Shown here: one piece after another, positions 1-64,000 of the stretch | How positions within the stretch are numbered: position 1 is the first letter of the stretch | How the letters are laid out: the number at the start of each line of letters is the position of its first letter | The notes under the pieces: model-generated | Told to the model about the DNA's origin: nothing | Databases searched by the model: none | Seen by the model: the letters and a program-made list of their open reading frames with translations, nothing else | Virus record (IMG/VR): IMGVR_UViG_3300042541_003180 | Location: 21,312-85,311 of that record | Direction: 5' to 3' (one strand) | Length of the DNA: 64,000 nt | DNA from: a virus | Program-made: the position numbers and the translations under genes

Positions 1-936
1 GAAATTAAAATTGTTGATTTTGGTAGACGTTCAATTTCATCAATTCGTCAAGTACTTAAATCTAAAATTATGGATTTAGGTAAAGAATCTTTGTACAAAA
101 AATATAAAGATAGAGAAGGTGAAATTTTCACTTGTGAAGTTTACCAAATTTTAAGAAAAGAAGTTATCGTAACTGATGATGAAGGTAATGAATTTGTTTT
201 ACCTAAAACAGAACAAATTCCAGGTGATTTCTTTAGAAAAGGTGATTCAATTAGAGCTATGTTACAAAGTGTCTCTATTGAAAATGGTAAACTTTATATG
301 ATTTTATCAAGAACTTCTAACAAGTTCTTAGAAAAATTATTTGAACTTGAGATACCTGAGGTATTTGACGGTTTAATTACAGTTAAAGCTGTTGTTAGAG
401 AACCTGGTTCTAAAGCAAAAGTTGCAGTTGAGTCTTATGATGATAGAATTGATCCTGTTGGAACTTGTGTAGGTGTTAAAGGAAGTAGAATTCACTCTAT
501 CGTAAGAGAGTTAAATAACGAAAACATTGATGTTATTACTTATACTACTAATAAATCGTTATACATAATGAGGGCATTAGGACAAAGTAAACCAAATGCT
601 GAGATAAATGAAGAAAATAAAACCGCAAGTGTTATTATTCCTTCTGATACCATGTCTTTAGCAATTGGTAAAGGTGGTTTAAACATTAAATTGGCTAGTA
701 AATTGACTGGATACAAAATAAATGTATTCTCTGACGTTGACCATAATGAAGATGTCTTATTAGAAGATTTCTCAGATGAAATTGACGGTTGGATTATTGA
801 TGAACTTAAAAAGGTTGGTTATGATACAGCTAAAAGTGTTTTAAAGGCGGACTTTAATTTACTTGTTAAACAAACAGATTTAGAAGAAGAAACAATAAGA
901 GAAGTTGTTAAGATTTTAAAATCTGAATTTGAATAA
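1..936 (+). CDS. nusA: NusA-like transcription factor (5' end outside window)
   Basis: The reading frame is open from base 1, so the first methionine at base 70 is internal. The leading residues (VDFGRRSISSIRQVLKSKI) match the end of the NusA N-terminal domain, which binds RNA polymerase. Then follow an S1 domain (starting near REGEIFTCEV), KH1 (with GTCVGVKGSRI) and KH2 (with SLAIGKGGLNIKLA). The C-terminus (EIDGWIIDELKK, TDLEEETIREV) is the helix-hairpin-helix region seen in Bacteroidetes NusA. NusA modulates pausing, termination and antitermination on RNA polymerase. A nearly complete NusA in a phage suggests acquisition from a host and control of host polymerase. The gene ends at a bidirectional terminator. 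Family assignment is strong; phage use is inferred. Confidence 0.88.
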   Translation, partial: EIKIVDFGRRSISSIRQVLKSKIMDLGKESLYKKYKDREGEIFTCEVYQILRKEVIVTDDEGNEFVLPKTEQIPGDFFRKGDSIRAMLQSVSIENGKLYMILSRTSNKFLEKLFELEIPEVFDGLITVKAVVREPGSKAKVAVESYDDRIDPVGTCVGVKGSRIHSIVRELNNENIDVITYTTNKSLYIMRALGQSKPNAEINEENKTASVIIPSDTMSLAIGKGGLNIKLASKLTGYKINVFSDVDHNEDVLLEDFSDEIDGWIIDELKKVGYDTAKSVLKADFNLLVKQTDLEEETIREVVKILKSEFE

Positions 937-937
937 A

Positions 938-965
938 AAAAGAGACTCAATATTGAGTCTCTTTT
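938..965. terminator. Bidirectional hairpin terminator
   Basis: A perfect palindrome (AGAGACTCAA/TTGAGTCTCT, 941-962) flanked by A and T runs separates the convergent NusA-like and nuclease genes. It can serve both strands. Confidence 0.85.
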
Positions 966-1550
966 TTATTTTACTAAGTAAAGTGTGTAGTTATTAGATT
1001 TTGGTTTCTCATTGATAAAGTAATATTTCTCAACTTTACCATCATATTTTATTGTTTTAATAAAGGCATCTGGTACTGTTGCTCCGGTTGGTAGTTTAAT
1101 TGATTTATCTGAAAATATAATTTTTATTTCAACATCAACAATATACTTTTTAGCTAATTCTCTTTCATGTAATTCTAATAATCTCCAAGTACCTCTATTT
1201 AGGAATTGATCTTGTAAAGTACAGTTTAAATAAGTAAATGTTTTAAGTAACATTATTTTATCACAATTGAAATCTGCTGCTGGTGCACAATGACCTTTGT
1301 CATAAATATTATTCTCATAATCTTTTGAATCTGATGTTTTGTAGCCTTTTTCGGTATAGAAGTCCATACCTTGTCTTGAAACTTTACCCTCTTGACAAAG
1401 AACACGGTACTTAACTCTTAATGGTTGTTCAAATTTTTCGGAATAACTGATTTCAAAAATGTCTGTTTTAACTAACACACTATCTCTAACAACTTGAGAA
1501 TAACTCATGAACGTTGTTATAAATAATAAAATTGATAATAATTTCTTCAT
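966..1550 (-). CDS. Secreted NUC1-type DNA/RNA non-specific endonuclease
   Basis: A 194-aa protein with an N-terminal signal peptide (residues 1-19, ending SYSQ, a common Bacteroidetes cleavage context). The core matches the beta-beta-alpha-metal NUC1 family: DKGH at 84-87 corresponds to the DRGH motif with catalytic His87. Downstream N109, Q113, N118, W122 and E126 fit the metal-binding and active-site helix. Such enzymes cut DNA and RNA without sequence preference. The signal peptide implies action in the periplasm or outside the cell rather than on cytoplasmic host DNA. It stands alone between a terminator and its own upstream TTAATATATA element. It is shorter than typical family members, about 240-270 aa. 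Confidence 0.8.
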   Translation of the reverse strand: MKKLLSILLFITTFMSYSQVVRDSVLVKTDIFEISYSEKFEQPLRVKYRVLCQEGKVSRQGMDFYTEKGYKTSDSKDYENNIYDKGHCAPAADFNCDKIMLLKTFTYLNCTLQDQFLNRGTWRLLELHERELAKKYIVDVEIKIIFSDKSIKLPTGATVPDAFIKTIKYDGKVEKYYFINEKPKSNNYTLYLVK

Positions 1551-1573
1551 TTGTTTTATATTTTTTTAACTTA

Positions 1574-1584
1574 GTATATATTAA
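1574..1584 (-). promoter_or_regulatory. Candidate late promoter element before the nuclease
   Basis: Read on the minus strand this is TTAATATATAC, 23 bases before the nuclease start codon. It belongs to a recurring motif in the window. The promoter role is inferred. Confidence 0.4.
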
Positions 1585-1586
1585 AA

Positions 1587-1597
1587 TTAATATATAA
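1587..1597 (+). promoter_or_regulatory. Candidate late promoter element, very short leader
   Basis: TTAATATATAA ends four bases before the ATG of the 51-aa membrane protein. If it is a -10-like element, the transcript would start at or inside the start codon. Confidence 0.35.
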
Positions 1598-1601
1598 AAA
1601 T

Positions 1602-1757
1602 ATGAAGGTATTTGCTTATATTTTAATGGTGGTTTCTTTACTAATAGGTGTATTAGTTGATATGAATTTTTTCAGTGAGGTTCAATTTCCTATATTTAGT
1701 TCGTTTGTAATATTTCTAACAGCTATTTATATTTTATCTGTTAAAAAATCTAGTTAA
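1602..1757 (+). CDS. Small two-helix membrane protein
   Basis: A 51-aa reading frame (start MKVFAYILMVV, end SVKKSS) with two hydrophobic stretches, about residues 4-19 and 31-46, separated by a short polar loop (DMNFFSEVQ). It has a late-type element just upstream. Its 3' end overlaps the convergent 56-aa gene by eight bases. No family was recognised; size and topology would suit a small inner-membrane phage protein, but no function is assigned. Confidence 0.6.
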   Translation: MKVFAYILMVVSLLIGVLVDMNFFSEVQFPIFSSFVIFLTAIYILSVKKSS

Positions 1758-1920
1758 CAACAACGTAAATCATAACTTTTGAGTGTTCTTTAATAAATTT
1801 AAGTTCACCATAGAAACCTTGTTCCTTGGCTTTTTGAGTGTATTTCTCATAAATTTCATCAAAATTATTATCCATAACTTTGACTTTTTCGATTCCCAGT
1901 TTTTTTAATAATAGTTCCAT
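1750..1920 (-). CDS. Small hypothetical protein, 56 aa
   Basis: An open frame starting MELLLKKLGI and ending YVVVN with a TAG stop. It has mixed charged and hydrophobic residues and the predicted look of a small alpha/beta fold (helix DEIYEKYTQKAKEQG, then two strands). The start sits next to a TATATATT element at 1924-1931. No homologue was recognised. It is convergent with, and overlaps, the small membrane protein gene. Confidence 0.5.
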   Translation of the reverse strand: MELLLKKLGIEKVKVMDNNFDEIYEKYTQKAKEQGFYGELKFIKEHSKVMIYVVVN

Positions 1921-1971
1921 TTAGTATATATTTTAAATAACAACTCCTAAAAATAATTTAATATAATTAAA

Positions 1972-2481
1972 ATGAAATTAAAAGTTTATATTTCCGGATA
2001 TGGTGCTGAAGTTACTCAGGGAACTCTAACAAATGAAAAGGTTGAACAAATTTATGAAAGTTACGACTCATTAGAAGAGTATTTTACTCAGTATATTGAT
2101 GATGATTTTAGTTGGTATGAAATTGATGATAATTTTCATTGCTATGGTGCTTATTTAGCAGAATCACTTATTCAAGTTATAGATGGTGATGGTAATACTA
2201 TTTATGAAAATCCTTGTGATGAGTTAGTTACTACTGAATTGTTAACAAATGAAATTTATTCCGATGAAGAAAATTCTGCAATTACTTGTGTATCTATCGA
2301 AAAAGGAACATTCTTTGAGGGGGATTTTGAAGTAGATAATTTTGATCCCGAACTACTTACTTTAGAAATTAAAGTATTAGAAGGTTTTAGAATTATTTAT
2401 AAAGTATTATATAATAATGATGAAATTGATGGTGATTTTGTATTCTCTACCGGAAAAGACTTTAATGTTTATATTGATTAA
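1972..2481 (+). CDS. Acidic hypothetical protein
   Basis: A 169-aa, strongly acidic protein with many D, E, Y and F residues, no membrane segment and no signal peptide. Periodic beta-like segments (MKLKVYISGYG, LLTLEIKVLEG) suggest a compact beta-rich fold. It is preceded by an A-rich leader without a Shine-Dalgarno sequence. Its stop overlaps the stop of the convergent tagged gene by four bases. Very acidic small phage proteins sometimes mimic DNA or bind host enzymes, but no sequence match supports that here. Confidence 0.65.
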   Translation: MKLKVYISGYGAEVTQGTLTNEKVEQIYESYDSLEEYFTQYIDDDFSWYEIDDNFHCYGAYLAESLIQVIDGDGNTIYENPCDELVTTELLTNEIYSDEENSAITCVSIEKGTFFEGDFEVDNFDPELLTLEIKVLEGFRIIYKVLYNNDEIDGDFVFSTGKDFNVYID

Positions 2482-3152
2482 TTTTTCTTTAAAGGTATCT
2501 CAGGATCTATATCAAAATTATCATTAAGATATGTTTTTAATTCATTTTCTATATAATGATCTGGTACAACCTTATCATCGTCTTCTTGACTCATTTTCTC
2601 ACTAATAAATGTTGTAAACTCATTTACTACTTCTGGTTTAAGTGCTTCGATTAACCTATCAGATACTACAAATGCTCTTGAAAATCTATCTTTTAAATTA
2701 ACTTCTCCTTCTGGTAACTTCATATAAGTATCGATAGTTTTCTTTAAGAAGTCTGTATATTTAGATTGTGGTTCTAAGTAAGTAAATATAGTATCAAATA
2801 TTTTATGTACAATACGTGAAGATCCAAATATAGTACCTACTACTGCTAGTACAGGAAAGAAAGGTGCTAGTGATAAAGGAATTGCAATTGGTAATAAATT
2901 AAATATATTTTTCTTTAATGTAGTTTTCTTTTTAGCATCAATTGCATCTTTAAAAATCGCTTTAAGTAAACCAAAAGTAAACTTCTCTCCTTTTGAGTGT
3001 AGATAAGCTCCTAAGTGACCTTGTTTAGATAAAGTAATTTGTTTTTTTAATTCTTGTTTATCAGTCACACCCATTTTAATAAGTTGTGCTTTTATATTTT
3101 TATCATAATTTTCAAGGATTAAAAAGTCGTTATATTTTTTCAGTTTATTCAT
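2478..3152 (-). CDS. Tagged (putative head-packaged) protein with hydrophobic segment
   Basis: A 224-aa protein beginning with the shared tag (MNKLKKYNDFLILE). A T4 gp21-type site ILE lies at residues 12-14. The middle carries a hydrophobic stretch of about 25 residues (LLPIAIPLSLAPFFPVLAVV) in a basic lysine-rich context, followed by an amphipathic C-terminal half and an acidic tail. No enzyme motif was seen. If the tag is a capsid-targeting signal, the protein would enter the host with the DNA, and the hydrophobic segment could insert in a membrane. That is inference. Confidence 0.65.
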   Translation of the reverse strand: MNKLKKYNDFLILENYDKNIKAQLIKMGVTDKQELKKQITLSKQGHLGAYLHSKGEKFTFGLLKAIFKDAIDAKKKTTLKKNIFNLLPIAIPLSLAPFFPVLAVVGTIFGSSRIVHKIFDTIFTYLEPQSKYTDFLKKTIDTYMKLPEGEVNLKDRFSRAFVVSDRLIEALKPEVVNEFTTFISEKMSQEDDDKVVPDHYIENELKTYLNDNFDIDPEIPLKKN

Positions 3153-3192
3153 TATCTAAAAACAAAGATTAATTTTTACTATATATAAAATT

Positions 3193-4536
3193 ATGATGAC
3201 AGAAAAAACGATTTCCGATTTCTTATCAAATGAGTATAAAGAGTTTGCAATGTACTCTATTGAAGGAAGAGCAATACCATCTGTTGTTGATGGATTCAAA
3301 CCAACACAGAGAAAAATCATTCATATTTCCAATCAAATTTGGAGAAATGGTAGTGAGAAAAATATAAAAGTATTCCAGTTAGCAGGTAAGGTTGCGTCTG
3401 ATGCTTTTTACCACCACGGTAATACTTCATTAGAAAATGCTATTGTAACAATGGCACAAAAATTTAAAAATAATGCCGCCTTACTTGAAGAAGATGGACA
3501 ATTTGGTTCATTACGTTCTCCACAACCGGGTGCGGCAAGATATATTGGAACTAAATTAAGTGAGAACTTTAGATTGATTTATAAAGATTTTGACTTACTT
3601 GATTATAAAGAAGAAGAAGGTGAAACAATTGAACCAAAATACTTTTTACCAATCATTCCGACAGTTCTATTAAATGGTTCTTCAGGAATTGCAGTTGGTT
3701 TTGCTTCTAATGTTCTAAATAGAGACATTAAAAGCATTATTGATAGTTGTGTTAGAGTTATTGAAGGTAAAAAAATATCTAGTATTAAACCGTCTTTAAA
3801 TGAGTTTACAGGTGAATTCATACAAGATAAAGAAAATAGTAAAAGATGGATAATAAGAGGTCGTTTTCAAAAAGTAAATACTTCAACGGTTAAGATAAGT
3901 GAGTTACCACCTTCTATGACGTATGAAAAGTATGAAGAAATACTTGATAAACTGGTTGATAATAAAGATATAGTTTCATATGATGATAATTGTAAAGATA
4001 ATGTTGATTATACAATAAAGTTTAATAGAGCTGCTTTAGAGGGTTTAGATGATACTGCTTTAATAAAGCTTTTAAAGTTAGAAGAATCGTCAACAGAGAT
4101 ATTTACAACATTGGATGAGTTTGGTAAACTAAAAATATTTGAAACATCAGAAGAAATTATAGAATACTTTACCAAATTTAGATTAGAATACTATAATATA
4201 AGAAAACAACATACTTTGGATAAACTTAATAGAGAGTTAAAGATATTAAGTAATAGAGGTAGATTTATTAAAGCTATTCTAGATGAGAAGTTAAAAATAA
4301 ACAATGTGTCTAAAAATGAGATTATCAACGGTATTGATTCATTAGGACTAGAACAAATAGATGATTCATATGATTACTTATTAAGAATGTCAATTTACTC
4401 TTTAACAAAAGAGTTATTTGAGAAAATGAAGCAGGACTTCACTGCTAAAAAAGAAGAGATTAAGATACTAGAAGATACTGATCCAAAAGATATGTATCTC
4501 TTAGATTTAAGTGAATTAAAAAAGAAGTTTAAATAG
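3193..4536 (+). CDS. gp52: Type II DNA topoisomerase medium subunit (T4 gp52-like)
   Basis: A 447-aa GyrA/ParC-type breakage-reunion subunit, close to the 442 aa of T4 gp52. The N-terminus (SIEGRAIPSVVDGFKPTQRKII) is the family signature. The catalytic tyrosine is Tyr117 in GAARYIG, and GIAVGFASN is the conserved downstream motif. It lacks the GyrA beta-propeller C-terminal domain, as in T4. It should join an ATPase subunit (gp39/gp60 equivalents, not in this window) to remove supercoils and decatenate replicating phage DNA. A second methionine directly follows the first. A short TACTATATATA leader precedes the gene. Confidence 0.93.
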   Translation: MMTEKTISDFLSNEYKEFAMYSIEGRAIPSVVDGFKPTQRKIIHISNQIWRNGSEKNIKVFQLAGKVASDAFYHHGNTSLENAIVTMAQKFKNNAALLEEDGQFGSLRSPQPGAARYIGTKLSENFRLIYKDFDLLDYKEEEGETIEPKYFLPIIPTVLLNGSSGIAVGFASNVLNRDIKSIIDSCVRVIEGKKISSIKPSLNEFTGEFIQDKENSKRWIIRGRFQKVNTSTVKISELPPSMTYEKYEEILDKLVDNKDIVSYDDNCKDNVDYTIKFNRAALEGLDDTALIKLLKLEESSTEIFTTLDEFGKLKIFETSEEIIEYFTKFRLEYYNIRKQHTLDKLNRELKILSNRGRFIKAILDEKLKINNVSKNEIINGIDSLGLEQIDDSYDYLLRMSIYSLTKELFEKMKQDFTAKKEEIKILEDTDPKDMYLLDLSELKKKFK

Positions 4537-4566
4537 TTGAACATTTGATTTTTTTCACTATATTTG
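4537..4566 (+). promoter_or_regulatory. Bacteroidetes-type sigma-A promoter
   Basis: TTG at 4537-4539, a 19-base spacer and TATATTTG at 4559-4566 match the Bacteroidetes consensus TTG-N17-23-TAnnTTTG. The nucleotidyltransferase ATG is 20 bases downstream. This is the clearest host-type promoter in the window. Confidence 0.7.
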
Positions 4567-4585
4567 TAAAAATTATATAATAGAA

Positions 4586-5740
4586 ATGAAAGAACAATTA
4601 CTAAAACTTATAAATGAAAGATCTCCTGGTGCTATACCACTTTTCTTGGTGGTTAGAGGTTCACATGCTTATGGAACTAACATAGAGACATCCGATACTG
4701 ACTTTGCAGGTGTATTTATACAACCAATGGATGATATTATGGGGTTTAAATATAAACAACAAATAAATGATGATAATAATGATATTGTAATCTATGAGAT
4801 ACGTAGATTTTTAGAATTGTTGGCTAGTAATAATCCAACAGTTTTGGAATTGCTTAATACTCCAGAAGATTGTATTATTTATAAAGATCCTATTTTTGAT
4901 TTGATATTGGAAGATAGAGACCAATTTATTACTAAAATCTGTGCAAACTCTTTTGGTGGTTATGCTAGAGCTCAAATTGGTAAAGCTAAAGGTCAAAACA
5001 AGAAACAAAACTGGGAGAAAGATAAAGTAGTTCGTAAAGACTTACTTGACTTCTGTTATGTTATTGATGGTGAGAAAACAATACCTTTTAAGAAATCGAA
5101 ATATGGTTCTGATTACAAAGGTGATTTCTTACATAAACTATTTGGTAGGAAATATGATATAAGAATGTTTGGATTAACAAATGTTCCACATGCTAAAGAC
5201 GTTTATGCGGTTTACTACAATGATAAACCAGGTTTTTACAAAGGACTTGTAAAAGTAGGTGATGAAGGTTTAGAAACACCTAATTTAGGTATTTCAAATC
5301 AGTTAAGATTGTCTTCTATACCAAAAGGTGAAGTCTCATTGTGTAACATTATTTATAATAAAGATGGTTACTCTGAACACTGTAAAGACTTTAGAGAATA
5401 TGAAGAATGGTTAGAAAAGAGAAATCTTCAAAGATGGGTTGATGTTAAGTCACACGGTCAACAAATTGACGGGAAAAACATGTTACATTGTCGTAGATTG
5501 ATGGACATGGCTCGTGAAATTGCAGAGGGTAAGGGTATACTTGTTAGAAGATCAAATGCTCAAGAGCTTCTTGCAATTAGAAGAGGTGAGGTAGATTTAC
5601 AAACTTTGATTGACCACGTTGAAAGTGAGATTAAAGAAGTAGATACTTTGTTTAAAGAATCAAATTTACCGGAAAAGGTAGATGAAAAATTTATAAATAG
5701 TTTATTAGTAAAAATTAGAAAATCAGTATATGGTATATAG
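4586..5740 (+). CDS. COG3541-type nucleotidyltransferase (T4 NrdC.11-like)
   Basis: A 384-aa protein with the nucleotidyltransferase signature GSHAYGT (25-31) followed by SDTDFAGV (36-43), where the paired aspartates bind catalytic metal. The rest matches the large COG3541/YcgL-type family that includes T4 NrdC.11. Members are predicted to transfer nucleotides to RNA or other acceptors, and RNA repair has been suggested; no substrate can be read from the sequence. It is driven by the host-type promoter upstream, so it is probably early. Its last codons overlap the next gene by 11 bases, suggesting translational coupling. Confidence 0.8.
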   Translation: MKEQLLKLINERSPGAIPLFLVVRGSHAYGTNIETSDTDFAGVFIQPMDDIMGFKYKQQINDDNNDIVIYEIRRFLELLASNNPTVLELLNTPEDCIIYKDPIFDLILEDRDQFITKICANSFGGYARAQIGKAKGQNKKQNWEKDKVVRKDLLDFCYVIDGEKTIPFKKSKYGSDYKGDFLHKLFGRKYDIRMFGLTNVPHAKDVYAVYYNDKPGFYKGLVKVGDEGLETPNLGISNQLRLSSIPKGEVSLCNIIYNKDGYSEHCKDFREYEEWLEKRNLQRWVDVKSHGQQIDGKNMLHCRRLMDMAREIAEGKGILVRRSNAQELLAIRRGEVDLQTLIDHVESEIKEVDTLFKESNLPEKVDEKFINSLLVKIRKSVYGI

Positions 5741-6362
5741 TAACGCTACGATTATAGCAATTATTTTAGGTTTCTTTGCATTAGGTTATTTATTTAATAA
5801 TCTTTTAAGAAAGATTCTTGATGTTTATAATGAAAAAAATTATAAAAAAGAAATAAATGATATTTTTCAAGGAATATTGGATAATATTTACACACATAAG
5901 ACGAGTTTTAATAGCCGTATCAATAATACTGTTAGTGTTATGACTGAATTAGAGAATCTTGGTTCGATAAATATTGTTTATTTGATGGATAGAAAGGATA
6001 TTGCGGTATTTAAAGGAGATAAATGTATTTATACATCTGATTCTGCTGAAAAGACTTTAGTGGAGGAAATTATTATGGGTGTAGAAATTTTTTATAAGCA
6101 TGAAATCAATGATGTTGTAAATGTGATGGGAATGGTTTTTTCTCGTGATGAATTTGAGAAAAAGTTTGGTGTTAAAGTAGAGGATATAAAGAAAGGTAAT
6201 TTCAGAGGGTTGAAAGAAGAAATGTCTGATATTGAAAAAATCAAAAAAAGAAATTCGGTTAAATTCAATATAGATGAAATATTAGATAGAATTAGTTCTG
6301 TTGGTATAGAAAATCTTACACCAGAAGAAAGAAACTTCTTAGATAATTATAATAATGAATAA
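5730..6362 (+). CDS. Membrane-anchored protein with ILDKI-SLT-EE C-terminal motif
   Basis: A 210-aa protein with one N-terminal membrane helix (residues 8-28, IIAIILGFFALGYLFNN) and a soluble remainder. The last 30 residues (IDEILDRISSVGIENLTPEERNFLDNY) form the motif found at the C-terminus of many Bacteroidetes membrane proteins (DUF6576-like). Two other proteins here carry versions of it (at 16001 and 42275). The middle part (NIVYLMDRKDIAVFKGDKCIY) is not recognised. It overlaps genes on both sides and so belongs to the nucleotidyltransferase operon. Confidence 0.7.
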   Translation: MVYSNATIIAIILGFFALGYLFNNLLRKILDVYNEKNYKKEINDIFQGILDNIYTHKTSFNSRINNTVSVMTELENLGSINIVYLMDRKDIAVFKGDKCIYTSDSAEKTLVEEIIMGVEIFYKHEINDVVNVMGMVFSRDEFEKKFGVKVEDIKKGNFRGLKEEMSDIEKIKKRNSVKFNIDEILDRISSVGIENLTPEERNFLDNYNNE

Positions 6363-6696
6363 TCTTGAGTTAAATTCTTTTAGTTCAGACTTTGGAGATT
6401 TTAAAATAGTTTCTATTTTAAGTGACTATAGTAATCACTGGGTATTGGGTTTAACATCTGTTATACTTGAGAAAGACGAATTATACTATTACATTCAAGA
6501 AGAAAAAGAAAAGATTAGTGATGTTTCTAATATGCCACTTTATATTAAAGAAGATTGGATAAATTATAATAAACATGATTTAACTTTAGATATTATCAAT
6601 AAACATATTAAGTATTATAATAATGATGATGAAGATATGTTTAATTTATTAATGACGATACGTAGAGATTTTATTCTTAATAAGTATATAAAATAA
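6355..6696 (+). CDS. Hypothetical protein, 113 aa
   Basis: Soluble acidic protein (MNNLELNSFSSDFGDF start) whose ATG overlaps the stop region of the previous gene by eight bases, making it the third gene of an operon. It has beta-strand-like segments in the first half (FKIVSILSDY, HWVLGLTSVIL) and helices in the second. No motif was recognised. A strong terminator follows directly. Confidence 0.65.
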   Translation: MNNLELNSFSSDFGDFKIVSILSDYSNHWVLGLTSVILEKDELYYYIQEEKEKISDVSNMPLYIKEDWINYNKHDLTLDIINKHIKYYNNDDEDMFNLLMTIRRDFILNKYIK

Positions 6697-6698
6697 AA

Positions 6699-6720
6699 AA
6701 ACCACTCATTTGAGTGGTTT
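6699..6720. terminator. Bidirectional hairpin terminator
   Basis: AAACCACTCA and TGAGTGGTTT pair around a TT loop, with A and T runs on both sides, between convergent genes. Confidence 0.85.
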
Positions 6721-6738
6721 TCTTTTTATATTTAAAGA

Positions 6739-7305
6739 TTAAAGTGGTAATTCTTCTTCCTCTTCTTCCTCTTCTTCTTTTTGACCTTGTGCAGGTTCTT
6801 GAACTTCTCCTTGTGCAGGTTCTTGAGCTTGTCCTTCAACTGGAGTTTGAGCTTGTGGCTCTTCAAATTCTCCTTCTGGAGTTTGACCTTGTGCAGGTGC
6901 TTGAGCTTCTCCTTGTACAGGTGCTTGACCTTGTGCTTGTGGTTCAGCTTGTCCTTGAGTTTGTGCTTGTGGTTCAGTTTGAACTTGTACTTGCCCTTGT
7001 CCTTGAGTTTGAGCTTGAGTTTGACCACCCATTATTGCACCACCAGGAATTTTATCAATATCTAAAAATGTAGTAGTTACATATTTAATTATCTCTTCAG
7101 CAATATCTACGTCTCCAAAGAACTGACGTAAGTTTTTACCAGTAGTATCTTTTACTTTTTTAACATAAGCGTTTATTAAAGACTGAGGTAAATCAATCAT
7201 AGTTTTTACTTTATAAAGATCGTTAACTTGGAAAACAGATTCTTTGATAATCTCTTCTCTATTTTTTTGAATACGAAATTTTTCAAATGCTTTAACGTGT
7301 TTCAT
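6739..7305 (-). CDS. Tagged protein with long Q/P/E-rich repeat tail
   Basis: A 188-aa protein. The N-terminus MKHVKAFEKF is the shared tag, with a possible processing site IKE-S at residues 20-23. A compact domain of about 90 residues follows. Residues from about 97 onward are a degenerate Q-A-Q-T-Q-G-Q / E-P-A-Q-G-Q repeat, ending in a run of glutamates and LPL. The repeat probably grew by slippage of short G/T-rich units (6780-7030). Extended Q/P/E tails are flexible linkers; function is unknown. The opposite strand also appears open here, but only because of the repeat composition. Confidence 0.7.
   Translation of the reverse strand: MKHVKAFEKFRIQKNREEIIKESVFQVNDLYKVKTMIDLPQSLINAYVKKVKDTTGKNLRQFFGDVDIAEEIIKYVTTTFLDIDKIPGGAIMGGQTQAQTQGQGQVQVQTEPQAQTQGQAEPQAQGQAPVQGEAQAPAQGQTPEGEFEEPQAQTPVEGQAQEPAQGEVQEPAQGQKEEEEEEEEELPL
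6780..7030. repeat. Degenerate short tandem repeat in coding DNA
   Basis: Repeated units of the type CTTGTGCAGGTTCTTGA and CTTGTGGTTCAG encode the Q/P/E-rich tail. Because the unit has few stops in any frame, several frames stay open here. Confidence 0.75.
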
Positions 7306-7367
7306 GTTTTTGTTTATTTTTTATATGATTTATATATTAAGTATAAAAAGTCATTTTTTGTACTTTT

Positions 7368-7877
7368 TTAGAAAACTCCTAATACTGACAATAATAAACC
7401 AACTATTACTACGGAACCACCAATTCCACCTACAACCATCTTAGTTTTTAACCTTGATAATTGTTTATCTTTTTCATCAATTACTTGTTGTCTATTGGCT
7501 AATTGTTTTTCTAATACATTATTTTTTTCCATCCAAGCAATTATCTCACCTTGTAAAGCTTTGATTTTATCATCCTTTACTATTATTTGTTGGTCTAATT
7601 TAGTTATAGTAACATCTAATCTAGCAATTACTTCATCTTTTTCATTAACTACTTTAATACACATATCTTCATAGTCTTTCATTTCTTGTGATAGTTTTTC
7701 AAATTTTTCTAATATATTTGAATTATTATTAAGTTTCATGGCTTGTGGTATAGTCATAACTATAACTTTTTGTCCAAGTGAATCTTTTTCAAATCTTGGA
7801 TATTTGATTTCTTGTGTAACTTGTGAAAACATTGTTGTGAAAATCAATGTCATTAATATTGTAAATAACTTTCTCAT
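7368..7877 (-). CDS. Envelope coiled-coil protein with C-terminal membrane helix (spanin candidate)
   Basis: A 169-aa protein with a signal peptide (MRKLFTILMTLIFTTMFSQ), a long charged coiled coil (about residues 55-140) and a C-terminal membrane helix (MVVGGIGGSVVIVGLLLSVLGVF). An exported N-terminus, periplasmic coiled coil and inner-membrane C-terminus resemble the layout of unimolecular spanins, which fuse the two membranes in lysis. The usual lipobox cysteine is absent, which weakens the comparison. It follows the neighbouring coiled-coil protein by three bases. No holin or endolysin is adjacent. Confidence 0.55.
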   Translation of the reverse strand: MRKLFTILMTLIFTTMFSQVTQEIKYPRFEKDSLGQKVIVMTIPQAMKLNNNSNILEKFEKLSQEMKDYEDMCIKVVNEKDEVIARLDVTITKLDQQIIVKDDKIKALQGEIIAWMEKNNVLEKQLANRQQVIDEKDKQLSRLKTKMVVGGIGGSVVIVGLLLSVLGVF

Positions 7878-7880
7878 ATC

Positions 7881-8294
7881 TTATTTTATATTTTTTATTA
7901 AATCTTCTAAAAGTTCATCATCAGTTAGTACTTTTGGATTATTTTTCATATCTTCAATTTCCTTTCTTGTTTCTTCCATTCCACCTTTTAATTCTGTTAA
8001 CTCGGCTTTGGCTTTTTCTGCATTTTGTTTTGCAATTAAAACATCAGCTTTTGCTTTTCCTACTTCAATTGCGAGTTTTTTGTCTTTCGCATCTTTTTGG
8101 TCATAGATTTCTTTCCAAGCGGCAACTTTTGCCTCAGCAGCTTCTTTTTCTTGTTCTAACTTTTTATATTTTTCTTCAAGTTCTTTAACTTTTTCTTTAG
8201 AAGAATCATATCCTCCTAAGTACCAAGTAAGTCCAAACCCTGTAGAAGATATTAGTAAAAATAAAATAGCAATTTTTCTAAAATCAATTTTCAT
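7881..8294 (-). CDS. N-terminally anchored coiled-coil protein (possible i-spanin partner)
   Basis: A 137-aa protein with an N-terminal membrane helix (residues 8-27, IAILFLLISSTGFGLTWYLGG) and a nearly continuous E/K/A-rich coiled coil to the end. This is type II topology like an Rz inner-membrane spanin. It is directly upstream of a second exported coiled-coil protein, separated by three bases, so the two are co-transcribed and could form a complex. Lysis is an inference from topology and pairing only. Confidence 0.5.
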   Translation of the reverse strand: MKIDFRKIAILFLLISSTGFGLTWYLGGYDSSKEKVKELEEKYKKLEQEKEAAEAKVAAWKEIYDQKDAKDKKLAIEVGKAKADVLIAKQNAEKAKAELTELKGGMEETRKEIEDMKNNPKVLTDDELLEDLIKNIK

Positions 8295-8311
8295 ACTTTT
8301 ATTTATTTTTT

Positions 8312-8323
8312 TATATATATTAA
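8312..8323 (-). promoter_or_regulatory. Candidate late promoter element
   Basis: Minus-strand TTAATATATATA, 17 bases before the coiled-coil gene pair. Confidence 0.4.
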
Positions 8324-8334
8324 AAAATTATATA

Positions 8335-8342
8335 TATCTTTG
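8335..8342 (+). promoter_or_regulatory. Bacteroidetes-type -7 box
   Basis: TATCTTTG matches TAnnTTTG and lies 19 bases before the HAD gene. No clear upstream TTG element is visible. Confidence 0.45.
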
Positions 8343-8361
8343 TATAAAATTATAAAAAAAT

Positions 8362-8874
8362 ATGGAAATAAAAAAATTAGTATGTTTTGACTTTGATGAT
8401 ACTTTATGTAACACAGTTAAACATGACGATGGAAAAGTTATATGGAGAGATAAGTTTGGTGTTGAATATCCTCACAGAGGATGGTGGTCAAAACCAGAAA
8501 GTTTAGATATGGATATTTTTCCAGTCACGGTAAATCCTTATGTTTACCAAGAATATTTAAAAGCAGTTTCTGATCCAGATAATTATGTTATTTTGGCAAC
8601 AGGTCGTATAGAGAAATTAAGACCAGAGGTAGAGGCAATTTTAGATAATCTGAACTTAGCATTTGATGCAGTTTATTTAAACACAGGTGGTGATACTTTT
8701 ACCTTTAAAAGAAGATTATTTGAAAAAATGATTTCAAAGGTTAATCCACAAGAATTTATAATGTATGACGACCGTTACGAGCATTTAGAGGAATTTGAGA
8801 AATGGGCTAAAACAATTGACTGTCGAATTACTATAATAGACGTAAAGAACAAAACAACAAAAATATTCAAATAA
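8362..8874 (+). CDS. HAD-family hydrolase, phage RNA-repair-like type
   Basis: A 170-aa HAD-like phosphatase fold. FDFDDTL (9-15) supplies the nucleophile Asp10 and acid Asp12. ILATGR is motif II with the threonine, and MYDDR with the acidic pair is motif IV. The lysine motif region is TFKRRLFEK. The pattern fits the short 'Swiss army knife' RNA-repair-like HAD proteins common in phages, which may remove phosphates from nucleic-acid ends; the substrate cannot be read here. It follows a host-type -7 box and is three bases upstream of the ClpS gene, so both are probably early. Confidence 0.75.
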   Translation: MEIKKLVCFDFDDTLCNTVKHDDGKVIWRDKFGVEYPHRGWWSKPESLDMDIFPVTVNPYVYQEYLKAVSDPDNYVILATGRIEKLRPEVEAILDNLNLAFDAVYLNTGGDTFTFKRRLFEKMISKVNPQEFIMYDDRYEHLEEFEKWAKTIDCRITIIDVKNKTTKIFK

Positions 8875-8877
8875 GAT

Positions 8878-9162
8878 ATGCCAACTATTACTAAGAAAAA
8901 AACACAATCTAAAGTACAGGAGATTTTATCTAAACCTTACAAACTAATACTTCATAATGATGATTATAACTCATTTGATTGGGTTATTGAATGTCTTATG
9001 AAAGTATGTAAGCATGAATATGAACAAGCAACACAATGTGCTCATATTGTTCACAATAATGGTAAGTGTGATGTTAAGTATGGTGACTTAGAAACCATTT
9101 CAGAAATGAAGAATTTACTAAAATCGGCGGGACTCTCAGTCACTATGGAAGTGAATGAATAA
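8878..9162 (+). CDS. clpS: ClpS-like adaptor for Clp protease
   Basis: A 94-aa protein of the ClpS family and of normal size. KPYKLILHNDDYNSFDWVIECL (within 19-40) is the ClpS signature, with the N-D-D segment that binds N-degron substrates. The AHIVHNNGKC segment (55-64) carries the conserved histidine. The C-terminal TMEVNE matches the final strand. Bacterial ClpS feeds proteins with destabilising N-termini to ClpAP. A phage copy could redirect host proteolysis, shield phage proteins or supply missing adaptor. It is co-transcribed with the HAD gene and followed by a terminator. Confidence 0.87.
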   Translation: MPTITKKKTQSKVQEILSKPYKLILHNDDYNSFDWVIECLMKVCKHEYEQATQCAHIVHNNGKCDVKYGDLETISEMKNLLKSAGLSVTMEVNE

Positions 9163-9190
9163 AAAAAGACATCTGATGATGTCTTTTTTT
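9161..9190. terminator. Bidirectional hairpin terminator
   Basis: AAAAAGACATC / GATGTCTTTTT with a TGAT loop between the clpS and terL ends; it overlaps the terL stop codon. Confidence 0.85.
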
Positions 9191-11336
9191 ATTTACTACC
9201 ACTATTAAACCAGTTTATACCCGTACTATTAACATCATTAACAGTTTTATTTCTACCTAAAACTTTTCTTCTAACACTTAATAATTGTGAATAATCAACA
9301 GTTTCACTATATTCAAGATTTTTTAAGCAATCTTCAACATGGTTCTTAAATGTAGGATCTTTTTGTAAAGTATCTTCAACCATTTCTTTAAAATCATTTT
9401 TTGAAAATATTGAAGTTGTATTAACAATAGTCATTACACAATCATCGTGTCCTACATCAGCAGCATACCTGGTATTACCAGCAGTTGTTGTGTGTTTAAC
9501 AAATGTTGTAATCTCTCTAACAGTTTCTTCATTATTAATAGAGAATCCTTTAGAAATCATTAAATCTTGATAATCTTTAACCATCATATTTTTATTCTCA
9601 CCTACTTTTAATCCAACTTTTTCTTCAGTTGCATCTGCTCTATGTTTATATCTAAAGAAAATAGATGAACCATATTGATTATTACCATCAAAAACGTGTG
9701 GTAACTCAGCTAATAAGGTATTACCATAGTTATTTAACTCTAAAACTATTTTAACATTATCTGGATTGAAGTATTCAAAGGCTAATATGTAAAGTATTTC
9801 AGCTAATTGTTTAACTGAGATTAAATTACTTCTAAATAAACCAAATTGTTCCAATCTAATAAAGTCGGTAACTGATTTATAGGAAGCTTTCTGTGATTCA
9901 ATTAAATCCATATCTTTTTTAGATATTTTAAATATGTTCATAATAGAATAATCTTGTCCTAATCCTTCAGATATATCGACTGATATAATAACCTTCTCAG
10001 TTTTTCTATTAATAGGTAGAAATATTTCATCATCATCAACCCATCTCAAATCTTTATAGCTAAATCTTAGTTTATTTTCAAATTCAAAAATCTCTTCAAA
10101 CTTATAATTTTTCTTATTATTTAAAAGACTATCAATAATGGCTTCGTTTAATAACGATTTACTTGAGTTAATAAAACGTAATCCATATTCTTGGTTAAAC
10201 GCATCTTCACCACCAATATCTTTTACTGCTTCTTCTTTCCAAGTTGTCATCTCACCAATAGCTCTTAAAGGAACTTCAAATCCTTTTGAATCAATGAAAG
10301 TTAGATTTTTAACATCTTCATCAGTACATTGTTCATTATTAAATACTGATATAATATCTTTTTGGAAATCTGAATTGAATCCCATATGAGTTTTAGTTAT
10401 TTTCTCTGGATATCTTTGTTTAATACCTTCAAATATTTCTTCTTTAGTTACACCGTGTTCATATAATCTATGATTATTTAATCTTAGATAAGTAACAAAT
10501 CTACCGGGAACTTGATGCCAGTAAACCCTCATAGGTTTATAGTTATTTTTAAGTGGATCTCCTTCCGGTCTCTCTGCATCGGTTAACAACTTGTGGAATA
10601 AATTCATACCATTTGGTGTTGATGTAATAATAATCTTTGAGTTTTGTACTGCAGACACGGTTGGATAAGCTGCTGTATAGTAAGGTTCTATAATATTTGA
10701 TGGAATGTGTGCAAACTCATCAAGATAAAGTACGTCAATGGTAAAACCGATTGCTGGTGTTTTAGATCTTGCAGATGTTTTTATTCTACATCCATTCTCA
10801 AATGTTAGAGACTTTTGATTCCAAGTTTTAATACCTGGTTTTAAAAAGAATGGTAGTAATGAGTAGATGGATTTAATTTTATCTACAATCTCTACTGCGG
10901 TATCTCCTTTATTTGCAACAATCATTATATTCTTATCATTGCTAAATAAGATAGTATGCAACATGAAGATTGATGCTGAGATTGTTTTACCAACCTGACG
11001 AGAAGCCATTAAAATATTAAATCTACTATTAACGAAGTTATCTAATATTTCTTTTTGGTATTCTCTTAGTTTAATGTTATTTATCGAACCATCTTCAGTT
11101 TTCACTTTACAATATGTTTCTGTAAAGTAATGTACATCTAATGCACACTTAATATACTCTGCTTGTTCTTCTGGAGACATTCTAAATGAAACCCCTGCTC
11201 TTCTTAGACCTACCTCAGATTTTAACCAAGGATTTTGGTATCTTTTTATAACGATACCGTCATTGATTTTATCAGAAGCTTCATCTACCAGACGAGTGGT
11301 AAATATCATTTGTTTCTCTATTATTTCTTTTGCCAT
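9189..11336 (-). CDS. terL: Terminase large subunit (T4 gp17-like)
   Basis: A 715-aa DNA-packaging motor. The ATPase domain has Walker A ASRQVGKT at 111-118, Walker B VLYLDEF at 202-208 and the coupling motif ITSTPNG. The nuclease domain begins near VISVDIS (about residue 450), with an acidic residue in the later ELNNYG segment and the final D-D pair in GHDDCVMT. It hydrolyses ATP to pump DNA through the portal and cuts the concatemer. It is about 100 aa longer than T4 gp17 (610 aa). The terS gene starts 48 bases away on the other strand, so the two subunits are divergently transcribed. Confidence 0.95.
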   Translation of the reverse strand: MAKEIIEKQMIFTTRLVDEASDKINDGIVIKRYQNPWLKSEVGLRRAGVSFRMSPEEQAEYIKCALDVHYFTETYCKVKTEDGSINNIKLREYQKEILDNFVNSRFNILMASRQVGKTISASIFMLHTILFSNDKNIMIVANKGDTAVEIVDKIKSIYSLLPFFLKPGIKTWNQKSLTFENGCRIKTSARSKTPAIGFTIDVLYLDEFAHIPSNIIEPYYTAAYPTVSAVQNSKIIITSTPNGMNLFHKLLTDAERPEGDPLKNNYKPMRVYWHQVPGRFVTYLRLNNHRLYEHGVTKEEIFEGIKQRYPEKITKTHMGFNSDFQKDIISVFNNEQCTDEDVKNLTFIDSKGFEVPLRAIGEMTTWKEEAVKDIGGEDAFNQEYGLRFINSSKSLLNEAIIDSLLNNKKNYKFEEIFEFENKLRFSYKDLRWVDDDEIFLPINRKTEKVIISVDISEGLGQDYSIMNIFKISKKDMDLIESQKASYKSVTDFIRLEQFGLFRSNLISVKQLAEILYILAFEYFNPDNVKIVLELNNYGNTLLAELPHVFDGNNQYGSSIFFRYKHRADATEEKVGLKVGENKNMMVKDYQDLMISKGFSINNEETVREITTFVKHTTTAGNTRYAADVGHDDCVMTIVNTTSIFSKNDFKEMVEDTLQKDPTFKNHVEDCLKNLEYSETVDYSQLLSVRRKVLGRNKTVNDVNSTGINWFNSGSK

Positions 11337-11384
11337 AAATTGGACTTTACTTTTTTTATATATATTGTAAAAAACCGTTTACTT

Positions 11385-12008
11385 ATGTCAAAAAGTGAAG
11401 AACAAAGAATTAGACTACAAGATGAATTCGATCAAATCCAGTCAGAAAACTCGGAATTCGACATTTCTCTACACTTAGCCAAGCCAGAAGATTTACCTGA
11501 TTTAGGTGAAATCGAGATATATGATTATGATGCTGATTTAACTGTGGCAACACAACAATCAATGGATGTATTAGAATCATTGGTTGATTTATATCTAAGT
11601 GATATACCAAAATTAAAAGAACATTCTTATATTAGAAATAAGATGAGAGAAGACGCTATGGTTTACGCTGAAGCAATTTTCTTATCAAAGATGACTAGAA
11701 AAAACTTTCTATCTCAATTGAGACAAGTTGATAATGGTGATAACGCAGCAAGAATGCATGAAGTTGTCAATCAAACAATTGGTCAAATTAGAGAGAATGG
11801 TAAGTTTTTATCAAATCAAAGAACTGAATTAGAGAAGTTCTATAAAACATTAAGAAAAGACTTAGGTTATAACGAAATTGAAAACCCTGAAGTTAAACAA
11901 GCTGAGGCAGAAAGTCAAGCTGATACATCTACTGATGGTTTGGTTACAAATAATCGAGATCTAAATGAAATGATTAAGAATGCGATGAGTAAGAAAGATG
12001 AGAAATAA
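11385..12008 (+). CDS. terS: Terminase small subunit candidate (T4 gp16-like)
   Basis: A 207-aa protein. An in-frame upstream methionine at 11235 lies inside the divergent terL gene and adds nonsense-looking sequence; MSKSEEQRIRLQ at 11385 follows a TATATATATTG leader and is taken as the start. The order of parts matches gp16: an acidic N-terminus (DLPDLGEIEIYDY), a central region of long helices (YIRNKMREDAMVYAEAIFL; HEVVNQTIGQIRENGKFLSNQRTELEKF) and a flexible tail. The gp16 family forms rings that regulate gp17 ATPase and DNA cutting. Assignment relies on helix pattern and position beside terL. Confidence 0.7.
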   Translation: MSKSEEQRIRLQDEFDQIQSENSEFDISLHLAKPEDLPDLGEIEIYDYDADLTVATQQSMDVLESLVDLYLSDIPKLKEHSYIRNKMREDAMVYAEAIFLSKMTRKNFLSQLRQVDNGDNAARMHEVVNQTIGQIRENGKFLSNQRTELEKFYKTLRKDLGYNEIENPEVKQAEAESQADTSTDGLVTNNRDLNEMIKNAMSKKDEK

Positions 12009-12010
12009 AA

Positions 12011-12036
12011 AAAAGACTAACATTTGTTAGTCTTTT
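12011..12036. terminator. Bidirectional hairpin terminator
   Basis: AAAAGACTAACA / TGTTAGTCTTTT around a TT loop, between terS and the convergent tagged gene. Confidence 0.87.
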
Positions 12037-12041
12037 TTTAT

Positions 12042-12617
12042 TTATCTTCTACCATTTGGATTTTGTTCTTGTGCTAGTAATGTATTTAGACGATCTTGAA
12101 ACTCAGTTCTAATAGGCTCACGTGCGGCAACTTCTCCGGTTACATCACGTCTTTCTATTAGATCATAAACTTTTGTAAGTTCGGCAACCACCTGCATCGC
12201 ACTCATTTGTCTAGGTTCATAATCCCAGATTTGAGTTCTTAGATAATCTCTATTTTTAAAGTTATATAAAGGAGCTTTTTTACTTACTTCTTGTTTATAG
12301 ATTTGTAAAGTTGGATATTTCTCTTTAACTTTCTTTAAATCTTTCAATTTTGAAATAACTTTTTTTCTTTCAACATCAGTAATATCTCTCTTTCTTGAAA
12401 TATTTTCTAATGTAGTTATTAAAGTATCAATATTTGCATAAATGTCTAAAAGTCTTTCTTTGATTACCTTTGAAATGGTTCTACCACCAACAAACTGCAT
12501 TGTTAATAATCCAAGTATAGTTATAGGAAATGATAAAATAGATTTTATTATTCCTCCTAGTGATTCGTTTATTTCTTCTCCTTGAGAGAATGATTCAAAT
12601 GTTTTAATGTTTTTCAT
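12042..12617 (-). CDS. Tagged protein with membrane-like segment
   Basis: A 191-aa protein beginning MKNIKTFESFSQGEEINE. A gp21-type site INE-S lies at residues 16-19. A hydrophobic segment (SILSFPITILGLLTMQFVGG, about 26-45) follows the cut site directly, then an amphipathic helical region and a basic, proline- and arginine-rich C-terminus (QNPNGRR). The processed protein would start SLGGII and carry its hydrophobic segment at the N-terminus. No known domain was recognised. It is the last gene of a minus-strand run. Confidence 0.68.
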   Translation of the reverse strand: MKNIKTFESFSQGEEINESLGGIIKSILSFPITILGLLTMQFVGGRTISKVIKERLLDIYANIDTLITTLENISRKRDITDVERKKVISKLKDLKKVKEKYPTLQIYKQEVSKKAPLYNFKNRDYLRTQIWDYEPRQMSAMQVVAELTKVYDLIERRDVTGEVAAREPIRTEFQDRLNTLLAQEQNPNGRR

Positions 12618-12627
12618 ACATTATATA

Positions 12628-13476
12628 TTATTTTTTATAATTAAAATTTTCAAAGGTTCTTACAATTTTATGTAGATTTAACTCTACTTTTGTTGTAATA
12701 AATGTATTTACCTTATTGAATGTAACTTGATTTATAATCAATTCACACTCTTCCATTTTAAGTACTTCTTTTACTTTCTCTTTAACTTCATCATCACTGT
12801 TCTTAACTAAGAATTGAAGCACATCATTTACACCTTTAGCTAGTTTGACTGTATTAAGATCATCGTCATATAAAGAAACTTCATCATATTTAGTTATTTC
12901 TTCTTCTGTAAACTTCGTATCAGCGGTTTTTAAACCAATTATATGTTGGAGTACCAATCTCACTTTTTTGTGTACTATATCGTCTCTATCTCTGTTATAG
13001 AATGTTTCTGATATGTAATAGAAGTTCTTTATTTTTAATCCAAAGTCTAATAATTTTTCTTCTAACTTTTCAATTAGTGATTCATAACTTCTTTTAGAGT
13101 TTTTAGAACAAATAACATAGATGTCGTCTTGACTATTTTTAAGATGTCTAATATTTTCTAAGTGTATTGTAAAGTCACCATTATCAATTATGTCTTTACT
13201 CATAAATTCCTGCATTGAGAATGCTAAATCTGATACATCTACATTGGCATTTTTTGCTTTAATTTTAATTCTGTTTAAAAGTTCTTCACTGAACCAATAA
13301 GATTCCCCAGACATATCAAATTTGATATTATCTTTTCTATAAACACCTTTTCTTAAAAGGTTAAATTCTGATTTAGATATTCTTAACAAAGGTTTATTAG
13401 GATTTAGTTTATTAACTATCCAAACTTTACTATTCATAGTAATTAAACTGTTAAGGTCAAAGAAATGTGCATTCAT
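12628..13476 (-). CDS. HAD-like phage protein with degenerate active site
   Basis: The frame opens at 13545, but the ATG at 13476 (MNAHFFDLNSLITMNSKVW) lies just after the upstream gene's stop and gives a typical HAD N-terminus, so it is preferred (282 aa). FFDLNSLI corresponds to motif I, where the usual second aspartate is replaced by asparagine. IYVICSKNSKRSYE resembles motif II and YDEVSLYDDDLNTV motif IV with three aspartates. Related phage proteins share the VWIVNKLNPNKPLLRISKSE segment. Catalysis may be lost or altered. It lies between two tagged genes and may be co-transcribed with them. Confidence 0.6.
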   Translation of the reverse strand: MNAHFFDLNSLITMNSKVWIVNKLNPNKPLLRISKSEFNLLRKGVYRKDNIKFDMSGESYWFSEELLNRIKIKAKNANVDVSDLAFSMQEFMSKDIIDNGDFTIHLENIRHLKNSQDDIYVICSKNSKRSYESLIEKLEEKLLDFGLKIKNFYYISETFYNRDRDDIVHKKVRLVLQHIIGLKTADTKFTEEEITKYDEVSLYDDDLNTVKLAKGVNDVLQFLVKNSDDEVKEKVKEVLKMEECELIINQVTFNKVNTFITTKVELNLHKIVRTFENFNYKK

Positions 13477-13495
13477 TAGTGAGTTTTTGTTTTTA

Positions 13496-13915
13496 TTACC
13501 AGAATGATCCACCTGGATGTCTGTGAGATTTTTTATCATAATCATCCTTTAAATAAACTTCCGCAGATTTACCTTTCTCGTCAAATACAAGTTTTATACT
13601 ATCTCCTGCCTTTGGTGTATCTTCTCTCCAAAATCCATTTGGATATATAGTAGTTTCTATTTTATTGCCATTATTATCAATGAATTGAATTCTTAATTTA
13701 CCCTTACTATGTCTTTCTATATCTTTTATAGTACCAGTAGATGTTTTATTTGCATAATCTATATTTTCAATATCATTACCATTTTTATCTTCTATACCAA
13801 CAAAGGTACAAGAACCAAATAATAGACCAAGTGCCGCAACCATACCGGTTGCCACTGATCTTAATCCTTCATCAATATTTTCAAAATCTTCATTATATTT
13901 TTTAATGTATTTCAT
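13496..13915 (-). CDS. Tagged protein with hydrophobic segment and beta domain
   Basis: A 139-aa protein starting MKYIKKYNEDFENIDE, with a gp21-type site IDE-G at residues 14-17. A hydrophobic segment (VATGMVAALGLLFGSCTFVG) ends in a cysteine-containing, lipobox-like stretch (LLFGSC), though it is internal. The rest looks like a small beta domain (GTIKDIERHSKGKLRIQFID; GDSIKLVFDEKGKSAEVYL). It ends HRHPGGSFW. After cutting, the hydrophobic segment would lie at the new N-terminus, as in the 12042-12617 protein. Function is unknown. Confidence 0.66.
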   Translation of the reverse strand: MKYIKKYNEDFENIDEGLRSVATGMVAALGLLFGSCTFVGIEDKNGNDIENIDYANKTSTGTIKDIERHSKGKLRIQFIDNNGNKIETTIYPNGFWREDTPKAGDSIKLVFDEKGKSAEVYLKDDYDKKSHRHPGGSFW

Positions 13916-13930
13916 AAAAGTTTATTTTTT

Positions 13931-13942
13931 TATATATATTAA
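13931..13942 (-). promoter_or_regulatory. Candidate late promoter element
   Basis: Minus-strand TTAATATATATA, 15 bases before the tagged gene ending at 13496. Confidence 0.42.
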
Positions 13943-13946
13943 ATAA

Positions 13947-13972
13947 AAAAACTCACTAAAAAGTGAGTTTTT
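13947..13972 (-). terminator. Hairpin terminator
   Basis: AAAAACTCACT / AGTGAGTTTTT with an AAAA loop, directly downstream of the 13979-14434 gene on the minus strand. Confidence 0.8.
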
Positions 13973-13978
13973 AATTTT

Positions 13979-14434
13979 TTATCTTAATAATTTTCTACTT
14001 AGTGCAAAATCATATAATACTGGTAAGTTTAAGTATTCTATAAAGTGTTTTCTCATTTCTTCCAGTGTTCTAGATCTATTTATTATACTTATTACTAAAA
14101 ATCCAAACTCTTCTTGAAACTCTAAATAACAATCACACCAAGGTCTGTTATAATGTTCTAATGTTTTCCATTCTCTTTCACCACCTGATAACCAGTATAA
14201 ACTTTTTTCTGGTGATACATTATCTGTATCTATATCTCTAGTTTCTAGTTGCCAAATTGGATCATTTGCATCACAATTTCTTAATAATAATGAAACTGCC
14301 TCACCTAAATCTGTCGTTAACTCTTTTCCTATTTCAAAGAACCATTCATTTCCTTCTCTGCTTATTATAATTGTGTTATTGTCATAAATAATTTTAGTTC
14401 CAATTTCTTTCAGTAAAGTTCTTTTTCTTTTCAT
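13979..14434 (-). CDS. Hypothetical protein, 151 aa
   Basis: Starts MKRKRTLLKEIGTK. Soluble, mixed charge, with tryptophan-rich segments (GNEWFFEIGKE; DPIWQLETR; WCDCYLEFQ). It looks like a single alpha/beta domain with a C-terminal helix (RTLEEMRKHFIEYL). No motif was recognised. It follows the 96-aa repeat protein by about 20 bases and ends at a terminator, so these two form a short operon. Confidence 0.6.
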   Translation of the reverse strand: MKRKRTLLKEIGTKIIYDNNTIIISREGNEWFFEIGKELTTDLGEAVSLLLRNCDANDPIWQLETRDIDTDNVSPEKSLYWLSGGEREWKTLEHYNRPWCDCYLEFQEEFGFLVISIINRSRTLEEMRKHFIEYLNLPVLYDFALSRKLLR

Positions 14435-14453
14435 AGTAATTAATTATTTTTAT

Positions 14454-14744
14454 CTAGATAGGTTTGTTTAACCCACTCTTCCAAGTTCCTTTGAAGACTC
14501 CTTTCTCCCAAATACCATTCTCCCACGTTCCATAGAATCCACCATTTTTAAATATGCCGTATTTCCAATTACCAAATTTATAAATACCTTCGTGCCAAAT
14601 TAAAGTATCTTTCTTAATTTCTACAATAGCATCTTCAACCTCAGAATCAATTAGCCAATTGAATCCCAGTTCTTTTAATTTCTTTAAAATTTCTGATTTT
14701 GTTGTGATAGATTTATCGTTATACTTAAATTCTTTAATTCCCAT
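14454..14744 (-). CDS. Small protein with G/W/F aromatic repeat
   Basis: A 96-aa protein whose C-terminal 45 residues repeat a 5-residue pattern of aromatic then G (GNWKYG, GIFKNG, GFYGTW, GIWEKG, GVFKGTW), similar to MORN-like or pentapeptide-like beta repeats seen in Bacteroidetes and their phages. The N-terminal half (MGIKEFKYNDKSITTKSEIL) is a small helical domain. Such repeats form elongated beta structures and often mediate binding. No specific role can be assigned. Confidence 0.62.
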   Translation of the reverse strand: MGIKEFKYNDKSITTKSEILKKLKELGFNWLIDSEVEDAIVEIKKDTLIWHEGIYKFGNWKYGIFKNGGFYGTWENGIWEKGVFKGTWKSGLNKPI

Positions 14745-14860
14745 TTTGAATAATCTTTTTACGAGTATATATATTTTTTAACGTCTGACATTCTTTTTCT
14801 TTTTCTCTAATTTTTACTTAAAAATGAAGATTTTACTTTGAAAAAAAATAAAATAAATGA

Positions 14861-14886
14861 AAAAACCGAGATAGTTCTCGGTTTTT
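14861..14886 (-). terminator. Hairpin terminator
   Basis: AAAAACCGAGA / TCTCGGTTTTT with a TAGT loop, at the end of the 14886-15961 gene pair. Confidence 0.85.
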
Positions 14887-15461
14887 TATAATAATTTGAA
14901 TATAACATTTACTTCAGAAGTTATTATATCAAAAGATAATTTTTCAAAATCTTCTTTACTTAGTTTATGTGACTTCCCTTCAGTTGTAAGATCTCTCATG
15001 TTTGGTAAAGGTATTTCTTCATCATCTCCATACATAAGTTTCATTTGTTCTTTATAAATAAAATAAACATCTAATATATTATAATGTTTCATAACACGAT
15101 CTACCATAAATAGTAATTGATCTTTAACATCATCAATAATAAATTTAGTTTCTTCTATACCACCTTCATCACCATGTCTAACTTGTTTCTGTACTCTAAT
15201 TCTAGCTTCTGTTTTTCTCTCACCATGTATAGTTTCACCACTATGTCCTCTTTCAAATGAGCTTTCTACAAATGATATAGTTATAGTAAAGTCATCCTGT
15301 AAATAAGTAATAGAATCCAGTATAAACTCTTTAAATTTGGATTGTTTTTCTTCTGAACCAGTTAGGTTATTTTCGGTATTGGGTTCTTGTTCTTTGATTT
15401 TATCTTTTATAAATGTTTTAACCTTATTGATAAATCCTTCGTGTGTTTGTAAATACTTCAT
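14886..15461 (-). CDS. Tagged protein, tandem paralogue A
   Basis: A 191-aa protein starting MKYLQTHEGFINKVKTF, a weaker form of the shared tag, with a possible site IKE at 22-24. The body (ITYLQDDFTITISF, KTEARIRVQKQVR, FIIDDVKDQLLFMVDRVM) and the C-terminus (LSKEDFEKLSFDIITSEVNVIFKL) align by pattern with the protein encoded immediately upstream (15464-15961). The two appear to be a tandem duplication. They are separated by two bases and end at a terminator. No enzyme motif was recognised. Confidence 0.66.
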   Translation of the reverse strand: MKYLQTHEGFINKVKTFIKDKIKEQEPNTENNLTGSEEKQSKFKEFILDSITYLQDDFTITISFVESSFERGHSGETIHGERKTEARIRVQKQVRHGDEGGIEETKFIIDDVKDQLLFMVDRVMKHYNILDVYFIYKEQMKLMYGDDEEIPLPNMRDLTTEGKSHKLSKEDFEKLSFDIITSEVNVIFKLL

Positions 15462-15463
15462 AA

Positions 15464-15961
15464 TTAATATATTTTTATAAGAAAAGTTACTTCTTCAACT
15501 TCATCATTATCTGATAATTCTTCAAACTCTTCTATTGATACTTTTTCTTCTTTTATTTTAGCTAACATTTTAACCTTATCATAAGTTTTTTCAACTAATT
15601 GTGATGTTAGTAAAATAAAATCTTTAATTTCTGATAATTTAAAACTTTCTTTTTCGGTTCTACTAATATTTACTCTAAATATAGTTTTGTATTTACCTGT
15701 AACTAATTCACCTTCTTTATTTACATAAATATCATTTTCACTAAATCCAACTAATATATTAAATCTATCATCATCTGAGAGATAAGATACTTCATTTCTA
15801 ATTAATTGTGATAAATCTTTTTTTGGAAAGTCGTCTGGTAGAGTAGGTTTTAATTCAAATAAAATACCAACTAGTTCAACAACTTCTTGAGTATCAAGAT
15901 CTTCGGGTCTAGTATATTTTATTTTACCGGAGAAGTTCTCATATAATTTTAAGTTTTTCAT
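15464..15961 (-). CDS. Tagged protein, tandem paralogue B
   Basis: A 165-aa protein starting with a canonical tag, MKNLKLYENFSGKIKY. No nearby (I/L)-x-E site is visible. Segments VSYLSDDDRFNILVGF, KYKTIFRVNISR, EIKDFILLTSQLVEKTYDKV and VSIEEFEELSDNDEVEEVTFLI correspond in order to segments of the downstream paralogue. The start codon follows a TATATATAC element by only a few bases. Function is unknown; duplication of a tagged cargo suggests selection for diversity. Confidence 0.68.
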   Translation of the reverse strand: MKNLKLYENFSGKIKYTRPEDLDTQEVVELVGILFELKPTLPDDFPKKDLSQLIRNEVSYLSDDDRFNILVGFSENDIYVNKEGELVTGKYKTIFRVNISRTEKESFKLSEIKDFILLTSQLVEKTYDKVKMLAKIKEEKVSIEEFEELSDNDEVEEVTFLIKIY

Positions 15962-15977
15962 ATGAGTATATATAAAA

Positions 15978-16002
15978 AAAACCAGGTGATTTACCTGGTT
16001 TT
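15978..16002 (-). terminator. Hairpin terminator
   Basis: AAAACCAGGT / ACCTGGTTTT, overlapping the stop of the 16001-16582 gene on the minus strand. Confidence 0.8.
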
Positions 16003-16582
16003 ATAAATTATCTAAAAATTCCTTTTCTTCTTTTGTTAAAGAGTCAATACCACTTTCGTTTATTTTATCTAAGATTGTATCGATTTCTAAACTAACTTGT
16101 TTTTTAGTTTTGGATTTAACCTCGCTAACTACTTTAGTTTGTTCAACCTCTGTATTTTTTTCTTGGTTATTTCTTATATGTTCAATCTTTCTATCTAGAG
16201 AAGGCATTTTTATATCATATCCTTTTTCAATATAGAATAAATAAGAGTTTAAAGTATCATCATTCTTAGATACTTTAGGAATTACTACCGGTTTCATTCT
16301 AAATACTCTATCATACTCTTTTTTTGTTACAGGACATACTTCAGGGAAGAAGAAAAACTCTTTATCAAGTAGCTCACCTGTAAATTTATTTATATCTTGT
16401 TGTTCAACTGCTACAGTCATACCAGTTTCTTGACAAATCCATAATTTTAAGCAACGTTGATTCTTGTATTTTAAAAGAATTTCAAAATCTATTGAAAGTG
16501 TAGTTGATGCTATAAATAGTTGTCTTTGATCCATTGCCTTTAAGTTAAGACAGATTACTTTATTAATATTAAATAAACTCAT
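16001..16582 (-). CDS. Hypothetical protein ending in ILDKI-SLT-EE motif
   Basis: A 193-aa protein with an unrecognised N-terminal domain of about 120 residues (KLWICQETGMTVAVEQQDIN; FFFPEVCPVTKKEYDRVFRM), a charged linker and a C-terminal motif IDTILDKINESGIDSLTKEEKEFL. The tail is the same type as at the end of the 5730-6362 protein and is close to the Bacteroidetes consensus. The tail may be a docking element recognised by a host factor. The opposite-strand 903-aa gene begins 98 bases away. Confidence 0.62.
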   Translation of the reverse strand: MSLFNINKVICLNLKAMDQRQLFIASTTLSIDFEILLKYKNQRCLKLWICQETGMTVAVEQQDINKFTGELLDKEFFFFPEVCPVTKKEYDRVFRMKPVVIPKVSKNDDTLNSYLFYIEKGYDIKMPSLDRKIEHIRNNQEKNTEVEQTKVVSEVKSKTKKQVSLEIDTILDKINESGIDSLTKEEKEFLDNL

Positions 16583-16646
16583 ACTCTATTTTATTTTTAC
16601 AAATATACTGATAATTTTTAAAATATCAAAAATTGATACTTATTAT

Positions 16647-16659
16647 TTTATATATATAC
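16647..16659 (+). promoter_or_regulatory. Candidate late promoter element
   Basis: TTTATATATATAC, 21 bases before the 903-aa gene; a variant of the recurrent late-type motif. Confidence 0.38.
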
Positions 16660-16680
16660 TAAAAAATTTTTTATATCATA

Positions 16681-19392
16681 ATGAGATATTTGAATAAAAG
16701 AGAGGATTTTCTTAGAGAAAAAAACTCTAACTCTATAAATAAAATCAAGTCAATAAACGAAGAAGCCGAATTTAACAGTGGACCATTTGCAAATGACGTT
16801 GGCTGGAATGACTCTTTATTGGGTCGTTTGATTAATCATATTATTAGAAAAGCAAGAATTGCTAGAAAAGTTGGACAAATTAAAAAATTAATAGAAAGGT
16901 TACAAGAACAATTTGATTATCTTGTAGATCAATCTACTGTTTTCTCGTTAGGTGATGATAGTCAATTATTATTACTTAGAATAACACTTTCTTCTTTCTT
17001 TAAAGAGTTGATATTTGCGGTTGAGAATGGACGTCCAGTATCTGAATTAATTGGATTAACAGATGGTGCAATCAAAGTGGTTAATAATGTAAAGGATTTA
17101 GATAAGAAAGATGTTTTATTAGAGGAACTTAAAAAATTTAGAGAGTTTTTAAATCAATTTAAAGATGAAGAAGGTTCTGGTGATGATAGTGGAGAGAATT
17201 CTGAAAGTGGTTCTGGTGATGCAGATGCAGAAGGTATAGTTGCAAATAGTTATGGTTTAATGGTTAAGAATTTAAAAGCACTTGCTTTAATTTTGGCTAA
17301 CTATAAAAAAGTTAATACTGGGGCATCAACTGGTACAACTGGTAAACCAAAAGTAACATATATTACTAAAAATGGTGATAAATTAAATCTAATTCAAAGT
17401 GATAATACTAAAAATCCTAAAAAATTAGATATTGCTACTATTAGAAGTAAAAACCCTAAACTAAGTACATATGCAAAAGATGATCAATCACTTCCTTCTG
17501 GAATGGTTCTTCTTATGGAGGCAGCTGATTCATTTGGTACTGGTGGTTCTGCAAATAGAGGTAAAACTGTTGTTGGTGAAGATCACCTAACACAAGCATT
17601 CAATAAATTGAAAAAGGATATTGAGGTGTTAATTTCACCTAAAGAAAAAGGTATAGCGGTTGATTATACTTTAATAAATGATATTGCAACAAATTCAAAT
17701 AATACTGATAGTAAAAAACTTATAAAAAATCTTTATAATGAAGTAAATAGATATTTGGTTGGTGATAAGAAAGCAACAATACAAGAAAAAGATAAACTTT
17801 ATAACGAGGGTATTGAAATTTTAAATGATAAAAATAAGATTGTTATTATTGCTGAAAAAATTGCTAGATTTTCAAAAAGAGCTCTTCAATTTCAGAAAGA
17901 AAATTTATATGGTGGTTTAGGAGATTTAAAAGTTCCTTTACAAACATTTGTAACTACTTTACTAGAGATAAATAAAGTACCTATAGTTACTGCTAAAAAG
18001 GAATCTTTATTTAATTACTCTTCATTTTTAGAAGCAAAAAATATATTACCTTCTGGAACACCAAATTCTAATCCTGGTGCAACTGCGGCTGTTCCTCAAG
18101 GTGGTACTGCAAGTGGTGATGCACAAGGTAAAGAAGGTGATGATGCACAAGGTAAAGAAGGTGGTGATCAAAGTAAAAAAATCTTAGAGTTTTTTAATCA
18201 AACTTGTATAGAAGTTAGAGCATTTACTGCAACTGACGAAGAGATTACTAAATTAAGAGAAGAATTAGAAACCAAGAAGAAAGAGGGTGGTGAAGTGATT
18301 ATGAGTATGGATCCTATTATTGAAATAATGAATCTTTTTATCAAAGCTTATAAATTATATACAGTTCAAACAATTACAAAAAGAAGTGAGAAGGTTGATA
18401 CAAATACATTATCTGAATATACTTCATTTGGTGGTAATTCAAGTGATGGTGGTGATAGTGGTAGAAATGGTCCTTATAGAAATAATAAATTATTTGATGC
18501 TTGGGAAGAAGGTGTTAATGAAATAAGAAAAAATCGTAAGTATCAAGTTTTCTTTACTAAGAATGCTAAGTTAAGATTACCAACTGTACCTGATCCTAAT
18601 CCTGCTAAAGCAGATGATTGGGAAATTAAAGATAATGCTGGTATTAACTTTAATAGATTTATAAATGACATATTAGATGGTGAGAAGTTGTATAAAAGTG
18701 GATCTGAAAGAGGTAAAGTTGCAGTATTTGTTGATTCATATTTTGGAGAAGGTGCAGTAACTAAAAACGGTGAGGGTGCCATGGCAACATTAGATGAGAA
18801 GGATCTTACTGATGCTGCTACATTAGAAAATTCTAAACAGAAATTGAGTTTAGAATTAGGTAAAATTAATCCTGCTCTTAAAGGAGTTGATTTAAAGGCA
18901 AACACAATTTTTACAATTACTTATAAAAACGAAGATGATGTAGTTAAACAAAGAACATTTTTAATTCATGAAGTTTCAGGTGGTAATATATATATGTCAT
19001 ATACCTTAATTAATTATTATAAAAATAAGTACTTGAATAGAATGAATGGAACTCAAAAAGATATACTCAAAGGAACATTTCCTGTGAATTTGGCAAATGA
19101 TGGTACACTAGCTCCTAAATATACTATGGTTAAGGTAAATGAGTTTGATAACATTTTCAAACCAAATAATACAATAACTGTTTCTTCAGTTGATAATGAT
19201 GGTACAGTAACTTCACCTGTATTTAAAGGTATTTCTGAGATTTATTGGTTAGTTTATACAGAAAATAAAAAGATTTATACTATTGATGATACTACTGAAC
19301 CAAAATTAGCTAATCTTATTTTACAAGCAGGTAATAAACCTTGTAAAACAACAGTTAATTCTAAATCTGGTATTCAAATTAAAAAATCATAA
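16681..19392 (+). CDS. Large tagged (putative internal head) protein, 903 aa
   Basis: Begins MRYLNKREDFLREK, a variant tag, with gp21-type sites LRE at 11-13 and INE at 25-27, the latter followed by E-A. The N-terminal part is helical and basic (IIRKARIARKVGQIKKLIERL). Two low-complexity hinges rich in G, S, D and E (around residues 163-180 and 470-490) separate three globular regions. No catalytic motif was recognised. T4 also packages a large tagged protein, Alt (682 aa), but no ADP-ribosyltransferase signature is visible here. Its stop overlaps the next gene's ATG by one base, and the sheath gene follows, so it is probably a late virion protein. Confidence 0.65.
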   Translation: MRYLNKREDFLREKNSNSINKIKSINEEAEFNSGPFANDVGWNDSLLGRLINHIIRKARIARKVGQIKKLIERLQEQFDYLVDQSTVFSLGDDSQLLLLRITLSSFFKELIFAVENGRPVSELIGLTDGAIKVVNNVKDLDKKDVLLEELKKFREFLNQFKDEEGSGDDSGENSESGSGDADAEGIVANSYGLMVKNLKALALILANYKKVNTGASTGTTGKPKVTYITKNGDKLNLIQSDNTKNPKKLDIATIRSKNPKLSTYAKDDQSLPSGMVLLMEAADSFGTGGSANRGKTVVGEDHLTQAFNKLKKDIEVLISPKEKGIAVDYTLINDIATNSNNTDSKKLIKNLYNEVNRYLVGDKKATIQEKDKLYNEGIEILNDKNKIVIIAEKIARFSKRALQFQKENLYGGLGDLKVPLQTFVTTLLEINKVPIVTAKKESLFNYSSFLEAKNILPSGTPNSNPGATAAVPQGGTASGDAQGKEGDDAQGKEGGDQSKKILEFFNQTCIEVRAFTATDEEITKLREELETKKKEGGEVIMSMDPIIEIMNLFIKAYKLYTVQTITKRSEKVDTNTLSEYTSFGGNSSDGGDSGRNGPYRNNKLFDAWEEGVNEIRKNRKYQVFFTKNAKLRLPTVPDPNPAKADDWEIKDNAGINFNRFINDILDGEKLYKSGSERGKVAVFVDSYFGEGAVTKNGEGAMATLDEKDLTDAATLENSKQKLSLELGKINPALKGVDLKANTIFTITYKNEDDVVKQRTFLIHEVSGGNIYMSYTLINYYKNKYLNRMNGTQKDILKGTFPVNLANDGTLAPKYTMVKVNEFDNIFKPNNTITVSSVDNDGTVTSPVFKGISEIYWLVYTENKKIYTIDDTTEPKLANLILQAGNKPCKTTVNSKSGIQIKKS

Positions 19393-19922
19393 TGAGACAT
19401 TTAAAGAATTATAAGTTATTTTTAGAAGCAGATGGTATAAGTATTCCAATTGAACAAACTGATCCAGTTGATATTAAGATGAATAAACAAAGTATGGAAA
19501 CTCTTAGTAAACAACTAGCTGATTATAAAACTAAACGACCTCAAATTGATAATGTTTACAAAAACATTAAAGATTCAGTTCAATTAGAAAGAGAATTGGT
19601 TAGAATATTAGGAGATCAAGCAATTCAAAATGGTCCTGATAGAAATCCATTTCTTGTTGAATATTCAACTTTAGCTAGAATGCAAAGTGATTTATTAAAA
19701 ATGGAACAAGAAAATAAAAATTATCAAGAAGAGCTAAAATTATCTACTGATGCTACTACAAAACAAGCTGTTAATACAAAGATACAAGAGTTGGTACAGA
19801 AAGTTAATAAAACAAAGACTGATTTTACGTTCGCTGAGAAGAAGCACAAAGATAATTTAGCTAAAATTGAAAAGGATATGAAAGAAAATATCACAAAAAT
19901 ATCTAATGTTAATCAAAAATAG
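19392..19922 (+). CDS. Tagged helical protein
   Basis: A 176-aa protein starting MRHLKNYKLFLEADG. The tag ends in FLE-A, a gp21-like processing site. The remainder is almost entirely charged helix with coiled-coil character (ETLSKQLADYKTKRPQ; TKIQELVQKVNKTKTDFTFAEKKHK). It is translationally coupled to the 903-aa gene (overlapping TAATG). The composition resembles scaffold, core or DNA-associated internal proteins. Function is unproven. Confidence 0.65.
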   Translation: MRHLKNYKLFLEADGISIPIEQTDPVDIKMNKQSMETLSKQLADYKTKRPQIDNVYKNIKDSVQLERELVRILGDQAIQNGPDRNPFLVEYSTLARMQSDLLKMEQENKNYQEELKLSTDATTKQAVNTKIQELVQKVNKTKTDFTFAEKKHKDNLAKIEKDMKENITKISNVNQK

Positions 19923-19943
19923 AAAAAATATGATTTTTTTCTT

Positions 19944-19954
19944 TTAATATATAC
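19944..19954 (+). promoter_or_regulatory. Candidate late promoter element before the sheath gene
   Basis: TTAATATATAC, 27 bases before the sheath ATG, the clearest late structural gene, supporting a late-promoter reading. Confidence 0.5.
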
Positions 19955-19981
19955 ATTAAACTAAAAAATTAAAATAAAAAT

Positions 19982-22900
19982 ATGGCAATTCAAATTGGAA
20001 AATACAAAAGACCTGGTATCTTCATCGAAGAAATTGACAAGTCAGTATTCAGCACACCTACAGTAGAAGGAATAACTAACCTTATAATAGGAGTTTCTAA
20101 AAAAGGACCTGTTAATACACCGATTAGATTAACAACGGTTAACGACTTAGAAGCGGTTTATGGTCAATTAGATAGAAACTTGGAAAGAAAAGGATCTTTT
20201 TTCCACAGAACTGTTTCTAAAATGTTAGAATCATCTCCTGTTTTTGCGATGAACGTGTTATTAACGGATGATACATTAGATGTTATTGAGTATAAATCAT
20301 TATCTTCTTCTGCACGTTATCTTAATGATATTAAAAGAGAAGGTCCTTATAGAAGATTCTTTGATACAACTGGTTTCTGGAAGAGAGATACTGAGGCTTT
20401 CATTAATCTAACAAAAAATAACTCTGGTTATGCAGAAAGAGCATTAAGCTTTACTAACTTATCAGACAGATACGTTACTGTATTTGCTGTTAAAACACAA
20501 GTTAGTGGATTTGATAGAACATTACTTGAATGGTATGGTTCTATTGAGAAACTACCACCTTATGTTAATGCTTCAGATTATGCATCTGACTATATGGTTG
20601 ACGTGGTTGTAATCGCAGGTGACTGGTCAGATTACAGAAACTTAGCTGTAGATAACAGATGGGGTCAATATTTTAATTCTGATGGTTTAATTAAAGGTGA
20701 ATTAAGAAACTTTGCAAATGATAGAAATGTTACTTTGTTAGCATATTACGAAGGATTATCATTAATTCCTTACTTTAGAGATTTAGAAGGAAGAAATATC
20801 TTTATTGAAACTACGATTAACAGAGGTACTGATACAACTGGTTTATATTGTGCATTCAATGCTGATTTAGTTGAAGAAGATTACTATACAGGTTTAGTTG
20901 ACCTTATCGGTGGTACTTTAATTGACTCTGCTAATCCATTAATAACACAACAAAAAGAAATTGATTTCTTATCATATAAAGAAACTATTATTGAATCAGT
21001 TCCATTTACTGCAACTCCTTTGGATTTACCAGGGAACGTTGTTGCATTATTTGGTACAGTATCAAATAATAATAGTGGTTTAGAAGGTCAAATGCCACAC
21101 GCTTTTGGTAATCCAAAAGAAACAGGTGTTGTTGTTCATCACTCTAATAGAACTGCTTGGTTTACAGAAGGTGCCGTAGTTGGTGTCAATCTTGCTACTG
21201 GTGCTAATGTAGATACAGATGGACATTTTAATCATACAAAAACTGGTTCAGGTACATCATCTATATTAAATGTTAAATATACTTCAACTAACTTTATTGA
21301 TAATGGATTTGATGTAAGTCCTTACGCTGTAATTGGTGGTCAGTATATTCCTGTTACATATGGTACATATTCATTTAATGTTAAATCTACTGACTTTACA
21401 TACTCTACGTCTGTAGCAACTTACTCAACAGTATTCACATTAAATACAAGTGGAGTTATCTCTAGTGTTACTAGTTATACACCAAATGTTAGACCAAGTG
21501 TATCAACATCTGATATAGTATTGGGTTATATTTCATATAATGTTATAAATGGTGGTTTCTCTGGAACGGCATCATTTCAAGAGATTACTATTGCATCAGA
21601 CCCTACACTAGAAGAATATGTTATTCCTGGTTATGGAGATGATGTATATTTCCAAGCAGGTACAACACCATACCAAGATTTAACTTATGGTACTAATTCA
21701 ACAGTACATGATTATTATGTTTATGATTTAAGTAACGAGGTTGGTTATTCACAAGGTGATGTTAGATTGGTGTTCTGGGGAACAGCAGGATCTGATGTTA
21801 AAAACTATGTACAGTTTAGAAAACTTAAAATGTTTAATAAAATTACTGAGTTTTTAGGTACTTATAAAGATCAAGCAACTATGATTATTAGTGTAGATGG
21901 TTCTGGTAAAGAAGTTAAGAAAAGTTTAGCTTCTATGACAGTTACTGAAGTAGTAACTTCTTCAACACAAAATAAATCTTTGGTATTAAAAACTGGATTA
22001 TCAAATGTTTCTTATATCTCTGGTGCAAATGGTGGTGTATTTAAAATCTATAAAAACGATAATGAGTTTATTTTAGGTAGTGATAAATTACGTACTAAAG
22101 ATGAACCTGCAAATACTAATATTGGTGTTGTTGGTAAGTATTCAACTTTCTACCAAAAATACTTTAATGGTTTAATTAGTGATGGTGATTATTTCTATGC
22201 AAATAGATTATTAACTACTGCAGATAAAGATACATTGAACGATGAGTTTGTAGATGGTGGTGGTAATTTTACAACTACTATAAATGTTACATTTGTTAAT
22301 GGTGAGGCAACTCCTGATCCTACAGTAATTAATATTACAAGTCCTTATGCAGGATATAACTATGTTGTATTTGAAACTCCAAGTGTCAGTGCTTCAACTG
22401 CAGTAAGTAATTTAGATTTACAAATTTTAGATCAAATTTTATTCCCTGTATCACTTAATAATACTACTTCATTAACAATACAACAAAATAGTGTTAATTC
22501 TTCACAGGGTGCTGTTGCTTTAGCAACTGCTTTAGGGTTTACCGGTAGTAATTTCTTCGCATATGAGGTAGCAGAGAATGTTACTTACGAAGAATTAACA
22601 GGAGTTACTATGATGTATAATACATTAGAAAGTGCTGCAATGAAGTCTTATTTACAAATGTTTGTAGATTTAGATGGTTTATTAGAAGTTTCATTTACTA
22701 GTGATGATTTAATATCAATTAATTCAATTGAACCAGTTGCTAACTATACATTTAATGTTCAATCTGAATTAAGTAACTTAAAACAAACACTTGAGATTGA
22801 ATTACCTACTGGATATACTCAAGTACAAAACAAAATATTAGTTAATGCATCAAGATATAGTGAAGTAAAAGTTGGTGATTTCTTATTAGCAGATAATAGT

Positions 22901-24148
22901 GATTTCACTCCTGCATTAGGACAAACAAACCTAAGAAACTTAACAAGAATCTTGAGTAAAAGACAATATGCTGGTGATACTAGTTTAACTGAGATTACTT
23001 GTGATGCTAAAATCTTAAAAACATCATATACTAATCCTCTAACTGGTTTATTAGATTATCAAACAACAAGATACTCAACAGTTGACCAATATACAACGAC
23101 ATATAAAGGTATTTCTTTAAAAGGATTTAGAGTTAGACAAGCTTCTTTACCTGATGGTACTGAAACTAAACAAAATCAAATCTTAAACTTGATTGCAAAA
23201 GGAACACCATTGTTCAAAGCGTTAATTAATAAAGAAGCATTTGACTTTAGATATTTAGTTGACTCATTTGGTTTAGGTTTAACTGAAAGATCAAAACAAC
23301 AATTAGTAGATATTTGTGGTGAGAGATTGAATGTATTTGGTTTCATTAATATGCCATCATTAAAATCATTCAAAAACTCTTCATCTCCAAGTTTCGTAAA
23401 CACAGAAGGAGTATTACAAGTAGATTTTATTGCTAAAGGTGGAGACCCAGAAAGTAATCCTGCATTCCTTTACTCATTCGGTGATGGAAATGGAGTATCA
23501 ACAGTTGGTTATTTCACTCCTTATGTAACAGTAAATGATAATGGTAGACCATTAGATTTTCCACCTGCTGCATATGTTGCGACAACTTATATGAGAAAAC
23601 ATACTTCTATTGTAAGTAATATTACACCTTGGACAATTGCTGCTGGTGTTACAAATGGTAGAGTTACTAATATTGCTGGTGTTGAACACGATTTCAACCC
23701 AACAGATATTGAGTTCTTAAACCAAGCACAAATGAACCCAATTGTATTGAAAAGAAACAGAGGATATGTAATTGAGACTGAGAATACTGCATTAACAATC
23801 TACAAATCAGCATTATCTTTAATCCACGTGAGAGAAGTATTAGTTGAGTTAGAAAGAGAACTTGCTGCAATGTTGCTTGATTACCAATGGAAGTTTAATA
23901 CTCCTGATGTTAGAGCTGAAATTAAATTAAGAGCTGATGTTATTTGTGAAACTTATGTAAACAAAAATGGTTTATATAACTACTTCAACAAAATGGATGA
24001 CGAGAATAATACAGTTGATATTATCGATAGTCAAATTGGAGTTCTTGATACTTATGTAGAACCAATCAAAGGTATGGGTATCATTGTAAACAATGTTACA
24101 ATTTTAAGAACTGGTGCTATTGCAGCTGGTGGTTTCATCAACGCATAA
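19982..24148 (+). CDS. gp18: Contractile tail sheath protein (T4 gp18-like), greatly enlarged
   Basis: The N-terminus (KYKRPGIFIEEIDKS, then NLIIGVSKKGPVNTP) and C-terminus (LLDYQWKFNTPDVRAEIKLRADVICETY, then GMGIIVNNVTILRTGAIAAGG) are typical of gp18. Sheath subunits polymerise round the tube and contract to drive it through the envelope. At 1388 aa it is about twice T4 gp18 (659 aa). The extra length lies in the middle (roughly residues 350-1000), rich in S, T, N, Y and V like surface beta domains. These probably project outward and may bind the cell surface or reinforce the sheath. The start follows an A-rich leader without Shine-Dalgarno sequence. Confidence 0.92.
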   Translation: MAIQIGKYKRPGIFIEEIDKSVFSTPTVEGITNLIIGVSKKGPVNTPIRLTTVNDLEAVYGQLDRNLERKGSFFHRTVSKMLESSPVFAMNVLLTDDTLDVIEYKSLSSSARYLNDIKREGPYRRFFDTTGFWKRDTEAFINLTKNNSGYAERALSFTNLSDRYVTVFAVKTQVSGFDRTLLEWYGSIEKLPPYVNASDYASDYMVDVVVIAGDWSDYRNLAVDNRWGQYFNSDGLIKGELRNFANDRNVTLLAYYEGLSLIPYFRDLEGRNIFIETTINRGTDTTGLYCAFNADLVEEDYYTGLVDLIGGTLIDSANPLITQQKEIDFLSYKETIIESVPFTATPLDLPGNVVALFGTVSNNNSGLEGQMPHAFGNPKETGVVVHHSNRTAWFTEGAVVGVNLATGANVDTDGHFNHTKTGSGTSSILNVKYTSTNFIDNGFDVSPYAVIGGQYIPVTYGTYSFNVKSTDFTYSTSVATYSTVFTLNTSGVISSVTSYTPNVRPSVSTSDIVLGYISYNVINGGFSGTASFQEITIASDPTLEEYVIPGYGDDVYFQAGTTPYQDLTYGTNSTVHDYYVYDLSNEVGYSQGDVRLVFWGTAGSDVKNYVQFRKLKMFNKITEFLGTYKDQATMIISVDGSGKEVKKSLASMTVTEVVTSSTQNKSLVLKTGLSNVSYISGANGGVFKIYKNDNEFILGSDKLRTKDEPANTNIGVVGKYSTFYQKYFNGLISDGDYFYANRLLTTADKDTLNDEFVDGGGNFTTTINVTFVNGEATPDPTVINITSPYAGYNYVVFETPSVSASTAVSNLDLQILDQILFPVSLNNTTSLTIQQNSVNSSQGAVALATALGFTGSNFFAYEVAENVTYEELTGVTMMYNTLESAAMKSYLQMFVDLDGLLEVSFTSDDLISINSIEPVANYTFNVQSELSNLKQTLEIELPTGYTQVQNKILVNASRYSEVKVGDFLLADNSDFTPALGQTNLRNLTRILSKRQYAGDTSLTEITCDAKILKTSYTNPLTGLLDYQTTRYSTVDQYTTTYKGISLKGFRVRQASLPDGTETKQNQILNLIAKGTPLFKALINKEAFDFRYLVDSFGLGLTERSKQQLVDICGERLNVFGFINMPSLKSFKNSSSPSFVNTEGVLQVDFIAKGGDPESNPAFLYSFGDGNGVSTVGYFTPYVTVNDNGRPLDFPPAAYVATTYMRKHTSIVSNITPWTIAAGVTNGRVTNIAGVEHDFNPTDIEFLNQAQMNPIVLKRNRGYVIETENTALTIYKSALSLIHVREVLVELERELAAMLLDYQWKFNTPDVRAEIKLRADVICETYVNKNGLYNYFNKMDDENNTVDIIDSQIGVLDTYVEPIKGMGIIVNNVTILRTGAIAAGGFINA

Positions 24149-24165
24149 TCACTTAATAAATATTA

Positions 24166-24193
24166 AAAACCCTTAGAGAAATCTAAGGGTTTT
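24166..24193 (+). terminator. Hairpin terminator after sheath gene
   Basis: AAAACCCTTAGA / TCTAAGGGTTTT with a GAAA loop. The reverse complement of this exact hairpin recurs at 37039-37066. Confidence 0.88.
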
Positions 24194-24275
24194 TTATTTT
24201 AAACCAATTTGTTATTATTTAATATAATAGAGACATTGATTATGTCAATATATAAATAAAAAATAATAATTAATT

Positions 24276-25217
24276 ATGTCAGATACAAATAAAGATATGA
24301 GCGAAGAAGATTACTTAATGAGACACTTAGGTGATATAGAAGCTGGTAAAAAAAATACAAACACATTTTCTGATAATGTTGCGGAACCTGTTATTGAAAG
24401 TACACGAACAAGTGACTTACAATACTTAACATTTGATGTTAGAGACTTTCCTTGTGGTAAATTCTATCCTGTTGGAACTATGTTTATGGTTAGAGCTGCA
24501 CAAGTTAGAGAAATTCAAGCTTACTCTATGGTAGATGATAATAACTTCTATGATGTTGTTGAGAAGATGAATGATATGTTACAAGCTTGTGTAAGAATTA
24601 AATATACTGATGGTAGAGTTGGTTCTTTCTTAGAAGTAAAAGATCAAGATAGAATTTACTTAATCTTTTTAATTAGAGAATTAACATTCCAACAAGGTAA
24701 TTCATTATCTGCAAATGCAAAATGTACTTGTGGACAGGATGTTGCAATTGAATTAAAAAGAGAAAACTTTAGATTTCATAAAATAGATGAGAAATTGGAT
24801 AGATTCTATTCACCTGCATCAAATTCGTTCTCATTTAAAACAATTAATGGAGGTCAGTTTGAAGTTACTCCACCAAATATAGGATTACAAAAAGCATTTA
24901 CTGATTATATTATCAAAGAAAATAATGAGAAAAAAGCTCCTAATTTATCTTTCTTAAAAATCATTCCATTTATGTTAAATGGAAGAACATCTATTACTAT
25001 GGATGGTATTAAAGCAAAGTTAACAGAGTTTGAACAAATGGATGATATTTCATTCCAGTTCTTAAATGCTGCAATCGGTAAAATGACTTTTGGAATCGAA
25101 AAATTAGGTAAGATTTGTAGTTGTGGTGAGGAGGTTACCACAGAAATGCAGTTTCCCAACGGAACGTCAGGTATTTTCGTTATTCATGATGCCTTTGAAG
25201 CATATATTAAAGAATAA
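24276..25217 (+). CDS. gp26: Baseplate hub protein (T4 gp26-like) with Cys pairs
   Basis: A 313-aa protein with the gp26-type pattern: LPSG-like start region (DFPCGKFYPVG), then MVRAAQVREIQ, a helix leading to DRIYLIFLIRELTFQQGN, and a zinc-type pair CTCG (C150, C152). A second pair CSCG (C281, C283) near the C-terminus may complete a zinc site. T4 gp26 (208 aa) takes part in central baseplate hub assembly. It lies between the sheath and tube genes. Its stop is four bases before a small gene that probably encodes a tail chaperone. Confidence 0.68.
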   Translation: MSDTNKDMSEEDYLMRHLGDIEAGKKNTNTFSDNVAEPVIESTRTSDLQYLTFDVRDFPCGKFYPVGTMFMVRAAQVREIQAYSMVDDNNFYDVVEKMNDMLQACVRIKYTDGRVGSFLEVKDQDRIYLIFLIRELTFQQGNSLSANAKCTCGQDVAIELKRENFRFHKIDEKLDRFYSPASNSFSFKTINGGQFEVTPPNIGLQKAFTDYIIKENNEKKAPNLSFLKIIPFMLNGRTSITMDGIKAKLTEFEQMDDISFQFLNAAIGKMTFGIEKLGKICSCGEEVTTEMQFPNGTSGIFVIHDAFEAYIKE

Positions 25218-25221
25218 ATTA

Positions 25222-25440
25222 TTGCTTCAAAAACACTTCCATACACAAGAATCCGCAATGGATTTGTGGCCTTTTTGGATGCTTGAAGAAAACATTAAAT
25301 TAGTTAATGAAATTCTTGAAGAAGAAGATAGTAATAAGAAGAAGGAAGAAGAATCTCAAAGAGGTTCAATGCCAGATACGAGTTCTATGATGAGAAATGC
25401 TCAGAGTATGACAAACAATATGCAAATGCCAAAATTCTAA
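25222..25440 (+). CDS. Small tail-assembly-chaperone-like protein, probable TTG start
   Basis: The frame reads LLQKHFHTQESAMDLWPFWMLEENIKLVNEIL, then an acidic-lysine stretch and a methionine-rich tail. The HFHT...WPFW..EE pattern is found in small proteins that follow gp26-type genes in large myoviruses. Residues before the first ATG (25258) look conserved, so initiation at TTG 25222, five bases after the upstream stop, is proposed, giving 72 aa. Alternatives are ATG 25258 (60 aa) or ribosomal frameshifting from the upstream gene, whose frame differs by one base. Confidence 0.5.
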   Translation: MLQKHFHTQESAMDLWPFWMLEENIKLVNEILEEEDSNKKKEEESQRGSMPDTSSMMRNAQSMTNNMQMPKF

Positions 25441-25445
25441 AATAA

Positions 25446-25473
25446 AAAAAACTCATCGAAAGATGAGTTTTTT
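25446..25473. terminator. Bidirectional hairpin terminator
   Basis: AAAAAACTCATC / GATGAGTTTTTT with a GAAA loop, between the hub/chaperone genes and the convergent tube gene. Confidence 0.88.
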
Positions 25474-25491
25474 ATTTTTATAAAGTTCTTA

Positions 25492-26115
25492 TTAATAACC
25501 TGAAACCAACGGTGGGCTGATTGTAAAGTTGTTATCAATATACTCATCAATGAAGTAATCATATGTGAAATCTGCTAATACAGTTTCAATGATGTTATTT
25601 TGTGACCAGTCTAAGTCATAACCTTGTAATTTAGTTATTTGACAGTTTTGGAATGTTACTCTTCTTAATACAACACCTTTTTTATCGTGTTGATTAACAA
25701 TAATAGTACCAATAATATCACTCTTATAACTAAGAGCTCCATTTTGAGAGTTAAATACTAAGTCATACCAAGCTTTCATTGTATTCCAATTCTCCATAGA
25801 TCCTTGTTGATTAACATTTACCTGTACAGGTATTTGTATAGTCCCAGAAGTTTTGGTAGGAGTTGTAACGAACTCTCTTGTAGAGTATTTGAACCTTTGT
25901 TGTTTAGTGGCAACACCTTCAAACTCAGTTAAGTTTAAAGAAACTTTAGTTGCATTTTGTAACAACAAGATCGGGTCTCTACCTTGTGCTTGTAAGATAA
26001 CAGGTAATATAAATGTTATCTCAAATAGGTTTAAATATACTACTTCATCTGGTAGTGTACCTGGCCCCCCAGGTGAACCTACTCCTTGTAATTGGGTAAA
26101 GTGAGGTAATGGCAT
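25492..26115 (-). CDS. gp19: Tail tube protein (T4 gp19-like)
   Basis: A 207-aa protein; T4 gp19 is 163 aa. The fold pattern is that of myovirus tube proteins: FEITFILP near the start, a long beta hairpin region with TPTKTSGTIQIPVQVN, the helix ENWNTMKAWYDLVFN, GTIIVNQHDKKG, then FQNCQITKLQGYDLDWSQNNIIETVLADFTYDYF, a strong signature of gp19-like proteins. It forms stacked hexameric rings inside the sheath. It is transcribed opposite to the sheath, separated by a shared terminator. The early-type gp47 gene diverges upstream. Confidence 0.88.
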   Translation of the reverse strand: MPLPHFTQLQGVGSPGGPGTLPDEVVYLNLFEITFILPVILQAQGRDPILLLQNATKVSLNLTEFEGVATKQQRFKYSTREFVTTPTKTSGTIQIPVQVNVNQQGSMENWNTMKAWYDLVFNSQNGALSYKSDIIGTIIVNQHDKKGVVLRRVTFQNCQITKLQGYDLDWSQNNIIETVLADFTYDYFIDEYIDNNFTISPPLVSGY

Positions 26116-26227
26116 GTCTTTTTTAATTATTTTTTGTTTAACTTGATTAACAAATTATTAAAATTATATATTAATCTTTTGGTATTCTCTATGATGTATA
26201 TATTATAATAAAAAAGTGATTTTTTTC

Positions 26228-26235
26228 TAACTTTG
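26228..26235 (+). promoter_or_regulatory. Bacteroidetes-type -7 box before gp47
   Basis: TAACTTTG matches TAnnTTTG, 38 bases before the gp47-like ATG. No clear -33 TTG is visible at the ideal spacing. Confidence 0.45.
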
Positions 26236-26273
26236 TAGATAAATATCATATAAATAAAAAAGAATTTTTATTA

Positions 26274-27392
26274 ATGAGAGTTTTTATGATAACTGACACT
26301 CATTTCGGTATTTATCTTAATAATTTAGATAAGTGGTTGAATATGATGGAGTCAACATTTTATGAGTTTGTTATTCCTTACTTAAAAGAAAATGTAAAAG
26401 AAGGTGATGTTCTAATACACCTTGGTGATTTATTTGATAATAGAACTAGTTTACCTATTATTGTTTTAAATAAGGTAGAGAAGATACTTAGAGAACTAGC
26501 CGAAATTCTTCCTGTTCATATAATGGTTGGAAATCATGATCTTTGGAATAAAGGATCTAATGAAGTAAACTCTGTTAGATTATATGGTTATATCGATAAC
26601 ATTACAGTATATGAAGAAACGACAACATTAGATTTAGGTGGTCAAAGAATCGTTTTAATGCCTTGGGTTGAGAAACGTTTAGATATGGTAAATGAGATTA
26701 GATCTAATCAAGGAGATTATCTAATGTGTCACTCTGATTTGAATGGATGTAAAATGCACCTTAATTCAGTTGCTCATAGAAACGCTGATAAGATTGATGT
26801 AGAAGATTTTAAGTCATATAAGAGAGCTTTTTCTGGTCACATACATATTCGTCAAGAGAATAGTAATTTCACGTTTATAGGATCTTTATATCAAATGGAT
26901 AGAAATGATTATGGTGATCAAAAGGGAATAACAATGTTAGATCTATCTGATGATGAAGTTAGCTTTATTCCAAATACATATTCACCCGTATTCAGAAAAT
27001 ATAATGTTATTTCAGAAACTGATGTTGATGGATTAGATGCTTTAAGAAATTCAAAAGATTATATTGATTTGTCTATTTCAAATAACTTACTTATTAGTAA
27101 TAGAAAATTAAGAAGAAAATTAGAAGTTCTATTGGAAAATAGTGGATTCTCTTCAGTTGATTATATTGATGATATAGTTACTAAGGTTGACGAATCAGTT
27201 GACTCAACACCTGATGAAGAATTTGATGAAGAAAAATTAGACATTTCTATACAACTTGATTATGCCGATTATATAAAAGAGTATATAAATAAACAAAAGT
27301 ATGATAATGATACTTTTAGAGAAGGAGTGGTAACTGAATATGATGAGGTTATTAGAATTTATAACGAGAACTATAGTTCTAAAAAAGATTAA
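26274..27392 (+). CDS. gp47: SbcD/Mre11-type recombination nuclease (T4 gp47-like)
   Basis: A 372-aa metallophosphoesterase; T4 gp47 is about 340 aa. Metal-binding motifs occur in order: DTHFG (8-12), GDLFDN (51-56), GNHDLW (86-91), a histidine in MCHSD (about 151) and SGHIHI (about 189). The C-terminal part is acidic (DEEFDEEKLD). With gp46 (an SbcC/Rad50 ATPase) it processes DNA ends for recombination-dependent replication. No gp46 gene lies next to it, unlike T4, where 46 and 47 are neighbours. A host-type -7 box precedes it, suggesting early expression. Confidence 0.9.
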   Translation: MRVFMITDTHFGIYLNNLDKWLNMMESTFYEFVIPYLKENVKEGDVLIHLGDLFDNRTSLPIIVLNKVEKILRELAEILPVHIMVGNHDLWNKGSNEVNSVRLYGYIDNITVYEETTTLDLGGQRIVLMPWVEKRLDMVNEIRSNQGDYLMCHSDLNGCKMHLNSVAHRNADKIDVEDFKSYKRAFSGHIHIRQENSNFTFIGSLYQMDRNDYGDQKGITMLDLSDDEVSFIPNTYSPVFRKYNVISETDVDGLDALRNSKDYIDLSISNNLLISNRKLRRKLEVLLENSGFSSVDYIDDIVTKVDESVDSTPDEEFDEEKLDISIQLDYADYIKEYINKQKYDNDTFREGVVTEYDEVIRIYNENYSSKKD

Positions 27393-27394
27393 AA

Positions 27395-27595
27395 ATGAGA
27401 GCAGAAAACGTATTTGAAAGAATTACAAATGGAATACTATACAATCGTAATTTAAAAGTTTATACAAAGGATTATTTACAAGGAATTGTAATAGAACTTG
27501 AACAACAAGAGCAGTTTGAGAAATGTATAGAACTAAATGATTTTATAAGTAAAAGATTTAGTCACGAACTAAATTACAAAAACCCTATTAAATAA
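27395..27595 (+). CDS. Small hypothetical protein downstream of gp47
   Basis: A 66-aa protein (start MRAENVFERITNG) whose ATG lies two bases after the gp47 stop. The second half (VIELEQQEQFEKCIELNDFISKRFS) is a helix hairpin resembling the UVR motif of UvrB/UvrC, a short protein-protein interaction helix; the match is loose. The coding end and stop are built into the terminator stem. It is co-transcribed with gp47 and might be a partner, which is inferred from position only. Confidence 0.6.
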   Translation: MRAENVFERITNGILYNRNLKVYTKDYLQGIVIELEQQEQFEKCIELNDFISKRFSHELNYKNPIK

Positions 27596-27605
27596 TAGGG
27601 TTTTT
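27578..27605. terminator. Bidirectional hairpin terminator overlapping a stop codon
   Basis: AAAAACCCTATTA / TAATAGGGTTTTT around AA. The stop codon of the 66-aa gene is within the stem and loop. Confidence 0.88.
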
Positions 27606-27609
27606 ATTT

Positions 27610-28368
27610 TTAAAATTTTATAAATAATACTTGTACTGGTATACCAAGTTGAAGAGCTATAGTAGACCTTTTGTGTCCTCCAATCAATCTATTATCATTA
27701 CCTTGATTGTCCTTTAAGTTTATAACAAAGGGCGTGGGTAAAGATATTTTACCATTATTTTTAATCAAATCATCATAAGTTATTAAGTATCGTTCAACAT
27801 CTGCTTTAATTGGACAAGTAGGTAATGCACTTTTTAGTTCTTCAATACCTTTTATACCTTTATTTTTAACTTGAAAAGAACCTTTCCATCCTCCCTTTCC
27901 AGATGTACTACCGAATATTTTTGTTAAATCTCCCATATTTCCGGTTGAATCAACATCTTTCCAAGTAACTACACTACATGATTTTATAAAATTTGATACT
28001 TCTTTTATACAAGTTGGATCACCGCCCTCTACAATACCATCTTTATCTGGAACACCAACTATATCCTTTTTAAATTCAATGTTTCCAAATCCTAAACTTT
28101 CAGGATTTTTATTTAACAATAGTTTTTTAATTTCTTCCTTATCGGTTGTTTCTTTTTTAAGATAATTTTTTACTACATAATGAAAAACACTAGGTATTTT
28201 AGCATAAACCCTATCAAAGTTATCTGGTTTAAAAAACAACTCCATATTATTTATCAACTCATGTAGTTCTGATAAAATTGTTTTATCATCTGGTGTAACC
28301 CAATCGATTTCAAATTTCATCTCATTTTCATCTAGTATGAATGATTCATATACTTTTAAATACCTCAT
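27610..28368 (-). CDS. Tagged protein with ParB/Srx-like C-terminal segment
   Basis: A 252-aa protein starting MRYLKVYESFILDE, with a possible gp21 site LDE at 12-14. The middle has DPTCIKEVSNFIKSCSVVTW and a glycine-rich loop (STSGKGGWKGSF). The end (NRLIGGHKRSTIALQLGIPVQVLFIKF) resembles the ParB/sulfiredoxin motif, usually D-G-x-H-R-x-x-A-x-x-x-x-G, preceded by a segment (TPFVINLKDNQG) like the family's first strands. ParB-like folds bind or cut nucleic acid or hydrolyse nucleotides. Its ATG overlaps the upstream cupin gene's stop. The fold is moderately supported; activity is unknown. Confidence 0.6.
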   Translation of the reverse strand: MRYLKVYESFILDENEMKFEIDWVTPDDKTILSELHELINNMELFFKPDNFDRVYAKIPSVFHYVVKNYLKKETTDKEEIKKLLLNKNPESLGFGNIEFKKDIVGVPDKDGIVEGGDPTCIKEVSNFIKSCSVVTWKDVDSTGNMGDLTKIFGSTSGKGGWKGSFQVKNKGIKGIEELKSALPTCPIKADVERYLITYDDLIKNNGKISLPTPFVINLKDNQGNDNRLIGGHKRSTIALQLGIPVQVLFIKF

Positions 28369-28625
28369 AATTTTTGTAATTTTATTTTCAAATCTCCAGT
28401 TCCTTTTATAACTCTGTGATAAACTCCCATTGGTATAAAAACTTCACCTTGAATAACTTTTGGTAATTCATCATCTAATTGTACTTGCCAATCTGTTTCA
28501 CCAATAGATTCAATTATCCTATCTTCTCTATCTCTGTGCCATTGATAATCTCCAGAGTCAGTATTTTGTTTAAACTCTCTGATAAATATATTATCTGATA
28601 TTATTTCTTCTTTAAACGGTAACAT
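28365..28625 (-). CDS. Cupin-like small protein
   Basis: An 86-aa protein (MLPFKEEIISDNIF) with a cupin pattern: WHRDREDRIIE..GETDWQVQLDDELP followed by GEVFIPMGVYHRVIKG. H and E/Q residues in the first box and H in the second could hold a metal. Similar short cupins recur in large phages, often beside tagged or accessory genes. It has no N-terminal tag, although genes on both sides do. It overlaps both neighbours by 1-4 bases, so all three are translated together. Confidence 0.65.
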   Translation of the reverse strand: MLPFKEEIISDNIFIREFKQNTDSGDYQWHRDREDRIIESIGETDWQVQLDDELPKVIQGEVFIPMGVYHRVIKGTGDLKIKLQKL

Positions 28626-29209
28626 TATAAAATCTTATTAATTTTTTCAATTGAGGATTCATCAAATATTGCCACATTTTTAGAACCTCTTTCTGCAACC
28701 ATAAATCCATCATATCCTTTTGACTTTATTTGATTGATAATTGGATCACATTCTATTATTTGCCAAGAACCATTCTTTATTAGCCAAAGATAGTTATAAA
28801 CAGTTTGTGAAAAATCTTCTAAATCAAATTCCTTTTCGGTATCATAATCAAATCCTTTGAATCCTTTACCTCTATTTGCTATAAATTTTTTACCATTTGT
28901 AGGATCTTCATATTTATCATCTATCATTTTTTGTAATATTGATTTAAGTTCTAACTCTTTCATAGTCTTTACTTGCATCGGATCACATATTTTTAGATTT
29001 GACTTTATTTTTATTTCCCAAACGGCTCCTTCTGGAAATTGTTCTCTTTCATCGAATCCTGCAAAGTTTTTTGCAAAGTCTAAATTACTTGTTAAAAATA
29101 TAGCACCTGCAAATCTTTTTCTCTTTGGTGGAAAATCTCCTTTTCTATTACCATGATATAACTTTTCTTCTATAGATTCAAATATTTTGTATTCTTTTAA
29201 GTATTTCAT
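28625..29209 (-). CDS. Tagged ADP-ribosyltransferase-like protein (PolyVal-type)
   Basis: A 194-aa protein. Tag: MKYLKEYKIFESIEE. The ART pattern follows: LYHGN (17-21, strand with conserved His/Gly), an arginine-rich loop, AIFLTSNLDFAKNFAG (36-51) as in the F-L/F-T-x-x-x-x-x-A-x-x-Y/F-A motif, then a late KSKGYDGFMV and KNVAIFDESSIEKI, matching the YDG...vvFd..qIk ending of ART domains in phage polyvalent proteins. ARTs move ADP-ribose from NAD to host targets. T4 packages Alt, an ART that modifies RNA polymerase. Activity is plausible but the canonical catalytic glutamate is not certain. Confidence 0.68.
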   Translation of the reverse strand: MKYLKEYKIFESIEEKLYHGNRKGDFPPKRKRFAGAIFLTSNLDFAKNFAGFDEREQFPEGAVWEIKIKSNLKICDPMQVKTMKELELKSILQKMIDDKYEDPTNGKKFIANRGKGFKGFDYDTEKEFDLEDFSQTVYNYLWLIKNGSWQIIECDPIINQIKSKGYDGFMVAERGSKNVAIFDESSIEKINKIL

Positions 29210-29213
29210 TCTA

Positions 29214-30311
29214 TTATGTTATTTTTATTGCATCAAGCTTTGGTTTTACTATCATATAGATACCCACAGATATTACCAATGTGTCTAATACATTTAGTAT
29301 TGAACCAACGTATGGTATTTTCATAACTGCGGCTTTTATACCTTTTGTAATATCTTCTCCATTAAATCCTACCATTTTCCAAACTTCATCCATCGATTTA
29401 TCTTGTATTGAGTTAGTTAGTTCATCAAAACCACTTGCCTTTGAGACAAAATCTTTAAATTTATTTATACTACCTAAAACTTTATAAAAAATATATAACT
29501 CTAATATTTGAAATAGAAATACGAAAGATTTTCCAAATCTACTCATAGATTCTGATTTACCTGTTGTCAACCAACAAAAAAATTTATCCATTAGTTGTGA
29601 TAGTTTACTTATTCCTTGTTTCATTAAATCCTCGATTTTTGGAATCCAATTAAATGGTGGATAAGTCATTATTTTCTCACCTAATCTTTGTAAAAATGAT
29701 TTTTTTTCTTCTTCACCATTATCCTCTAATAAAAAATTATCATCTAAATAAATAAGTCCTTCATTAGTTCCTAAGTTTAATACACCTGAAAATGTTTCTG
29801 ATAATCTAGTCACTAAATCTGTTATAATTTGACCTGATGCTATATATTTTAGTAGTTCTGATATACTCGTTATATAAGATTTTAGTTTAATTAGTTTTTT
29901 ATTTTCTATAAATTCGATTAGTGGTTCTATAAATCCACTATCTTTTAACGCATGTTCTTTTATTTTCTGTTCCATTGATAAAAATTGTGTCTTAACATAA
30001 TTACCAATTTGTCCTGCTAGTGATTTTGCAAAATCTAATACATCTTTTGCTTTTTTTGCTAAATCAACTAATAGTTCACCTGCTTTAGATTTTACTGCTA
30101 AAACTCCTCTCTTACCTTTATCTACTAAATCAGAAAACCAGGATTCATTTATCATACCATAGTTAGAGTCTATTAGTATTTTCTCATTTATAGTTAAATG
30201 ACTTTCATATAATGAATTGAATATCATAGTAAAGTTAGATATATCATTACTATCAATACCCTCTAATATATTTACTTCTGAAAAATTCTCGTATGTCTTT
30301 AAGTATCTCAT
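29214..30311 (-). CDS. Large tagged membrane-interacting protein
   Basis: A 365-aa protein: MRYLKTYENFSEVNILEG, with an excellent gp21-type site ILE-G at 15-18. A long amphipathic helical region (GKRGVLAVKSKAGELLVDLAKKAKDVLDFAKSL) follows, then hydrophobic helices (FVFLFQILELYIFYKVL; YVGSILNVLDTLVISVGIYMIV). The helical, membrane-active look recalls pore-forming or ejection proteins, but no family was recognised. It is in a five-gene minus-strand run with the ART-like and structural proteins. Confidence 0.66.
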   Translation of the reverse strand: MRYLKTYENFSEVNILEGIDSNDISNFTMIFNSLYESHLTINEKILIDSNYGMINESWFSDLVDKGKRGVLAVKSKAGELLVDLAKKAKDVLDFAKSLAGQIGNYVKTQFLSMEQKIKEHALKDSGFIEPLIEFIENKKLIKLKSYITSISELLKYIASGQIITDLVTRLSETFSGVLNLGTNEGLIYLDDNFLLEDNGEEEKKSFLQRLGEKIMTYPPFNWIPKIEDLMKQGISKLSQLMDKFFCWLTTGKSESMSRFGKSFVFLFQILELYIFYKVLGSINKFKDFVSKASGFDELTNSIQDKSMDEVWKMVGFNGEDITKGIKAAVMKIPYVGSILNVLDTLVISVGIYMIVKPKLDAIKIT

Positions 30312-30326
30312 ATTATTATAAATTTT

Positions 30327-30905
30327 TTACCAGAAGCCGGGGTACGTACGTCCACCCCACAGATGTCCGTATTTATTTATTCTGCATGCCCAATAACCTG
30401 CAGTAGTTTTATCTTTCTTAGTATCACACTTATGTCTTGCTGCAAATGATTTTCTTGCTTTAGGATCACTTACCTTAGCAGTTAGACCACCATGAACATC
30501 TCCAAAGGCAATCTTTTTAACATTTCCAGTTTTAGGATTTCTAACATAAACATGGTATTTCTTAGTACCACCTCTCATAGGTTTATTCAACTCTACTTCT
30601 CTACCTTTGTATTCTGCTTCGTTTAATTCTTCAATAGTTTCCATTGGTAAATCTAAAGGAACTATTTGACCTTCATATTCGGCAAATCGACCTATATCAG
30701 TTGATTCAAATAATTCGGTATCTAATTCAGATAATTCGATTTGATTTGCATCAAATAATTGTCTTGCTTCTTTAATTAGGTTAAAGTATTGATTAGATCC
30801 AGGTCTAAATACATTTTCAACAATAGGTTTATTATTATCGATGTGATATTGTAGATTTTCTGATATTCTACCAGAGAATGATTCAAATAGTTTTAAGTAC
30901 TTCAT
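30327..30905 (-). CDS. Tagged conserved phage structural protein
   Basis: A 192-aa protein. The N-terminus MKYLKLFESFSGRISE is the most consensus form of the tag, with ISE at 14-16. The C-terminal 90 residues (RGGTKKYHVYVRNPKTGNVKKIAFGD; DPKARKSFAARHKCDTKKDKTTAGYWACRI) form a basic domain with paired cysteines. This module is widespread in large phage genomes and often annotated as a virion protein. It probably binds nucleic acid or capsid through its basic surface. It is first in a minus-strand run and has an upstream late-type element. Confidence 0.72.
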   Translation of the reverse strand: MKYLKLFESFSGRISENLQYHIDNNKPIVENVFRPGSNQYFNLIKEARQLFDANQIELSELDTELFESTDIGRFAEYEGQIVPLDLPMETIEELNEAEYKGREVELNKPMRGGTKKYHVYVRNPKTGNVKKIAFGDVHGGLTAKVSDPKARKSFAARHKCDTKKDKTTAGYWACRINKYGHLWGGRTYPGFW

Positions 30906-30925
30906 ATTAAGTAAATAATTTTTTA

Positions 30926-30936
30926 GTATATATTAA
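30926..30936 (-). promoter_or_regulatory. Candidate late promoter element
   Basis: Minus-strand TTAATATATAC, 20 bases before the tagged structural gene; the plus strand of the same region (TATATATTAAT) precedes the 2015-aa gene by about 50 bases. Confidence 0.45.
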
Positions 30937-30985
30937 TTATCAAGAACTCAAAATTTAATATATAATCAAAACTCAATAAAATTAA

Positions 30986-33900
30986 ATGTCTAGTCACGAA
31001 AACTTATATTTCTTTAATAAACAAGGAGATGCTCTAAACTTTAGATATGATGATACAACTCAACTATTCCAAGGAGATATTCTATTTGATGAAAATTCAA
31101 ACGATACTTTTAAAACATTTGCTCTTTATACATTAGAGCGAATTGAAGCATTTGATTTTGAATCACCTGGTGATTTAGGAACTAATAAATTTCAGTTATT
31201 TAATGAGTATGGACTACATTATTATGGATGTACTAATTCATCTCAACAACAAATAACTAAAATAGAACCTGCTAATAATGATCCTGATTTTTATTCTAAA
31301 TGGATCTATGGACAGAATTTTGAGTCTAAGTTTCCCGTTGGAACTTTAATTGTATTTAATCAAAATCTATTAGAGTTTACAAATATAAATCAAACGTTTG
31401 TTGTTGTTGGAACTAAAAAGAATGCTATTTTAATTATTTCAACGGTTGATAACTCTACATTTGAAAGTACATATTATAATGATTATATAAATAATTCTTT
31501 ATATTCTGGAAAAACAATATCTGGTATTGATGCAATTGGTATTTATAACTATATTGATACAAATTATGTTAATAATTTATCACCTTGGAATGAACCTAAT
31601 TTTTATGATAAAGTTTATAAAGGTAAGAAATTAAATATTATAAACAGTAAATCAAATGATGGTACTTATACTATTAAGGGTCCTGAAATTACTGATATTA
31701 TGCATTTTGAATATTCGCTTAGTCAAGCAGTTCTACCAGTAGATTCTGATTTAATTATTGAAGTTGTTTTAGGTACAGATTTACCTAAATTATATGATGG
31801 TGGTTTGAATATAACTGGTGATAATAGAATATTAGTAAATGATTATATACATTATCCAAGGTTATTACGAGCAGGACAAGAGTTTAAAATAGTTGGTTCA
31901 GTTCTTAATGAAAACTTTTTAACAGTTGCGGATATTTATGATTTTGAATCAATTTATACTACTAAACATTATGAGTTAGACGATCAAATATACTTTCAAG
32001 GTAAATTATATCAATGTATTTTAGGTTATACACATAGTTATACTGATGATGCTACTAGATATTTAACTCCTAATGTAGATACCACTCACTGGTCTAATCC
32101 AACTTATATTAAAGTAAATGAAACTACGACTGTTGAACCTTTACTTTTTGCTCAGTTATATTTAACAAAAGAAAAGTATTATTATGATTATGGTTATACA
32201 CAATCTGCTTCGGTAACATTGGCTTCTGCTGCGGAAAAATATAAAACAGATTTAAGTATATTTAATGTTGATCTTTATTATGATAAAGGATATTTAAAAG
32301 CAGACTTAGTTTATCCTAGTAGATACGCTAGAGTTAATTTTTATCATACCTCAGTTGATCCTCTAAACACTATAGGAACAGAATACAGATCATTTGAGAG
32401 ACTTTTACAAGTAAATGAGACACTTACTCCGGAGTTCAATTATGATTACTCAGAGAACTTTAAATACAATATTGTATTTACTGATTTAGATGAATATGGT
32501 TTAAAGTTAATTATAAATAAACAAGTTTACGAAGAAGAAATTTCATATGTTTATAGTGGTATTGGTCTAGATATGCCTAGAACGATTGATAAAACACTTA
32601 GAAATTGGTTAACAAGAAATTATCTTACCTTATATAAATTAGGACTTGATGTAGAGTTGGCTTATACTTATGTTCCAAACTTAGGATTACCTATTAACTC
32701 ATTGTTTTACAACTCAATTGTGGTAAGAACGGAATATCCAAATGTTCCAGTTGATATAAGTGATGTTTTAGTTGGAACAACTGCTAATTATTTCATTGAG
32801 CACTCAAGAGTACTTTTTAATGATTTAGGACCTTCTTTGAATATAAAGATAAATAATAAGGATCATATTATACAAACATCAAACTTTTATGTATTAAATA
32901 TAAATGCTAATTTATTACCACTTAATAGTGAAGTTATTGGTGCGACTGCTGGAACATATAGTACAATATTTAGTACAGGTGATACTGCAAATATATCTGT
33001 TGGTATTGATGGAAAGGTATCATCAATTGTACTTTCATCAGTTGGTAATATTGGATATTCAATAGGTTCGACATTTAGTTTAGAATTTGGTGGTATAAAT
33101 GGTACGTCATCTATTTTATTTGAAGTTGGTGTCAACGATTTACAAATAAAGGCCGACGTTCCAAAAACATTACAATCTTGGATTGACTTATATGCAACTG
33201 ATTTATTAGAATATGGTTTTATTGTTACAAATATAAATAGTGTTTTAAAGTTTGATGTTAAACAAACAGACGTTGCTTTTGATTACACAATAAAAACTGG
33301 TAAAGTTAATTTACCTGGGTTATCAGATTATGTGATAACTAATAAAATGAGAGGTAATTTTGGTGGTTTAATTACTTCTAATGAAGTTATACTTTCTGCA
33401 ACCTCTTCATATTCATTTGAACAAGAAGGATTTGCAACTGGTATGGTATTTTCAATTAATAATACATTCTGGCCTTTAATGAATGTCGAATATAACATTC
33501 AATACTTAGATCCATTAGTACTTAATTTAAGTTATGAAGGTCCTTTCTGGGATTACAATAATACAATCTGTGATAAATCTCCATTTGTTACGATTGCATT
33601 TAATTTGGGATTTGGTCAAACTGGTTGTGGTGCTATTAGTTCCACCGGGATTGGAGGTCAATTTAATCAGTATCAATTTGATGATACTCAGTTTAATATT
33701 GTTTTCTATCCAAATACTTATCAAATAAGTGATTATGCTTCTACTACTAATTTAGTTGATATTAAATATATTCAATTATCAAACACAATTTTATCATATG
33801 GTGATAATTTGGTTGTACACGACTCTTATACTGGTACTTTCTTAATAGAAATTGAGTTGGTTGGTAATGTCGATAGTATTAAAATGGAATATAACCCAGT

Positions 33901-36900
33901 AAACAACTATGTTTATTGTTTATCTAAAAATATTGTTTGGATAGTTGATCCTTCTACAAATCTTTTACTTACGTCATTTACTTTAAGTTATGATGCTGTT
34001 GATTTACAAATAAATCCTATTAATGGTGATGTTTATATTACTTATAGTAATTTATCTCAAGTACATATTTTCTATTCTACGACATTTAATGGAGTTCTAG
34101 ATGATTATATAGTATCAACATTTGGTAATACTGGTAAAATGGCTTTTAGTGAGTTTGAACAAGATATGTATGTTGTTACAACTAATAATGTTTTAAGAAT
34201 TAATGGTACAAATAGAACTTTACTAACATCTTATAGTGTTCCTGGTGCAATTGATGTCATTGTATATGAACCAGTTAATGAGTCAATATATGTTTATGGT
34301 GCTAGTAATTTATACCAAATAGATAATGGTTCTATTAATAGTATATCTGTTACAACAGAGTCATTTAATGATATTATCTTTAATAATTTAACTGGAGATA
34401 TGAATATATCTGATTCTTCTAATCAGATTAAGAGATTAAGTTTAGATGGTACAATAGTTAATGATGTTAATATTTCTAATCACGGTTATATGGCTTTAAA
34501 TCAATATGATGGAGCTATTTATATATCATCTCAAAATACCAATTCGGTTATTGTTGTTGATTCGATTACTAACCAATTGGTATATATGAATAGTTTAATT
34601 GCACCAACGACAAAATTATGTTATAATCCTGATAGAAAATCTATATGGGTATTACAACCATCACTTAACCAATTAGTTGAGATATTAGTTGAATTAAAAA
34701 ATGAAATAACAACTGAACCTGCTGTAGTGGAAGAAGTTATAGTAGATAATTTATATGGAACGTTACATCCTTCGTTTAAAGAAAGAGATGATATGTGGTT
34801 AAAAACTAGAGATTATTTTAGAAGACCTAGAGAAAACTTTAATACGGACTATAGAGTTAAGTATTATTGGAAATGGTTCTCTGATAATATTCCTCAGTTC
34901 TTTATGTATGATTTTTCCGGAGAACAATTATCACAAACAACAACTGGTTCATACTCGTATGTTGGACCAACACCATTATCTACGGTTGTTTTAAATAAAA
35001 AATCAAACAAGGATGTTACTAAGGTTTCTCTTCCTGAGTATCAACAAACAATATTTGATAAAATTGAGTATCCATTGAGTTATATTGATGACGAACTTGA
35101 TATTTCAACCGATGTTGAACCTTTACAATTATTCATTGGGTTTAGAGCTGATAATGAGGGTGCTTTACGTTCTTTACTTCAGTTATATAAAAAAGAAGAT
35201 ATTTCTTTAAAAATTAATTCTAATAACTATAATCAAGTTTATTTAGAAACATTAGATGTAAATGGTCCTGATAAGAGAGGTATGATTTCATTAGGTCAGT
35301 ATTCTACCGCATCATTTGTAGATAGTGGATTAAAATCTGGTCAGCATATTGTTATTTATCTTAAAGACAATCAAAATAGAAGAAATCAATATATTTCTAA
35401 TAATAATGGTAGTATATTTAAAATTAGAGACGTTTATACTAGTCAAATAATAGTAGATTTCTTTAATATTACTAATGATATAATTGATACAGAGACTTCA
35501 ATAATTGTTGATTATCCAAAATCTGGTGAAACTACATATTTAGATTTCACTATTGAAGTTATTGATAAGGAAATTGGTAGATTCTTTACTTATGGTCAAA
35601 CAGAAGAAGAAGATATACGTTTTAAGATCGAATTAGGAAATGTTGGTAAGTTAATTGCACCAGATGATGTATTTATATTTAAACAATATGATATAGAAGA
35701 AGGTGGTATTGATTGGTTATATCTTAATAAGAAGAGAAAGGAGATGTTGATGATGAAACATTTAATTTATCCTTATATTGGCTCTTATAAGTCAATTATT
35801 AATGCAATTAACTTCTTTGGATATAATGATTTACAATTAAATGAATATTATAGAAATATAGATCCTAGTGCCGTTAACTTTACTAAGTTGTTTAAAGTTG
35901 AAATACCTGATATTTTTGACAATACAGTTGAAGGCTGGACTGAAAATGATTTTATCAAACATACAATGCCAAATGATAATTTTGAAGAAACTAACTTATT
36001 TAACTTAACTTACTTTATTACTGATAAAGAGGGTAATAATATTTTAAACTATACGTTAGATGAGATTATTATAAAATTACAGGGATTAAAATACTGGTTA
36101 AAGAAAAATATAATTCCGTTAACACATAAAATACTTGATATTACAGGAAGTGCATACTTTACGGGTGGTACTCAAATACAACATAGATTACACGATATAA
36201 GAATAGTTAATATTTATGATAATATGACACCTATTACATTTAAGTTAAATGAAGCTTATCTTATGCCAGTTAATAGTGGTTCTACTGTTTATAATTGTGT
36301 ATTGGATTTTTATAGTATTATACCAGATGTTGGTGCAGATAAAACTAAAACAGGTTTAGTTGTACCACCAACTCCATTTAATGGCAAAACCTTAGTTTTA
36401 CCCGACTATTTTACTGTTAAGATTAGAACTTATAAAACATATAAAGAGTGGGCACCATTCGCTACGTATGATTTGGGTGACAGAGTGACTTACTATGGTA
36501 AGTTATATGAATCTGCGACTTCTTCAAATAAAGTCAATTCTCCAAGAGAGTATGAAACGGTTACTCCTTGGTTATCTGGTGATGTGTATGATTTAACAAG
36601 TATAGTAGAGTATAATAGAAATATTTATGTATTTACTAAAAATGCAACTGCATCAACTATTACTCCTTATGCAGATAATTTTAATTGGAATCAAATTAAT
36701 AAATGGATAGAAATTGATTGGTCACCAGTTCAAACTATTTCTGAGTTTAGATCAGGTAATAATTTACTTCCTTTTAACTTTACATTGGACTCAAATATAG
36801 ATCCTTTTGTTACGGTGGAAGTTATTTCTGATAATGGTTATGGATGTGTTTATAATGATAAGAAAAACTATGAAATAAGAGGTTTAAAAGACTTAACTTT

Positions 36901-37033
36901 ACCATATAAAGATATTGAGCCGGTTGGACCATTTGAACCTATTATATTGAATACTATTCAACCAACTGTTCAACCTAAAAAGAATTTGACTTTTAATCCT
37001 GGGTTAAATACTGTGGCAATTGAATCACCTTAA
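30986..37033 (+). CDS. Giant tail/baseplate protein, 2015 aa
   Basis: Starts MSSHENLYFFNKQGDALNF, a pattern found in very long baseplate-type proteins of T4-like phages. Three kinds of modules are visible. Two carbohydrate-binding-like units have the form Y-x-x-x-D-x-[IV]-x-[FY]-x-G-K-L-Y (about residues 330 and 1830, DRVTYYGKLYES). A beta-propeller-like series of about 40-residue repeats (about 965-1240) contains INPINGDVYITYS and VYEPVNESIYVYG. The C-terminal third is mixed alpha/beta. It may be the gp7-like wedge organiser (T4 gp7, 1032 aa) extended by surface-binding modules; this is inferred from size and content. A strong terminator follows. Confidence 0.68.
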   Translation: MSSHENLYFFNKQGDALNFRYDDTTQLFQGDILFDENSNDTFKTFALYTLERIEAFDFESPGDLGTNKFQLFNEYGLHYYGCTNSSQQQITKIEPANNDPDFYSKWIYGQNFESKFPVGTLIVFNQNLLEFTNINQTFVVVGTKKNAILIISTVDNSTFESTYYNDYINNSLYSGKTISGIDAIGIYNYIDTNYVNNLSPWNEPNFYDKVYKGKKLNIINSKSNDGTYTIKGPEITDIMHFEYSLSQAVLPVDSDLIIEVVLGTDLPKLYDGGLNITGDNRILVNDYIHYPRLLRAGQEFKIVGSVLNENFLTVADIYDFESIYTTKHYELDDQIYFQGKLYQCILGYTHSYTDDATRYLTPNVDTTHWSNPTYIKVNETTTVEPLLFAQLYLTKEKYYYDYGYTQSASVTLASAAEKYKTDLSIFNVDLYYDKGYLKADLVYPSRYARVNFYHTSVDPLNTIGTEYRSFERLLQVNETLTPEFNYDYSENFKYNIVFTDLDEYGLKLIINKQVYEEEISYVYSGIGLDMPRTIDKTLRNWLTRNYLTLYKLGLDVELAYTYVPNLGLPINSLFYNSIVVRTEYPNVPVDISDVLVGTTANYFIEHSRVLFNDLGPSLNIKINNKDHIIQTSNFYVLNINANLLPLNSEVIGATAGTYSTIFSTGDTANISVGIDGKVSSIVLSSVGNIGYSIGSTFSLEFGGINGTSSILFEVGVNDLQIKADVPKTLQSWIDLYATDLLEYGFIVTNINSVLKFDVKQTDVAFDYTIKTGKVNLPGLSDYVITNKMRGNFGGLITSNEVILSATSSYSFEQEGFATGMVFSINNTFWPLMNVEYNIQYLDPLVLNLSYEGPFWDYNNTICDKSPFVTIAFNLGFGQTGCGAISSTGIGGQFNQYQFDDTQFNIVFYPNTYQISDYASTTNLVDIKYIQLSNTILSYGDNLVVHDSYTGTFLIEIELVGNVDSIKMEYNPVNNYVYCLSKNIVWIVDPSTNLLLTSFTLSYDAVDLQINPINGDVYITYSNLSQVHIFYSTTFNGVLDDYIVSTFGNTGKMAFSEFEQDMYVVTTNNVLRINGTNRTLLTSYSVPGAIDVIVYEPVNESIYVYGASNLYQIDNGSINSISVTTESFNDIIFNNLTGDMNISDSSNQIKRLSLDGTIVNDVNISNHGYMALNQYDGAIYISSQNTNSVIVVDSITNQLVYMNSLIAPTTKLCYNPDRKSIWVLQPSLNQLVEILVELKNEITTEPAVVEEVIVDNLYGTLHPSFKERDDMWLKTRDYFRRPRENFNTDYRVKYYWKWFSDNIPQFFMYDFSGEQLSQTTTGSYSYVGPTPLSTVVLNKKSNKDVTKVSLPEYQQTIFDKIEYPLSYIDDELDISTDVEPLQLFIGFRADNEGALRSLLQLYKKEDISLKINSNNYNQVYLETLDVNGPDKRGMISLGQYSTASFVDSGLKSGQHIVIYLKDNQNRRNQYISNNNGSIFKIRDVYTSQIIVDFFNITNDIIDTETSIIVDYPKSGETTYLDFTIEVIDKEIGRFFTYGQTEEEDIRFKIELGNVGKLIAPDDVFIFKQYDIEEGGIDWLYLNKKRKEMLMMKHLIYPYIGSYKSIINAINFFGYNDLQLNEYYRNIDPSAVNFTKLFKVEIPDIFDNTVEGWTENDFIKHTMPNDNFEETNLFNLTYFITDKEGNNILNYTLDEIIIKLQGLKYWLKKNIIPLTHKILDITGSAYFTGGTQIQHRLHDIRIVNIYDNMTPITFKLNEAYLMPVNSGSTVYNCVLDFYSIIPDVGADKTKTGLVVPPTPFNGKTLVLPDYFTVKIRTYKTYKEWAPFATYDLGDRVTYYGKLYESATSSNKVNSPREYETVTPWLSGDVYDLTSIVEYNRNIYVFTKNATASTITPYADNFNWNQINKWIEIDWSPVQTISEFRSGNNLLPFNFTLDSNIDPFVTVEVISDNGYGCVYNDKKNYEIRGLKDLTLPYKDIEPVGPFEPIILNTIQPTVQPKKNLTFNPGLNTVAIESP

Positions 37034-37038
37034 AAAAT

Positions 37039-37066
37039 AAAACCCTTAGATTTCTCTAAGGGTTTT
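37039..37066. terminator. Bidirectional hairpin terminator
   Basis: AAAACCCTTAGA / TCTAAGGGTTTT with a TTTC loop; exact reverse complement of the sheath terminator at 24166-24193. Confidence 0.88.
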
Positions 37067-37069
37067 TTA

Positions 37070-37738
37070 TTACTTAACTTCTTCAAACTCAATTTCTGTT
37101 TGTATACTTTTAGGTTGTTCCATTGCAACATTATCATCAAAGCAAGCTACCCAGTCTTGAATGTCTGCTGCTAGATTTTTACCAATTGTATCATAGTAAT
37201 TAAAAACTTTACTAACTGCGCCAATTCTTTTAAGAATTTCAGAGAAAGTATAAGTATCTTTAGTTAATCCTTTAACTTTATGTTCTGCAATTAAGTGATA
37301 GATATAAGTTATTTCTGTTGCATTAACTAGAAATGCAAATGAATCATTATCATTATTGAAAACTTTACTGTCTTCTCTCATTGTACCTAATACTTCTGTT
37401 AGTTCAATTGCAATGAATACAGTGTTAATATCATATTCTAACTTACCTTGAATTAAATCACTTAAATATTTCCATTGTGCTCTATTTAAGTTAAAGTTAT
37501 ACTTTGTTGATTTTAGTGCATTCGTGTAATCTGCCCAAAGTTGTTGTGCATCTTTGTAAAGATTATCTTTTTCTAAATCACTTTTACCTTTACCATTATT
37601 ATTTTTGGTGAAGTCTAATACTGCTTGATACTTAGTATCTAAGTTATTCTCAAAATCCTCTCCAATATTTCTATAGTCAATATCATTCTCCGTGAAAATA
37701 ACACTTGGTTTAACTACATTTGTTTGTATATCTGACAT
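37070..37738 (-). CDS. Hypothetical helical protein, 222 aa
   Basis: A soluble, mostly helical protein (start MSDIQTNVVKPSVIF). It has acidic ends and internal helices (LYKDAQQLWADYTNALKST; VFIAIELTEVLGTMRED; YIYHLIAEHKVKGL). No motif was recognised. It lies 17 bases after another unrecognised gene, in the run that starts with the tape-measure candidate, so a role in tail or baseplate assembly is possible. The C-terminal tail TEIEFEEVK is acidic. Confidence 0.62.
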   Translation of the reverse strand: MSDIQTNVVKPSVIFTENDIDYRNIGEDFENNLDTKYQAVLDFTKNNNGKGKSDLEKDNLYKDAQQLWADYTNALKSTKYNFNLNRAQWKYLSDLIQGKLEYDINTVFIAIELTEVLGTMREDSKVFNNDNDSFAFLVNATEITYIYHLIAEHKVKGLTKDTYTFSEILKRIGAVSKVFNYYDTIGKNLAADIQDWVACFDDNVAMEQPKSIQTEIEFEEVK

Positions 37739-37754
37739 ATTTATTTAATTATTT

Positions 37755-38180
37755 TTATACGATAAAATCGTTATCTTGGTCTTCTTTTTGTTCAACAAAA
37801 AGTGCTTCAACTTGATTAGCTCTACTAACTTTTTCAACTCCGTATTTTACTACGATTGATGAGAATGTATTGAAGTCAGTTCCTACTAATTTAATTTTAC
37901 CACTTTCTAAATTCATGTTGATTTTATCAATTTCTTGTTCAATTAGAATGGTTCTTGATTCTTCATCAAACGCATCCATTAAATCTTCATTGATAGTAAC
38001 TTTTAAATCTTTTTTAAGAACAAATGCGTAATCATCTGCAATCTTAGCGATTTTAATAAGTTGTTTTTGTTTTTTTACTCCGATAAATTGAAAGTCAATT
38101 TGTACAGGAAATGTTTTTTTATTAAAAACATCAAAAAAATCATTTATTGTATCCTCCGATAGCTCATAAAAATTATCCAT
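37755..38180 (-). CDS. Hypothetical acidic protein, 141 aa
   Basis: Begins MDNFYELSEDTINDFFDVFNKKTF, with a helix-strand arrangement (PVQIDFQFIGVKKQKQLIKIA) and a conserved-looking segment FSSIVVKYGVEKVSRANQVE near the end, a pattern seen in T4-like phage proteins of unknown function. Acidic C-terminus (EQKEDQDNDFIV). It is probably co-transcribed with the adjacent 222-aa gene. Confidence 0.62.
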   Translation of the reverse strand: MDNFYELSEDTINDFFDVFNKKTFPVQIDFQFIGVKKQKQLIKIAKIADDYAFVLKKDLKVTINEDLMDAFDEESRTILIEQEIDKINMNLESGKIKLVGTDFNTFSSIVVKYGVEKVSRANQVEALFVEQKEDQDNDFIV

Positions 38181-38229
38181 ATTATATTTATATTTTTATA
38201 TTATAAAAAATAATGTGAAAAAGTTTTAC

Positions 38230-38658
38230 TTATCTGAATAAAAAATAGGTTATAGTACTTAGAAATAGTACACTTGGTATGACTTTATAATAAAGATTAT
38301 TATAAAGTTTAGGTGTCTCAATTAATGAGAAACCAATTACAATTAAATATGAGTATTTATCTACCTTTTTAATCTCATAAGTTCTAAAAAGTTCCATTAA
38401 ACCTTTTGTATTTAATAGTTTTGATACTTCAAATATATATTCTCTGATATAAGTTTCTGATATTCTATCAATATCAGATTTTTTCAGTGAGTAAGCTTCA
38501 CCAATTAATTCTTCAGGAACATTTAAAACAGTGTATAATCGTTGTGCATTATCAACTCTAATATTTAATGATCTTTCAAGTTCTAGTTTATTTTGTTTAA
38601 CTATTTTCTTATAATTTAAAAATAGTTTTAATTTTTTAAAAAATGATAATTTATTCAT
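38230..38658 (-). CDS. Hypothetical protein with C-terminal membrane helix
   Basis: A 142-aa protein with a basic N-terminus (MNKLSFFKKLKLFLNYKK), a helical middle (IDRISETYIREYIFEVSKLL) and a C-terminal hydrophobic stretch (VIPSVLFLSTITYFLF). Tail-anchored topology is likely. No family was recognised. It lies between the tape-measure candidate and the acidic protein on the same strand. Confidence 0.6.
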   Translation of the reverse strand: MNKLSFFKKLKLFLNYKKIVKQNKLELERSLNIRVDNAQRLYTVLNVPEELIGEAYSLKKSDIDRISETYIREYIFEVSKLLNTKGLMELFRTYEIKKVDKYSYLIVIGFSLIETPKLYNNLYYKVIPSVLFLSTITYFLFR

Positions 38659-38691
38659 AAATAATTATATTATTTTTTTTATAATAAGTTG

Positions 38692-41600
38692 TTATTGACT
38701 TTTTTGATCTGCACTTGCAGTACTTCTACCTTTAGATTCAATATATTCGTCAACACCACTTGTTGATTGATCTATTTTAGATAAAAGTCCTATAATTACA
38801 TCAAGTTGTTGATGAGTATCACCATATTTCGATTTAGGTTTAGCTGTTCCTCCTTTTGCTGCTACTACACCTTGTTTTTTATCACCAACAGATGGTCTCT
38901 TAGTTTTCTCATTATCAACATCTAATAATTTACTAAACACACTTGCCTTATCTTCAAGTGTTTGCATCATATCTTCAAATGCATTTTGATTCAGAGCTGC
39001 TAATACTGCCAAATTACCCGTTAATCTTCTTATTAGATTAACTTTGTCTCCATCAATACTTTTTAAAGCACCACCAAATTTTTTCAGAGAGGTTGCTAAT
39101 TTATCATAAGCTCCCGCAATTTTAACCATTCCACGTGCTGCTTGAGAAATTGGATCCATACCAATTAATGATTTAACTCCACTTAACATACCCATTCCAG
39201 TTATACTATTAGCTAGATTAACATAATCTAATACATTTTTAGATACATTACTCATATAGTTAGGATCGATAGTCTTAGAAAAGTATTTACTACCGGATGC
39301 CAATGTTTTTGCAACACCTACCATTGACAATGCAACTATATTAGTTTTTGCAATCTTTAATAATTTTGCACCGGATACTATTTCTACTATGTCCACATAT
39401 CCAGATATTGATGATTTTGTACCATCAATCCATTTTTTTGGTGGGTATGAGTTCCAAGTTGATTTACCAAGATCAAATATTGCCGCCACTGCAACCATTG
39501 ATGTTGCAATTATATTAATTTTAGCAATTTGATTTAACTTGGTATTAGATGTTATTTCTACTATGTCCACATATCCAGATATTGATGATTTTGTACCATC
39601 AATCCATTTTTCTGGTGGATAAAAATCCCAAACTGCTTTATCTACAAGTGTAAATAATTGTGCTACTCCAACAATTGCAAGTGATATGGCACCTATTCCA
39701 TAGACCATGTCATTAACTGCACTTTTATTAGACTTCCAAAAACCACTACCTTTCATAAATTCAAATACTGGTGCAAATGCTTGTAAAGAGGCACCAACAT
39801 TTTCACCCCATTCTTTAGAAGGAACTTTTGTTAAATCAAACTTGGCTATGTTTGTACCAAATTTTTCAGCGGCCGCTATTATACCATCCGATATAGTAAG
39901 TATAGCACTCTTCATATCCTCTGCAGAAACATTTGCTCCAAAGAAACCTGTATCCATAAGTGCTGCATATACTGGTGAGAATGCACTAATTGCAGTACCA
40001 ACACCTTCTGCCCACTCTTTACTTGGTCCATTTTTGAATGCTACTTTTACTCCTGCAAAGTATGTTGCTGCATCTACAATACCTCTTGATACTGTTCTTA
40101 TTGCTTTGGCAAAATCTTCTGGTCCAACTCCTCCACCAAGTAAACTCATTATTTTATTTGCTGCTAACATTGCATATACTGGTGAAAAAGCACCTAATGC
40201 TAGTGCTATACCTTCTGCCCAAGCTTTGGTAGGTCCACCTGTATAATTACCTTTTCTTAAAATAAATGAAGTATCAACTATGGTTTGTGCTATTAGTAAA
40301 ACAGCTTCACCACCTGCAATTAATGCAATCATTCCTAATCCAAGAGTTCCTAATATAAATGTACCAAGTCCTCCCATTGCCAACCCAAATGCGGTCATAC
40401 TTAATCCTACACTAAATGACCATTCATAAGATGGAAATTTGTCATACTTACCTAAACCAAGAATGTATGATGTTGCTACAATAGTAGCTGCCACTAACAT
40501 TACTGCCACTGCACCAATTGCAAGTGCTGCTAACCCTAAACCACCTGTTTCCATTATTAAGGCACCTAATACTAAAGCTGCCCCACCAAATGCAATCAAT
40601 GATAATCCAACCCCAAGTGCCCACTTCCAACTAGGATATTTATCATACTTACCTAATGCTAATATATGTGAAGAAATTGCAATTGCGGCAGCAATCATAA
40701 TAACTCCTATAATACCCAATGCTAAGTCTGCTATAGGCATTTTGCCCATAAGTATAACTGCGGGTGTCATTAATAATGTTACAATCGCTAAAGTTGCTCC
40801 AAGTAGAAGTATTTTAAGAATTAACATAAATGGTAGATCTGCTGTGCCTTGTAATATTATAGATGATAATGCTATTGCTGTGGCTAATGCAACTAATACT
40901 AATGGAATTAAATATATCTTACCTTTTCCTAGATATTTTTCAATTATTGTTATACCAATTGCCAAGTCAGTCATAAAATAAGACATTAACGCAAAAACTA
41001 AAGCTATTCCTAATACAGTTAAAAACTGCCAAAATCCGATAGGTTGTACATATGATAATACCCAAGAAGATACAGTAATTGCAGCCGCTATACCAACTAA
41101 AACTAATAACAGATCTGTTGCTTTAACACCGGTTCTTTTAAAAGCAATAACTCCTATTGCTATTTTATCCATATTAAACGCAATTACTGCAAACATAGCG
41201 GCTATTAGGATACCCGTTATGGCTTGTCCAAATGACATTGGTTTAATAAATGCAAGTATAAAGGACGATGCAGTAATTGCTAGTGCGATACCAACTAAAA
41301 CTTTTACTAACTCGAATGTACTTATATTAAGACTTTGAAATAGCACTACTCCTAATGCGATTTTATGTAAACTATATGAAATTACTGCAAACATAGCGGC
41401 GATTAATATAGCAGTAATTGATTGTCCTAGTGTCATTGGTTTAATAAATGCCAGTATAAAGGAAGACGCAGTAATTGCTAGTGATATGGCAACTAAAGAT
41501 TTTACTAACTGGAATGGACTAACATTTAGTTTTCCAAATATAATTGATGCGATGAATATATTCTCTAAGTAGTTTGAAAGTACTGCAAACATTGCTGCAA

Positions 41601-42183
41601 TTAATACCGCAGTTAATAGTTGTGTGAATCCAATTGGTTCTATAAATGCCATTATCCAAGAAGCCATTGTAACCGCAACTGCCATCATTACAATAACTAA
41701 TGATGCGTTAAATGCTTCTTTTATGGATAGATTTAGTTTTGCTATTTTTTCAAATGCAATTGCCATTAAGACTACGGCTAAACTTAGACCAACTACTGAT
41801 AAAAAGTCTATTTTACCAACTAGTTTGAATGCCAAACCAATCGCCAATACTGCAACAGCAATTAAAAGTATTGTGGTAACACCTTTTTTTATCTGCCCTT
41901 CTTTTTTTGGATCGTCAGATTCTTCAAATAGTCCAGTTTTTTTATCATTCTCTTTCTTCTTCTGCATTGAAAGAATGGTATTCTGTTGAGCAAGAATCTT
42001 TGTTGTATCTGATTTAATAGACTTTAAACTAACATTAATTTCAGTTAATTGTTTTGAGAAGTCACCACTTTGTAATGCGTTTGTAGTTGTAGTATTACTA
42101 GTACCCTTTTTATCAAGGGCTTGAGCAATCATTTCAAGTGATTGTGATAGATTATTTAAAGCATCTAATAACTGTTTGTCCAT
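38692..42183 (-). CDS. Probable tail tape-measure protein
   Basis: The frame begins at 42219, but ATG 42183 (MDKQLLDALNNLSQSLEMIAQALD) gives a sensible coiled-coil start and is preferred (1163 aa). A charged linker (residues 60-110) leads into many hydrophobic helices in repeats of about 66 residues (pattern VGIALAITASSFILAFIKPM...QAITAILIAAMFAVI), then alanine-rich segments and repeated YPPxKWIDGTKSSISGYVDIVEI units, and a polar tail. Long, helical, hydrophobic-repeat proteins beside tail genes are usually tape measures, which set tail length and enter the membrane during injection. T4 gp29 is only 590 aa. Confidence 0.65.
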   Translation of the reverse strand: MDKQLLDALNNLSQSLEMIAQALDKKGTSNTTTTNALQSGDFSKQLTEINVSLKSIKSDTTKILAQQNTILSMQKKKENDKKTGLFEESDDPKKEGQIKKGVTTILLIAVAVLAIGLAFKLVGKIDFLSVVGLSLAVVLMAIAFEKIAKLNLSIKEAFNASLVIVMMAVAVTMASWIMAFIEPIGFTQLLTAVLIAAMFAVLSNYLENIFIASIIFGKLNVSPFQLVKSLVAISLAITASSFILAFIKPMTLGQSITAILIAAMFAVISYSLHKIALGVVLFQSLNISTFELVKVLVGIALAITASSFILAFIKPMSFGQAITGILIAAMFAVIAFNMDKIAIGVIAFKRTGVKATDLLLVLVGIAAAITVSSWVLSYVQPIGFWQFLTVLGIALVFALMSYFMTDLAIGITIIEKYLGKGKIYLIPLVLVALATAIALSSIILQGTADLPFMLILKILLLGATLAIVTLLMTPAVILMGKMPIADLALGIIGVIMIAAAIAISSHILALGKYDKYPSWKWALGVGLSLIAFGGAALVLGALIMETGGLGLAALAIGAVAVMLVAATIVATSYILGLGKYDKFPSYEWSFSVGLSMTAFGLAMGGLGTFILGTLGLGMIALIAGGEAVLLIAQTIVDTSFILRKGNYTGGPTKAWAEGIALALGAFSPVYAMLAANKIMSLLGGGVGPEDFAKAIRTVSRGIVDAATYFAGVKVAFKNGPSKEWAEGVGTAISAFSPVYAALMDTGFFGANVSAEDMKSAILTISDGIIAAAEKFGTNIAKFDLTKVPSKEWGENVGASLQAFAPVFEFMKGSGFWKSNKSAVNDMVYGIGAISLAIVGVAQLFTLVDKAVWDFYPPEKWIDGTKSSISGYVDIVEITSNTKLNQIAKINIIATSMVAVAAIFDLGKSTWNSYPPKKWIDGTKSSISGYVDIVEIVSGAKLLKIAKTNIVALSMVGVAKTLASGSKYFSKTIDPNYMSNVSKNVLDYVNLANSITGMGMLSGVKSLIGMDPISQAARGMVKIAGAYDKLATSLKKFGGALKSIDGDKVNLIRRLTGNLAVLAALNQNAFEDMMQTLEDKASVFSKLLDVDNEKTKRPSVGDKKQGVVAAKGGTAKPKSKYGDTHQQLDVIIGLLSKIDQSTSGVDEYIESKGRSTASADQKSQ
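39379..39611. repeat. 59-bp direct repeat, 174-bp period, inside tape-measure gene
   Basis: Copies at 39379-39437 and 39553-39611 appear identical over about 59 bases and encode the repeated KWIDGTKSSISGYVDIVEI segment. A looser 198-bp repeat (CATTGGTTTAATAAATG at about 41236 and 41434) marks the membrane-helix modules. Confidence 0.8.
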
Positions 42184-42247
42184 AAAAGTATATATTAAAA
42201 ATCTTAATCCTTTTAACATTTTATCTATTTTTTACTATAATAAAAAA

Positions 42248-42258
42248 TAATATATAAC
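42248..42258 (+). promoter_or_regulatory. Candidate late promoter element
   Basis: TAATATATAAC, 16 bases before the 153-aa gene. Confidence 0.38.
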
Positions 42259-42274
42259 TTATAAAACAAATCGT

Positions 42275-42736
42275 ATGGAAATGGGACTAAAAAAGACTTT
42301 GAAGTACTATATTCTCGGTGAATCTCTAAAGGAAATTGAAGCCAATCGTATATTGGACAAAATTTCTAAAAAGAAGTCACTTTCTGATAGAGAAAAGAGG
42401 TTTTTGGAATTGTATAATCACAAAACTGAAGAAACTCCTAAAGACCATATGTATTTGTCTAAGAATACAACTTGTGAAAGAGTTAAAACTTTAATTGATA
42501 GTGGTAAATCAGTAATTTGTGATTTACATGATAGAAATGGTAAAATTGGATTACAGATTGTAGATATAGATAATAAACATGCTGATGATGATTGTACTAT
42601 ATTTATGAGAGGTAATGAAACATATAAATTGGAAGATAGATTTTTATACAATTTAATTTACAATCAAAAATCAAATAAGTATTCTCTTCAAGAACAAGGT
42701 GAGTATTATGAAAAAATAAATCACGATAATGATTAA
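42275..42736 (+). CDS. Hypothetical protein with N-terminal ILDKI motif
   Basis: A 153-aa protein. Near the start it has EANRILDKISKKKSLSDREKRFLELY, a shortened version of the ILDKI-SLT-EE motif that ends two other proteins here, but placed at the N-terminus. The remainder (KSVICDLHDRNGKIGLQIVDID; CTIFMRGNETYKLEDRFLYN) looks like a small beta domain. A second methionine two codons downstream could also serve as start. Its end overlaps the following tagged gene by eight bases. Confidence 0.62.
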   Translation: MEMGLKKTLKYYILGESLKEIEANRILDKISKKKSLSDREKRFLELYNHKTEETPKDHMYLSKNTTCERVKTLIDSGKSVICDLHDRNGKIGLQIVDIDNKHADDDCTIFMRGNETYKLEDRFLYNLIYNQKSNKYSLQEQGEYYEKINHDND

Positions 42737-43007
42737 AAGATTTGAAGACTTTATAAATGAGGTAAGTGGTACAGAATTAGTAGGAAAAGAAATGGGTTCT
42801 GGTTTTGGAACTACAGAATTAGGTAATAATACAATAAGTTCTGGTGAAACTTCTGTACTTTATAGTGATTTAGATGGTAAATTTTATACAATGGATGAAT
42901 ACAATCAATTGTATCAAGATTATTTAAAATCAGGTGGCGGTCCATTAAATGGATTTAACAAAGAAAACCTAGAAGAGATGATTGTTTTTTTACAAGAGAA
43001 ACAATAA
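42729..43007 (+). CDS. Small tagged protein, 92 aa
   Basis: Begins MIKRFEDFINEVSG, a short tag very like T4 IPIII (MKTYQEFIAE) in length, with INE at 9-11. The remainder is G/S/T-rich (TELVGKEMGSGFGTTELGNN) and ends in an acidic helix. Size and tag resemble T4 internal proteins IPI to IPIII. No enzymatic motif. It is translationally coupled to the preceding gene. Confidence 0.65.
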   Translation: MIKRFEDFINEVSGTELVGKEMGSGFGTTELGNNTISSGETSVLYSDLDGKFYTMDEYNQLYQDYLKSGGGPLNGFNKENLEEMIVFLQEKQ

Positions 43008-43048
43008 TACAATATATAATAAATTGATAAAAAAACAGAAATCAAGTT

Positions 43049-44374
43049 ATGAGTAGATTAGTTACCTTAAATGGTATTAATGATGAAGAGGTATTAAACT
43101 CTTTATTTAGTGGAGAAATATCTGTTATAGAAGATATTCAGGGAAGTAAGATTTGGGTTAATTGGAATGGTAAGGAATTTACGATTAAAACAAAATCTAT
43201 TTCAAGTGAGCCAATCAATCTTATCGATTTGGCAATGCAGAACTATTATAATCCTGCAATTAATTACTTTAATTCTTTAGATCCTAGAGTAAAAAGTTTA
43301 TTAAATAAAAAATGGTGGTTTTGTTTTGAGTATTTCCCAGACGAGCAACCTGCAAACATTCAATATGCTAGAGTTCCAAAAAATAATTTAGTTTTAACTG
43401 CTATAAACAAGTCGGGTAAATATGAGTTTGTTTTAGAAGAGTTAGATGAGTATTCAAGATTATTTGATGTTGAGATTATACCTGTAATTTTTCAAGGTAA
43501 ATTAACTGATAAAATGATTGAGGCAATAAAATACTTCTTAAATACAAGTGAAGAAGATTTGGAATATATTTTCGGTGAAAAATCATTTACATTTTTCTTT
43601 TATAAGATTTTAAATCCACTTTCTGAAGGTTCATTCTTAATGGATGATGACTTTCAAAAAAACATTGAAAAACTTATTATAAGAAATAGTGATTCTGATA
43701 TGTCATTTCAGTTATTAAATCCACTATATTCAAGATTAAGTGAGAATAATGATACTGAGTTTGTAGAAATATATACTTTAATACTAATTAATTTCTTAAA
43801 TTTTTGTCAATCAGTTAATTTGACGGACTTGAAATTAAAAGGACAAACTAAAGATGAGATTTATATTTATTTAATCTGTAAACTTTACAATATTTATATT
43901 AGTGAGGTAAAGCAAGATTTATTAGACTTTGATTTTGTTGTACCTGACTTCTTTGATAAAGATAAGTTTAAAATCAATACTGAATTAATTAAAAATAAAG
44001 TAACTAAAGAATATTTATCCGAATCTGAGAAATTAGAATATATCTTTAAAGTTATTTTAGGTTCATTCAGTAAGAAAAGAAAGAAAGCTATTGGTATATT
44101 CACTGATAATACAGTTAAGTTGTTTAATAAGTTTATTGATGATATAGAAGATCATATTGGAACCTACTTAAAACGTATTAGTGAAATTGAACTAACAAGA
44201 GCTGGATTATTAGACTTTGGTGATTTCTTTGACATTCAATATGATGTTGATGGTGAAGGAGAAGTTTATCCAGATGTTTACTCTGAGTTTGAAAAAGGAG
44301 TATCAAATGATAAAAAGAAAAAAGGAAAAGGTGGTTTTGAACCAATTTCCTCAAAACAAGAACCTACTAAATAG
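43049..44374 (+). CDS. Nucleic-acid-ligase-fold protein lacking the catalytic lysine
   Basis: A 441-aa protein. The N-terminal half follows the covalent-nucleotidyltransferase (RNA/DNA ligase) layout: DIQGSKIWVNWNGKEFTIKTKS aligns with motif I, KWWFCFEYFPDEQ with motif III, and NIQYARVPKNNLVLTAI with the strand after it. The motif I K-x-D-G is replaced by D-I-Q-G, so nucleotide transfer is probably lost. The C-terminal half is helical, with a K/G-rich end. Similar proteins occur in T4-like phages without known role; it may bind nucleic-acid ends or act structurally. The stop codon lies in a terminator stem. Confidence 0.55.
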   Translation: MSRLVTLNGINDEEVLNSLFSGEISVIEDIQGSKIWVNWNGKEFTIKTKSISSEPINLIDLAMQNYYNPAINYFNSLDPRVKSLLNKKWWFCFEYFPDEQPANIQYARVPKNNLVLTAINKSGKYEFVLEELDEYSRLFDVEIIPVIFQGKLTDKMIEAIKYFLNTSEEDLEYIFGEKSFTFFFYKILNPLSEGSFLMDDDFQKNIEKLIIRNSDSDMSFQLLNPLYSRLSENNDTEFVEIYTLILINFLNFCQSVNLTDLKLKGQTKDEIYIYLICKLYNIYISEVKQDLLDFDFVVPDFFDKDKFKINTELIKNKVTKEYLSESEKLEYIFKVILGSFSKKRKKAIGIFTDNTVKLFNKFIDDIEDHIGTYLKRISEIELTRAGLLDFGDFFDIQYDVDGEGEVYPDVYSEFEKGVSNDKKKKGKGGFEPISSKQEPTK

Positions 44375-44380
44375 TAGGTT
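44361..44380 (+). terminator. Hairpin terminator overlapping a stop codon
   Basis: AACCTACTA / TAGTAGGTT around AA, followed by TTTTT; the TAG stop at 44372-44374 is in the stem. Confidence 0.72.
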
Positions 44381-44402
44381 TTTCTGTAAAATATAAAACA
44401 CA

Positions 44403-44624
44403 ATGAACGAAATAAATTTAAAAATGAAAACGGTTAATGTTGAAACAAAAACAAGAAAAGTTAAGTGTGATTGGTCTGTAGAGTTAGTAAAAGATCTAAA
44501 CTCTTTTCATAATCTTGATGTTGAATCAGAACTAGAAAAACTTTTAGTAAATGAACTTAAAATAGCTACTAGAAAAGAAAATAGAAAGAAAAAAATTGAA
44601 AATTTAACCAAACATACTTGTTAA
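44403..44624 (+). CDS. Small protein resembling a gp23 capsid segment
   Basis: A 73-aa protein: MKTVNVETKTRKVKCDWSVELVKDLNSFHNLDVESELEKLLVNELK. This closely follows a segment of T4-type major capsid proteins, whose pattern is K-x-R-x-L-K-A-x-[WYF]-T-x-E-x-A-Q-D-L-x-A-x-H-x-[LIM]-D-A-x-A-E-L. The rest of gp23 is missing, and the tail is basic. It could be a remnant, a decoy that interferes with a capsid, or an independent domain. It is 16 bases upstream of the polymerase-like gene. The pattern match is from memory of gp23. Confidence 0.6.
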   Translation: MNEINLKMKTVNVETKTRKVKCDWSVELVKDLNSFHNLDVESELEKLLVNELKIATRKENRKKKIENLTKHTC

Positions 44625-44640
44625 TTTTGATATAAAAACT

Positions 44641-45867
44641 ATGTATATTGAAAACACAATTATTAACCTAGATACCTCTGAAAACGTAACAAAACGTATA
44701 GACGAAAAATTATTCTCACTTCAATTTTTACCAGAATGTTTGTATGGAATATCTAATATAAAATCATTAGAATTTAATGGTGTTAAGCTTAAAACAAATT
44801 ATCTAATTGATATAGTACATACTTTAATTTTAAAATACTATTTTAAAAAGGAAAATCGTTTTGCTTTAAATGCAACAGTATTAAAAGATAAATATGGATA
44901 TCTTTATAATTATTATATTAATTACTTGGTTAGTAATGGAGTCTTAGTTTTAAAAACAAATTATCAAAACGGTGTTACATCACGAATTTATGCGTTAGAT
45001 GAGAATATATTTGTTGATAAGATAAAAAGATATAAGAACTTTGATAGAGTTCTTTTAAAGAAGTATAAACACAAGTTTATTGATATGATTCATATTGATG
45101 ATACTTCTAAGTCGAGTTTGATTGATCCTTTTATAAAAGAAAAGTTAGTTTCTGATTTGTTTAGTGTTAAAATTGAGTATGATAGAGCTATATTCTTTTT
45201 GGACTCATTAAAACACCAAGATATAGACATATATAATAGAAATATTTACTCTGTTGATTGTATTAATGATAAACATATATTTTATCATTTTGATTCTTAT
45301 GGTAGAATGCACACTAACTATACAATTTTAAAGTCATTTATTAGAAAGAATTGTTTATTAATAGATGGTGAAGAAACCTGTGAGATTGATATACAGAACA
45401 GTCAACCCCTGTTTTTAACTAAATTAATAGATATTAATATGGTTGATAAAAAAGAGTTTGAACTATTTAGACAATTAACAACTACTGGTACATACTATCA
45501 ATATGTTATGTATCAATTAGGAGAAACTGATAAAAAGAAGGTTAAAGAAATGACTTATAAAGTTCTTTTTGGTAGAAATATTGGTTCATCTAAAGTAGAT
45601 AAACAATTTAAGAAATTATTTCCTACAATACATCAATTTATTAAAACTTATAAAAAAGAGAATGAAGATTACCGAGTTTTGGCGTATGATTTACAAAAAG
45701 CGGAATCAAATCTAATTTTTAATACTATAATAAAAAAAATAAATCAATTTTATCCAGAGATAAAATTGATAACGATACACGATAGTATAGTTATACCTAA
45801 AAAATATCGTGAAGAAGTAAATCAAATTTTTGAAATAGAACTCAAAAGAGAGTTTAACATAAACTAA
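44641..45867 (+). CDS. Minimal family-A polymerase-like protein with winged-helix N-terminus
   Basis: A 408-aa protein. Residues 72-120 (NRFALNATVLKDKYGYLYN; then TSRIYALDENI) look like a winged helix. From about residue 216 the palm and fingers of a single-subunit polymerase follow: HFDSYGRMHT, an arginine in SFIRKNC, motif A CEIDIQNSQPLFL (Asp250), fingers helix MTYKVLFGRNIG (Lys307), LFPTIHQFI, motif DLQKAESNLIF, and motif C LITIHDSIV (Asp381; HDE in PolA). It has no room for 3'-5' or 5'-3' exonuclease or a full thumb. Product (DNA or RNA) and priming are unknown. Function is inferred from motif order. Confidence 0.65.
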   Translation: MYIENTIINLDTSENVTKRIDEKLFSLQFLPECLYGISNIKSLEFNGVKLKTNYLIDIVHTLILKYYFKKENRFALNATVLKDKYGYLYNYYINYLVSNGVLVLKTNYQNGVTSRIYALDENIFVDKIKRYKNFDRVLLKKYKHKFIDMIHIDDTSKSSLIDPFIKEKLVSDLFSVKIEYDRAIFFLDSLKHQDIDIYNRNIYSVDCINDKHIFYHFDSYGRMHTNYTILKSFIRKNCLLIDGEETCEIDIQNSQPLFLTKLIDINMVDKKEFELFRQLTTTGTYYQYVMYQLGETDKKKVKEMTYKVLFGRNIGSSKVDKQFKKLFPTIHQFIKTYKKENEDYRVLAYDLQKAESNLIFNTIIKKINQFYPEIKLITIHDSIVIPKKYREEVNQIFEIELKREFNIN

Positions 45868-45870
45868 AAA

Positions 45871-45880
45871 TAATATATAA
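45871..45880 (+). promoter_or_regulatory. Candidate late promoter element, very short leader
   Basis: TAATATATAA, three bases before the ATG of the 52-aa gene. Confidence 0.35.
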
Positions 45881-45883
45881 GAT

Positions 45884-46042
45884 ATGAAGACATTTTATTT
45901 AAGAACAAAGAGCACAAAAGAAGTGATAAAAAAAACTAATTGTTACTCAATCGAAGAAGCAATCGAATACTTCTCAGAAGTCAAAAGACTTCCAAAAAGA
46001 GATTTGGTAAGTATATTTATTATTACCGAATCTGAAAATTAA
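45884..46042 (+). CDS. Small conserved-type phage protein, 52 aa
   Basis: MKTFYLRTKS start, then a helix SIEEAIEYFSEVKRLPKRDLVSIFIITE. Short proteins with a SxEEAIxYFxxxKxL helix and a final strand are common in large phages of Bacteroidetes and others, with no known role. It is monocistronic-looking, with a late-type element directly before its ATG. Confidence 0.62.
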   Translation: MKTFYLRTKSTKEVIKKTNCYSIEEAIEYFSEVKRLPKRDLVSIFIITESEN

Positions 46043-46049
46043 TATATAA
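46039..46049 (+). promoter_or_regulatory. Candidate late promoter element, very short leader
   Basis: TTAATATATAA, three bases before the GTG start of the 179-aa gene. Confidence 0.35.
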
Positions 46050-46052
46050 TTT

Positions 46053-46592
46053 GTGAATTTAGAAAATCCAAATATATCGTATCTTATATTGTCATCTGAT
46101 GGTTTAGATGATATGACATCTGTTCTTTATGCTAAAGATTATCAGATTCTTCCTTTACAGACTTACTATAAGGAAGCTTTTGATAATTCTGCTATGGGTT
46201 ATAGTGATGTAGATAATGATACTTTAAGAAAAGATGTTATTTTCCTATTAAATCACTTTCATCAAGAGTCTGCAATTATCAAATATAAAGGTGAGAAAAC
46301 TCCAAGAAGAATATATCGAACAGGTGCCGAGAAATTATTGGAAATAAATATGTTTAATACTGATTCTGAAAATATCTCATATTTATATAGAGGACTTTCA
46401 TTTTCGTTTGTTGAGTCAAAAAGATATTGGATACCAAAAAATAAGGATGATTTCAAAGTTGGTATGATTGTAGAGTATTTTAACAATAATCAATGGTCTC
46501 AAAAAGTTGTTGAGAATCCTAATGATGAATGGGAGAGAATGTATAAACTTCTTTTAAAATATGATAAAGTTAGAGTTCAATCTATGAATTAA
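46053..46592 (+). CDS. Hypothetical protein, 179 aa, GTG start
   Basis: The translated start is GTG (then NLENPNISYLILSSDGLDDM). Segments LNHFHQESAIIKYKGEKTPRRI, YLYRGLSFSFVESKRYWIPK and VGMIVEYFNNNQWSQKVV suggest two small beta domains. It resembles proteins repeatedly found in T4-like phages without function. It has its own late-type element and ends at a bidirectional terminator. Confidence 0.65.
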   Translation: MNLENPNISYLILSSDGLDDMTSVLYAKDYQILPLQTYYKEAFDNSAMGYSDVDNDTLRKDVIFLLNHFHQESAIIKYKGEKTPRRIYRTGAEKLLEINMFNTDSENISYLYRGLSFSFVESKRYWIPKNKDDFKVGMIVEYFNNNQWSQKVVENPNDEWERMYKLLLKYDKVRVQSMN

Positions 46593-46619
46593 AAAACCTC
46601 TCAAAATTGAGAGGTTTTT
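46592..46619. terminator. Bidirectional hairpin terminator
   Basis: AAAAACCTCTCAA / TTGAGAGGTTTTT with an AA loop between convergent genes. Confidence 0.87.
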
Positions 46620-46620
46620 C

Positions 46621-47397
46621 TTATTTTATATAGAACCACATTATTTTATTTTTAAAGTTCGGTGTTTCTTTCATAAAGTATTTATCTTCATCAATTGATT
46701 TTATTACAAATAGTCCATCTTCATTAGTTCCTGACAAATCTGTCCTTAAAATAATGAACTTATCTTTTGAAACTAATTCAGATTCAATTAAAGTATAAGT
46801 TTGTGCTCTAACAAGTTGTTTATCTACATCAAAATATTTTGATATAGTTTCTGGATGTGCTAATATAGTAGTTCCTGGACCACGTCTATTTGTCGTCGCA
46901 ATATAATTTCCACACATAAGTGATTTGGATACAATTCTTCTTTGATTGTATTCATAGTTCTCTTTATCTGTTTTACTAGGATCATTAGTTAGAGTTAAAT
47001 CAAATGATGACATTCCATTTTTTAAAACAGGTTGTCCTTTTGTAAAGTTTTCCATATAGTTTATTAAATCTGTATGTAAATCTTCATATGATGTAAAAGG
47101 CGTTGCTTGTAATCTCATAGAAAATATCTTTACTCCTATAACTGGTATTGAACTTTCATCCATTTTTGGTAAATCAACTCTTTTATCCCATGCGGAATCT
47201 TCTTTTTCACCAGTCATAATATCAATGGCTAATTCACGATTTTGTGCTTTTACCTTTAATTGGTCTTCGAGTGTATTTTCTTCTACATAATCTAAATAAG
47301 ATATAGTAGCAACTGAACCACTATGTTGTTTTTCTGAGAAATTACATAAGTATTTTATTTCCTTTTTTATTTCATCTGTTGTTTTAGAAAGTATCAT
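46621..47397 (-). CDS. Hypothetical protein with capsid-like segment
   Basis: A 258-aa protein (start MILSKTTDEIKKEIKYL). The segment IVSKSLMCGNYIATTNRRGPGTTILAHPETISKYF resembles the region of gp23/gp24-type capsid proteins where an R-R-G loop leads into N-F-I-I-x-S-P-x-V. Other parts (WDKRVDLPKMDESSIPVIGVKIFSMRLQATPF) do not clearly match. At half the size of gp23 it cannot be a complete major capsid protein. It overlaps the glycosyltransferase gene by 14 bases. The call is tentative. Confidence 0.45.
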   Translation of the reverse strand: MILSKTTDEIKKEIKYLCNFSEKQHSGSVATISYLDYVEENTLEDQLKVKAQNRELAIDIMTGEKEDSAWDKRVDLPKMDESSIPVIGVKIFSMRLQATPFTSYEDLHTDLINYMENFTKGQPVLKNGMSSFDLTLTNDPSKTDKENYEYNQRRIVSKSLMCGNYIATTNRRGPGTTILAHPETISKYFDVDKQLVRAQTYTLIESELVSKDKFIILRTDLSGTNEDGLFVIKSIDEDKYFMKETPNFKNKIMWFYIK

Positions 47398-48142
47398 ACA
47401 AGTTCTTCATTCCATTTTTTTGTACACTCATATTAACCGTTTTAACTAAATCTTCTTTTGGTAGTGTTATTAATTGGTTAAGTAATTGGAGATTTCTTTG
47501 GTAATATAACATATTGGGTGTTTCTCTACTATGATATAAATGGTAACATTTATTTTTACATTCTGTCCAACTTAAAAAGTTTTTAACTTTGTGAGATTGA
47601 AAGTCGTCTTCTGCACCCCAACCCATGAAAGATTCATTCCAACCACCTATTTTAAGAATAGCTGATTTTCTGAAGATACAAATACCTCCACATAATGGTA
47701 CTTTTTGATGATCTGTTTCTCCACGACCTGGTCTGTCAATAAGTAGCATTTGATCTAATTGATAATTTGTTTCATTGGGTTGTAAATCAACAACAGAACT
47801 GTATGGATTAACCATTTCATATTTTTCAAGTAGTTTAACTGCTTCTATAAATTCATTAGGATTCATTATTAGGTCTGAATCTGCAAAAACTATAATATCG
47901 GACTTTGCCTCTTTGGTTGCAACATTAAATGCCCAAGATTTATTATATGGTTTATCCGATTTTAAGAAAATGTGTCTTGCTTTTAAAGGAAGATGTAATA
48001 TTTTTGAGTGTGTGTCTTGTTCTATAAGTATAACATCAACATTTGCAAACCCGCTAATCCAGTCTAATACTTTTTTAAGATTATGAAATCTATCTGGACT
48101 GTGTCTATACCCTATGATATAGGTAAAAGAATGTGTATTCAT
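47384..48142 (-). CDS. GT-A type glycosyltransferase (family 2-like)
   Basis: A 252-aa protein with glycosyltransferase-A features: N-terminal TYIIGYRHSPDRFHNL, KSWAFNVATKEAKSDIIVFADSDL with the D-x-D metal and sugar-nucleotide site (DSD), and the acceptor-side motif GGWNESFMGWGAEDDFQ, where ED is the usual base region. It would transfer a sugar from a nucleotide-sugar to an acceptor. Phage versions modify DNA bases, virion proteins or host polysaccharide; nothing here selects among these. It is co-transcribed with the 258-aa gene downstream. Confidence 0.83.
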   Translation of the reverse strand: MNTHSFTYIIGYRHSPDRFHNLKKVLDWISGFANVDVILIEQDTHSKILHLPLKARHIFLKSDKPYNKSWAFNVATKEAKSDIIVFADSDLIMNPNEFIEAVKLLEKYEMVNPYSSVVDLQPNETNYQLDQMLLIDRPGRGETDHQKVPLCGGICIFRKSAILKIGGWNESFMGWGAEDDFQSHKVKNFLSWTECKNKCYHLYHSRETPNMLYYQRNLQLLNQLITLPKEDLVKTVNMSVQKNGMKNLYDTF

Positions 48143-48182
48143 TAATAATTATTATTTTTCTAATTATATTATATTTTACTGA

Positions 48183-48335
48183 TTAGTTTAAAGGAGATAT
48201 GTAACCTTTTTGTTGAGTAATGAATAACATTTGATTGGTTGATAATTCATTATGATTCCAACCCACTTTTTTACAGTATTCTACTAAAAACTTTTCTCTT
48301 AAAATAGATATTTCTTGTTTTGTTTTAGTTTTCAT
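48183..48335 (-). CDS. Small conserved-type protein, 50 aa
   Basis: MKTKTKQEISILREKFLVEYCKKVGWNHNELSTNQMLFITQQKGYISPLN in outline: a basic helix, then a GWxxxELSxxQMLxI segment. Proteins of this length and pattern are frequent in Bacteroidetes phages. Helix-turn-helix spacing suggests it could bind DNA or protein. Function is unknown. Confidence 0.62.
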   Translation of the reverse strand: MKTKTKQEISILREKFLVEYCKKVGWNHNELSTNQMLFITQQKGYISPLN

Positions 48336-48367
48336 AACTTTGATTTTTATTTTATATATAATTTTAT

Positions 48368-48375
48368 TATCTTTG
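48368..48375 (+). promoter_or_regulatory. Bacteroidetes-type -7 box
   Basis: TATCTTTG (TAnnTTTG), four bases before the 2H phosphoesterase ATG. A TTTG at 48339-48342 gives a spacer of 25, longer than usual. Confidence 0.45.
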
Positions 48376-48379
48376 CATC

Positions 48380-48958
48380 ATGGTATTTAAAGTAAGAGGT
48401 ATATTAGATTTCAGTCCAGAGGACAAAACTAAGAAGCACGTTAGTCAAGCTTCTTGGAAGAGAGTTGCTATGATCCGAACTGAATGTGAATTAGATAAAT
48501 ACTATGCTTGGTTCTTAAAGAAGAGATTTAGTCTTGAATTAAATAGTACCTTGAGAGGAACTCACGTTACTTTTATCAATGATAAAATGGATGCTAAAAC
48601 ATTTGATCAATTTGCACAAATATTTGATGGTAAAGAAATTGATTTCTATGTTGAAACTGAGCCAAGAAGTAATGGTGAACACTGGTGGTTAAGGGTTCAC
48701 TGTCCAGAAGCAGAAAGTATTAGAGAAGTTATGGGTTTATCAAGAGAACCATTCTATGGAATGCACCTAACATTAGGATATGCCTTAGTTAAATATCCAG
48801 AGGCTACTGCACTAAATGATAGTCCACTTGCAATTAAAGTAAGAAAAGATTATATAGAACATTCTAAATATATTTTAGAGTGTTGTAAAAAAAATGAATT
48901 ATTATCTAATGAACCAAGAAAACCTTTAAGCGAACACGAGATAATAGAGTTTAAATAA
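48380..48958 (+). CDS. 2H phosphoesterase-like protein (RNA or cyclic-nucleotide type)
   Basis: A 192-aa protein. Two H-x-T-h motifs define the 2H (LigT/AKAP7) superfamily: GTHVTF (60-65) and GMHLTL (128-133), 67 residues apart, with alternating strands and helices between. 2H enzymes hydrolyse 2',3'-cyclic ends or 2'-5'/3'-5' linkages. T4 57B (Acb1) is a 2H enzyme that destroys CBASS cyclic nucleotides. This protein is not an obvious orthologue of 57B but has the same catalytic pair, so anti-defence or RNA-repair roles are both open. A host-type -7 box suggests early expression. Confidence 0.72.
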   Translation: MVFKVRGILDFSPEDKTKKHVSQASWKRVAMIRTECELDKYYAWFLKKRFSLELNSTLRGTHVTFINDKMDAKTFDQFAQIFDGKEIDFYVETEPRSNGEHWWLRVHCPEAESIREVMGLSREPFYGMHLTLGYALVKYPEATALNDSPLAIKVRKDYIEHSKYILECCKKNELLSNEPRKPLSEHEIIEFK

Positions 48959-48982
48959 AAAAGAGGACTTAGTCCTCTTTTT
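48958..48982. terminator. Bidirectional hairpin terminator
   Basis: AAAAAGAGGACT / AGTCCTCTTTTT with a short central TTA loop, between convergent genes. Confidence 0.83.
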
Positions 48983-49972
48983 TTATGTTCTTGATTGATA
49001 CCACATTTGTTTTGGTTCTTCTTTAGGTTCATCTAATTGTTTTGGTTCTTCTTCTTTAATTTCCTCTTTCTTAGCTACTTCTCTTGGTATATCTGCGATA
49101 TTATAACGAAACCATTTATTATTTGGATTTCTATAATCTGTAGTACCCCTAAGTGATTCTACATCATCATATAAATGATTTACTTTTATACCATATTTTA
49201 ATGCGTGAATACATCTTTGGAAGTTTCTAGAATCTCCTAATAGTGAAAATATCTTCCAAATTTCTCCTTCGACATCATCATCTATTAGACTTGGTAGTAA
49301 TTTCTTAAACCTAAATGCACTATTTCTATCTGAAAATATACCATAATAATACATATCACGATATCCCTGACCGCCCGACATATACACAGATCTTGGATTA
49401 TTTTGTGGAAGTGACAAACTAATTGCTAAATCGGCAGTATCATCATAAAGTTCTTGTAATGTGTATTGTTTTGGTGGATCTTCTTCTTCCCACTCATCTG
49501 GATTATTCCAATTTTCCAATCCATCATCCCAGTTAGATAAATTTACCTTAAATGAAAATAACGGAACATCCCATCCTGGTAAAGACGAACCCATTTTTGA
49601 TTTTGTTTCTTCTAATGGTTCAAAATAAAATTCTATTGTAAAGTATAAGTCTCTTTGTGCATCTTCCCAAAGATCAAGCATTTCTTCTACTGATATGTCT
49701 TCATATCTTGTAGTAGTATCATTTATTACTGGAGATCCAGGAGTTTTTTTATTTAAAATAAACTTTACCTTAGGTTTAGTGAACTTAGTCTTTTTGTGTA
49801 TATCACTGTAGTTTTTAACAAGTTCTATATTATAGACACCCCATTCTTTTTCTGATCCATAATCTTTTAATTTTCTACCTTTCTCTATTTTGTGAGGTAT
49901 ATTCATAAATCTTTGTCCGGCATTTCTATATATTCTCGGTGTTAGTTCTTCAAAAGTTTTAATCCATTTCAT
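48983..49972 (-). CDS. Tagged hypothetical protein, 329 aa
   Basis: Begins MKWIKTFEELTPRIYRNAGQ, a tag variant with tryptophan and no clear (I/L)-x-E site nearby. The body is mixed, with aromatic-rich segments (DLYFTIEFYFEPLEE; LFSFKVNLSNWDDGLENW) and a C-terminal domain (FSLLGDSRNFQRCIHALKYGIKV). The last 35 residues are E/K/P-rich (EEIKEEEPKQLDEPKEEPKQ). A late-type element is three bases before the ATG. No function was recognised. Confidence 0.63.
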   Translation of the reverse strand: MKWIKTFEELTPRIYRNAGQRFMNIPHKIEKGRKLKDYGSEKEWGVYNIELVKNYSDIHKKTKFTKPKVKFILNKKTPGSPVINDTTTRYEDISVEEMLDLWEDAQRDLYFTIEFYFEPLEETKSKMGSSLPGWDVPLFSFKVNLSNWDDGLENWNNPDEWEEEDPPKQYTLQELYDDTADLAISLSLPQNNPRSVYMSGGQGYRDMYYYGIFSDRNSAFRFKKLLPSLIDDDVEGEIWKIFSLLGDSRNFQRCIHALKYGIKVNHLYDDVESLRGTTDYRNPNNKWFRYNIADIPREVAKKEEIKEEEPKQLDEPKEEPKQMWYQSRT

Positions 49973-50038
49973 AATGTATATATTATTTTTTAAACTCGTA
50001 TTTGTATTCTTGATATAAGAAAAAAAGATTTTTAATAA

Positions 50039-50869
50039 ATGATTAAAGCAGATAAGTATTACATAGAAAATCTAAAGAGAATTTTAGAAGAAAATAATAA
50101 AGATAGAGACGCTAGACCTAAATATAAAGACGGTGTAGAAGCCAATAGTTTATTTATAACACAAGTATTTGAAGAATATGACCTATCTAAAGGAGAGTTT
50201 CCAATTACTACATTAAGAAATACTGCTATTAAAACAGGTATCAATGAAATACTTTGGATATATCAAGATCAAGACTCTAACTTAGCAACCGCACACAATC
50301 GAGATATTATGTGGTGGGACGATTGGAACATAGGTAATGGTACAATTGGTCAAAGATATGGTGCAACCGTAAGAAAATGGGATTTGTTAAATAACCTTTT
50401 AAATGGTTTAAAGAATGATCCTTTTTCAAGAAGACATATTATGAATATGTTACAAGAATCTGACTTAAAACAAACAAATGGTTTATATCCTTGTGCATAT
50501 GAAACAATGTGGTCAGTTAGAGAAGTAAACGGAGAAATGTTTTTAGATATGACTTTGAATCAAAGAAGTAACGACTACATAATGGCTGGATATATAAATA
50601 AGATTCAGTATGTTGCACTTCAAATGATGATAGCATCACATTTAGGATATAAAGTAGGTAAGTTTTGTCATTTCATTCAGAACCTACATATTTATGATAG
50701 GCATATGGATGCGGTTAAAGAAATTTTAGAAAGAGAACCTTTACAACAACAACCAACATTAGAATTAAAATCAGGTCTAGACTTTTATAGTATAGCACTT
50801 GAAGACTTCAAAATATCAAATATAAAAGGTATTCAGAAGATAAAATCAGAATTGGAAATAGCAATATGA
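50039..50869 (+). CDS. thyA: Thymidylate synthase ThyA
   Basis: A 276-aa ThyA, close to the usual 264-286. The catalytic cysteine is Cys152 in LYPCAYETMW, where most family members have PCH, so an alanine replaces the usual histidine. The conserved QRSNDYIMAGYINKIQY segment (175-190) binds dUMP, and FIQNLHIYDRH follows as expected. It methylates dUMP to dTMP with methylene-tetrahydrofolate, supplying thymidine for this AT-rich genome. It starts a run of small genes; the next ATG overlaps its stop. Confidence 0.93.
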   Translation: MIKADKYYIENLKRILEENNKDRDARPKYKDGVEANSLFITQVFEEYDLSKGEFPITTLRNTAIKTGINEILWIYQDQDSNLATAHNRDIMWWDDWNIGNGTIGQRYGATVRKWDLLNNLLNGLKNDPFSRRHIMNMLQESDLKQTNGLYPCAYETMWSVREVNGEMFLDMTLNQRSNDYIMAGYINKIQYVALQMMIASHLGYKVGKFCHFIQNLHIYDRHMDAVKEILEREPLQQQPTLELKSGLDFYSIALEDFKISNIKGIQKIKSELEIAI

Positions 50870-51015
50870 GAGAATTGACATTAGAGGAAAGAAAAAATTT
50901 ATTTTGTGTTAAGTATAAAAAAAATATATCTTATGGATATGATTTAGAACATGAAGACTTGGATAGACATGATATTCCAAGAAAAGTTGAAACTAATTCA
51001 AAAAAAGATATATAA
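50866..51015 (+). CDS. Small hypothetical protein overlapping the thyA stop
   Basis: A 49-aa frame (MRELTLEERKNLFCVKYKKN, ending NSKKDI) with ATGA overlap to thyA, typical of translational coupling. Rich in charged residues. No motif. Its codon pattern is consistent with coding, but its shortness limits confidence. Confidence 0.5.
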   Translation: MRELTLEERKNLFCVKYKKNISYGYDLEHEDLDRHDIPRKVETNSKKDI

Positions 51016-51037
51016 TAAAAAAATAGTTATTAAAAAT

Positions 51038-51547
51038 ATGAGTAATGTAACAAGTTTAGACTTCTCACCACAATATATTGAAGACTTAGTTGAACAAGTT
51101 AAATCTTTAGATACTACAGAGTTATCTGATGAGTTATCGAAAGAAGAACAAGAAATTCAACAAAAGGTTGAAGAACAAAAAGTTTATTTTTGGATAAGAC
51201 TTTATCTAAAAGAAGAAAGTTCAGATTTAGAAGCAGGTGATGATATTACTATCAATTGGACACCTTCTGGTGAAAAACTACCAACAAAATTTATTTGTTA
51301 TGGTAAAACTGGACTTCAAAAAGACTATGAAGAAGAAATAGTAAACTATAATTCAGAAGATGATAAGAAAGTTCTTTGTTTGATGGTGGATGAAGGTATG
51401 GTTAACTATAATGAGGATATTCCTTTTATTAGAACTTTATTTAAAGTTGGTCGTCATTATGAATATCAATTAGTTAAAAGATCTGAATTACTTTTTATCA
51501 ATGATAGAAATGGTATGATTTTAGATTACTTCGACTGCACATTTTAG
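51038..51547 (+). CDS. Acidic hypothetical protein, 169 aa
   Basis: An upstream in-frame ATG at 50951 lies within the 49-aa gene and would add a basic, unlikely N-terminus; the start MSNVTSLDFSPQYIEDL at 51038 is preferred, preceded by an A-rich leader. The N-terminal third is an acidic coiled helix (ELSDELSKEEQEIQQKVEEQ), followed by a beta-rich domain (KVYFWIRLYLKEES; YEYQLVKRSELLFIN). No family was recognised. Confidence 0.65.
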   Translation: MSNVTSLDFSPQYIEDLVEQVKSLDTTELSDELSKEEQEIQQKVEEQKVYFWIRLYLKEESSDLEAGDDITINWTPSGEKLPTKFICYGKTGLQKDYEEEIVNYNSEDDKKVLCLMVDEGMVNYNEDIPFIRTLFKVGRHYEYQLVKRSELLFINDRNGMILDYFDCTF

Positions 51548-51548
51548 T

Positions 51549-51740
51549 ATGATAGATATATATTTTATAGAATTCTTTATTAAAAGGAAATATAATATGA
51601 GTTTAGAACAATATTTCTCGGTAAATAGACCAACTGCTTCTAAGTGGAGAAATAAAAAGTTTCCTGATAATAGACTATTTGAATTCTCTCATAGAGAGGG
51701 AACAATTGATATACATGAATTAGTTAATAAAATATACTAA
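51549..51740 (+). CDS. Small helix-turn-helix regulator
   Basis: A 63-aa protein; a second start at Met17 (MSLEQYFSVNRPT, 51597) is possible. The segment EQYFSVNRPTASKWRNKKFPDNRLFEFSHREG has the layout of a Cro/CI-like helix-turn-helix, with N-R-x-T-x-S-K-W as recognition helix and a dimer tail (TIDIHELVNKIY). It begins two bases after the previous stop and precedes a strong hairpin and an HNH gene. It may bind DNA; its target is unknown. Confidence 0.6.
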   Translation: MIDIYFIEFFIKRKYNMSLEQYFSVNRPTASKWRNKKFPDNRLFEFSHREGTIDIHELVNKIY

Positions 51741-51746
51741 GGGATG

Positions 51747-51782
51747 AGAAACATTTTTATATATATAAATAAAAATGTTTCT
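51747..51782 (+). promoter_or_regulatory. Long perfect hairpin at the HNH gene start
   Basis: A 14-bp perfect inverted repeat, AGAAACATTTTTAT (51747-51760) and its complement (51769-51782), with an 8-base loop. It has no T run, so it is not a simple terminator. It buries the ATG at 51775 and sits just before the ATG at 51784, as in hairpins that block early translation of T4 homing endonucleases. Confidence 0.62.
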
Positions 51783-51783
51783 T

Positions 51784-52371
51784 ATGAAGACATGTAAAGT
51801 TTGTAATTTAGAGTTTGATTATAATAATTTTTATAAATCTACAAATAAAGATGGGTTAAAAAATGAATGTAAAAATTGTTATAACAATAAAAGATCTGAT
51901 TATAATAAAAGGTATAAATTAGAAAATAAAGAAAAACAAATACTAGTAAAGAAGATTTATTATATCAATAACAAAGAATACCTTATGAAAAAACATACAG
52001 AGTATTTGAATAAAAGATATAAAAATGATATACTATTTAGACTACAGATTTTAAGTAGAAGTTCTATTAAAAATATTTTTATAAATAAAAATATAAAGAA
52101 GAAATCAAAAACAAAAGAAATAATAGGTTGTTCTTTTGAAGAATTAAGGACTTATTTGGAAAACAAATTTGAACCTTGGATGAATTGGGATAATCAAGGT
52201 AGATATAATGGTGAATTTGATTATGGGTGGGATATAGATCATATTATACCTTTATCTTCTGCTAAAAATGAAGAAGATATAATAAAGTTAAGTCATTATT
52301 CCAACCTACAACCACTCTGTAGTAAGGTAAATAGAGATATAAAAAAAGACATATGGACACAAACTCGATAG
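51784..52371 (+). CDS. HNH homing-type endonuclease with zinc finger
   Basis: A start at 51775 is possible but lies in the hairpin stem; MKTCKVCNLEF at 51784 is preferred (195 aa). The N-terminus has CxxC (TCKVC) and a second CxxC (CKNC), a small zinc ribbon. A lysine-rich middle is probably the DNA-binding part. The C-terminal HNH core is DYGWDIDHIIPLSSAKNEEDIIKLSHYSNLQPLCSKVN, with D-H and N in standard order. Such free-standing HNH enzymes spread as selfish genes between phages. Lysine and isoleucine content is higher than in its neighbours. Confidence 0.85.
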   Translation: MKTCKVCNLEFDYNNFYKSTNKDGLKNECKNCYNNKRSDYNKRYKLENKEKQILVKKIYYINNKEYLMKKHTEYLNKRYKNDILFRLQILSRSSIKNIFINKNIKKKSKTKEIIGCSFEELRTYLENKFEPWMNWDNQGRYNGEFDYGWDIDHIIPLSSAKNEEDIIKLSHYSNLQPLCSKVNRDIKKDIWTQTR

Positions 52372-52862
52372 AATATTTATTATTATCTTACTTTAATGAA
52401 GTAATTTGGGTGGATGAAAATCCAGCACAATTTACTATTTCTGAAACCTATAAGGAAAATGGAACAATTAAAGTTTCTACGAAAGATGAATTCTTTCATT
52501 TACAAGATTTGTTAGTAACCTCATTAGAGGATATTAACAAATTTTTATTTGAACAAATGTTAGATTGTAATTCAACAGATATTAACTTTTATCCTAAAAA
52601 TGTTATAACTAAACTATTCAATATAAAGTCAAATAAACGACTTAAAACTGAATTACATAATCTTACCTCAAATAACTGGATAATTACTTCTAATCAAATA
52701 TATGATACTTATATGAAAGATTTGGGATATAATGTTTACTTGTCAGATCAATTTGAAAATAAAATTGTTATTGGTGAAAAAGATTCTAAATTAATAATTA
52801 ATAGAAATCTAAAAGAGTTCTATTTGGATAAATCTAAAATTAGAGTGATAAACTTAAAATAA
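52353..52862 (+). CDS. Hypothetical protein, 169 aa
   Basis: Overlaps the HNH gene end by 19 bases. Starts MDTNSIEYLLLSYFNEVIWV. The C-terminal part (FNIKSNKRLKTELHNLTSNNWIITSNQIYDTY) looks helical with a possible DNA-binding character. No family was recognised. A terminator follows at once. Confidence 0.6.
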   Translation: MDTNSIEYLLLSYFNEVIWVDENPAQFTISETYKENGTIKVSTKDEFFHLQDLLVTSLEDINKFLFEQMLDCNSTDINFYPKNVITKLFNIKSNKRLKTELHNLTSNNWIITSNQIYDTYMKDLGYNVYLSDQFENKIVIGEKDSKLIINRNLKEFYLDKSKIRVINLK

Positions 52863-52888
52863 AAAGTCGAGATAATTCTCGACTTTTT
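52861..52888. terminator. Bidirectional hairpin terminator
   Basis: AAAAAGTCGAGA / TCTCGACTTTTT with a TAAT loop, between convergent genes. Confidence 0.88.
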
Positions 52889-53218
52889 TTATTCTTCTAA
52901 ATAAGTAATTTTTATGTTTAGTGATTTTGCTAGTTCAACTTCTGCTAGTAGTCCAGTTGATTTATCCCAACCTTCTATTTTATAAATAAACATTTCATCT
53001 GATTTATATAAAAATGATTCACAGAAATTTTTCCAAAATTGCCAATCACCAGGCATTTCTTTATATTGTAATAAGGTGTGACCATATACGATAGGTGACA
53101 TAACTATATGACCTTGTGATACAAGTTCGGCAACTTTATTACAAGTTTTATTATATCTCTCATTAACAACATCTGGGTTACTATCTGAGTAAGGTGATGC
53201 AAAGTAAATTATTTTCAT
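52889..53218 (-). CDS. DUF1937 protein, nucleoside deoxyribosyltransferase-like fold
   Basis: A 109-aa protein: IIYFASPYSDSNPDVVNERY near the N-terminus, QGHIVMSPIVYGHTLL, GDWQFWKNFCESFLYKSDEMFIYKIEGWDKSTGLLAEVELAK. This is the DUF1937 pattern, related to nucleoside 2-deoxyribosyltransferases: A-S-P-Y binds the phosphate or ribose and the E in GLLAEVELA is the likely nucleophile position. Members are common in phages. Substrate is unknown; a nucleotide-salvage or nucleotide-hydrolysing role is probable. It shares a junction base with the next gene upstream. Confidence 0.8.
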   Translation of the reverse strand: MKIIYFASPYSDSNPDVVNERYNKTCNKVAELVSQGHIVMSPIVYGHTLLQYKEMPGDWQFWKNFCESFLYKSDEMFIYKIEGWDKSTGLLAEVELAKSLNIKITYLEE

Positions 53219-53727
53219 TATTCTATACCTAATTGTCTTAATTTAAGATCTCTTTTAACAGAATCATCAACTATAAGTTGAACTTCACTTTTATTTATCC
53301 ATTTATCTTTCATAAATTGAATAATACCTGATTTTTTTGAAGCATCTCTTCCAATTTGATCCATCGATGTGAAATCAACTGCTTTAACTTTTATTCTATA
53401 TTCAGTTACTTCTAGAACTTCTAACTCATAAGTTACTTTAAAAGATTCTGGTTTCATTTTGTTACCATCCTTATCTGTATCAGTCCAACTAAGTCCATAG
53501 TCTGGATAAATAACTTTGTGTCCTGGTTCAATTGCAATTAAATCTTTCTTAAAAGCATCAGCTTTTTCCTTTTCCTTTGAGATTTTATCTTTTTCCTTTG
53601 AGATTTTATCTTTCTCTGCTCTTATTTCTTCACATTTAGAGTAAAGTTTAACAATTCCTATTAGAGAACCTAAGAGACACAATGATAATATAAATACTGT
53701 AGTTTGTAGTATTGTAATTGTGGTCAT
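53218..53727 (-). CDS. Membrane-anchored coiled-coil protein
   Basis: A 169-aa protein with an N-terminal membrane helix (TVFILSLCLLGSLIGIVKLY), a short lysine/glutamate coiled coil with the heptad KDKISKE repeated exactly (about 40-55), and a C-terminal beta-rich domain (KVIYPDYGLSWTDTDKDGN; YELEVLEVTEYRIKVKAVDF). The repeat arises from two or more copies of a 21-base unit near 53570-53610. The topology suits a periplasmic sensor or scaffold; no family was recognised. Confidence 0.6.
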   Translation of the reverse strand: MTTITILQTTVFILSLCLLGSLIGIVKLYSKCEEIRAEKDKISKEKDKISKEKEKADAFKKDLIAIEPGHKVIYPDYGLSWTDTDKDGNKMKPESFKVTYELEVLEVTEYRIKVKAVDFTSMDQIGRDASKKSGIIQFMKDKWINKSEVQLIVDDSVKRDLKLRQLGIE

Positions 53728-53738
53728 ATTTTAATTTA

Positions 53739-54005
53739 TTAAAGTTCGTAATACATTTCACCATAAATTGGAGATCTTCTGATTATCTCCTTAACTAATT
53801 CAAATCCAATATCTTGTAGTGCATATTGGAAAGTTTGTCCATTTTCATGTTTAGTCACGATTTCTCCTGTTGCTAAATTTCTCATATCTACTTTAGTAAA
53901 GTAAACATCAGTTCTGGTATAACCAGTGCCGTGTGTAAATACACCACTTTTACATAAATTAGAGAACATATTCTCATTTAATGAAGTTCTTATTTCATTT
54001 GCCAT
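53739..54005 (-). CDS. Hypothetical protein, 88 aa
   Basis: Starts MANEIRTSLNENMFSN and contains TGYTRTDVYFTKVDMRNLATGEIVTKH, a beta-rich motif, and a C-terminal helix. No function was recognised. It is 11 bases upstream of the membrane coiled-coil gene and probably starts the three-gene minus-strand run. The 130 bases beyond it hold only AT-rich DNA and a late-type element for the opposite strand. Confidence 0.6.
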   Translation of the reverse strand: MANEIRTSLNENMFSNLCKSGVFTHGTGYTRTDVYFTKVDMRNLATGEIVTKHENGQTFQYALQDIGFELVKEIIRRSPIYGEMYYEL

Positions 54006-54097
54006 ATTAAAAATCTTTTTTAACTATATAGTTTTTTTATCAATTTGTTTATTAATCATACAAATATACAAAAAATTATATTTTTAACATATTATTT

Positions 54098-54108
54098 TTA
54101 ATATATAA
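54098..54108 (+). promoter_or_regulatory. Candidate late promoter before the tagged operon
   Basis: TTAATATATAA, 27 bases before the first of four consecutive tagged genes. Confidence 0.48.
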
Positions 54109-54135
54109 ATCACAATTAAAATTATATTATACTAT

Positions 54136-55842
54136 ATGAAATGGATTAAACCAAGAGATCTTTTTTTAGAAGCAAAAATACGTGACGTTATTTTACCTAG
54201 ACAAGCAATGGCAGTAACAAGTAAATGGGGTGATAGATACCTTGACTATGAAGAAGTTACACCAACAGATAAGATTATACAAGGAACTTGGAAATTATCT
54301 GAGGAAGATAAAAATGAAGTATTAGGTGTTTTCTGTCAAACAGATATGACTGTTTTGTTTGAATTATTCTCAAGTTTACCAGAACAATTTGGAAACGTTT
54401 TAAATCAATCAATTAATGTTGAACTTTTTAGAGAGAATAAAGATACATATTCTAGAATATTTGAAAGTTTTGATATTAGAAAACCTAAATTAGATCAAAT
54501 ACTTGTTATGTTTAGTTCAGTTTTTAGAAAACTATCCATTCCTGATACTATGGCAACTTCTGTTATCTCTAAAGATGCTAATAATAGACCTCTCAGAGAT
54601 GAACAAGGTAATATGATTAGAATTGAAAAACAACCTGGTGATCTAATATTTAGTAATAACTTAATTAATATAAACTCATTTATTTCAGATTATAATGATT
54701 TAGTTGATAAATGTGTTGAGGTTAATGTTGAAGGTTGGTCTGATACTGATAAAATGTCTTCTTCGACACTATTTTCTGATAATAGAAACTTATCACAATT
54801 TATAAACTTCGCTTCTACTAATGAGAATCCAAATTATAAGTTAGACTTTGAAATATTCAATAAAGATATTTTCTTAAAGATTACACATAACCCACAAGAT
54901 ATTTTAAATATGTCGATTTCTAAGTTTTATTCATCTTGTCAACATTTATATAGTGGCGGTTATAGTAGGCAAGTTTTATCTAACGTATTTGATCCAAACA
55001 GTATACCTGCATTTTTGATCTTTGAAACTCCTATTTTCTGGGACGATGAAAAAATTTCTGATCACTTACCTTTATCGAGAATGATTATTAGAAATCTTGA
55101 ATCTTTTGATAATTCGGCACCTACAAAATTATATTTTGATAGAGCTTACCCAGATAGAATGCAAAATAAGATTCAAGAAATTGTTACTAAATATAGTGGT
55201 AACGTAAGTACTGCTGATAGAGGTAGAGATAGATATTTATATACACCCGATATTGATTTTAATGATAACTTAGATACACCTTATCAGGATAGATTATCAG
55301 TAACTACAGGAAGAATGATTGGTAAAAATATTAAAACTTTATATTTGAATCAAATTGGAGATTGGAAAAATGTTAAAGTAGATCCAAATGCAAAAATTAA
55401 AGAACTAATTATTGAGACTACTGAAATTCCAGAAACATTATTAACAATAAATCTTAATCTAGATTGGATTAAATTTAAGTTTATTGAGATACATACACTA
55501 AAAGATTTTGATAGAATCAAAACAACAAATATTGCATTTGATAAATGTAGATTATCTAATAATGTTCTACAAGATATAAATGCTTCTAATCCAGGTATTA
55601 CAAAACTACAAATTATTAGTTGTGATAATGTTGGTTCATTTGATTTCTCTGAGTTTAAATCACTAGAGGAATTACAAGTAATATATACTTTAGATTCAGT
55701 AGAAGATTTAAAAACAATTGTACCTGAGAACTTGAAAAAATTAGTAATCTCTGGAGATTTAGCAACAAAAGAATCTAAGTCAATCTTAGGAGCTTTAAGA
55801 TCTAAAGGAGTAAAAATAGAAATTGTAGGACCAGTAATATGA
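54136..55842 (+). CDS. Tagged protein with leucine-rich-repeat-like C-terminus
   Basis: A 568-aa protein. Tag MKWIKPRDLFLEA, with an FLE-A site. The central domain has a segment (FYSSCQHLYSGGYSRQVLSNVFDPNSIPAFLIFETPIFWDD) with C and several aromatic residues, which recurs in large phage proteins of unknown function. From about residue 405 onward, irregular leucine-repeat units appear (NIKTLYLNQIGDW; IKELIIETTEIP; ITKLQIISCDNV; LEELQVIYTLD; LKKLVISGD). Such repeats bind proteins. Packaging plus a binding surface suggests a host-targeting factor, which is inference. It is the first gene of the tagged operon. Confidence 0.66.
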   Translation: MKWIKPRDLFLEAKIRDVILPRQAMAVTSKWGDRYLDYEEVTPTDKIIQGTWKLSEEDKNEVLGVFCQTDMTVLFELFSSLPEQFGNVLNQSINVELFRENKDTYSRIFESFDIRKPKLDQILVMFSSVFRKLSIPDTMATSVISKDANNRPLRDEQGNMIRIEKQPGDLIFSNNLININSFISDYNDLVDKCVEVNVEGWSDTDKMSSSTLFSDNRNLSQFINFASTNENPNYKLDFEIFNKDIFLKITHNPQDILNMSISKFYSSCQHLYSGGYSRQVLSNVFDPNSIPAFLIFETPIFWDDEKISDHLPLSRMIIRNLESFDNSAPTKLYFDRAYPDRMQNKIQEIVTKYSGNVSTADRGRDRYLYTPDIDFNDNLDTPYQDRLSVTTGRMIGKNIKTLYLNQIGDWKNVKVDPNAKIKELIIETTEIPETLLTINLNLDWIKFKFIEIHTLKDFDRIKTTNIAFDKCRLSNNVLQDINASNPGITKLQIISCDNVGSFDFSEFKSLEELQVIYTLDSVEDLKTIVPENLKKLVISGDLATKESKSILGALRSKGVKIEIVGPVI

Positions 55843-57641
55843 GAAATTTAAAACACATAAAATTATTTGAGGCATTTGATGCTAGAACGTTAAATGCAAC
55901 TTTAAACCACATAAAAACAAAGGCGGATAAAACTAATTTTTTAAACGCTTTAAAAAAGATCTGTAATAAGTTTGATATACCTGAATCTAAATTAGGTGAT
56001 GATTTATTTACTTATTTACCATTTAATAGAGCGTTAAGATTTAACAATGTTATTGTTGAAGACGAGCCTTGTAATGCAGTTGGTGAGTTTATAGCAGGTG
56101 AAAGATGTGATAACGGTAAAGTAAGAAGACCTTGGGGTAGAGGATTTAGAGTTGTTGATTGTGGTACTTGTAAAGGTACTGGAATTAAACCTAAAAAATC
56201 TAATCTATCAATGATTAAATTCTGGTTCGATTCAGAGGGTAAATTTATTGCAACTACTGCTGTGGATGGTGTTTACAGAGAAACTTCTGCGGCTAATACT
56301 ACTGCATTTTCCCAAAATATTAATGATTATGAAGTAGTTAGAAGAATTCCAAAGTCACGTATAAATGAACTTGAAACAGGTGATATTATTGCGTTAGACT
56401 TAGTTAATAATGGTTGGGGACAAACGTATGCACAAGTTGTTAGTTATGTTATGAAAGCTAGTACTTGGTCAGGAACAAAGGTTTTTGCATTACAAAATAC
56501 TTCGAGTTATTATAATAACTATCCTAGAGAAACTAATGGTTGGAATCAAATAGCAAATAGATTTTGGCAAATGAGTCAATCCAGAGTTAATAATATTAAT
56601 CTATTAAAACCAAATGCAAATGTTGGTGGTTTAGATCCTTATGGATATAATACTTCATTTGAATTAGATAACTTCCGTATTAGACCAGTTCAAATGAATG
56701 CTGCAGTAAAAGATGCTAATTTTGCGATTATATTAGATTTTAATAAATTGATGAATTTTGCACCAGCAAGAAAGAAAAGTGAAATTATTTCTGATAGAAC
56801 TGAAATGAAATCAGGTGCTTTAGCTCTTATGTCGGATGAAGATATTAAGAAAGTTAATATTAAAAGATACTTTGATAAAATTGCACAAGGTTTCCAATTA
56901 AAAGGTGAATTAGATGATATTTCTAAGTTTAACAGAATGGCTGCAAGATTGTTAAGTAGAAATGCTTCTTATTTCTTAAATCAATCTGCTAGTGATACAA
57001 TTAGTAGTGGATTAGGAAATATTGCAACTCAGATTTTTAAAGTAATTAGAAAGATTAAAAATGCTGAAAGAGAAGATGCTAAATTAATAGAACAAGGACT
57101 TACACCTACTGCAATTGAATCATTGAAAACCAATTATGATTTCAAAAATGATGTTCAATATATTAATGATAAGTATAAAGATATTTTAGATTGGTCTATT
57201 AAAACAAATGAACATACTAATAAAATTCTTAAATCATTTAGAAAGAAAATCGAAGATGAATCTTCTGAAGAATGGAAAGAAAAAGAGTTTAAAGTATTGA
57301 ATAATATAGATAGATTATCTTTAGAAATTGGTCGTTATATATCTTCTATTACGGTTGAAACATTGGCAGACGTTGAATTCTTACAACAAGAGATTAATTC
57401 AATAAGACAAATGTTTAGATCAGAGAGAACTGGTTTGGGTAGTTTAAGTAATTTCTTTGATAGATTAAGACCTGGTAGTTATTATAACAATACTACTTAC
57501 TTATATTCTAGCTTTACAGATAAGAGAAACTATTTTGGGAATATAAATAATGGTATCACAGTTATGATAAACGTTATTAGAAGAAAACAAGGACAATTGG
57601 CTGAGGCAGAAACTAATGAAACATTTAAAAATATACGATAG
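55839..57641 (+). CDS. Tagged protein with DnaJ-type Cys motif
   Basis: A 600-aa protein. Start MRNLKHIKLFEAFDA, an insert-bearing tag with LFE-A at 9-12. It contains a cysteine cluster: C at PCNAVGE, C in ERCDNGK and DCGTCKGTG, the last of DnaJ zinc-finger type (CxxCxGxG). A basic loop (KVRRPWGRGFRVV) lies between. A conserved-looking domain follows (GDIIALDLVNNGWGQTYAQVV), then a long helical C-terminus. ATGA overlap links it to the preceding gene. It may bind zinc and nucleic acid or protein; no enzyme was recognised. Confidence 0.62.
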   Translation: MRNLKHIKLFEAFDARTLNATLNHIKTKADKTNFLNALKKICNKFDIPESKLGDDLFTYLPFNRALRFNNVIVEDEPCNAVGEFIAGERCDNGKVRRPWGRGFRVVDCGTCKGTGIKPKKSNLSMIKFWFDSEGKFIATTAVDGVYRETSAANTTAFSQNINDYEVVRRIPKSRINELETGDIIALDLVNNGWGQTYAQVVSYVMKASTWSGTKVFALQNTSSYYNNYPRETNGWNQIANRFWQMSQSRVNNINLLKPNANVGGLDPYGYNTSFELDNFRIRPVQMNAAVKDANFAIILDFNKLMNFAPARKKSEIISDRTEMKSGALALMSDEDIKKVNIKRYFDKIAQGFQLKGELDDISKFNRMAARLLSRNASYFLNQSASDTISSGLGNIATQIFKVIRKIKNAEREDAKLIEQGLTPTAIESLKTNYDFKNDVQYINDKYKDILDWSIKTNEHTNKILKSFRKKIEDESSEEWKEKEFKVLNNIDRLSLEIGRYISSITVETLADVEFLQQEINSIRQMFRSERTGLGSLSNFFDRLRPGSYYNNTTYLYSSFTDKRNYFGNINNGITVMINVIRRKQGQLAEAETNETFKNIR

Positions 57642-58233
57642 TTTTCAGAACAAGCAAACATTGATAATAGTTGATGTTCAGAAAAGTTTTCGTAAGTTTT
57701 TTACGGAGATATATTTACATGAATTAAAAAACTATTGTAAGAAGTTTGAATCTGTTTATCAAATTTGGGATAACCACGTCGACGGAAAGAATGTAGATAA
57801 AGATTATCTATATGATGAGAATCCTGACATTCCAGTACATAAAGATTTATATCGATTTCCTAATCAAAAAGATTTGATAGAGAAACGATATAACTATGAT
57901 GTGAATGTAGATTTTTATAAAAATATTTTATCTAAAGAAGTTTATACTGATTTAAAACAAAAAGAAGATAATAAACAATTAAAAAGAGGTGATACCTTCA
58001 ATACTAAAGAAGGTACATTCATAATTTATATTGGTAATAATCATAAATGGTATCACTTACCAAAGAAATTACAAGAACTTTTCACTAAATTAAAAGGACA
58101 AGAAGTTGTAATGGTTGGTGGTTCTGATTCAGAATGTTTCTTAGATGTTGAAACTGCTGCTAAATCATTTGGTGTTAAAATAAAAAGAGATTTCAAATAT
58201 ATCTACTCGGCAAATCATTGTCCAATAAAATAA
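57616..58233 (+). CDS. Tagged isochorismatase/nicotinamidase-like hydrolase
   Basis: A 205-aa protein. Tag MKHLKIYDSFQNK, then the cysteine-hydrolase fold: LIIVDVQKSF with Asp20, IEKRYNYDV with Lys90 as the second triad member, and VVMVGGSDSECFLDVETAAKSFG with nucleophile Cys174. The final KYIYSANHC matches the family's last strand. It lacks a clear nicotinamidase metal D-x-H motif in the expected place (it has WDNHVDG), so the substrate is uncertain. If packaged with the ART-like protein, action on NAD products is conceivable. It overlaps the previous gene by 26 bases. Confidence 0.72.
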   Translation: MKHLKIYDSFQNKQTLIIVDVQKSFRKFFTEIYLHELKNYCKKFESVYQIWDNHVDGKNVDKDYLYDENPDIPVHKDLYRFPNQKDLIEKRYNYDVNVDFYKNILSKEVYTDLKQKEDNKQLKRGDTFNTKEGTFIIYIGNNHKWYHLPKKLQELFTKLKGQEVVMVGGSDSECFLDVETAAKSFGVKIKRDFKYIYSANHCPIK

Positions 58234-58242
58234 TAAATTAAT

Positions 58243-58692
58243 ATGAGATACTTAAAAACTTTTGAAAATTTTGATTTTGATAGAATTGATTCTGATGAAT
58301 CAGATTATTTATATGTAGAAACTTCACAGATACCTAATTCTGGTAGAGGTTTATTTACTGCTATTGATATTGAGAAAGATGAAGTTATCTCAGTTTTTAA
58401 AGGAGAAATACTTTCGGATGAAGAAATAAAATCAAGAACTGAATCAGGTGATGATGATTACTTTATGAATTTACCAAATGGTGATATATTAGATTGTAAA
58501 CAAACTGATTGTTTTGCTAAGTATGCTAATGATGCAGAAGGTTCCGATACTGGATTTAAAAATAATTGTATCATCTCAATGGAAGGAGATGATGTTGTTC
58601 TTGTTGCTACAAGAGATATAGAGTCAGGTGAGGAAATATTTGTTGAGTATGGTGAAAACTATTGGCAACACAATTCTTATAGACTTAGCTAA
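58243..58692 (+). CDS. Tagged SET-domain lysine methyltransferase
   Basis: A 149-aa protein. Tag MRYLKTFENFDFD. The SET core is complete: GRGLFT (34-39, S-adenosylmethionine site), EVISVFKGEIL, FAKYANDAEG (91-100, equivalent to R-F-x-N-H-S with N and D), KNNC (106-109), and EEIFVEYGENYW (130-141) with the catalytic-type tyrosine Tyr136 and the pseudoknot. The size matches minimal viral SET proteins such as the PBCV-1 vSET (119 aa), which is itself virion-packaged. It would methylate lysine on host or phage proteins. Last gene of the tagged operon; its end overlaps the convergent gp25 gene. Confidence 0.8.
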   Translation: MRYLKTFENFDFDRIDSDESDYLYVETSQIPNSGRGLFTAIDIEKDEVISVFKGEILSDEEIKSRTESGDDDYFMNLPNGDILDCKQTDCFAKYANDAEGSDTGFKNNCIISMEGDDVVLVATRDIESGEEIFVEYGENYWQHNSYRLS

Positions 58693-59062
58693 CGGTTGCA
58701 TAAATCTGATAATCTGCAATTGTAAAATCAATTACCATATATTCTTGATGTCTTTCAGGATCATCAAAAAACTCTACTGATAATTCATATCCTACTTGAT
58801 CAATTTCTGGTATATAATCAGCAATTTGAGCTCTGATGTCACCTTCGATAGATTCTGCAGATAATCTTGTTTCGTGTAGTAATAAAGTTAAATCAGCACC
58901 AAAGTTTGGTTCTCCTAAAACTTCACCTTTATTAGTAAAAATAATCATTTCATATTTTTGAACGATAACTTTTACTACATCGTCTTCAATAAGTTCTGCA
59001 TTTCTAAACATTGGATGTCCTGGGTAACAAATGTAAAGGTCTATAAAATTAAAATTCGCCAT
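58685..59062 (-). CDS. gp25: Baseplate wedge protein (T4 gp25-like)
   Basis: A 125-aa protein; T4 gp25 is 132 aa. It has the gp25/gpW pattern: DVVKVIVQKYEMIIFTNKGEVLGEPNFGADLTLLLHETRLSAE, where the G-E-P-x-F-G-x-x-L core is diagnostic. It joins wedge to sheath and is needed for sheath assembly. The start follows a TATATATAG element by only a few bases. Its stop overlaps the SET gene stop by eight bases. Confidence 0.9.
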   Translation of the reverse strand: MANFNFIDLYICYPGHPMFRNAELIEDDVVKVIVQKYEMIIFTNKGEVLGEPNFGADLTLLLHETRLSAESIEGDIRAQIADYIPEIDQVGYELSVEFFDDPERHQEYMVIDFTIADYQIYATVS

Positions 59063-59082
59063 AAACTATATATAAAAAAAAT

Positions 59083-59105
59083 AAAACCCAGTTAAACTGG
59101 GTTTT
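59083..59105 (-). terminator. Hairpin terminator after clamp loader
   Basis: AAAACCCAGTT / AACTGGGTTTT, overlapping the stop of the clamp-loader gene on the minus strand. Confidence 0.83.
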
Positions 59106-60063
59106 TTAATATATCTCTAAATTTTCCTATAATTGTAATTCCTAATATAAGAGGATCTGTTGCTCCTTCTAACTTAGATGAGTAATCTGCAATTACATAA
59201 GCGGTTTCAAATAATTTATTGACACTTTCTTTTTTATCTGTTATACACCAATCAATAAAAGGTTTTCCTAATAATTTAATCATCACATCAATTTTCTCAG
59301 CTCCAAAGTTTGACATTAGAAAATGATATGTTTTCTCAAAGTCTAAATCTTCATATAAAGTATTATAAAGTTCTAACTTTACTTTAGTAGAAACATTCCC
59401 TGCTCCATCACTTATTGCACCTGTATCTAAATAACTTTGTACTTCTACTAATGTAGAACGAAAGTCTGGAAACTTTTTAGTAATAATGTTGATTAAATCC
59501 TCTTTAGGTATTTCAGCATCTTCTTTAGGAAGAACTTCATTGATAATCTTTTTATAGATTTCTTGTTTTAAAAATCTTTCTTCTTCAACATTTTGACAAT
59601 CAAAACCAATTTGTTTAATTCTTGACTTTAGACCATCTGATATTTTATTGATATGGTTCGTTGTAATGATAAAACGAACATTTTTATTATATCTTTCTAT
59701 AAAAGCTTTAAAAGCGTCTTGGAAGTTCCCAGAAACTCTTTCAAACTCATCTAAGAATACATACTTAATATCTGAATTAGTATCCATCATTGGAGTAAAC
59801 TTACAGAAGTTATCGATTTCAGTTCTAAGTACATCAATGGATGTGTCCATTGAACAATTTAATTCTAAGTAAGGAGTTTCTTTCGAGTATCTACCAATTA
59901 AAATTCTAGCTAAACTAGTTTTACCGGTTCCGTAGTGACCGTGAAAGATATAGTGTTGGTTTACACCACTTTCTAATTCTTTTCTAATTCTTGGAAGTAA
60001 TATGATGTCTTCGATAGTTTTCGGACGCCACTTTTCCCATAATAATAATTTATTTACTGACAT
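59092..60063 (-). CDS. gp44: Sliding-clamp loader ATPase (T4 gp44-like)
   Basis: A 323-aa AAA+ ATPase; T4 gp44 is 319 aa. WEKWRPKTIEDIILLPRI at the start is family-typical. Walker A is GHYGTGKTS (42-50), Walker B FLDE (103-106), sensor 1 IITTNHINKI, and the arginine-finger SRIKQIGF stands for the usual S-R-C. With a gp62 equivalent (not seen here) it loads the sliding clamp on DNA for the phage polymerase. It is followed by a terminator, and the next upstream gene on the same strand is the tagged protein at 60110. Confidence 0.92.
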   Translation of the reverse strand: MSVNKLLLWEKWRPKTIEDIILLPRIRKELESGVNQHYIFHGHYGTGKTSLARILIGRYSKETPYLELNCSMDTSIDVLRTEIDNFCKFTPMMDTNSDIKYVFLDEFERVSGNFQDAFKAFIERYNKNVRFIITTNHINKISDGLKSRIKQIGFDCQNVEEERFLKQEIYKKIINEVLPKEDAEIPKEDLINIITKKFPDFRSTLVEVQSYLDTGAISDGAGNVSTKVKLELYNTLYEDLDFEKTYHFLMSNFGAEKIDVMIKLLGKPFIDWCITDKKESVNKLFETAYVIADYSSKLEGATDPLILGITIIGKFRDILKNPV

Positions 60064-60109
60064 ATTTATCTCATTTTCTCATGAGTATATCTAAAATTAT
60101 TAAAAAAGT

Positions 60110-60664
60110 TTATACTTTTGGACGACCAATTAAGTATTCTTCTTCTGTTACAGTATGGTCTGGAAGAGTTCTTGTATAAACACCGTCACCAATCCAATTT
60201 ATTTTAGATTGTGGAAAAACTTTACTTACTGTTTGTTTATCACAATATCTACAATCTGCCGCTATAAGTATTTCTGCGGGTCTTCCAGACACTTCTATCC
60301 AGAAGCCTTCTCTGTGTAGTAGAATAATCAATTGTTTCATTAATTCTTTTCTAGCTTCTTTTGTACCATCGTGACCCCAACCAGATATTTTATGTCCGTG
60401 AGATTCTCTTGAGAATATTACAACATCTGCATGTGGATCTTTATCTATATCAACTGCAGTCCAGAAAGTTAGATCAGGATCATTAACAACTGCTTCTGGT
60501 GAAGATACTCTAACGTGACCACCAAGTGGTTTATAAGCTAGATCAATAATTTCCCATATTTCTTTTTTAAGTTTAGACCTATCTTCCATAGAAAGTTCAA
60601 CCCATTTATTTTTATCAAATAAATCGGAGAATGTAAAGTCTTCAAATAATTTAATGTAATTCAT
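60110..60664 (-). CDS. Tagged protein, possible acetyltransferase-like fold
   Basis: A 184-aa protein starting MNYIKLFEDFTFSDLFDKNKW. The body (LAYKPLGGHVRVSSPEAV; FWTAVDIDKDPHADVVIFSR; SGWGHDGTKEARKELMKQLIILLHREGFWIEVSGRPAEIL) is a recurring phage pattern. The GWGHDGTKEA turn followed by a helix and strand resembles the GNAT acetyl-CoA loop, although the R-G-x-G-x-A consensus is not met. A C-x-x-C in CRYCDK may bind metal. A late-type element is four bases before the ATG. Confidence 0.6.
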   Translation of the reverse strand: MNYIKLFEDFTFSDLFDKNKWVELSMEDRSKLKKEIWEIIDLAYKPLGGHVRVSSPEAVVNDPDLTFWTAVDIDKDPHADVVIFSRESHGHKISGWGHDGTKEARKELMKQLIILLHREGFWIEVSGRPAEILIAADCRYCDKQTVSKVFPQSKINWIGDGVYTRTLPDHTVTEEEYLIGRPKV

Positions 60665-60668
60665 ATAT

Positions 60669-60679
60669 CTATATATTAA
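60669..60679 (-). promoter_or_regulatory. Candidate late promoter element, very short leader
   Basis: Minus-strand TTAATATATAG, four bases before the start of the tagged gene. Confidence 0.38.
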
Positions 60680-60697
60680 TTTAGAGACTTATATTTT

Positions 60698-60708
60698 TTA
60701 ATATATAC
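60698..60708 (+). promoter_or_regulatory. Candidate late promoter element, very short leader
   Basis: TTAATATATAC, four bases before the ATG of the gp15-like gene. Confidence 0.42.
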
Positions 60709-60712
60709 TTGT

Positions 60713-61585
60713 ATGATTGGAGATAGATTTAATTTTGAAGATGTATTCTTTAGAGATTTAACAGTATGTGTGTTAGATACATTAGAAGGACAAGTAAAAT
60801 GGGTAAATAAATTTACCTCAGGTGATAGATTTGTAGAAGTACCTTTTTATTACTCAATGACAGGAGATGAGAGATTTTTATTGGATTCGTTTACTGATGA
60901 TATAGTTTCTGGAGATTCTTCAGGTAATGGTAGATATGTGGAATTAAATACTGATATTATACCTAGAGGACATCTAACAATGAAATCATTTGCAATCCGT
61001 TCAGATGAGTTTGCTAACCCAAATGTTTGGTTAAGAACTGTTGTAGAAAATGAAGTAGAAATCAGAAAAGTTTTAGGAAGAATTAGAGCAGTGCCGGTTA
61101 CAGTTAGTTATGACTTAGTTATATTACTATCAAGTGAAATTGATAGTTTTAAATGTAGTCAGGCTGTTATGGATACATTATGGTTGTATAAGTTTATGTA
61201 TTTTGAACATAACTTTATGAATATTGATGCGGTTATCTTAATGCCAGATTCAAATACTATTGAGATGACTAGAGAAAAGAATTTAACTTCCGACAATTCA
61301 ATAAAAATGACAGTTTCATTTGAAGTACAAACATATTATCCTGCATTTAGAAAGGATAGAGCTGATTTCCCAGGTTATACAAAAGAAAATGGTGGTATGT
61401 CTGATCTTAATGGTTATGCTATTCAGGGTGGATATTCTGATTTCTTTAGTCAACCACCTAACTCTAATGAAGGTTTCTTTGTTACACCTAAGAGAACACG
61501 TTGGTTTAATAACATTTTACGTGCTAGGGAACAAAGTTCTAGAAGGTATGATAACCCTAATGGGGATCAGGAAATAAAAAAATAA
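60713..61585 (+). CDS. gp15: Tail sheath stabiliser / completion protein (T4 gp15-like)
   Basis: A 290-aa protein; T4 gp15 is 272 aa. Matching features: GDRFVEVPFYYSMTGDERF near the N-terminus, TVSYDLVILLSSEID (beta pair), YKFMYFEHNFMNIDAVILMPDSN and KMTVSFEVQTYYP, in gp15 order. It caps the tail and joins it to the head. It has a non-conserved tail with an ARXXSSRRYDNPNGDQ end. The following gene may be structural too. Confidence 0.75.
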   Translation: MIGDRFNFEDVFFRDLTVCVLDTLEGQVKWVNKFTSGDRFVEVPFYYSMTGDERFLLDSFTDDIVSGDSSGNGRYVELNTDIIPRGHLTMKSFAIRSDEFANPNVWLRTVVENEVEIRKVLGRIRAVPVTVSYDLVILLSSEIDSFKCSQAVMDTLWLYKFMYFEHNFMNIDAVILMPDSNTIEMTREKNLTSDNSIKMTVSFEVQTYYPAFRKDRADFPGYTKENGGMSDLNGYAIQGGYSDFFSQPPNSNEGFFVTPKRTRWFNNILRAREQSSRRYDNPNGDQEIKK

Positions 61586-61622
61586 ATAAAAATAAAAAAA
61601 GGAAAAAAATGGCTTTTTTACC

Positions 61623-61633
61623 TTAATATATAG
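61623..61633 (+). promoter_or_regulatory. Candidate late promoter element
   Basis: TTAATATATAG, 30 bases before the 427-aa gene. Confidence 0.4.
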
Positions 61634-61663
61634 TTTATATAAAAAAAATAATAAATTAGAAAT

Positions 61664-62947
61664 ATGAAGAATCTTAAACTTGAATTGTTTAACTTCAAAA
61701 AGGATCTTTCTCTTGATCAAGAAGAAATATCTACAATTGTAGAAGGACATATGAATGCTTGTAATCAACATTCAGAGAAAACTATAATTACTTCTCTTAA
61801 TGAAAGATTAAAACCTTATACTTATGATAAGAGTGTGAAGTTATTATTAGAGAGTCTTAATGATGATGTGGCAGCTTTTGAATTATTATATGAATTGAAA
61901 AATTTATATGGAGTTCTTAATACTAGAAACCAAGGAGAACTTTACAGACAACCTATAAATGTATTATTACAAACTATTAACCTTGAAACAGATCAAGATA
62001 GAATGTCAAAAATTCTTAATGAATTAGCTATTTATGACTGGGTTCCAGAAATTAAAGTTTTTGTTCATAATTTAACAAAATCTCCAGAAAAAAGATCTAA
62101 TCTTTTAAGCGGTGGTAATGCTGAATCAATTTTTACAATTGTTGAACAAGTTGAAGAAGGACACGTTGCTTTAGTTAGAGATTCTTGGTTCTTATTAACT
62201 GAAAATACTATTGAGAAAACATTATTAGAAAACCACGTTAAAGATACTGAATCTTTAAAAAGTTTAAGAACTTTAGAAACTGCTATGAAATATTCAACAG
62301 TTACAGAAAGTAGAATTAACTTTAGAGTTTCTGAATATTTGACAATTGGTTTAGCTGTTGGTAAAAAAGGTGGTTTATATATCAATGATGATGAATTAAA
62401 TGAAGAAACTACATTAGAAAGTTTATTCAATTCTCCAATTATTCCAATCGTTAACAAAAACTTTTATCCAGTTTTATTAGAAACTTCTAAAAACTTAGAT
62501 AAATTTGTTGAGTTAGACGTTGTAAAAAGAGTTAATAACTTAGTAAACCCTTATTTAGAGGTATTTGCGTTCAACTACAAAAACAATACATTTGTTTACA
62601 GATGTGATGAAAGATATGGTAACTCATTCTTTAAATACGAATCTGCATTAGAATTAGTAAATGAAGTAAGAAATGAATTAAACTATGATTTAACTTATTT
62701 CTTTGAAAATAAATTAAACAAAGAAATCGTTGTTAAAAGAAAACTTGAAGACAAAGAAAGAGAAATCACTCTTAAATTAGAAGATGTTGAATTTAATATT
62801 GATAAAATCAAAGGATCATTGAAAATGATTGGTGAGTCAGAAGTTCTAACAACTGCACTTAAAAATTTAGAGAAAAGACAAACTAATCTTAGTTCTGAAT
62901 TACAAGCTGTTAAAGAATTACAATACAAAGAAAGAATTAAAGGATAA
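61664..62947 (+). CDS. Putative virion-associated protein, 427 aa
   Basis: Starts MKNLKLELFNFKKDLSLD, only loosely like the tag. The N-terminal half is helical (TSLNERLKPYTYDKSVKLLLESL; LQTINLETDQDRMSKILNELAIYDWVPEIKVFVHNL). The middle has a beta domain (VALVRDSWFLLTENTIEKTLLENH). The last 60 residues form a charged coiled coil (KRKLEDKEREITLKLEDVEFN). No family was recognised. Codon use in this gene is regular and resembles the sheath gene, consistent with a highly expressed product. It ends at a strong terminator and may be a core, head or neck protein. Confidence 0.55.
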   Translation: MKNLKLELFNFKKDLSLDQEEISTIVEGHMNACNQHSEKTIITSLNERLKPYTYDKSVKLLLESLNDDVAAFELLYELKNLYGVLNTRNQGELYRQPINVLLQTINLETDQDRMSKILNELAIYDWVPEIKVFVHNLTKSPEKRSNLLSGGNAESIFTIVEQVEEGHVALVRDSWFLLTENTIEKTLLENHVKDTESLKSLRTLETAMKYSTVTESRINFRVSEYLTIGLAVGKKGGLYINDDELNEETTLESLFNSPIIPIVNKNFYPVLLETSKNLDKFVELDVVKRVNNLVNPYLEVFAFNYKNNTFVYRCDERYGNSFFKYESALELVNEVRNELNYDLTYFFENKLNKEIVVKRKLEDKEREITLKLEDVEFNIDKIKGSLKMIGESEVLTTALKNLEKRQTNLSSELQAVKELQYKERIKG

Positions 62948-62963
62948 TCTTTAAACTTATATT

Positions 62964-62995
62964 AAAAATACTCAAACGAAAGTTTGAGTATTTTT
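62964..62995 (+). terminator. Hairpin terminator
   Basis: AAAAATACTCAAAC / GTTTGAGTATTTTT with a GAAA loop, followed by a long T run. Confidence 0.9.
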
Positions 62996-63068
62996 TTTTA
63001 AACTTTTTTAAACGAATATATATAACATGAATGAATAGCATTACAGAGTTCATCTCTGAAAAAAATAA

Positions 63069-63443
63069 ATGCTATATATGTACCTGAATAATAAAGAATT
63101 ATACATTGAGATCATAGTGTCAAAAGCACAAGGTCGATTAACGAGAAATGCGGAAAAAATGCTAGAATTACTAGCGAAAAAAACAATAAAAAAAATGAGA
63201 TACTGGTCTAATGATGACAAGTTAGATTGCTACCAAAGTGGTTTATTAGACATGTTTCAAAACTGGTATAACTTCAATGAAGATAAGTCGATTAATGCGT
63301 TTGCTTATTTCACAGAGATATTCAAAAGAGGATTGGCAAAAGGATGGAATGACCTTTATAAAAAGAAAGGTGATAATGAACATCAAATTAGACTTATATC
63401 AATAAATAGTGCCAATGACGGAAATGGATTACACTCAATTTAA
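63069..63443 (+). CDS. gp55: Late-transcription sigma factor (T4 gp55-like)
   Basis: A 124-aa protein; T4 gp55 is 185 aa. YLNNKELYIEIIVSK matches the gp55 start (YVNNKELLQAII), and the sigma region-2-like segment KLDCYQSGLLDMFQNWYNFNEDKSINAFAYFTEIFKRGLAKGWNDLYKKKG matches the polymerase-binding part. The end (RLISINSANDGNGLHSI) is family-typical. It lacks much of the T4 C-terminus, which holds the clamp-binding tail. Either the first ATG or the second, nine bases later, may start. It would direct late transcription, perhaps from TTAATATATA elements. Confidence 0.82.
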   Translation: MLYMYLNNKELYIEIIVSKAQGRLTRNAEKMLELLAKKTIKKMRYWSNDDKLDCYQSGLLDMFQNWYNFNEDKSINAFAYFTEIFKRGLAKGWNDLYKKKGDNEHQIRLISINSANDGNGLHSI

Positions 63444-63567
63444 CATGAACAACCTATTTGATATAGTTGTAGATCCAGGATTTCGTACCGCAACTATAAC
63501 AAGGGGATTAATTTTTCCAAAGGAAGTTATAAGAAAGAAAAAGATAAAAAACTTATTTAATTTTTAG
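63415..63567 (+). CDS. Small protein overlapping the gp55 3' end
   Basis: A 50-aa frame, MTEMDYTQFNMNNLFDIVVDPGFRTATITRGLIFPK, with a lysine-rich end, in a different frame from gp55 and overlapping it by 29 bases. It looks coding (hydrophobic helix, then strands) and could be coupled to gp55. No homologue was recognised. A frameshifted continuation of gp55 is less likely because the sigma frame ends at a family-typical C-terminus. Confidence 0.5.
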   Translation: MTEMDYTQFNMNNLFDIVVDPGFRTATITRGLIFPKEVIRKKKIKNLFNF

Positions 63568-63593
63568 TATAGAATACTTTTAAAACAATTGTT

Positions 63594-63887
63594 ATGAATA
63601 AAGTTTATCTTCAAATCTGGGAAGAATCAATTATTAATGAAGGAACAAGACCTGATGGTTGTTCTTTACATATAGATTTAGAATCAAATAAAAGGTATTT
63701 AAGATCTATCTATGAGTTTAGAGAGAATATGAGAATACCTAATGAATATGACTCTGCAGTCGGAGAGCCAATTGAAGTTTTAGTTAATGATAATGTATTT
63801 GAATTGATTAAAATTGAAAAAACAATTAGATTATTACAAAATGAATTTAATAATCTAATACAATTAAAAGATATATTAGTGGAATGA
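63594..63887 (+). CDS. Hypothetical protein, 97 aa
   Basis: Starts MNKVYLQIWEESIINEGTRPDGCSLHIDLESNKRY. The D-G-x-S-L-H-I segment, followed by an R-x-x-Y-E-F-R region and a C-terminal helix (IEKTIRLLQNEFNNL), resembles small proteins of large phages with no known function. It lies 26 bases after the previous small gene and overlaps the next start. Confidence 0.6.
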   Translation: MNKVYLQIWEESIINEGTRPDGCSLHIDLESNKRYLRSIYEFRENMRIPNEYDSAVGEPIEVLVNDNVFELIKIEKTIRLLQNEFNNLIQLKDILVE

Positions 63888-64000
63888 TGAAACTTTTAAC
63901 AATATTAACACCATTACTATTTATAATAAATATTTTGTACTTTATTGTAAATAAAGATAGATTACAAAAAAAATCTTTTGAAAAAAATATAGAAAGTGTT
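63884..64000 (+). CDS. Membrane protein start, truncated by window end
   Basis: ATG overlaps the preceding stop. The visible 39 residues (MMKLLTILTPLLFIINILYFIVNKDRLQKKS) give one N-terminal membrane helix then a basic stretch. The gene continues beyond base 64000. No function can be assigned. Confidence 0.5.
   Translation, partial: MMKLLTILTPLLFIINILYFIVNKDRLQKKSFEKNIESV

What the first reader, a model, noticed from the sequence alone, without database searches (positions are those of the whole stretch)
28625..29209. Tagged ADP-ribosyltransferase-like protein, a possible analogue of T4 Alt
A short ART-like domain with LYHGN, FLTSN..FAKNFAG and GYDGF...VAIFDESSIEKI follows the tag. T4 Alt is a packaged ART acting on host RNA polymerase. 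This protein is unrelated in sequence but has the same logic of tag plus ART.
Basis: partly seen in the sequence, partly recalled or inferred. Interest (0 to 1): 0.76.

Follow-up and report, generated by a model that had tools for sequence, protein, structure and literature searches.

The report
Tagged ADP-ribosyltransferase-fold protein of huge phage
A giant bacterial virus carries a small protein with the fold of NAD-using ADP-ribosylating enzymes behind a short removable address label shared by about a fifth of the genes on its contig, so it is probably packed into the virus head and injected to modify the host, as T4 does with its unrelated Alt protein.

Summary
The ORF (28625-29209, minus strand, 194 aa) and all quoted motifs are real, conserved and under purifying selection. 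The contig is a fragment of a huge T4-like phage related to Mahaphages. AlphaFold (pLDDT 88) gives an ADP-ribosyltransferase (ART) fold at residues 16-194 and a disordered tag. Structural matches are ART-superfamily proteins, best the phage ART-PolyVal family; sequence profiles agree weakly. The catalytic His is present (H19). The usual Tyr is Phe in every homologue and the Asp (D167) is nearly invariant, so activity is plausible but unproven. It is not a relative of T4 Alt (R-S-E type). The tag is statistically solid: 23 of 103 contig genes carry it, against 1 of 1720 internal Met windows. It ends in a T4-type prohead protease site (KIFE|S), matching the I/L-x-E sites of T4 internal proteins and of this lineage's capsid protein. 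Relatives encode T4-type protease and capsid genes. In one lineage the same domain has a different N-terminus. Best reading: a head-packaged, protease-trimmed, injected ART of the polyvalent type. Packaging, NAD chemistry and target are inferred. Packaged phage ARTs are already a proposed class, so this is a new variant; the widely shared label is the more interesting part.

The parts
28625..29209 (-). ORF of the tagged ART-fold protein, 194 aa
   Evidence: homologues; alignments A1/A3; AlphaFold pLDDT 88
29177..29209 (-). N-terminal tag MKYLKEYKIFE (residues 1-11), predicted T4-type capsid-targeting propeptide; predicted cut after E11 (KIFE|S), alternative after E15 (IEE|K)
   Evidence: residues 1-14 have pLDDT below 50; tag profile; I/L-x-E enrichment; same site type in T4 core and internal proteins and in MCPs of related phages. 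Cleavage itself not shown.
28628..29164 (-). ART-fold domain (residues 16-194)
29153..29155 (-). H19 in LYHGN, position of the catalytic His of strand 1
   Evidence: invariant in A3; aligned with YHGT of ART-PolyVal
29096..29098 (-). F38, position of the usual NAD-stacking Tyr of strand 2 (Phe here)
   Evidence: invariant in A3; aligned with Y of GFYF of JA13
28709..28711 (-). D167 in GYDGF, the conserved acid of the ART-PolyVal GYDG motif
   Evidence: nearly invariant in A3, Ser in one lineage (L024); aligned with KDGII of JA13
28676..28678 (-). N178, position of the catalytic Glu of diphtheria toxin/PARP-type ARTs
   Evidence: invariant in A3; assignment by motif position only
28365..28625 (-). 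Untagged 86-aa cupin-like ORF overlapping the ART stop by one base
   Evidence: next or close to the ART gene in most relatives examined; weak match to a cupin; also in phages where no ART homologue was found
27610..28368 (-). Tagged neighbour (MRYLKVYESFILDE), 252 aa, function unknown
29214..30311 (-). Tagged neighbour (MRYLKTYENFSEVNILE), 365 aa, function unknown
30327..30905 (-). Tagged neighbour (MKYLKLFESFSGRISE), 192 aa, phrog_7595
58243..58692 (+). Tagged SET-domain protein, another enzyme with the same label
   Evidence: PF00856 E 1.2e-13; tag score 22.8
19982..24148 (+). Tail sheath protein (no tag), places the phage near Mahaphages

Best explanation
The protein is an early effector carried in the virion. 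It is a compact ART-fold domain, closest to the phage ART-PolyVal kind, behind an 11-15 residue capsid-targeting propeptide. The tag would take the protein into the prohead core. The phage's T4-type prohead protease would cut after KIFE (or IEE), leaving the domain starting next to LYHGN. The trimmed enzyme would enter the host with the DNA and modify a host macromolecule using NAD+, to favour takeover or counter a defence. Shown here: the ORF, its conservation, the ART fold (by prediction), the recurring tag, the protease-site match, and T4-type protease and capsid genes in relatives. Inferred: packaging, cleavage, injection, NAD+ chemistry and target. Estimated step probabilities: ART fold 0.95; tag is a capsid-targeting propeptide 0.75; catalytically active NAD+ user 0.6; RNA polymerase as target about 0.15.
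For: Fold: AlphaFold pLDDT 88, pTM 0.82, tag disordered. Foldseek in BFVD: 20 matches at E <= 0.001, best 1.8e-7, several named ART-PolyVal, including standalone 180-200 aa proteins of jumbo phages. PDB top matches are RES toxins, MbcT, an anti-CRISPR protein and ParT. Realignment gives MbcT Z 8.0, ParT 7.9, a cyanophage A4 pre-ejectosome chain (residues 1418-1603) 7.7, diphtheria toxin 7.5, PARP about 6.5, KptA about 6. Pfam ART-PolyVal matches two divergent members end to end, E 0.0016 and 0.0033. Profile-profile with eleven phage ART-PolyVal domains: probability 89%, E 2e-6, His/aromatic/DG motifs aligned. Tag: 23 of 103 genes against 1 of 1720 internal windows, also in relatives. I/L-x-E within residues 4-20 in 15 of 22 tagged against 18 of 81 untagged genes, p 9e-5. 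T4 controls: ipII and ipIII MKTYQEFIAE|A, gp24 MAKINELLRE|S, gp22 contains IFESV. MCP N-termini of related phages conserve I/L/M-x-E|N/S. T4-type protease and capsid families found in relatives. One lineage has the same domain with another N-terminus. No replication or metabolic gene that I could recognise in the contig carries the tag. dN/dS 0.11-0.24.
Against: Phe replaces the usual Tyr in all homologues. The conserved Asp is Ser in one lineage (L024), and Asn sits where diphtheria/PARP-type enzymes have Glu. The window protein alone reaches no Pfam, PHROG or NCBIfam family, and relatives stay below Pfam's cut-off. PDB Foldseek E-values are at best 0.009. No virion proteome is at hand for these phages. 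Tagging of over a fifth of the genes is more than T4 shows. The protease and main capsid genes lie outside the known contig. No homologue was found in five Mahaphage-type genomes, so the gene is accessory.
Confidence: 0.5

Rival explanations
1. Packaged ART-fold protein without transferase activity: it binds NAD+, ADP-ribose or a nucleotide signal, or blocks a host factor, as a worn-down ART.
For: Phe instead of Tyr throughout, Asn at the classic Glu position, D167 replaced by Ser in one lineage.
Against: LYHGNRKG and FLT..FAK.F are essentially invariant in A3 and selection is strongly purifying. Aromatic substitution at the Tyr can leave activity in other ARTs (own knowledge), and ART-PolyVal members themselves vary there (Y, W, H in A5).
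Confidence: 0.25
2. The tag is not a capsid signal but sends proteins to another place in the infected cell (for example a phage-made compartment), and the ART acts there during infection.
For: So many genes are tagged, more than T4's set of packaged proteins; no direct packaging data.
Against: Replication and nucleotide enzymes recognisable from sequence (DHFR-like, topoisomerase-like, clamp-loader-like, exonuclease-like) lack the tag. The tag carries a T4-type protease site. The relatives' head genes are T4-type.
Confidence: 0.17
3. Toxin-antitoxin-like pair: the ART with the overlapping downstream 86-aa cupin-like gene as its partner.
For: One-base overlap and gene order kept in most relatives examined; RES and ParT toxins are among the closest folds.
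Against: The small gene occurs in phages where no ART homologue was found and is unlinked in G006 (11228 versus 39522). The ART gene lacks it next door in L041 and L047.
Confidence: 0.06

Closest known systems
Phage ART-PolyVal / Tox-ART-HYD2 family (Pfam PF18760; Iyer et al. 2017, PMC5512222)
   Same: Same fold and order of motifs (YHG; aromatic of strand 2; GYDG; V-V-F..x-x-I); standalone 180-200 aa versions exist in jumbo phages; predicted to be virion-delivered.
   Different: Phe instead of Tyr; below Pfam's cut-off (19.6 vs 31.2 bits at best); not inside a large multidomain protein; carries a short recurring cleavable-looking tag.
T4 Alt (Alt/VIP2 clade, R-S-E)
   Same: Logic of short N-terminal propeptide with an I/L-x-E site plus an ART domain in a T4-type head system (PMC7411985).
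   Different: Different ART clade and active-site type, 194 vs 682 aa, no detectable sequence relation, target unknown.
T4 internal proteins IPII/IPIII and their capsid-targeting sequence
   Same: Short shared N-terminal peptide ending in I-x-E followed by a small residue (MKTYQEFIAE|A vs MKYLKEYKIFE|S).
   Different: Here the peptide recurs on about a fifth of the contig's genes, including enzymes; function untested.
RES-domain NAD-degrading toxins (MbcT, Xre-RES) and ParT
   Same: Closest solved folds by realignment (Z 7.5-8.0).
   Different: 8-10% identity; no cognate antitoxin recognised; His rather than the Arg-type first motif (own knowledge of RES enzymes).

Membership tests
ART superfamily | ART split beta-sheet fold | tested here: met
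   confident model; top matches nearly all ARTs
ART superfamily | NAD-binding His (or Arg) in strand 1 | tested here: met
   H19 of LYHGN, invariant
ART superfamily | Transfer or hydrolysis of NAD+ | not testable with these tools
   needs purified protein
ART-PolyVal (PF18760) | Score above the curated cut-off (31.2 bits) | tested here: not met
   best relative 19.6 bits, E 0.0016; window protein no hit
ART-PolyVal (PF18760) | H-Y-D active site (PMC5512222) | tested here: not met
   H19 present, Tyr replaced by Phe, D167 nearly invariant but Ser in L024
ART-PolyVal (PF18760) | Profile-level relation to family members | tested here: met
   hhalign probability 89%, E 2e-6, co-linear motifs
T4 Alt / Alt-VIP2 clade | R-S-E active site | tested here: not met
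   strand 1 carries His (YHG) in all homologues
T4-type capsid-targeting sequence | Short N-terminal peptide shared by unrelated cargo proteins | tested here: met
   23 of 103 genes vs 1 of 1720 internal windows
T4-type capsid-targeting sequence | I/L-x-E protease site near the end of the peptide | tested here: met
   KIFE|S; enrichment p 9e-5; T4 controls; MCP sites
T4-type capsid-targeting sequence | T4-type prohead protease in the same phage | tested here: inconclusive
   present in relatives G001, G003-G006 and W02-W06, not on this 85-kb fragment
T4-type capsid-targeting sequence | Cargo found trimmed inside the head | not testable with these tools
   no virion proteome available

The most novel reading that the evidence does not exclude
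In this huge-phage lineage an 11-residue label, cut by the head protease, addresses a large arsenal (about a fifth of the genes on this contig, including an ART-fold protein and a SET-domain protein) into the virion for injection, and the same effector domain has been moved between different N-terminal labels.
Probability: 0.4. Interest if true: 0.8.

Novelty: new variant of a known kind. Interest (0 to 1): 0.52.

Why it matters
If right, the label lets one read from sequence alone which proteins a giant phage injects, turning dozens of unknown genes of the largest known phages into testable early effectors. The ART-fold member would be an early host-modifying enzyme outside the Alt clade, extending head-packaged ADP-ribosylation to huge phages of Bacteroidota-type hosts.

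Tried and rejected
Direct family searches with the window protein gave nothing. PDB sequence profile search gave only unrelated weak matches. phrog_26711 'virion structural protein' (E 0.0013 with L028) looked like evidence of packaging, but known ART-PolyVal proteins of jumbo phages do not match it, so I dropped it. Cellular relatives: none in genome contigs with either query. Recurrence of the alternative N-terminus MNLQEQTYKMKKLMGL: only the ART orthologues themselves carry it as an N-terminus, so it remains unproven as a second tag. N178 as a missing catalytic Glu: rejected as decisive, since genuine ART-PolyVal domains vary at that position too. A published description of the tag was searched for in the paper library and not found. 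The CBB proteome paper's main text gave no statement on the ART-PolyVal protein CBB_455.

Full report
Observation. The ORF at 28625-29209 (minus strand, 194 aa) is exactly as described. The window is bases 21312-85311 of an 85,311-base viral contig. Its tail sheath protein is closest (59%) to that of LR745206, then LR756502 and LR756501, uncultured phages of 634, 642 and 735 kb, and more distantly to Lak phages. Al-Shayeb et al. place genomes of these sizes and the Lak phages in the Mahaphage clade and predict Bacteroidetes hosts (PMC7162821). The protein is encoded in many IMG/VR contigs at 58-100% identity. It was not found in five Mahaphage-type genomes, in the phage record collection, or in the cellular contigs, at the sensitivity used. 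dN/dS of 0.11-0.24 shows purifying selection.

What the domain is. With 23 homologues AlphaFold gives pLDDT 88 and pTM 0.82; residues 1-14 are below 50, and the rest is a mixed sheet and helix domain starting at strand 17-21, which holds LYHGN. Against predicted viral structures the best matches are phage ART-PolyVal or polyvalent proteins, including standalone 180-200 aa proteins of jumbo phages (E from 1.8e-7). Against solved structures the matches are RES toxins, MbcT, an anti-CRISPR protein and ParT (E from 0.009). On realignment diphtheria toxin, PARPs, KptA and a segment of a cyanophage A4 pre-ejectosome chain follow at Z 5-8. Each Z is middling, but the list is coherent. By sequence the window protein alone matches no family, while two divergent orthologues match Pfam ART-PolyVal end to end at E 0.0016 and 0.0033, below the curated cut-off. 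An alignment of eleven phage ART-PolyVal domains, collected through Dickeya phage JA13, matches the target family at probability 89%, E 2e-6, with YHG, the strand-2 aromatic and the DG motif in register.

Active site. Iyer et al. describe the polyvalent-protein ARTs as H (strand 1), Y (strand 2), D (strand 5) and T4 Alt as R-S-E, a different clade (PMC5512222). Here H19 is invariant, the Tyr is F38 in all homologues, the second aromatic is F49, and the GYDG Asp is D167, nearly invariant but Ser in L024. The classic Glu position is N178, but genuine ART-PolyVal domains vary there too. So the His and the motif order are in place and the chemistry is plausible; activity is not established. No coordinates were available, so residue placement rests on the alignment and the predicted strands.

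The tag. A profile made from 21 other tagged genes of the contig scores this protein 14.8. At threshold 8, 23 of 103 genes pass, against 1 of 1720 internal Met windows; relatives G002 (17 of 90), G003 (9 of 91) and several Mahaphage regions carry it too. Tagged proteins are enriched for I/L-x-E in residues 4-20: 15 of 22 against 18 of 81 untagged, p 9e-5. This test is partly circular because the tag contains a frequent Glu. T4 is the control: ipII and ipIII begin MKTYQEFIAE|A, gp24 MAKINELLRE|S (ten residues removed, PMC9958956), and scaffold gp22 contains IFESV, like KIFE|SI here. Related phages encode T4-type prohead protease and major capsid protein. Their capsid protein N-termini conserve I/L/M-x-E|N/S in a position like that of the T4 processing site. 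Tagged genes include a SET-domain protein and many unknowns. The sheath and the recognisable replication or metabolic genes are untagged. In L042-L045 the same domain, about 60% identical, has another N-terminus, which fits a modular label, although that second N-terminus was not found on other proteins.

Context. In most of the relatives examined the ART gene is followed, directly or within one gene, by an 86-88 aa cupin-like gene overlapping or nearly touching it. That gene also occurs in Flavobacterium, Methylophilales and Tenacibaculum phages where no ART homologue was found, so it is not a dedicated antitoxin. An independent parallel: in jumbo phage JA13 the ART-PolyVal protein shares the N-terminus M..[ILV][VIF]S[LI]S with seven other genes of a 50-kb stretch.

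Mechanism and novelty. The best reading is a head-packaged, protease-trimmed, injected ART-fold effector. Head-packaged ARTs are an established idea: T4 Alt is the prototype, and a survey puts about 44% of phage ARTs in contexts suggesting packaging (PMC9503650). The protein is therefore a new variant of a known kind. It works like T4 Alt in logic but is not a member of the Alt clade, and by strict criteria (cut-off, Tyr) it is not a certified ART-PolyVal member either. The wide use of the label is the more surprising part, and I found no published description of it in the paper library.

Noticed in passing
window 58243-58692 (+), 57616-58233 (+), 54136-57641 (+), 16681-19922 (+), 12042-15961 (-): Same N-terminal tag on a SET-domain protein, a hydrolase-like protein and many unknown proteins; 23 of 103 genes of the contig are tagged.
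   Followed up: partly
L156 (Dickeya phage JA13, MH460460 130000-179999): Eight genes including the ART-PolyVal protein JA13_190 share the N-terminus M..[ILV][VIF]S[LI]S, a parallel shared label in an unrelated jumbo phage.
   Followed up: partly
L047 2423-3853 (+): Protein beginning MKYLDGFSDYFDKVNEE with TLYHYTTLSNLYLILKS, possibly a second ART-like domain; no Pfam match.
   Followed up: no
window 44403-44624 (+): A 73-aa ORF resembling a short piece of the T4 major capsid protein Gp23 (E 2.8e-15); a similar fragment occurs in G004.
   Followed up: no
L029 194-1054, L033 6001-6861: ART protein with a C-terminal extension of about 90 residues of unknown function.
   Followed up: no
L016 4464-5861 (-), 14736-16166 (+), 16220-17614 (+): Three paralogous proteins with T4-internal-protein-like N-termini (for example YITES) and cysteine-rich DnaJ-like repeats at the C-terminus.
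   Followed up: no
L099 256-873 and 830-1164 (Tenacibaculum phage pT24): Two adjacent ART-like ORFs, the first beginning MLGLERYIIESL, again with an I-x-E near the start.
   Followed up: no
L103-L105 (G006): T4-like structural gene contig in which several genes look interrupted by intein/Hint-like or homing elements (for example 26757-28322, 48696-52472).
   Followed up: no

What the first reader, a model, noticed from the sequence alone, without database searches (positions are those of the whole stretch)
58243..58692. Tagged SET-domain methyltransferase in a bacteriophage
GRGLFT, a FAKYANDA segment, KNNC and EIFVEYGENYW form a complete minimal SET core behind the packaging-type tag. SET proteins are typical of eukaryotes and their viruses; PBCV-1 vSET is carried in the virion and methylates host histone. 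Delivery of a lysine methyltransferase into a bacterium could modify HU-like proteins, ribosomes or RNA polymerase at once on infection.
Basis: partly seen in the sequence, partly recalled or inferred. Interest (0 to 1): 0.85.

Follow-up and report, generated by a model that had tools for sequence, protein, structure and literature searches.

The report
Tagged SET methyltransferase in a megaphage
A very large bacterial virus carries a protein-methylating enzyme of a type common in its likely bacterial hosts, with a short front tag like the one phage T4 uses to load proteins into its head, so the enzyme may be injected at the start of infection; no experiment shows this yet.

Summary
The ORF at 58243-58692 (+) is real: 149 aa, complete SET domain (Pfam PF00856, E 1.2e-13, profile 1-105/105), under strong purifying selection (dN/dS about 0.05 among near relatives). 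It lies in an 85-kb fragment of a T4-related megaphage close to LR756502 (642 kb, 'Mahaphage' clade, predicted Bacteroidetes hosts).

Origin: the 'eukaryote-type' framing is wrong. 59 of 118 sampled genomes of the hosts' phylum carry SET genes, and bacterial orthologues at 50-53% identity group with the phage genes. They lack the tag: the phage gene is a bacterial-type SET domain plus an N-terminal tag.

Tag: MRYLKTFENF belongs to a tag on about 150 of 926 LR756502 ORFs and 14 of 70 window ORFs, almost never at internal Met. It resembles T4's capsid-targeting sequence at key positions, and LR756502 has the T4-type portal, head protease and capsid protein. That supports packaging and ejection, but there is no virion proteomics, and the SET tag lacks an exact L/I-X-E cleavage site.

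The NHS motif reads NDA, as in its bacterial relatives. Substrate unknown; one bacterial lineage places the gene beside rlmF, a weak pointer to the ribosome.

Verdict: partly supported; new variant of a known kind.

The parts
58243..58692 (+). Tagged SET-domain protein, 149 aa
   Evidence: PF00856 E 1.2e-13, full profile; conserved in 4 phage types with dN/dS about 0.05
58243..58272 (+). N-terminal tag MRYLKTFENF (capsid-targeting-like)
   Evidence: Tag family: 95 of 926 N-termini vs 6 of 3620 internal Met in LR756502; about 150 of 926 by an unseeded mixture model; absent from bacterial orthologues
58342..58350 (+). GxG motif (GRG, residues 34-36), S-adenosylmethionine-binding loop by homology
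   Evidence: Both Gly invariant in phage and bacterial orthologues; function from family knowledge
58528..58536 (+). N-D-A (residues 96-98) where canonical SET enzymes have N-H-S
   Evidence: Asn96 and Asp97 invariant in phage and bacterial orthologues; NDA also in more distant Bacteroidota SETs
58648..58650 (+). Tyr136, the catalytic-Tyr position of SET enzymes by homology
   Evidence: Tyr136-Gly137 invariant
57616..58233 (+). Tagged 205-aa protein with isochorismatase/nicotinamidase-like motifs, always next to the SET gene in the phages examined
   Evidence: Adjacent in all phage types compared, in either order; Asp20 and Cys174 invariant; family NOT confirmed by Pfam or PDB search
55839..57641 (+). 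Tagged 600-aa protein of unknown function, same cassette
   Evidence: N-terminus MRNLKHIKLFEAF; ATGA overlap with the gene before it
54136..55842 (+). 568-aa protein with a tag variant (MKWIKPRDLFLEA), first gene of the cassette
   Evidence: same gene order in L052 and L053
54098..54107 (+). Promoter-like TTAATATATA ahead of the four-gene cassette
   Evidence: 15 copies in the window vs 2.3 expected, 0 of 100 shuffles reach 15; TAATATATA upstream of 42 of 95 tagged vs 117 of 831 other ORFs in LR756502, P 4e-11

Best explanation
A SET-domain protein lysine methyltransferase of bacterial (Bacteroidota) type, carried by a T4-related megaphage and fitted with an N-terminal capsid-targeting sequence. 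Proposed course: it is made with other tagged proteins, the tag draws it into the prohead core, the head protease may trim the tag, and the roughly 16-kDa enzyme is ejected with the DNA and methylates one or more host lysines at the start of infection. Shown here: the SET domain, its conservation and selection, the bacterial affinity, the tag family, the T4-type head genes of the closest complete relative, and absence of the tag from bacterial orthologues. Inferred: packaging, trimming, ejection, activity. Substrate unknown; a ribosomal or ribosome-associated protein is the best of weak leads, because in one bacterial lineage the orthologue overlaps rlmF.
For: SET. Selection and conservation. 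Bacterial relatives without tag; tree groups phage and bacterial orthologues inside bacterial SETs (fork 93/98). Tag; enrichment of [hydrophobic]-X-E-[SAGN] after the tag, 52 of 95 at residues 6-18 vs 2 of 95 at 31-43. T4 comparison: IPII and IPIII begin MKTYQEFIAEA; in T4 the first 10 residues suffice, targeting rests mainly on residues 4 and 7 and processing on 8 and 10 (PMC9026906); the phage tag is most constrained at 2, 4 and 7. Head genes in LR756502: portal PF07230 1.3e-57, head protease phrog_207 6.1e-28, Gp23 2.7e-25, terminase. rlmF next to the orthologue: PF05971 2.4e-39.
Against: No proteomics. The SET tag reads T-F-E-N, not an exact L/I-X-E site. About 150 tagged ORFs is many for internal proteins, and the tagged set includes a lysozyme/endolysin match and a PQ-loop membrane-protein match, odd for head cargo. 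A sample of 140 kb of LR756501, same clade, has no strict tag. NHS is replaced by NDA, so activity cannot be assumed. rlmF linkage holds only in three near-identical bacterial lineages, not in L088 or L089. The head genes were seen in LR756502, not in the window's own 85-kb fragment.
Confidence: 0.55

Rival explanations
1. The tag is not for packaging. It is another N-terminal signal, for example for a phage compartment, the membrane or translation, and the SET enzyme works inside the infected cell after synthesis.
For: Tagged ORFs are very numerous and include a lysozyme and a PQ-loop membrane-protein match; many carry a promoter-like motif within 10 bases of the start codon, so the tag codons could also have a role in expression.
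Against: Similarity to the T4 capsid-targeting sequence at the functional positions, the T4-type head protease, and a protease-like motif after many tags. Codons of the tag vary (91 different DNA forms for 71 peptide forms over 7 codons), so it is selected as a peptide. None of the tool-identified portal, terminase, sheath, clamp-loader, gp25 or gp15 genes is tagged.
Confidence: 0.25
2. It is packaged but does not methylate host proteins; it modifies virion or phage proteins, or is a catalytically dead binding protein.
For: N-D-A in place of N-H-S; substrate unknown.
Against: GxG, Asn96 and Tyr136 are invariant and the gene is under strong purifying selection. Bacterial relatives share NDA, so it is a subfamily trait and not decay. 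PR-domain enzymes such as PRDM9 are active without NHS (own knowledge, not tested).
Confidence: 0.15
3. It is a eukaryotic or algal-virus SET gene (vSET-like) acquired by a phage, acting on chromatin-like proteins.
For: PDB hits are mostly eukaryotic histone methyltransferases, but solved SET structures are mostly eukaryotic.
Against: Orthologues at 50-53% identity in Bacteroidota and a supported grouping with them; vSET is not among the listed PDB matches.
Confidence: 0.03

Closest known systems
Untagged SET orthologues of Bacteroidota (L061-L063, L088, L089)
   Same: 50-53% identity to the window protein for L061-L063; same GxG, NDA, NN and Tyr-Gly-x-x-Tyr-Trp features
   Different: No phage tag; bacterial genomic context (beside rlmF in L061-L063)
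T4 internal proteins IPI-IPIII with capsid-targeting sequence
   Same: Short N-terminal peptide with Lys2, hydrophobic residue 4, aromatic residue 7 and acidic residue near 8-10, on otherwise unrelated small proteins; T4-type head protease present in the relative
   Different: Cargo is a SET enzyme; tag carried by about 150 ORFs instead of a handful; no proof of packaging; exact L/I-X-E site lacking in the SET tag
SETs of other phages (LR756501, LR756504, LR745208, Vibrio phage GR11A; SET noted in Stenotrophomonas phage Ps15 ORF62, PMC9025141)
   Same: SET domain in a tailed phage
   Different: No N-terminal tag in the four read here, and NHS-type in LR756501, LR756504 and GR11A; different branches of the tree (long branches). 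Ps15 ORF62 was not read
PBCV-1 vSET
   Same: Small single-domain viral SET protein with a YGxxYW-like C-terminus (own recollection)
   Different: Algal virus, canonical histone H3K27 enzyme (PMC3089700); not recovered among best matches; packaging of vSET in the virion was not verified in the text read

Membership tests
SET-domain protein (Pfam PF00856) | Full-length profile match above the curated cut-off | tested here: met
   51.8 bits vs 22.4, positions 1-105 of 105
SET-domain protein (Pfam PF00856) | GxG motif and Tyr of the C-terminal motif | tested here: met
   Gly34, Gly36, Tyr136, Gly137 invariant
SET-domain protein (Pfam PF00856) | Canonical N-H-S-x-x-P-N motif (typical, not required by the profile; absent from PR-type SETs by own knowledge) | tested here: not met
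   Reads N-D-A; shared with bacterial relatives
SET-domain protein (Pfam PF00856) | SET fold | tested here: inconclusive
   Model of low confidence (mean pLDDT 46.9); the listed Foldseek PDB matches are SET domains, best E 5.9e-4, TM about 0.4
SET-domain protein lysine methyltransferase | S-adenosylmethionine binding and lysine methyl transfer | not testable with these tools
   Needs biochemistry
T4-type internal protein with capsid-targeting sequence | N-terminal peptide of about 10 residues shared by unrelated proteins, constrained at residues 4 and 7 | tested here: met
   T4 data in PMC9026906
T4-type internal protein with capsid-targeting sequence | Head protease cleavage site L/I-X-E at the end of the peptide | tested here: inconclusive
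   Enriched across the tag family, but the SET tag has T-F-E; specificity of this protease is unknown
T4-type internal protein with capsid-targeting sequence | gp21-like protease, gp20 portal and gp23 shell in the phage | tested here: met
   In LR756502; not seen in the window's fragment
T4-type internal protein with capsid-targeting sequence | Presence in the mature virion and ejection | not testable with these tools
   Needs virion proteomics
PBCV-1 vSET | Closest relationship to vSET | tested here: not met
   No vSET entry among the best 60 PDB matches; nearest relatives are bacterial. vSET itself was not put in the tree

The most novel reading that the evidence does not exclude
Megaphages of this clade load and eject a large set (of order 100) of tagged proteins through a T4-type capsid-targeting sequence, and among them is a bacterial-type SET lysine methyltransferase that methylates host proteins before any phage gene is expressed.
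Probability: 0.4. Interest if true: 0.85.

Novelty: new variant of a known kind. Interest (0 to 1): 0.6.

Why it matters
If the tag is a capsid-targeting sequence, the ejected protein set of megaphages, none of which had been cultured as of 2021 (PMC9723777), can be read from sequence, roughly one gene in six in LR756502. A SET lysine methyltransferase in that set would point to protein lysine methylation as an immediate step in takeover of a bacterium, and would give a function to trace for the many SET genes of Bacteroidota.

Tried and rejected
Eukaryotic or algal-virus origin: rejected by bacterial orthologues and tree. Structure prediction: two AlphaFold2 runs gave poor models (mean pLDDT 38.3 and 46.9), so the Foldseek result is only a weak consistency check. 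First genome-contig scan used tag-derived patterns and found nothing; the core-only scan worked. rlmF linkage as a general substrate clue: weakened, as L088 and L089 lack it. Isochorismatase-like identity of the neighbour: motif-level only, not confirmed by Pfam or PDB profiles. Literature: no paper found on a SET enzyme in megaphages or on this tag. A relative beyond the four phage types was sought with bacterial SET profiles in viral contigs; nothing new.

Full report
Observation. The ORF at 58243-58692 (+) encodes 149 aa. Pfam SET matches over its whole length, E 1.2e-13, and the best PDB sequence matches are SET enzymes. The window is part of an 85,311-base IMG/VR virus record. The only annotated-collection relative is LR756502.1, 642 kb, with a 65% identical orthologue at 208299-208742. 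Eleven IMG/VR contigs carry orthologues at 95-97% or 70% identity and six more at 68% over the core. Among the nearest, dN is 0.015-0.023 and dS 0.29-0.44, so the protein is under selection.

Which phage. LR756502 is one of the huge phages of Al-Shayeb et al. [quoted passage not shown] it groups with the largest megaphages (PMC9723777). The five phages over 634 kb in that study all fall in the Mahaphage clade with predicted Bacteroidetes hosts (PMC7162821). LR756502 has T4-type head genes: portal PF07230 1.3e-57, head maturation protease phrog_207 6.1e-28 with a sub-threshold S77 match, capsid protein Gp23 2.7e-25, and terminase. The window itself has a gp25-like baseplate gene, a clamp loader and a weak gp15 match next to the SET gene.

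Bacterial origin of the SET domain. A core-only scan of genome contigs found orthologues in three Bacteroidetes assemblies. They start directly at the segment that follows the phage tag and are 50-53% identical to the window protein overall. In these three the gene overlaps the end of a gene whose product matches PF05971 (rlmF-type 23S rRNA methyltransferase; E 2.4e-39 for L061). A search of 396 genomes of that phylum found two further close orthologues, L088 and L089, without rlmF beside them. In a maximum-likelihood tree the phage proteins and these bacterial orthologues form one group (support 93/98) within bacterial SETs; direction and number of transfers are not resolved. SET genes as such are common in the phylum: 59 of 118 genomes. 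Earlier work also argues that bacterial SET genes are not recent eukaryotic imports (PMC3980110).

Catalytic features. GxG, Asn96 and Tyr136-Gly137 are invariant in phage and bacterial orthologues. Where canonical SETs have N-H-S the family has N-D-A; more distant Bacteroidota SETs share NDA or read A-C-D. This is a subfamily trait, not decay, but it means that activity must be shown. Predicted models were poor; even so, the listed Foldseek PDB matches were SET domains.

The tag. In LR756502, 95 of 926 ORF N-termini match a strict tag pattern, against 6 of 3620 internal Met positions. A two-class mixture model without seed finds about 150 ORFs with consensus M-K-[HY]-[LI]-K-x-[YF]-[NKE]-[EI]-F-E. 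The window has 14 of 70 ORFs; samples of LR745206 and LR756504 have 20 of 219 and 4 of 166; LR756501 0 of 168; bacterial loci 0 of 147. Codons vary, so the peptide is what is kept. A hydrophobic-X-E-[SAGN] motif follows the tag in 52 of 95 (residues 6-18) against 2 of 95 further in. T4 IPII and IPIII begin MKTYQEFIAEA. In T4 the first ten residues suffice for packaging, targeting depends mainly on residues 4 and 7, processing on 8 and 10, and gp21 cuts after L/I-X-E (PMC9026906). The parallel is close, but it is a comparison and not proof. The SET tag itself (KTFE-N or KTFE-S) has no exact L/I-X-E site. The families recognised among the tagged ORFs are single cases: lysozyme, GNAT, HNH, PQ-loop, SET and a few weaker ones. 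The tool-identified portal, terminase, sheath, clamp loader, gp25 and gp15 genes are not tagged.

Context. The SET gene closes a four-gene cassette of tagged ORFs (54136-58692) with overlapping or closely spaced genes, behind a TTAATATATA motif. This motif occurs 15 times in the window against 2.3 expected and lies upstream of tagged ORFs in LR756502 more often than of others (42 of 95 vs 117 of 831, P 4e-11). In all phage types compared, the SET gene is next to a tagged 205-aa protein with isochorismatase-like motifs.

Other phage SETs. LR756501, LR756504, LR745208 and Vibrio phage GR11A have SET domains without the tag, on other branches. One paper lists a SET domain protein in Stenotrophomonas phage Ps15 (PMC9025141). 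A SET gene in a phage is therefore not new; a SET gene carrying a capsid-targeting-like tag was not found described.

Conclusion. Best reading: a bacterial-type SET lysine methyltransferase adapted by addition of a capsid-targeting-like tag for delivery with the genome. The domain, its bacterial affinity and the tag family are shown; packaging, ejection, activity and substrate are inferred.

Noticed in passing
L016-L049 (LR756502, whole record) and the window: About 150 of 926 LR756502 ORFs, mostly of unknown function, share one N-terminal tag; this may be a sequence-readable set of ejected proteins in megaphages and is larger than the SET finding itself.
   Followed up: partly
window 57616-58233; L013:19352-19963: Tagged 205-aa neighbour with VDVQ and GGSDSEC motifs like isochorismatase/nicotinamidase hydrolases; always beside the SET gene in the phages compared; family not confirmed by profile search.
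   Followed up: partly
window, 15 sites, e.g. 54098-54107 (+), 60698-60707 (+), 30955-30964 (+): TTAATATATA, a promoter-like motif, 15 copies vs 2.3 expected; in LR756502 often within 10 bases of the start codon, so transcripts could be leaderless.
   Followed up: partly
L027:16272-18368: The LR756502 head protease ORF (699 aa) runs on into a repeat region (units like SEYIAENLDKNI), perhaps a protease-scaffold fusion.
   Followed up: no
LR756501.1:692231-692566 and LR756504.1:605185-605493: Untagged NHS-type SET genes in two other huge phages.
   Followed up: partly
LR756501.1 and LR756503.1: Two records of identical length (735,411 bases) with the SET match at the same coordinates; they may be the same genome.
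   Followed up: no
L061:3370-4166, L062:3600-4237, L063:3598-4237: Bacterial SET orthologue overlapping rlmF (ATGA overlap in L061 and L062), suggesting a coupled role in one lineage.
   Followed up: partly
window 6714-7305: Low-complexity Lys/Leu-rich repeat region within a tagged ORF (6739-7305, -), with long spurious ORFs on the other frames.
   Followed up: no
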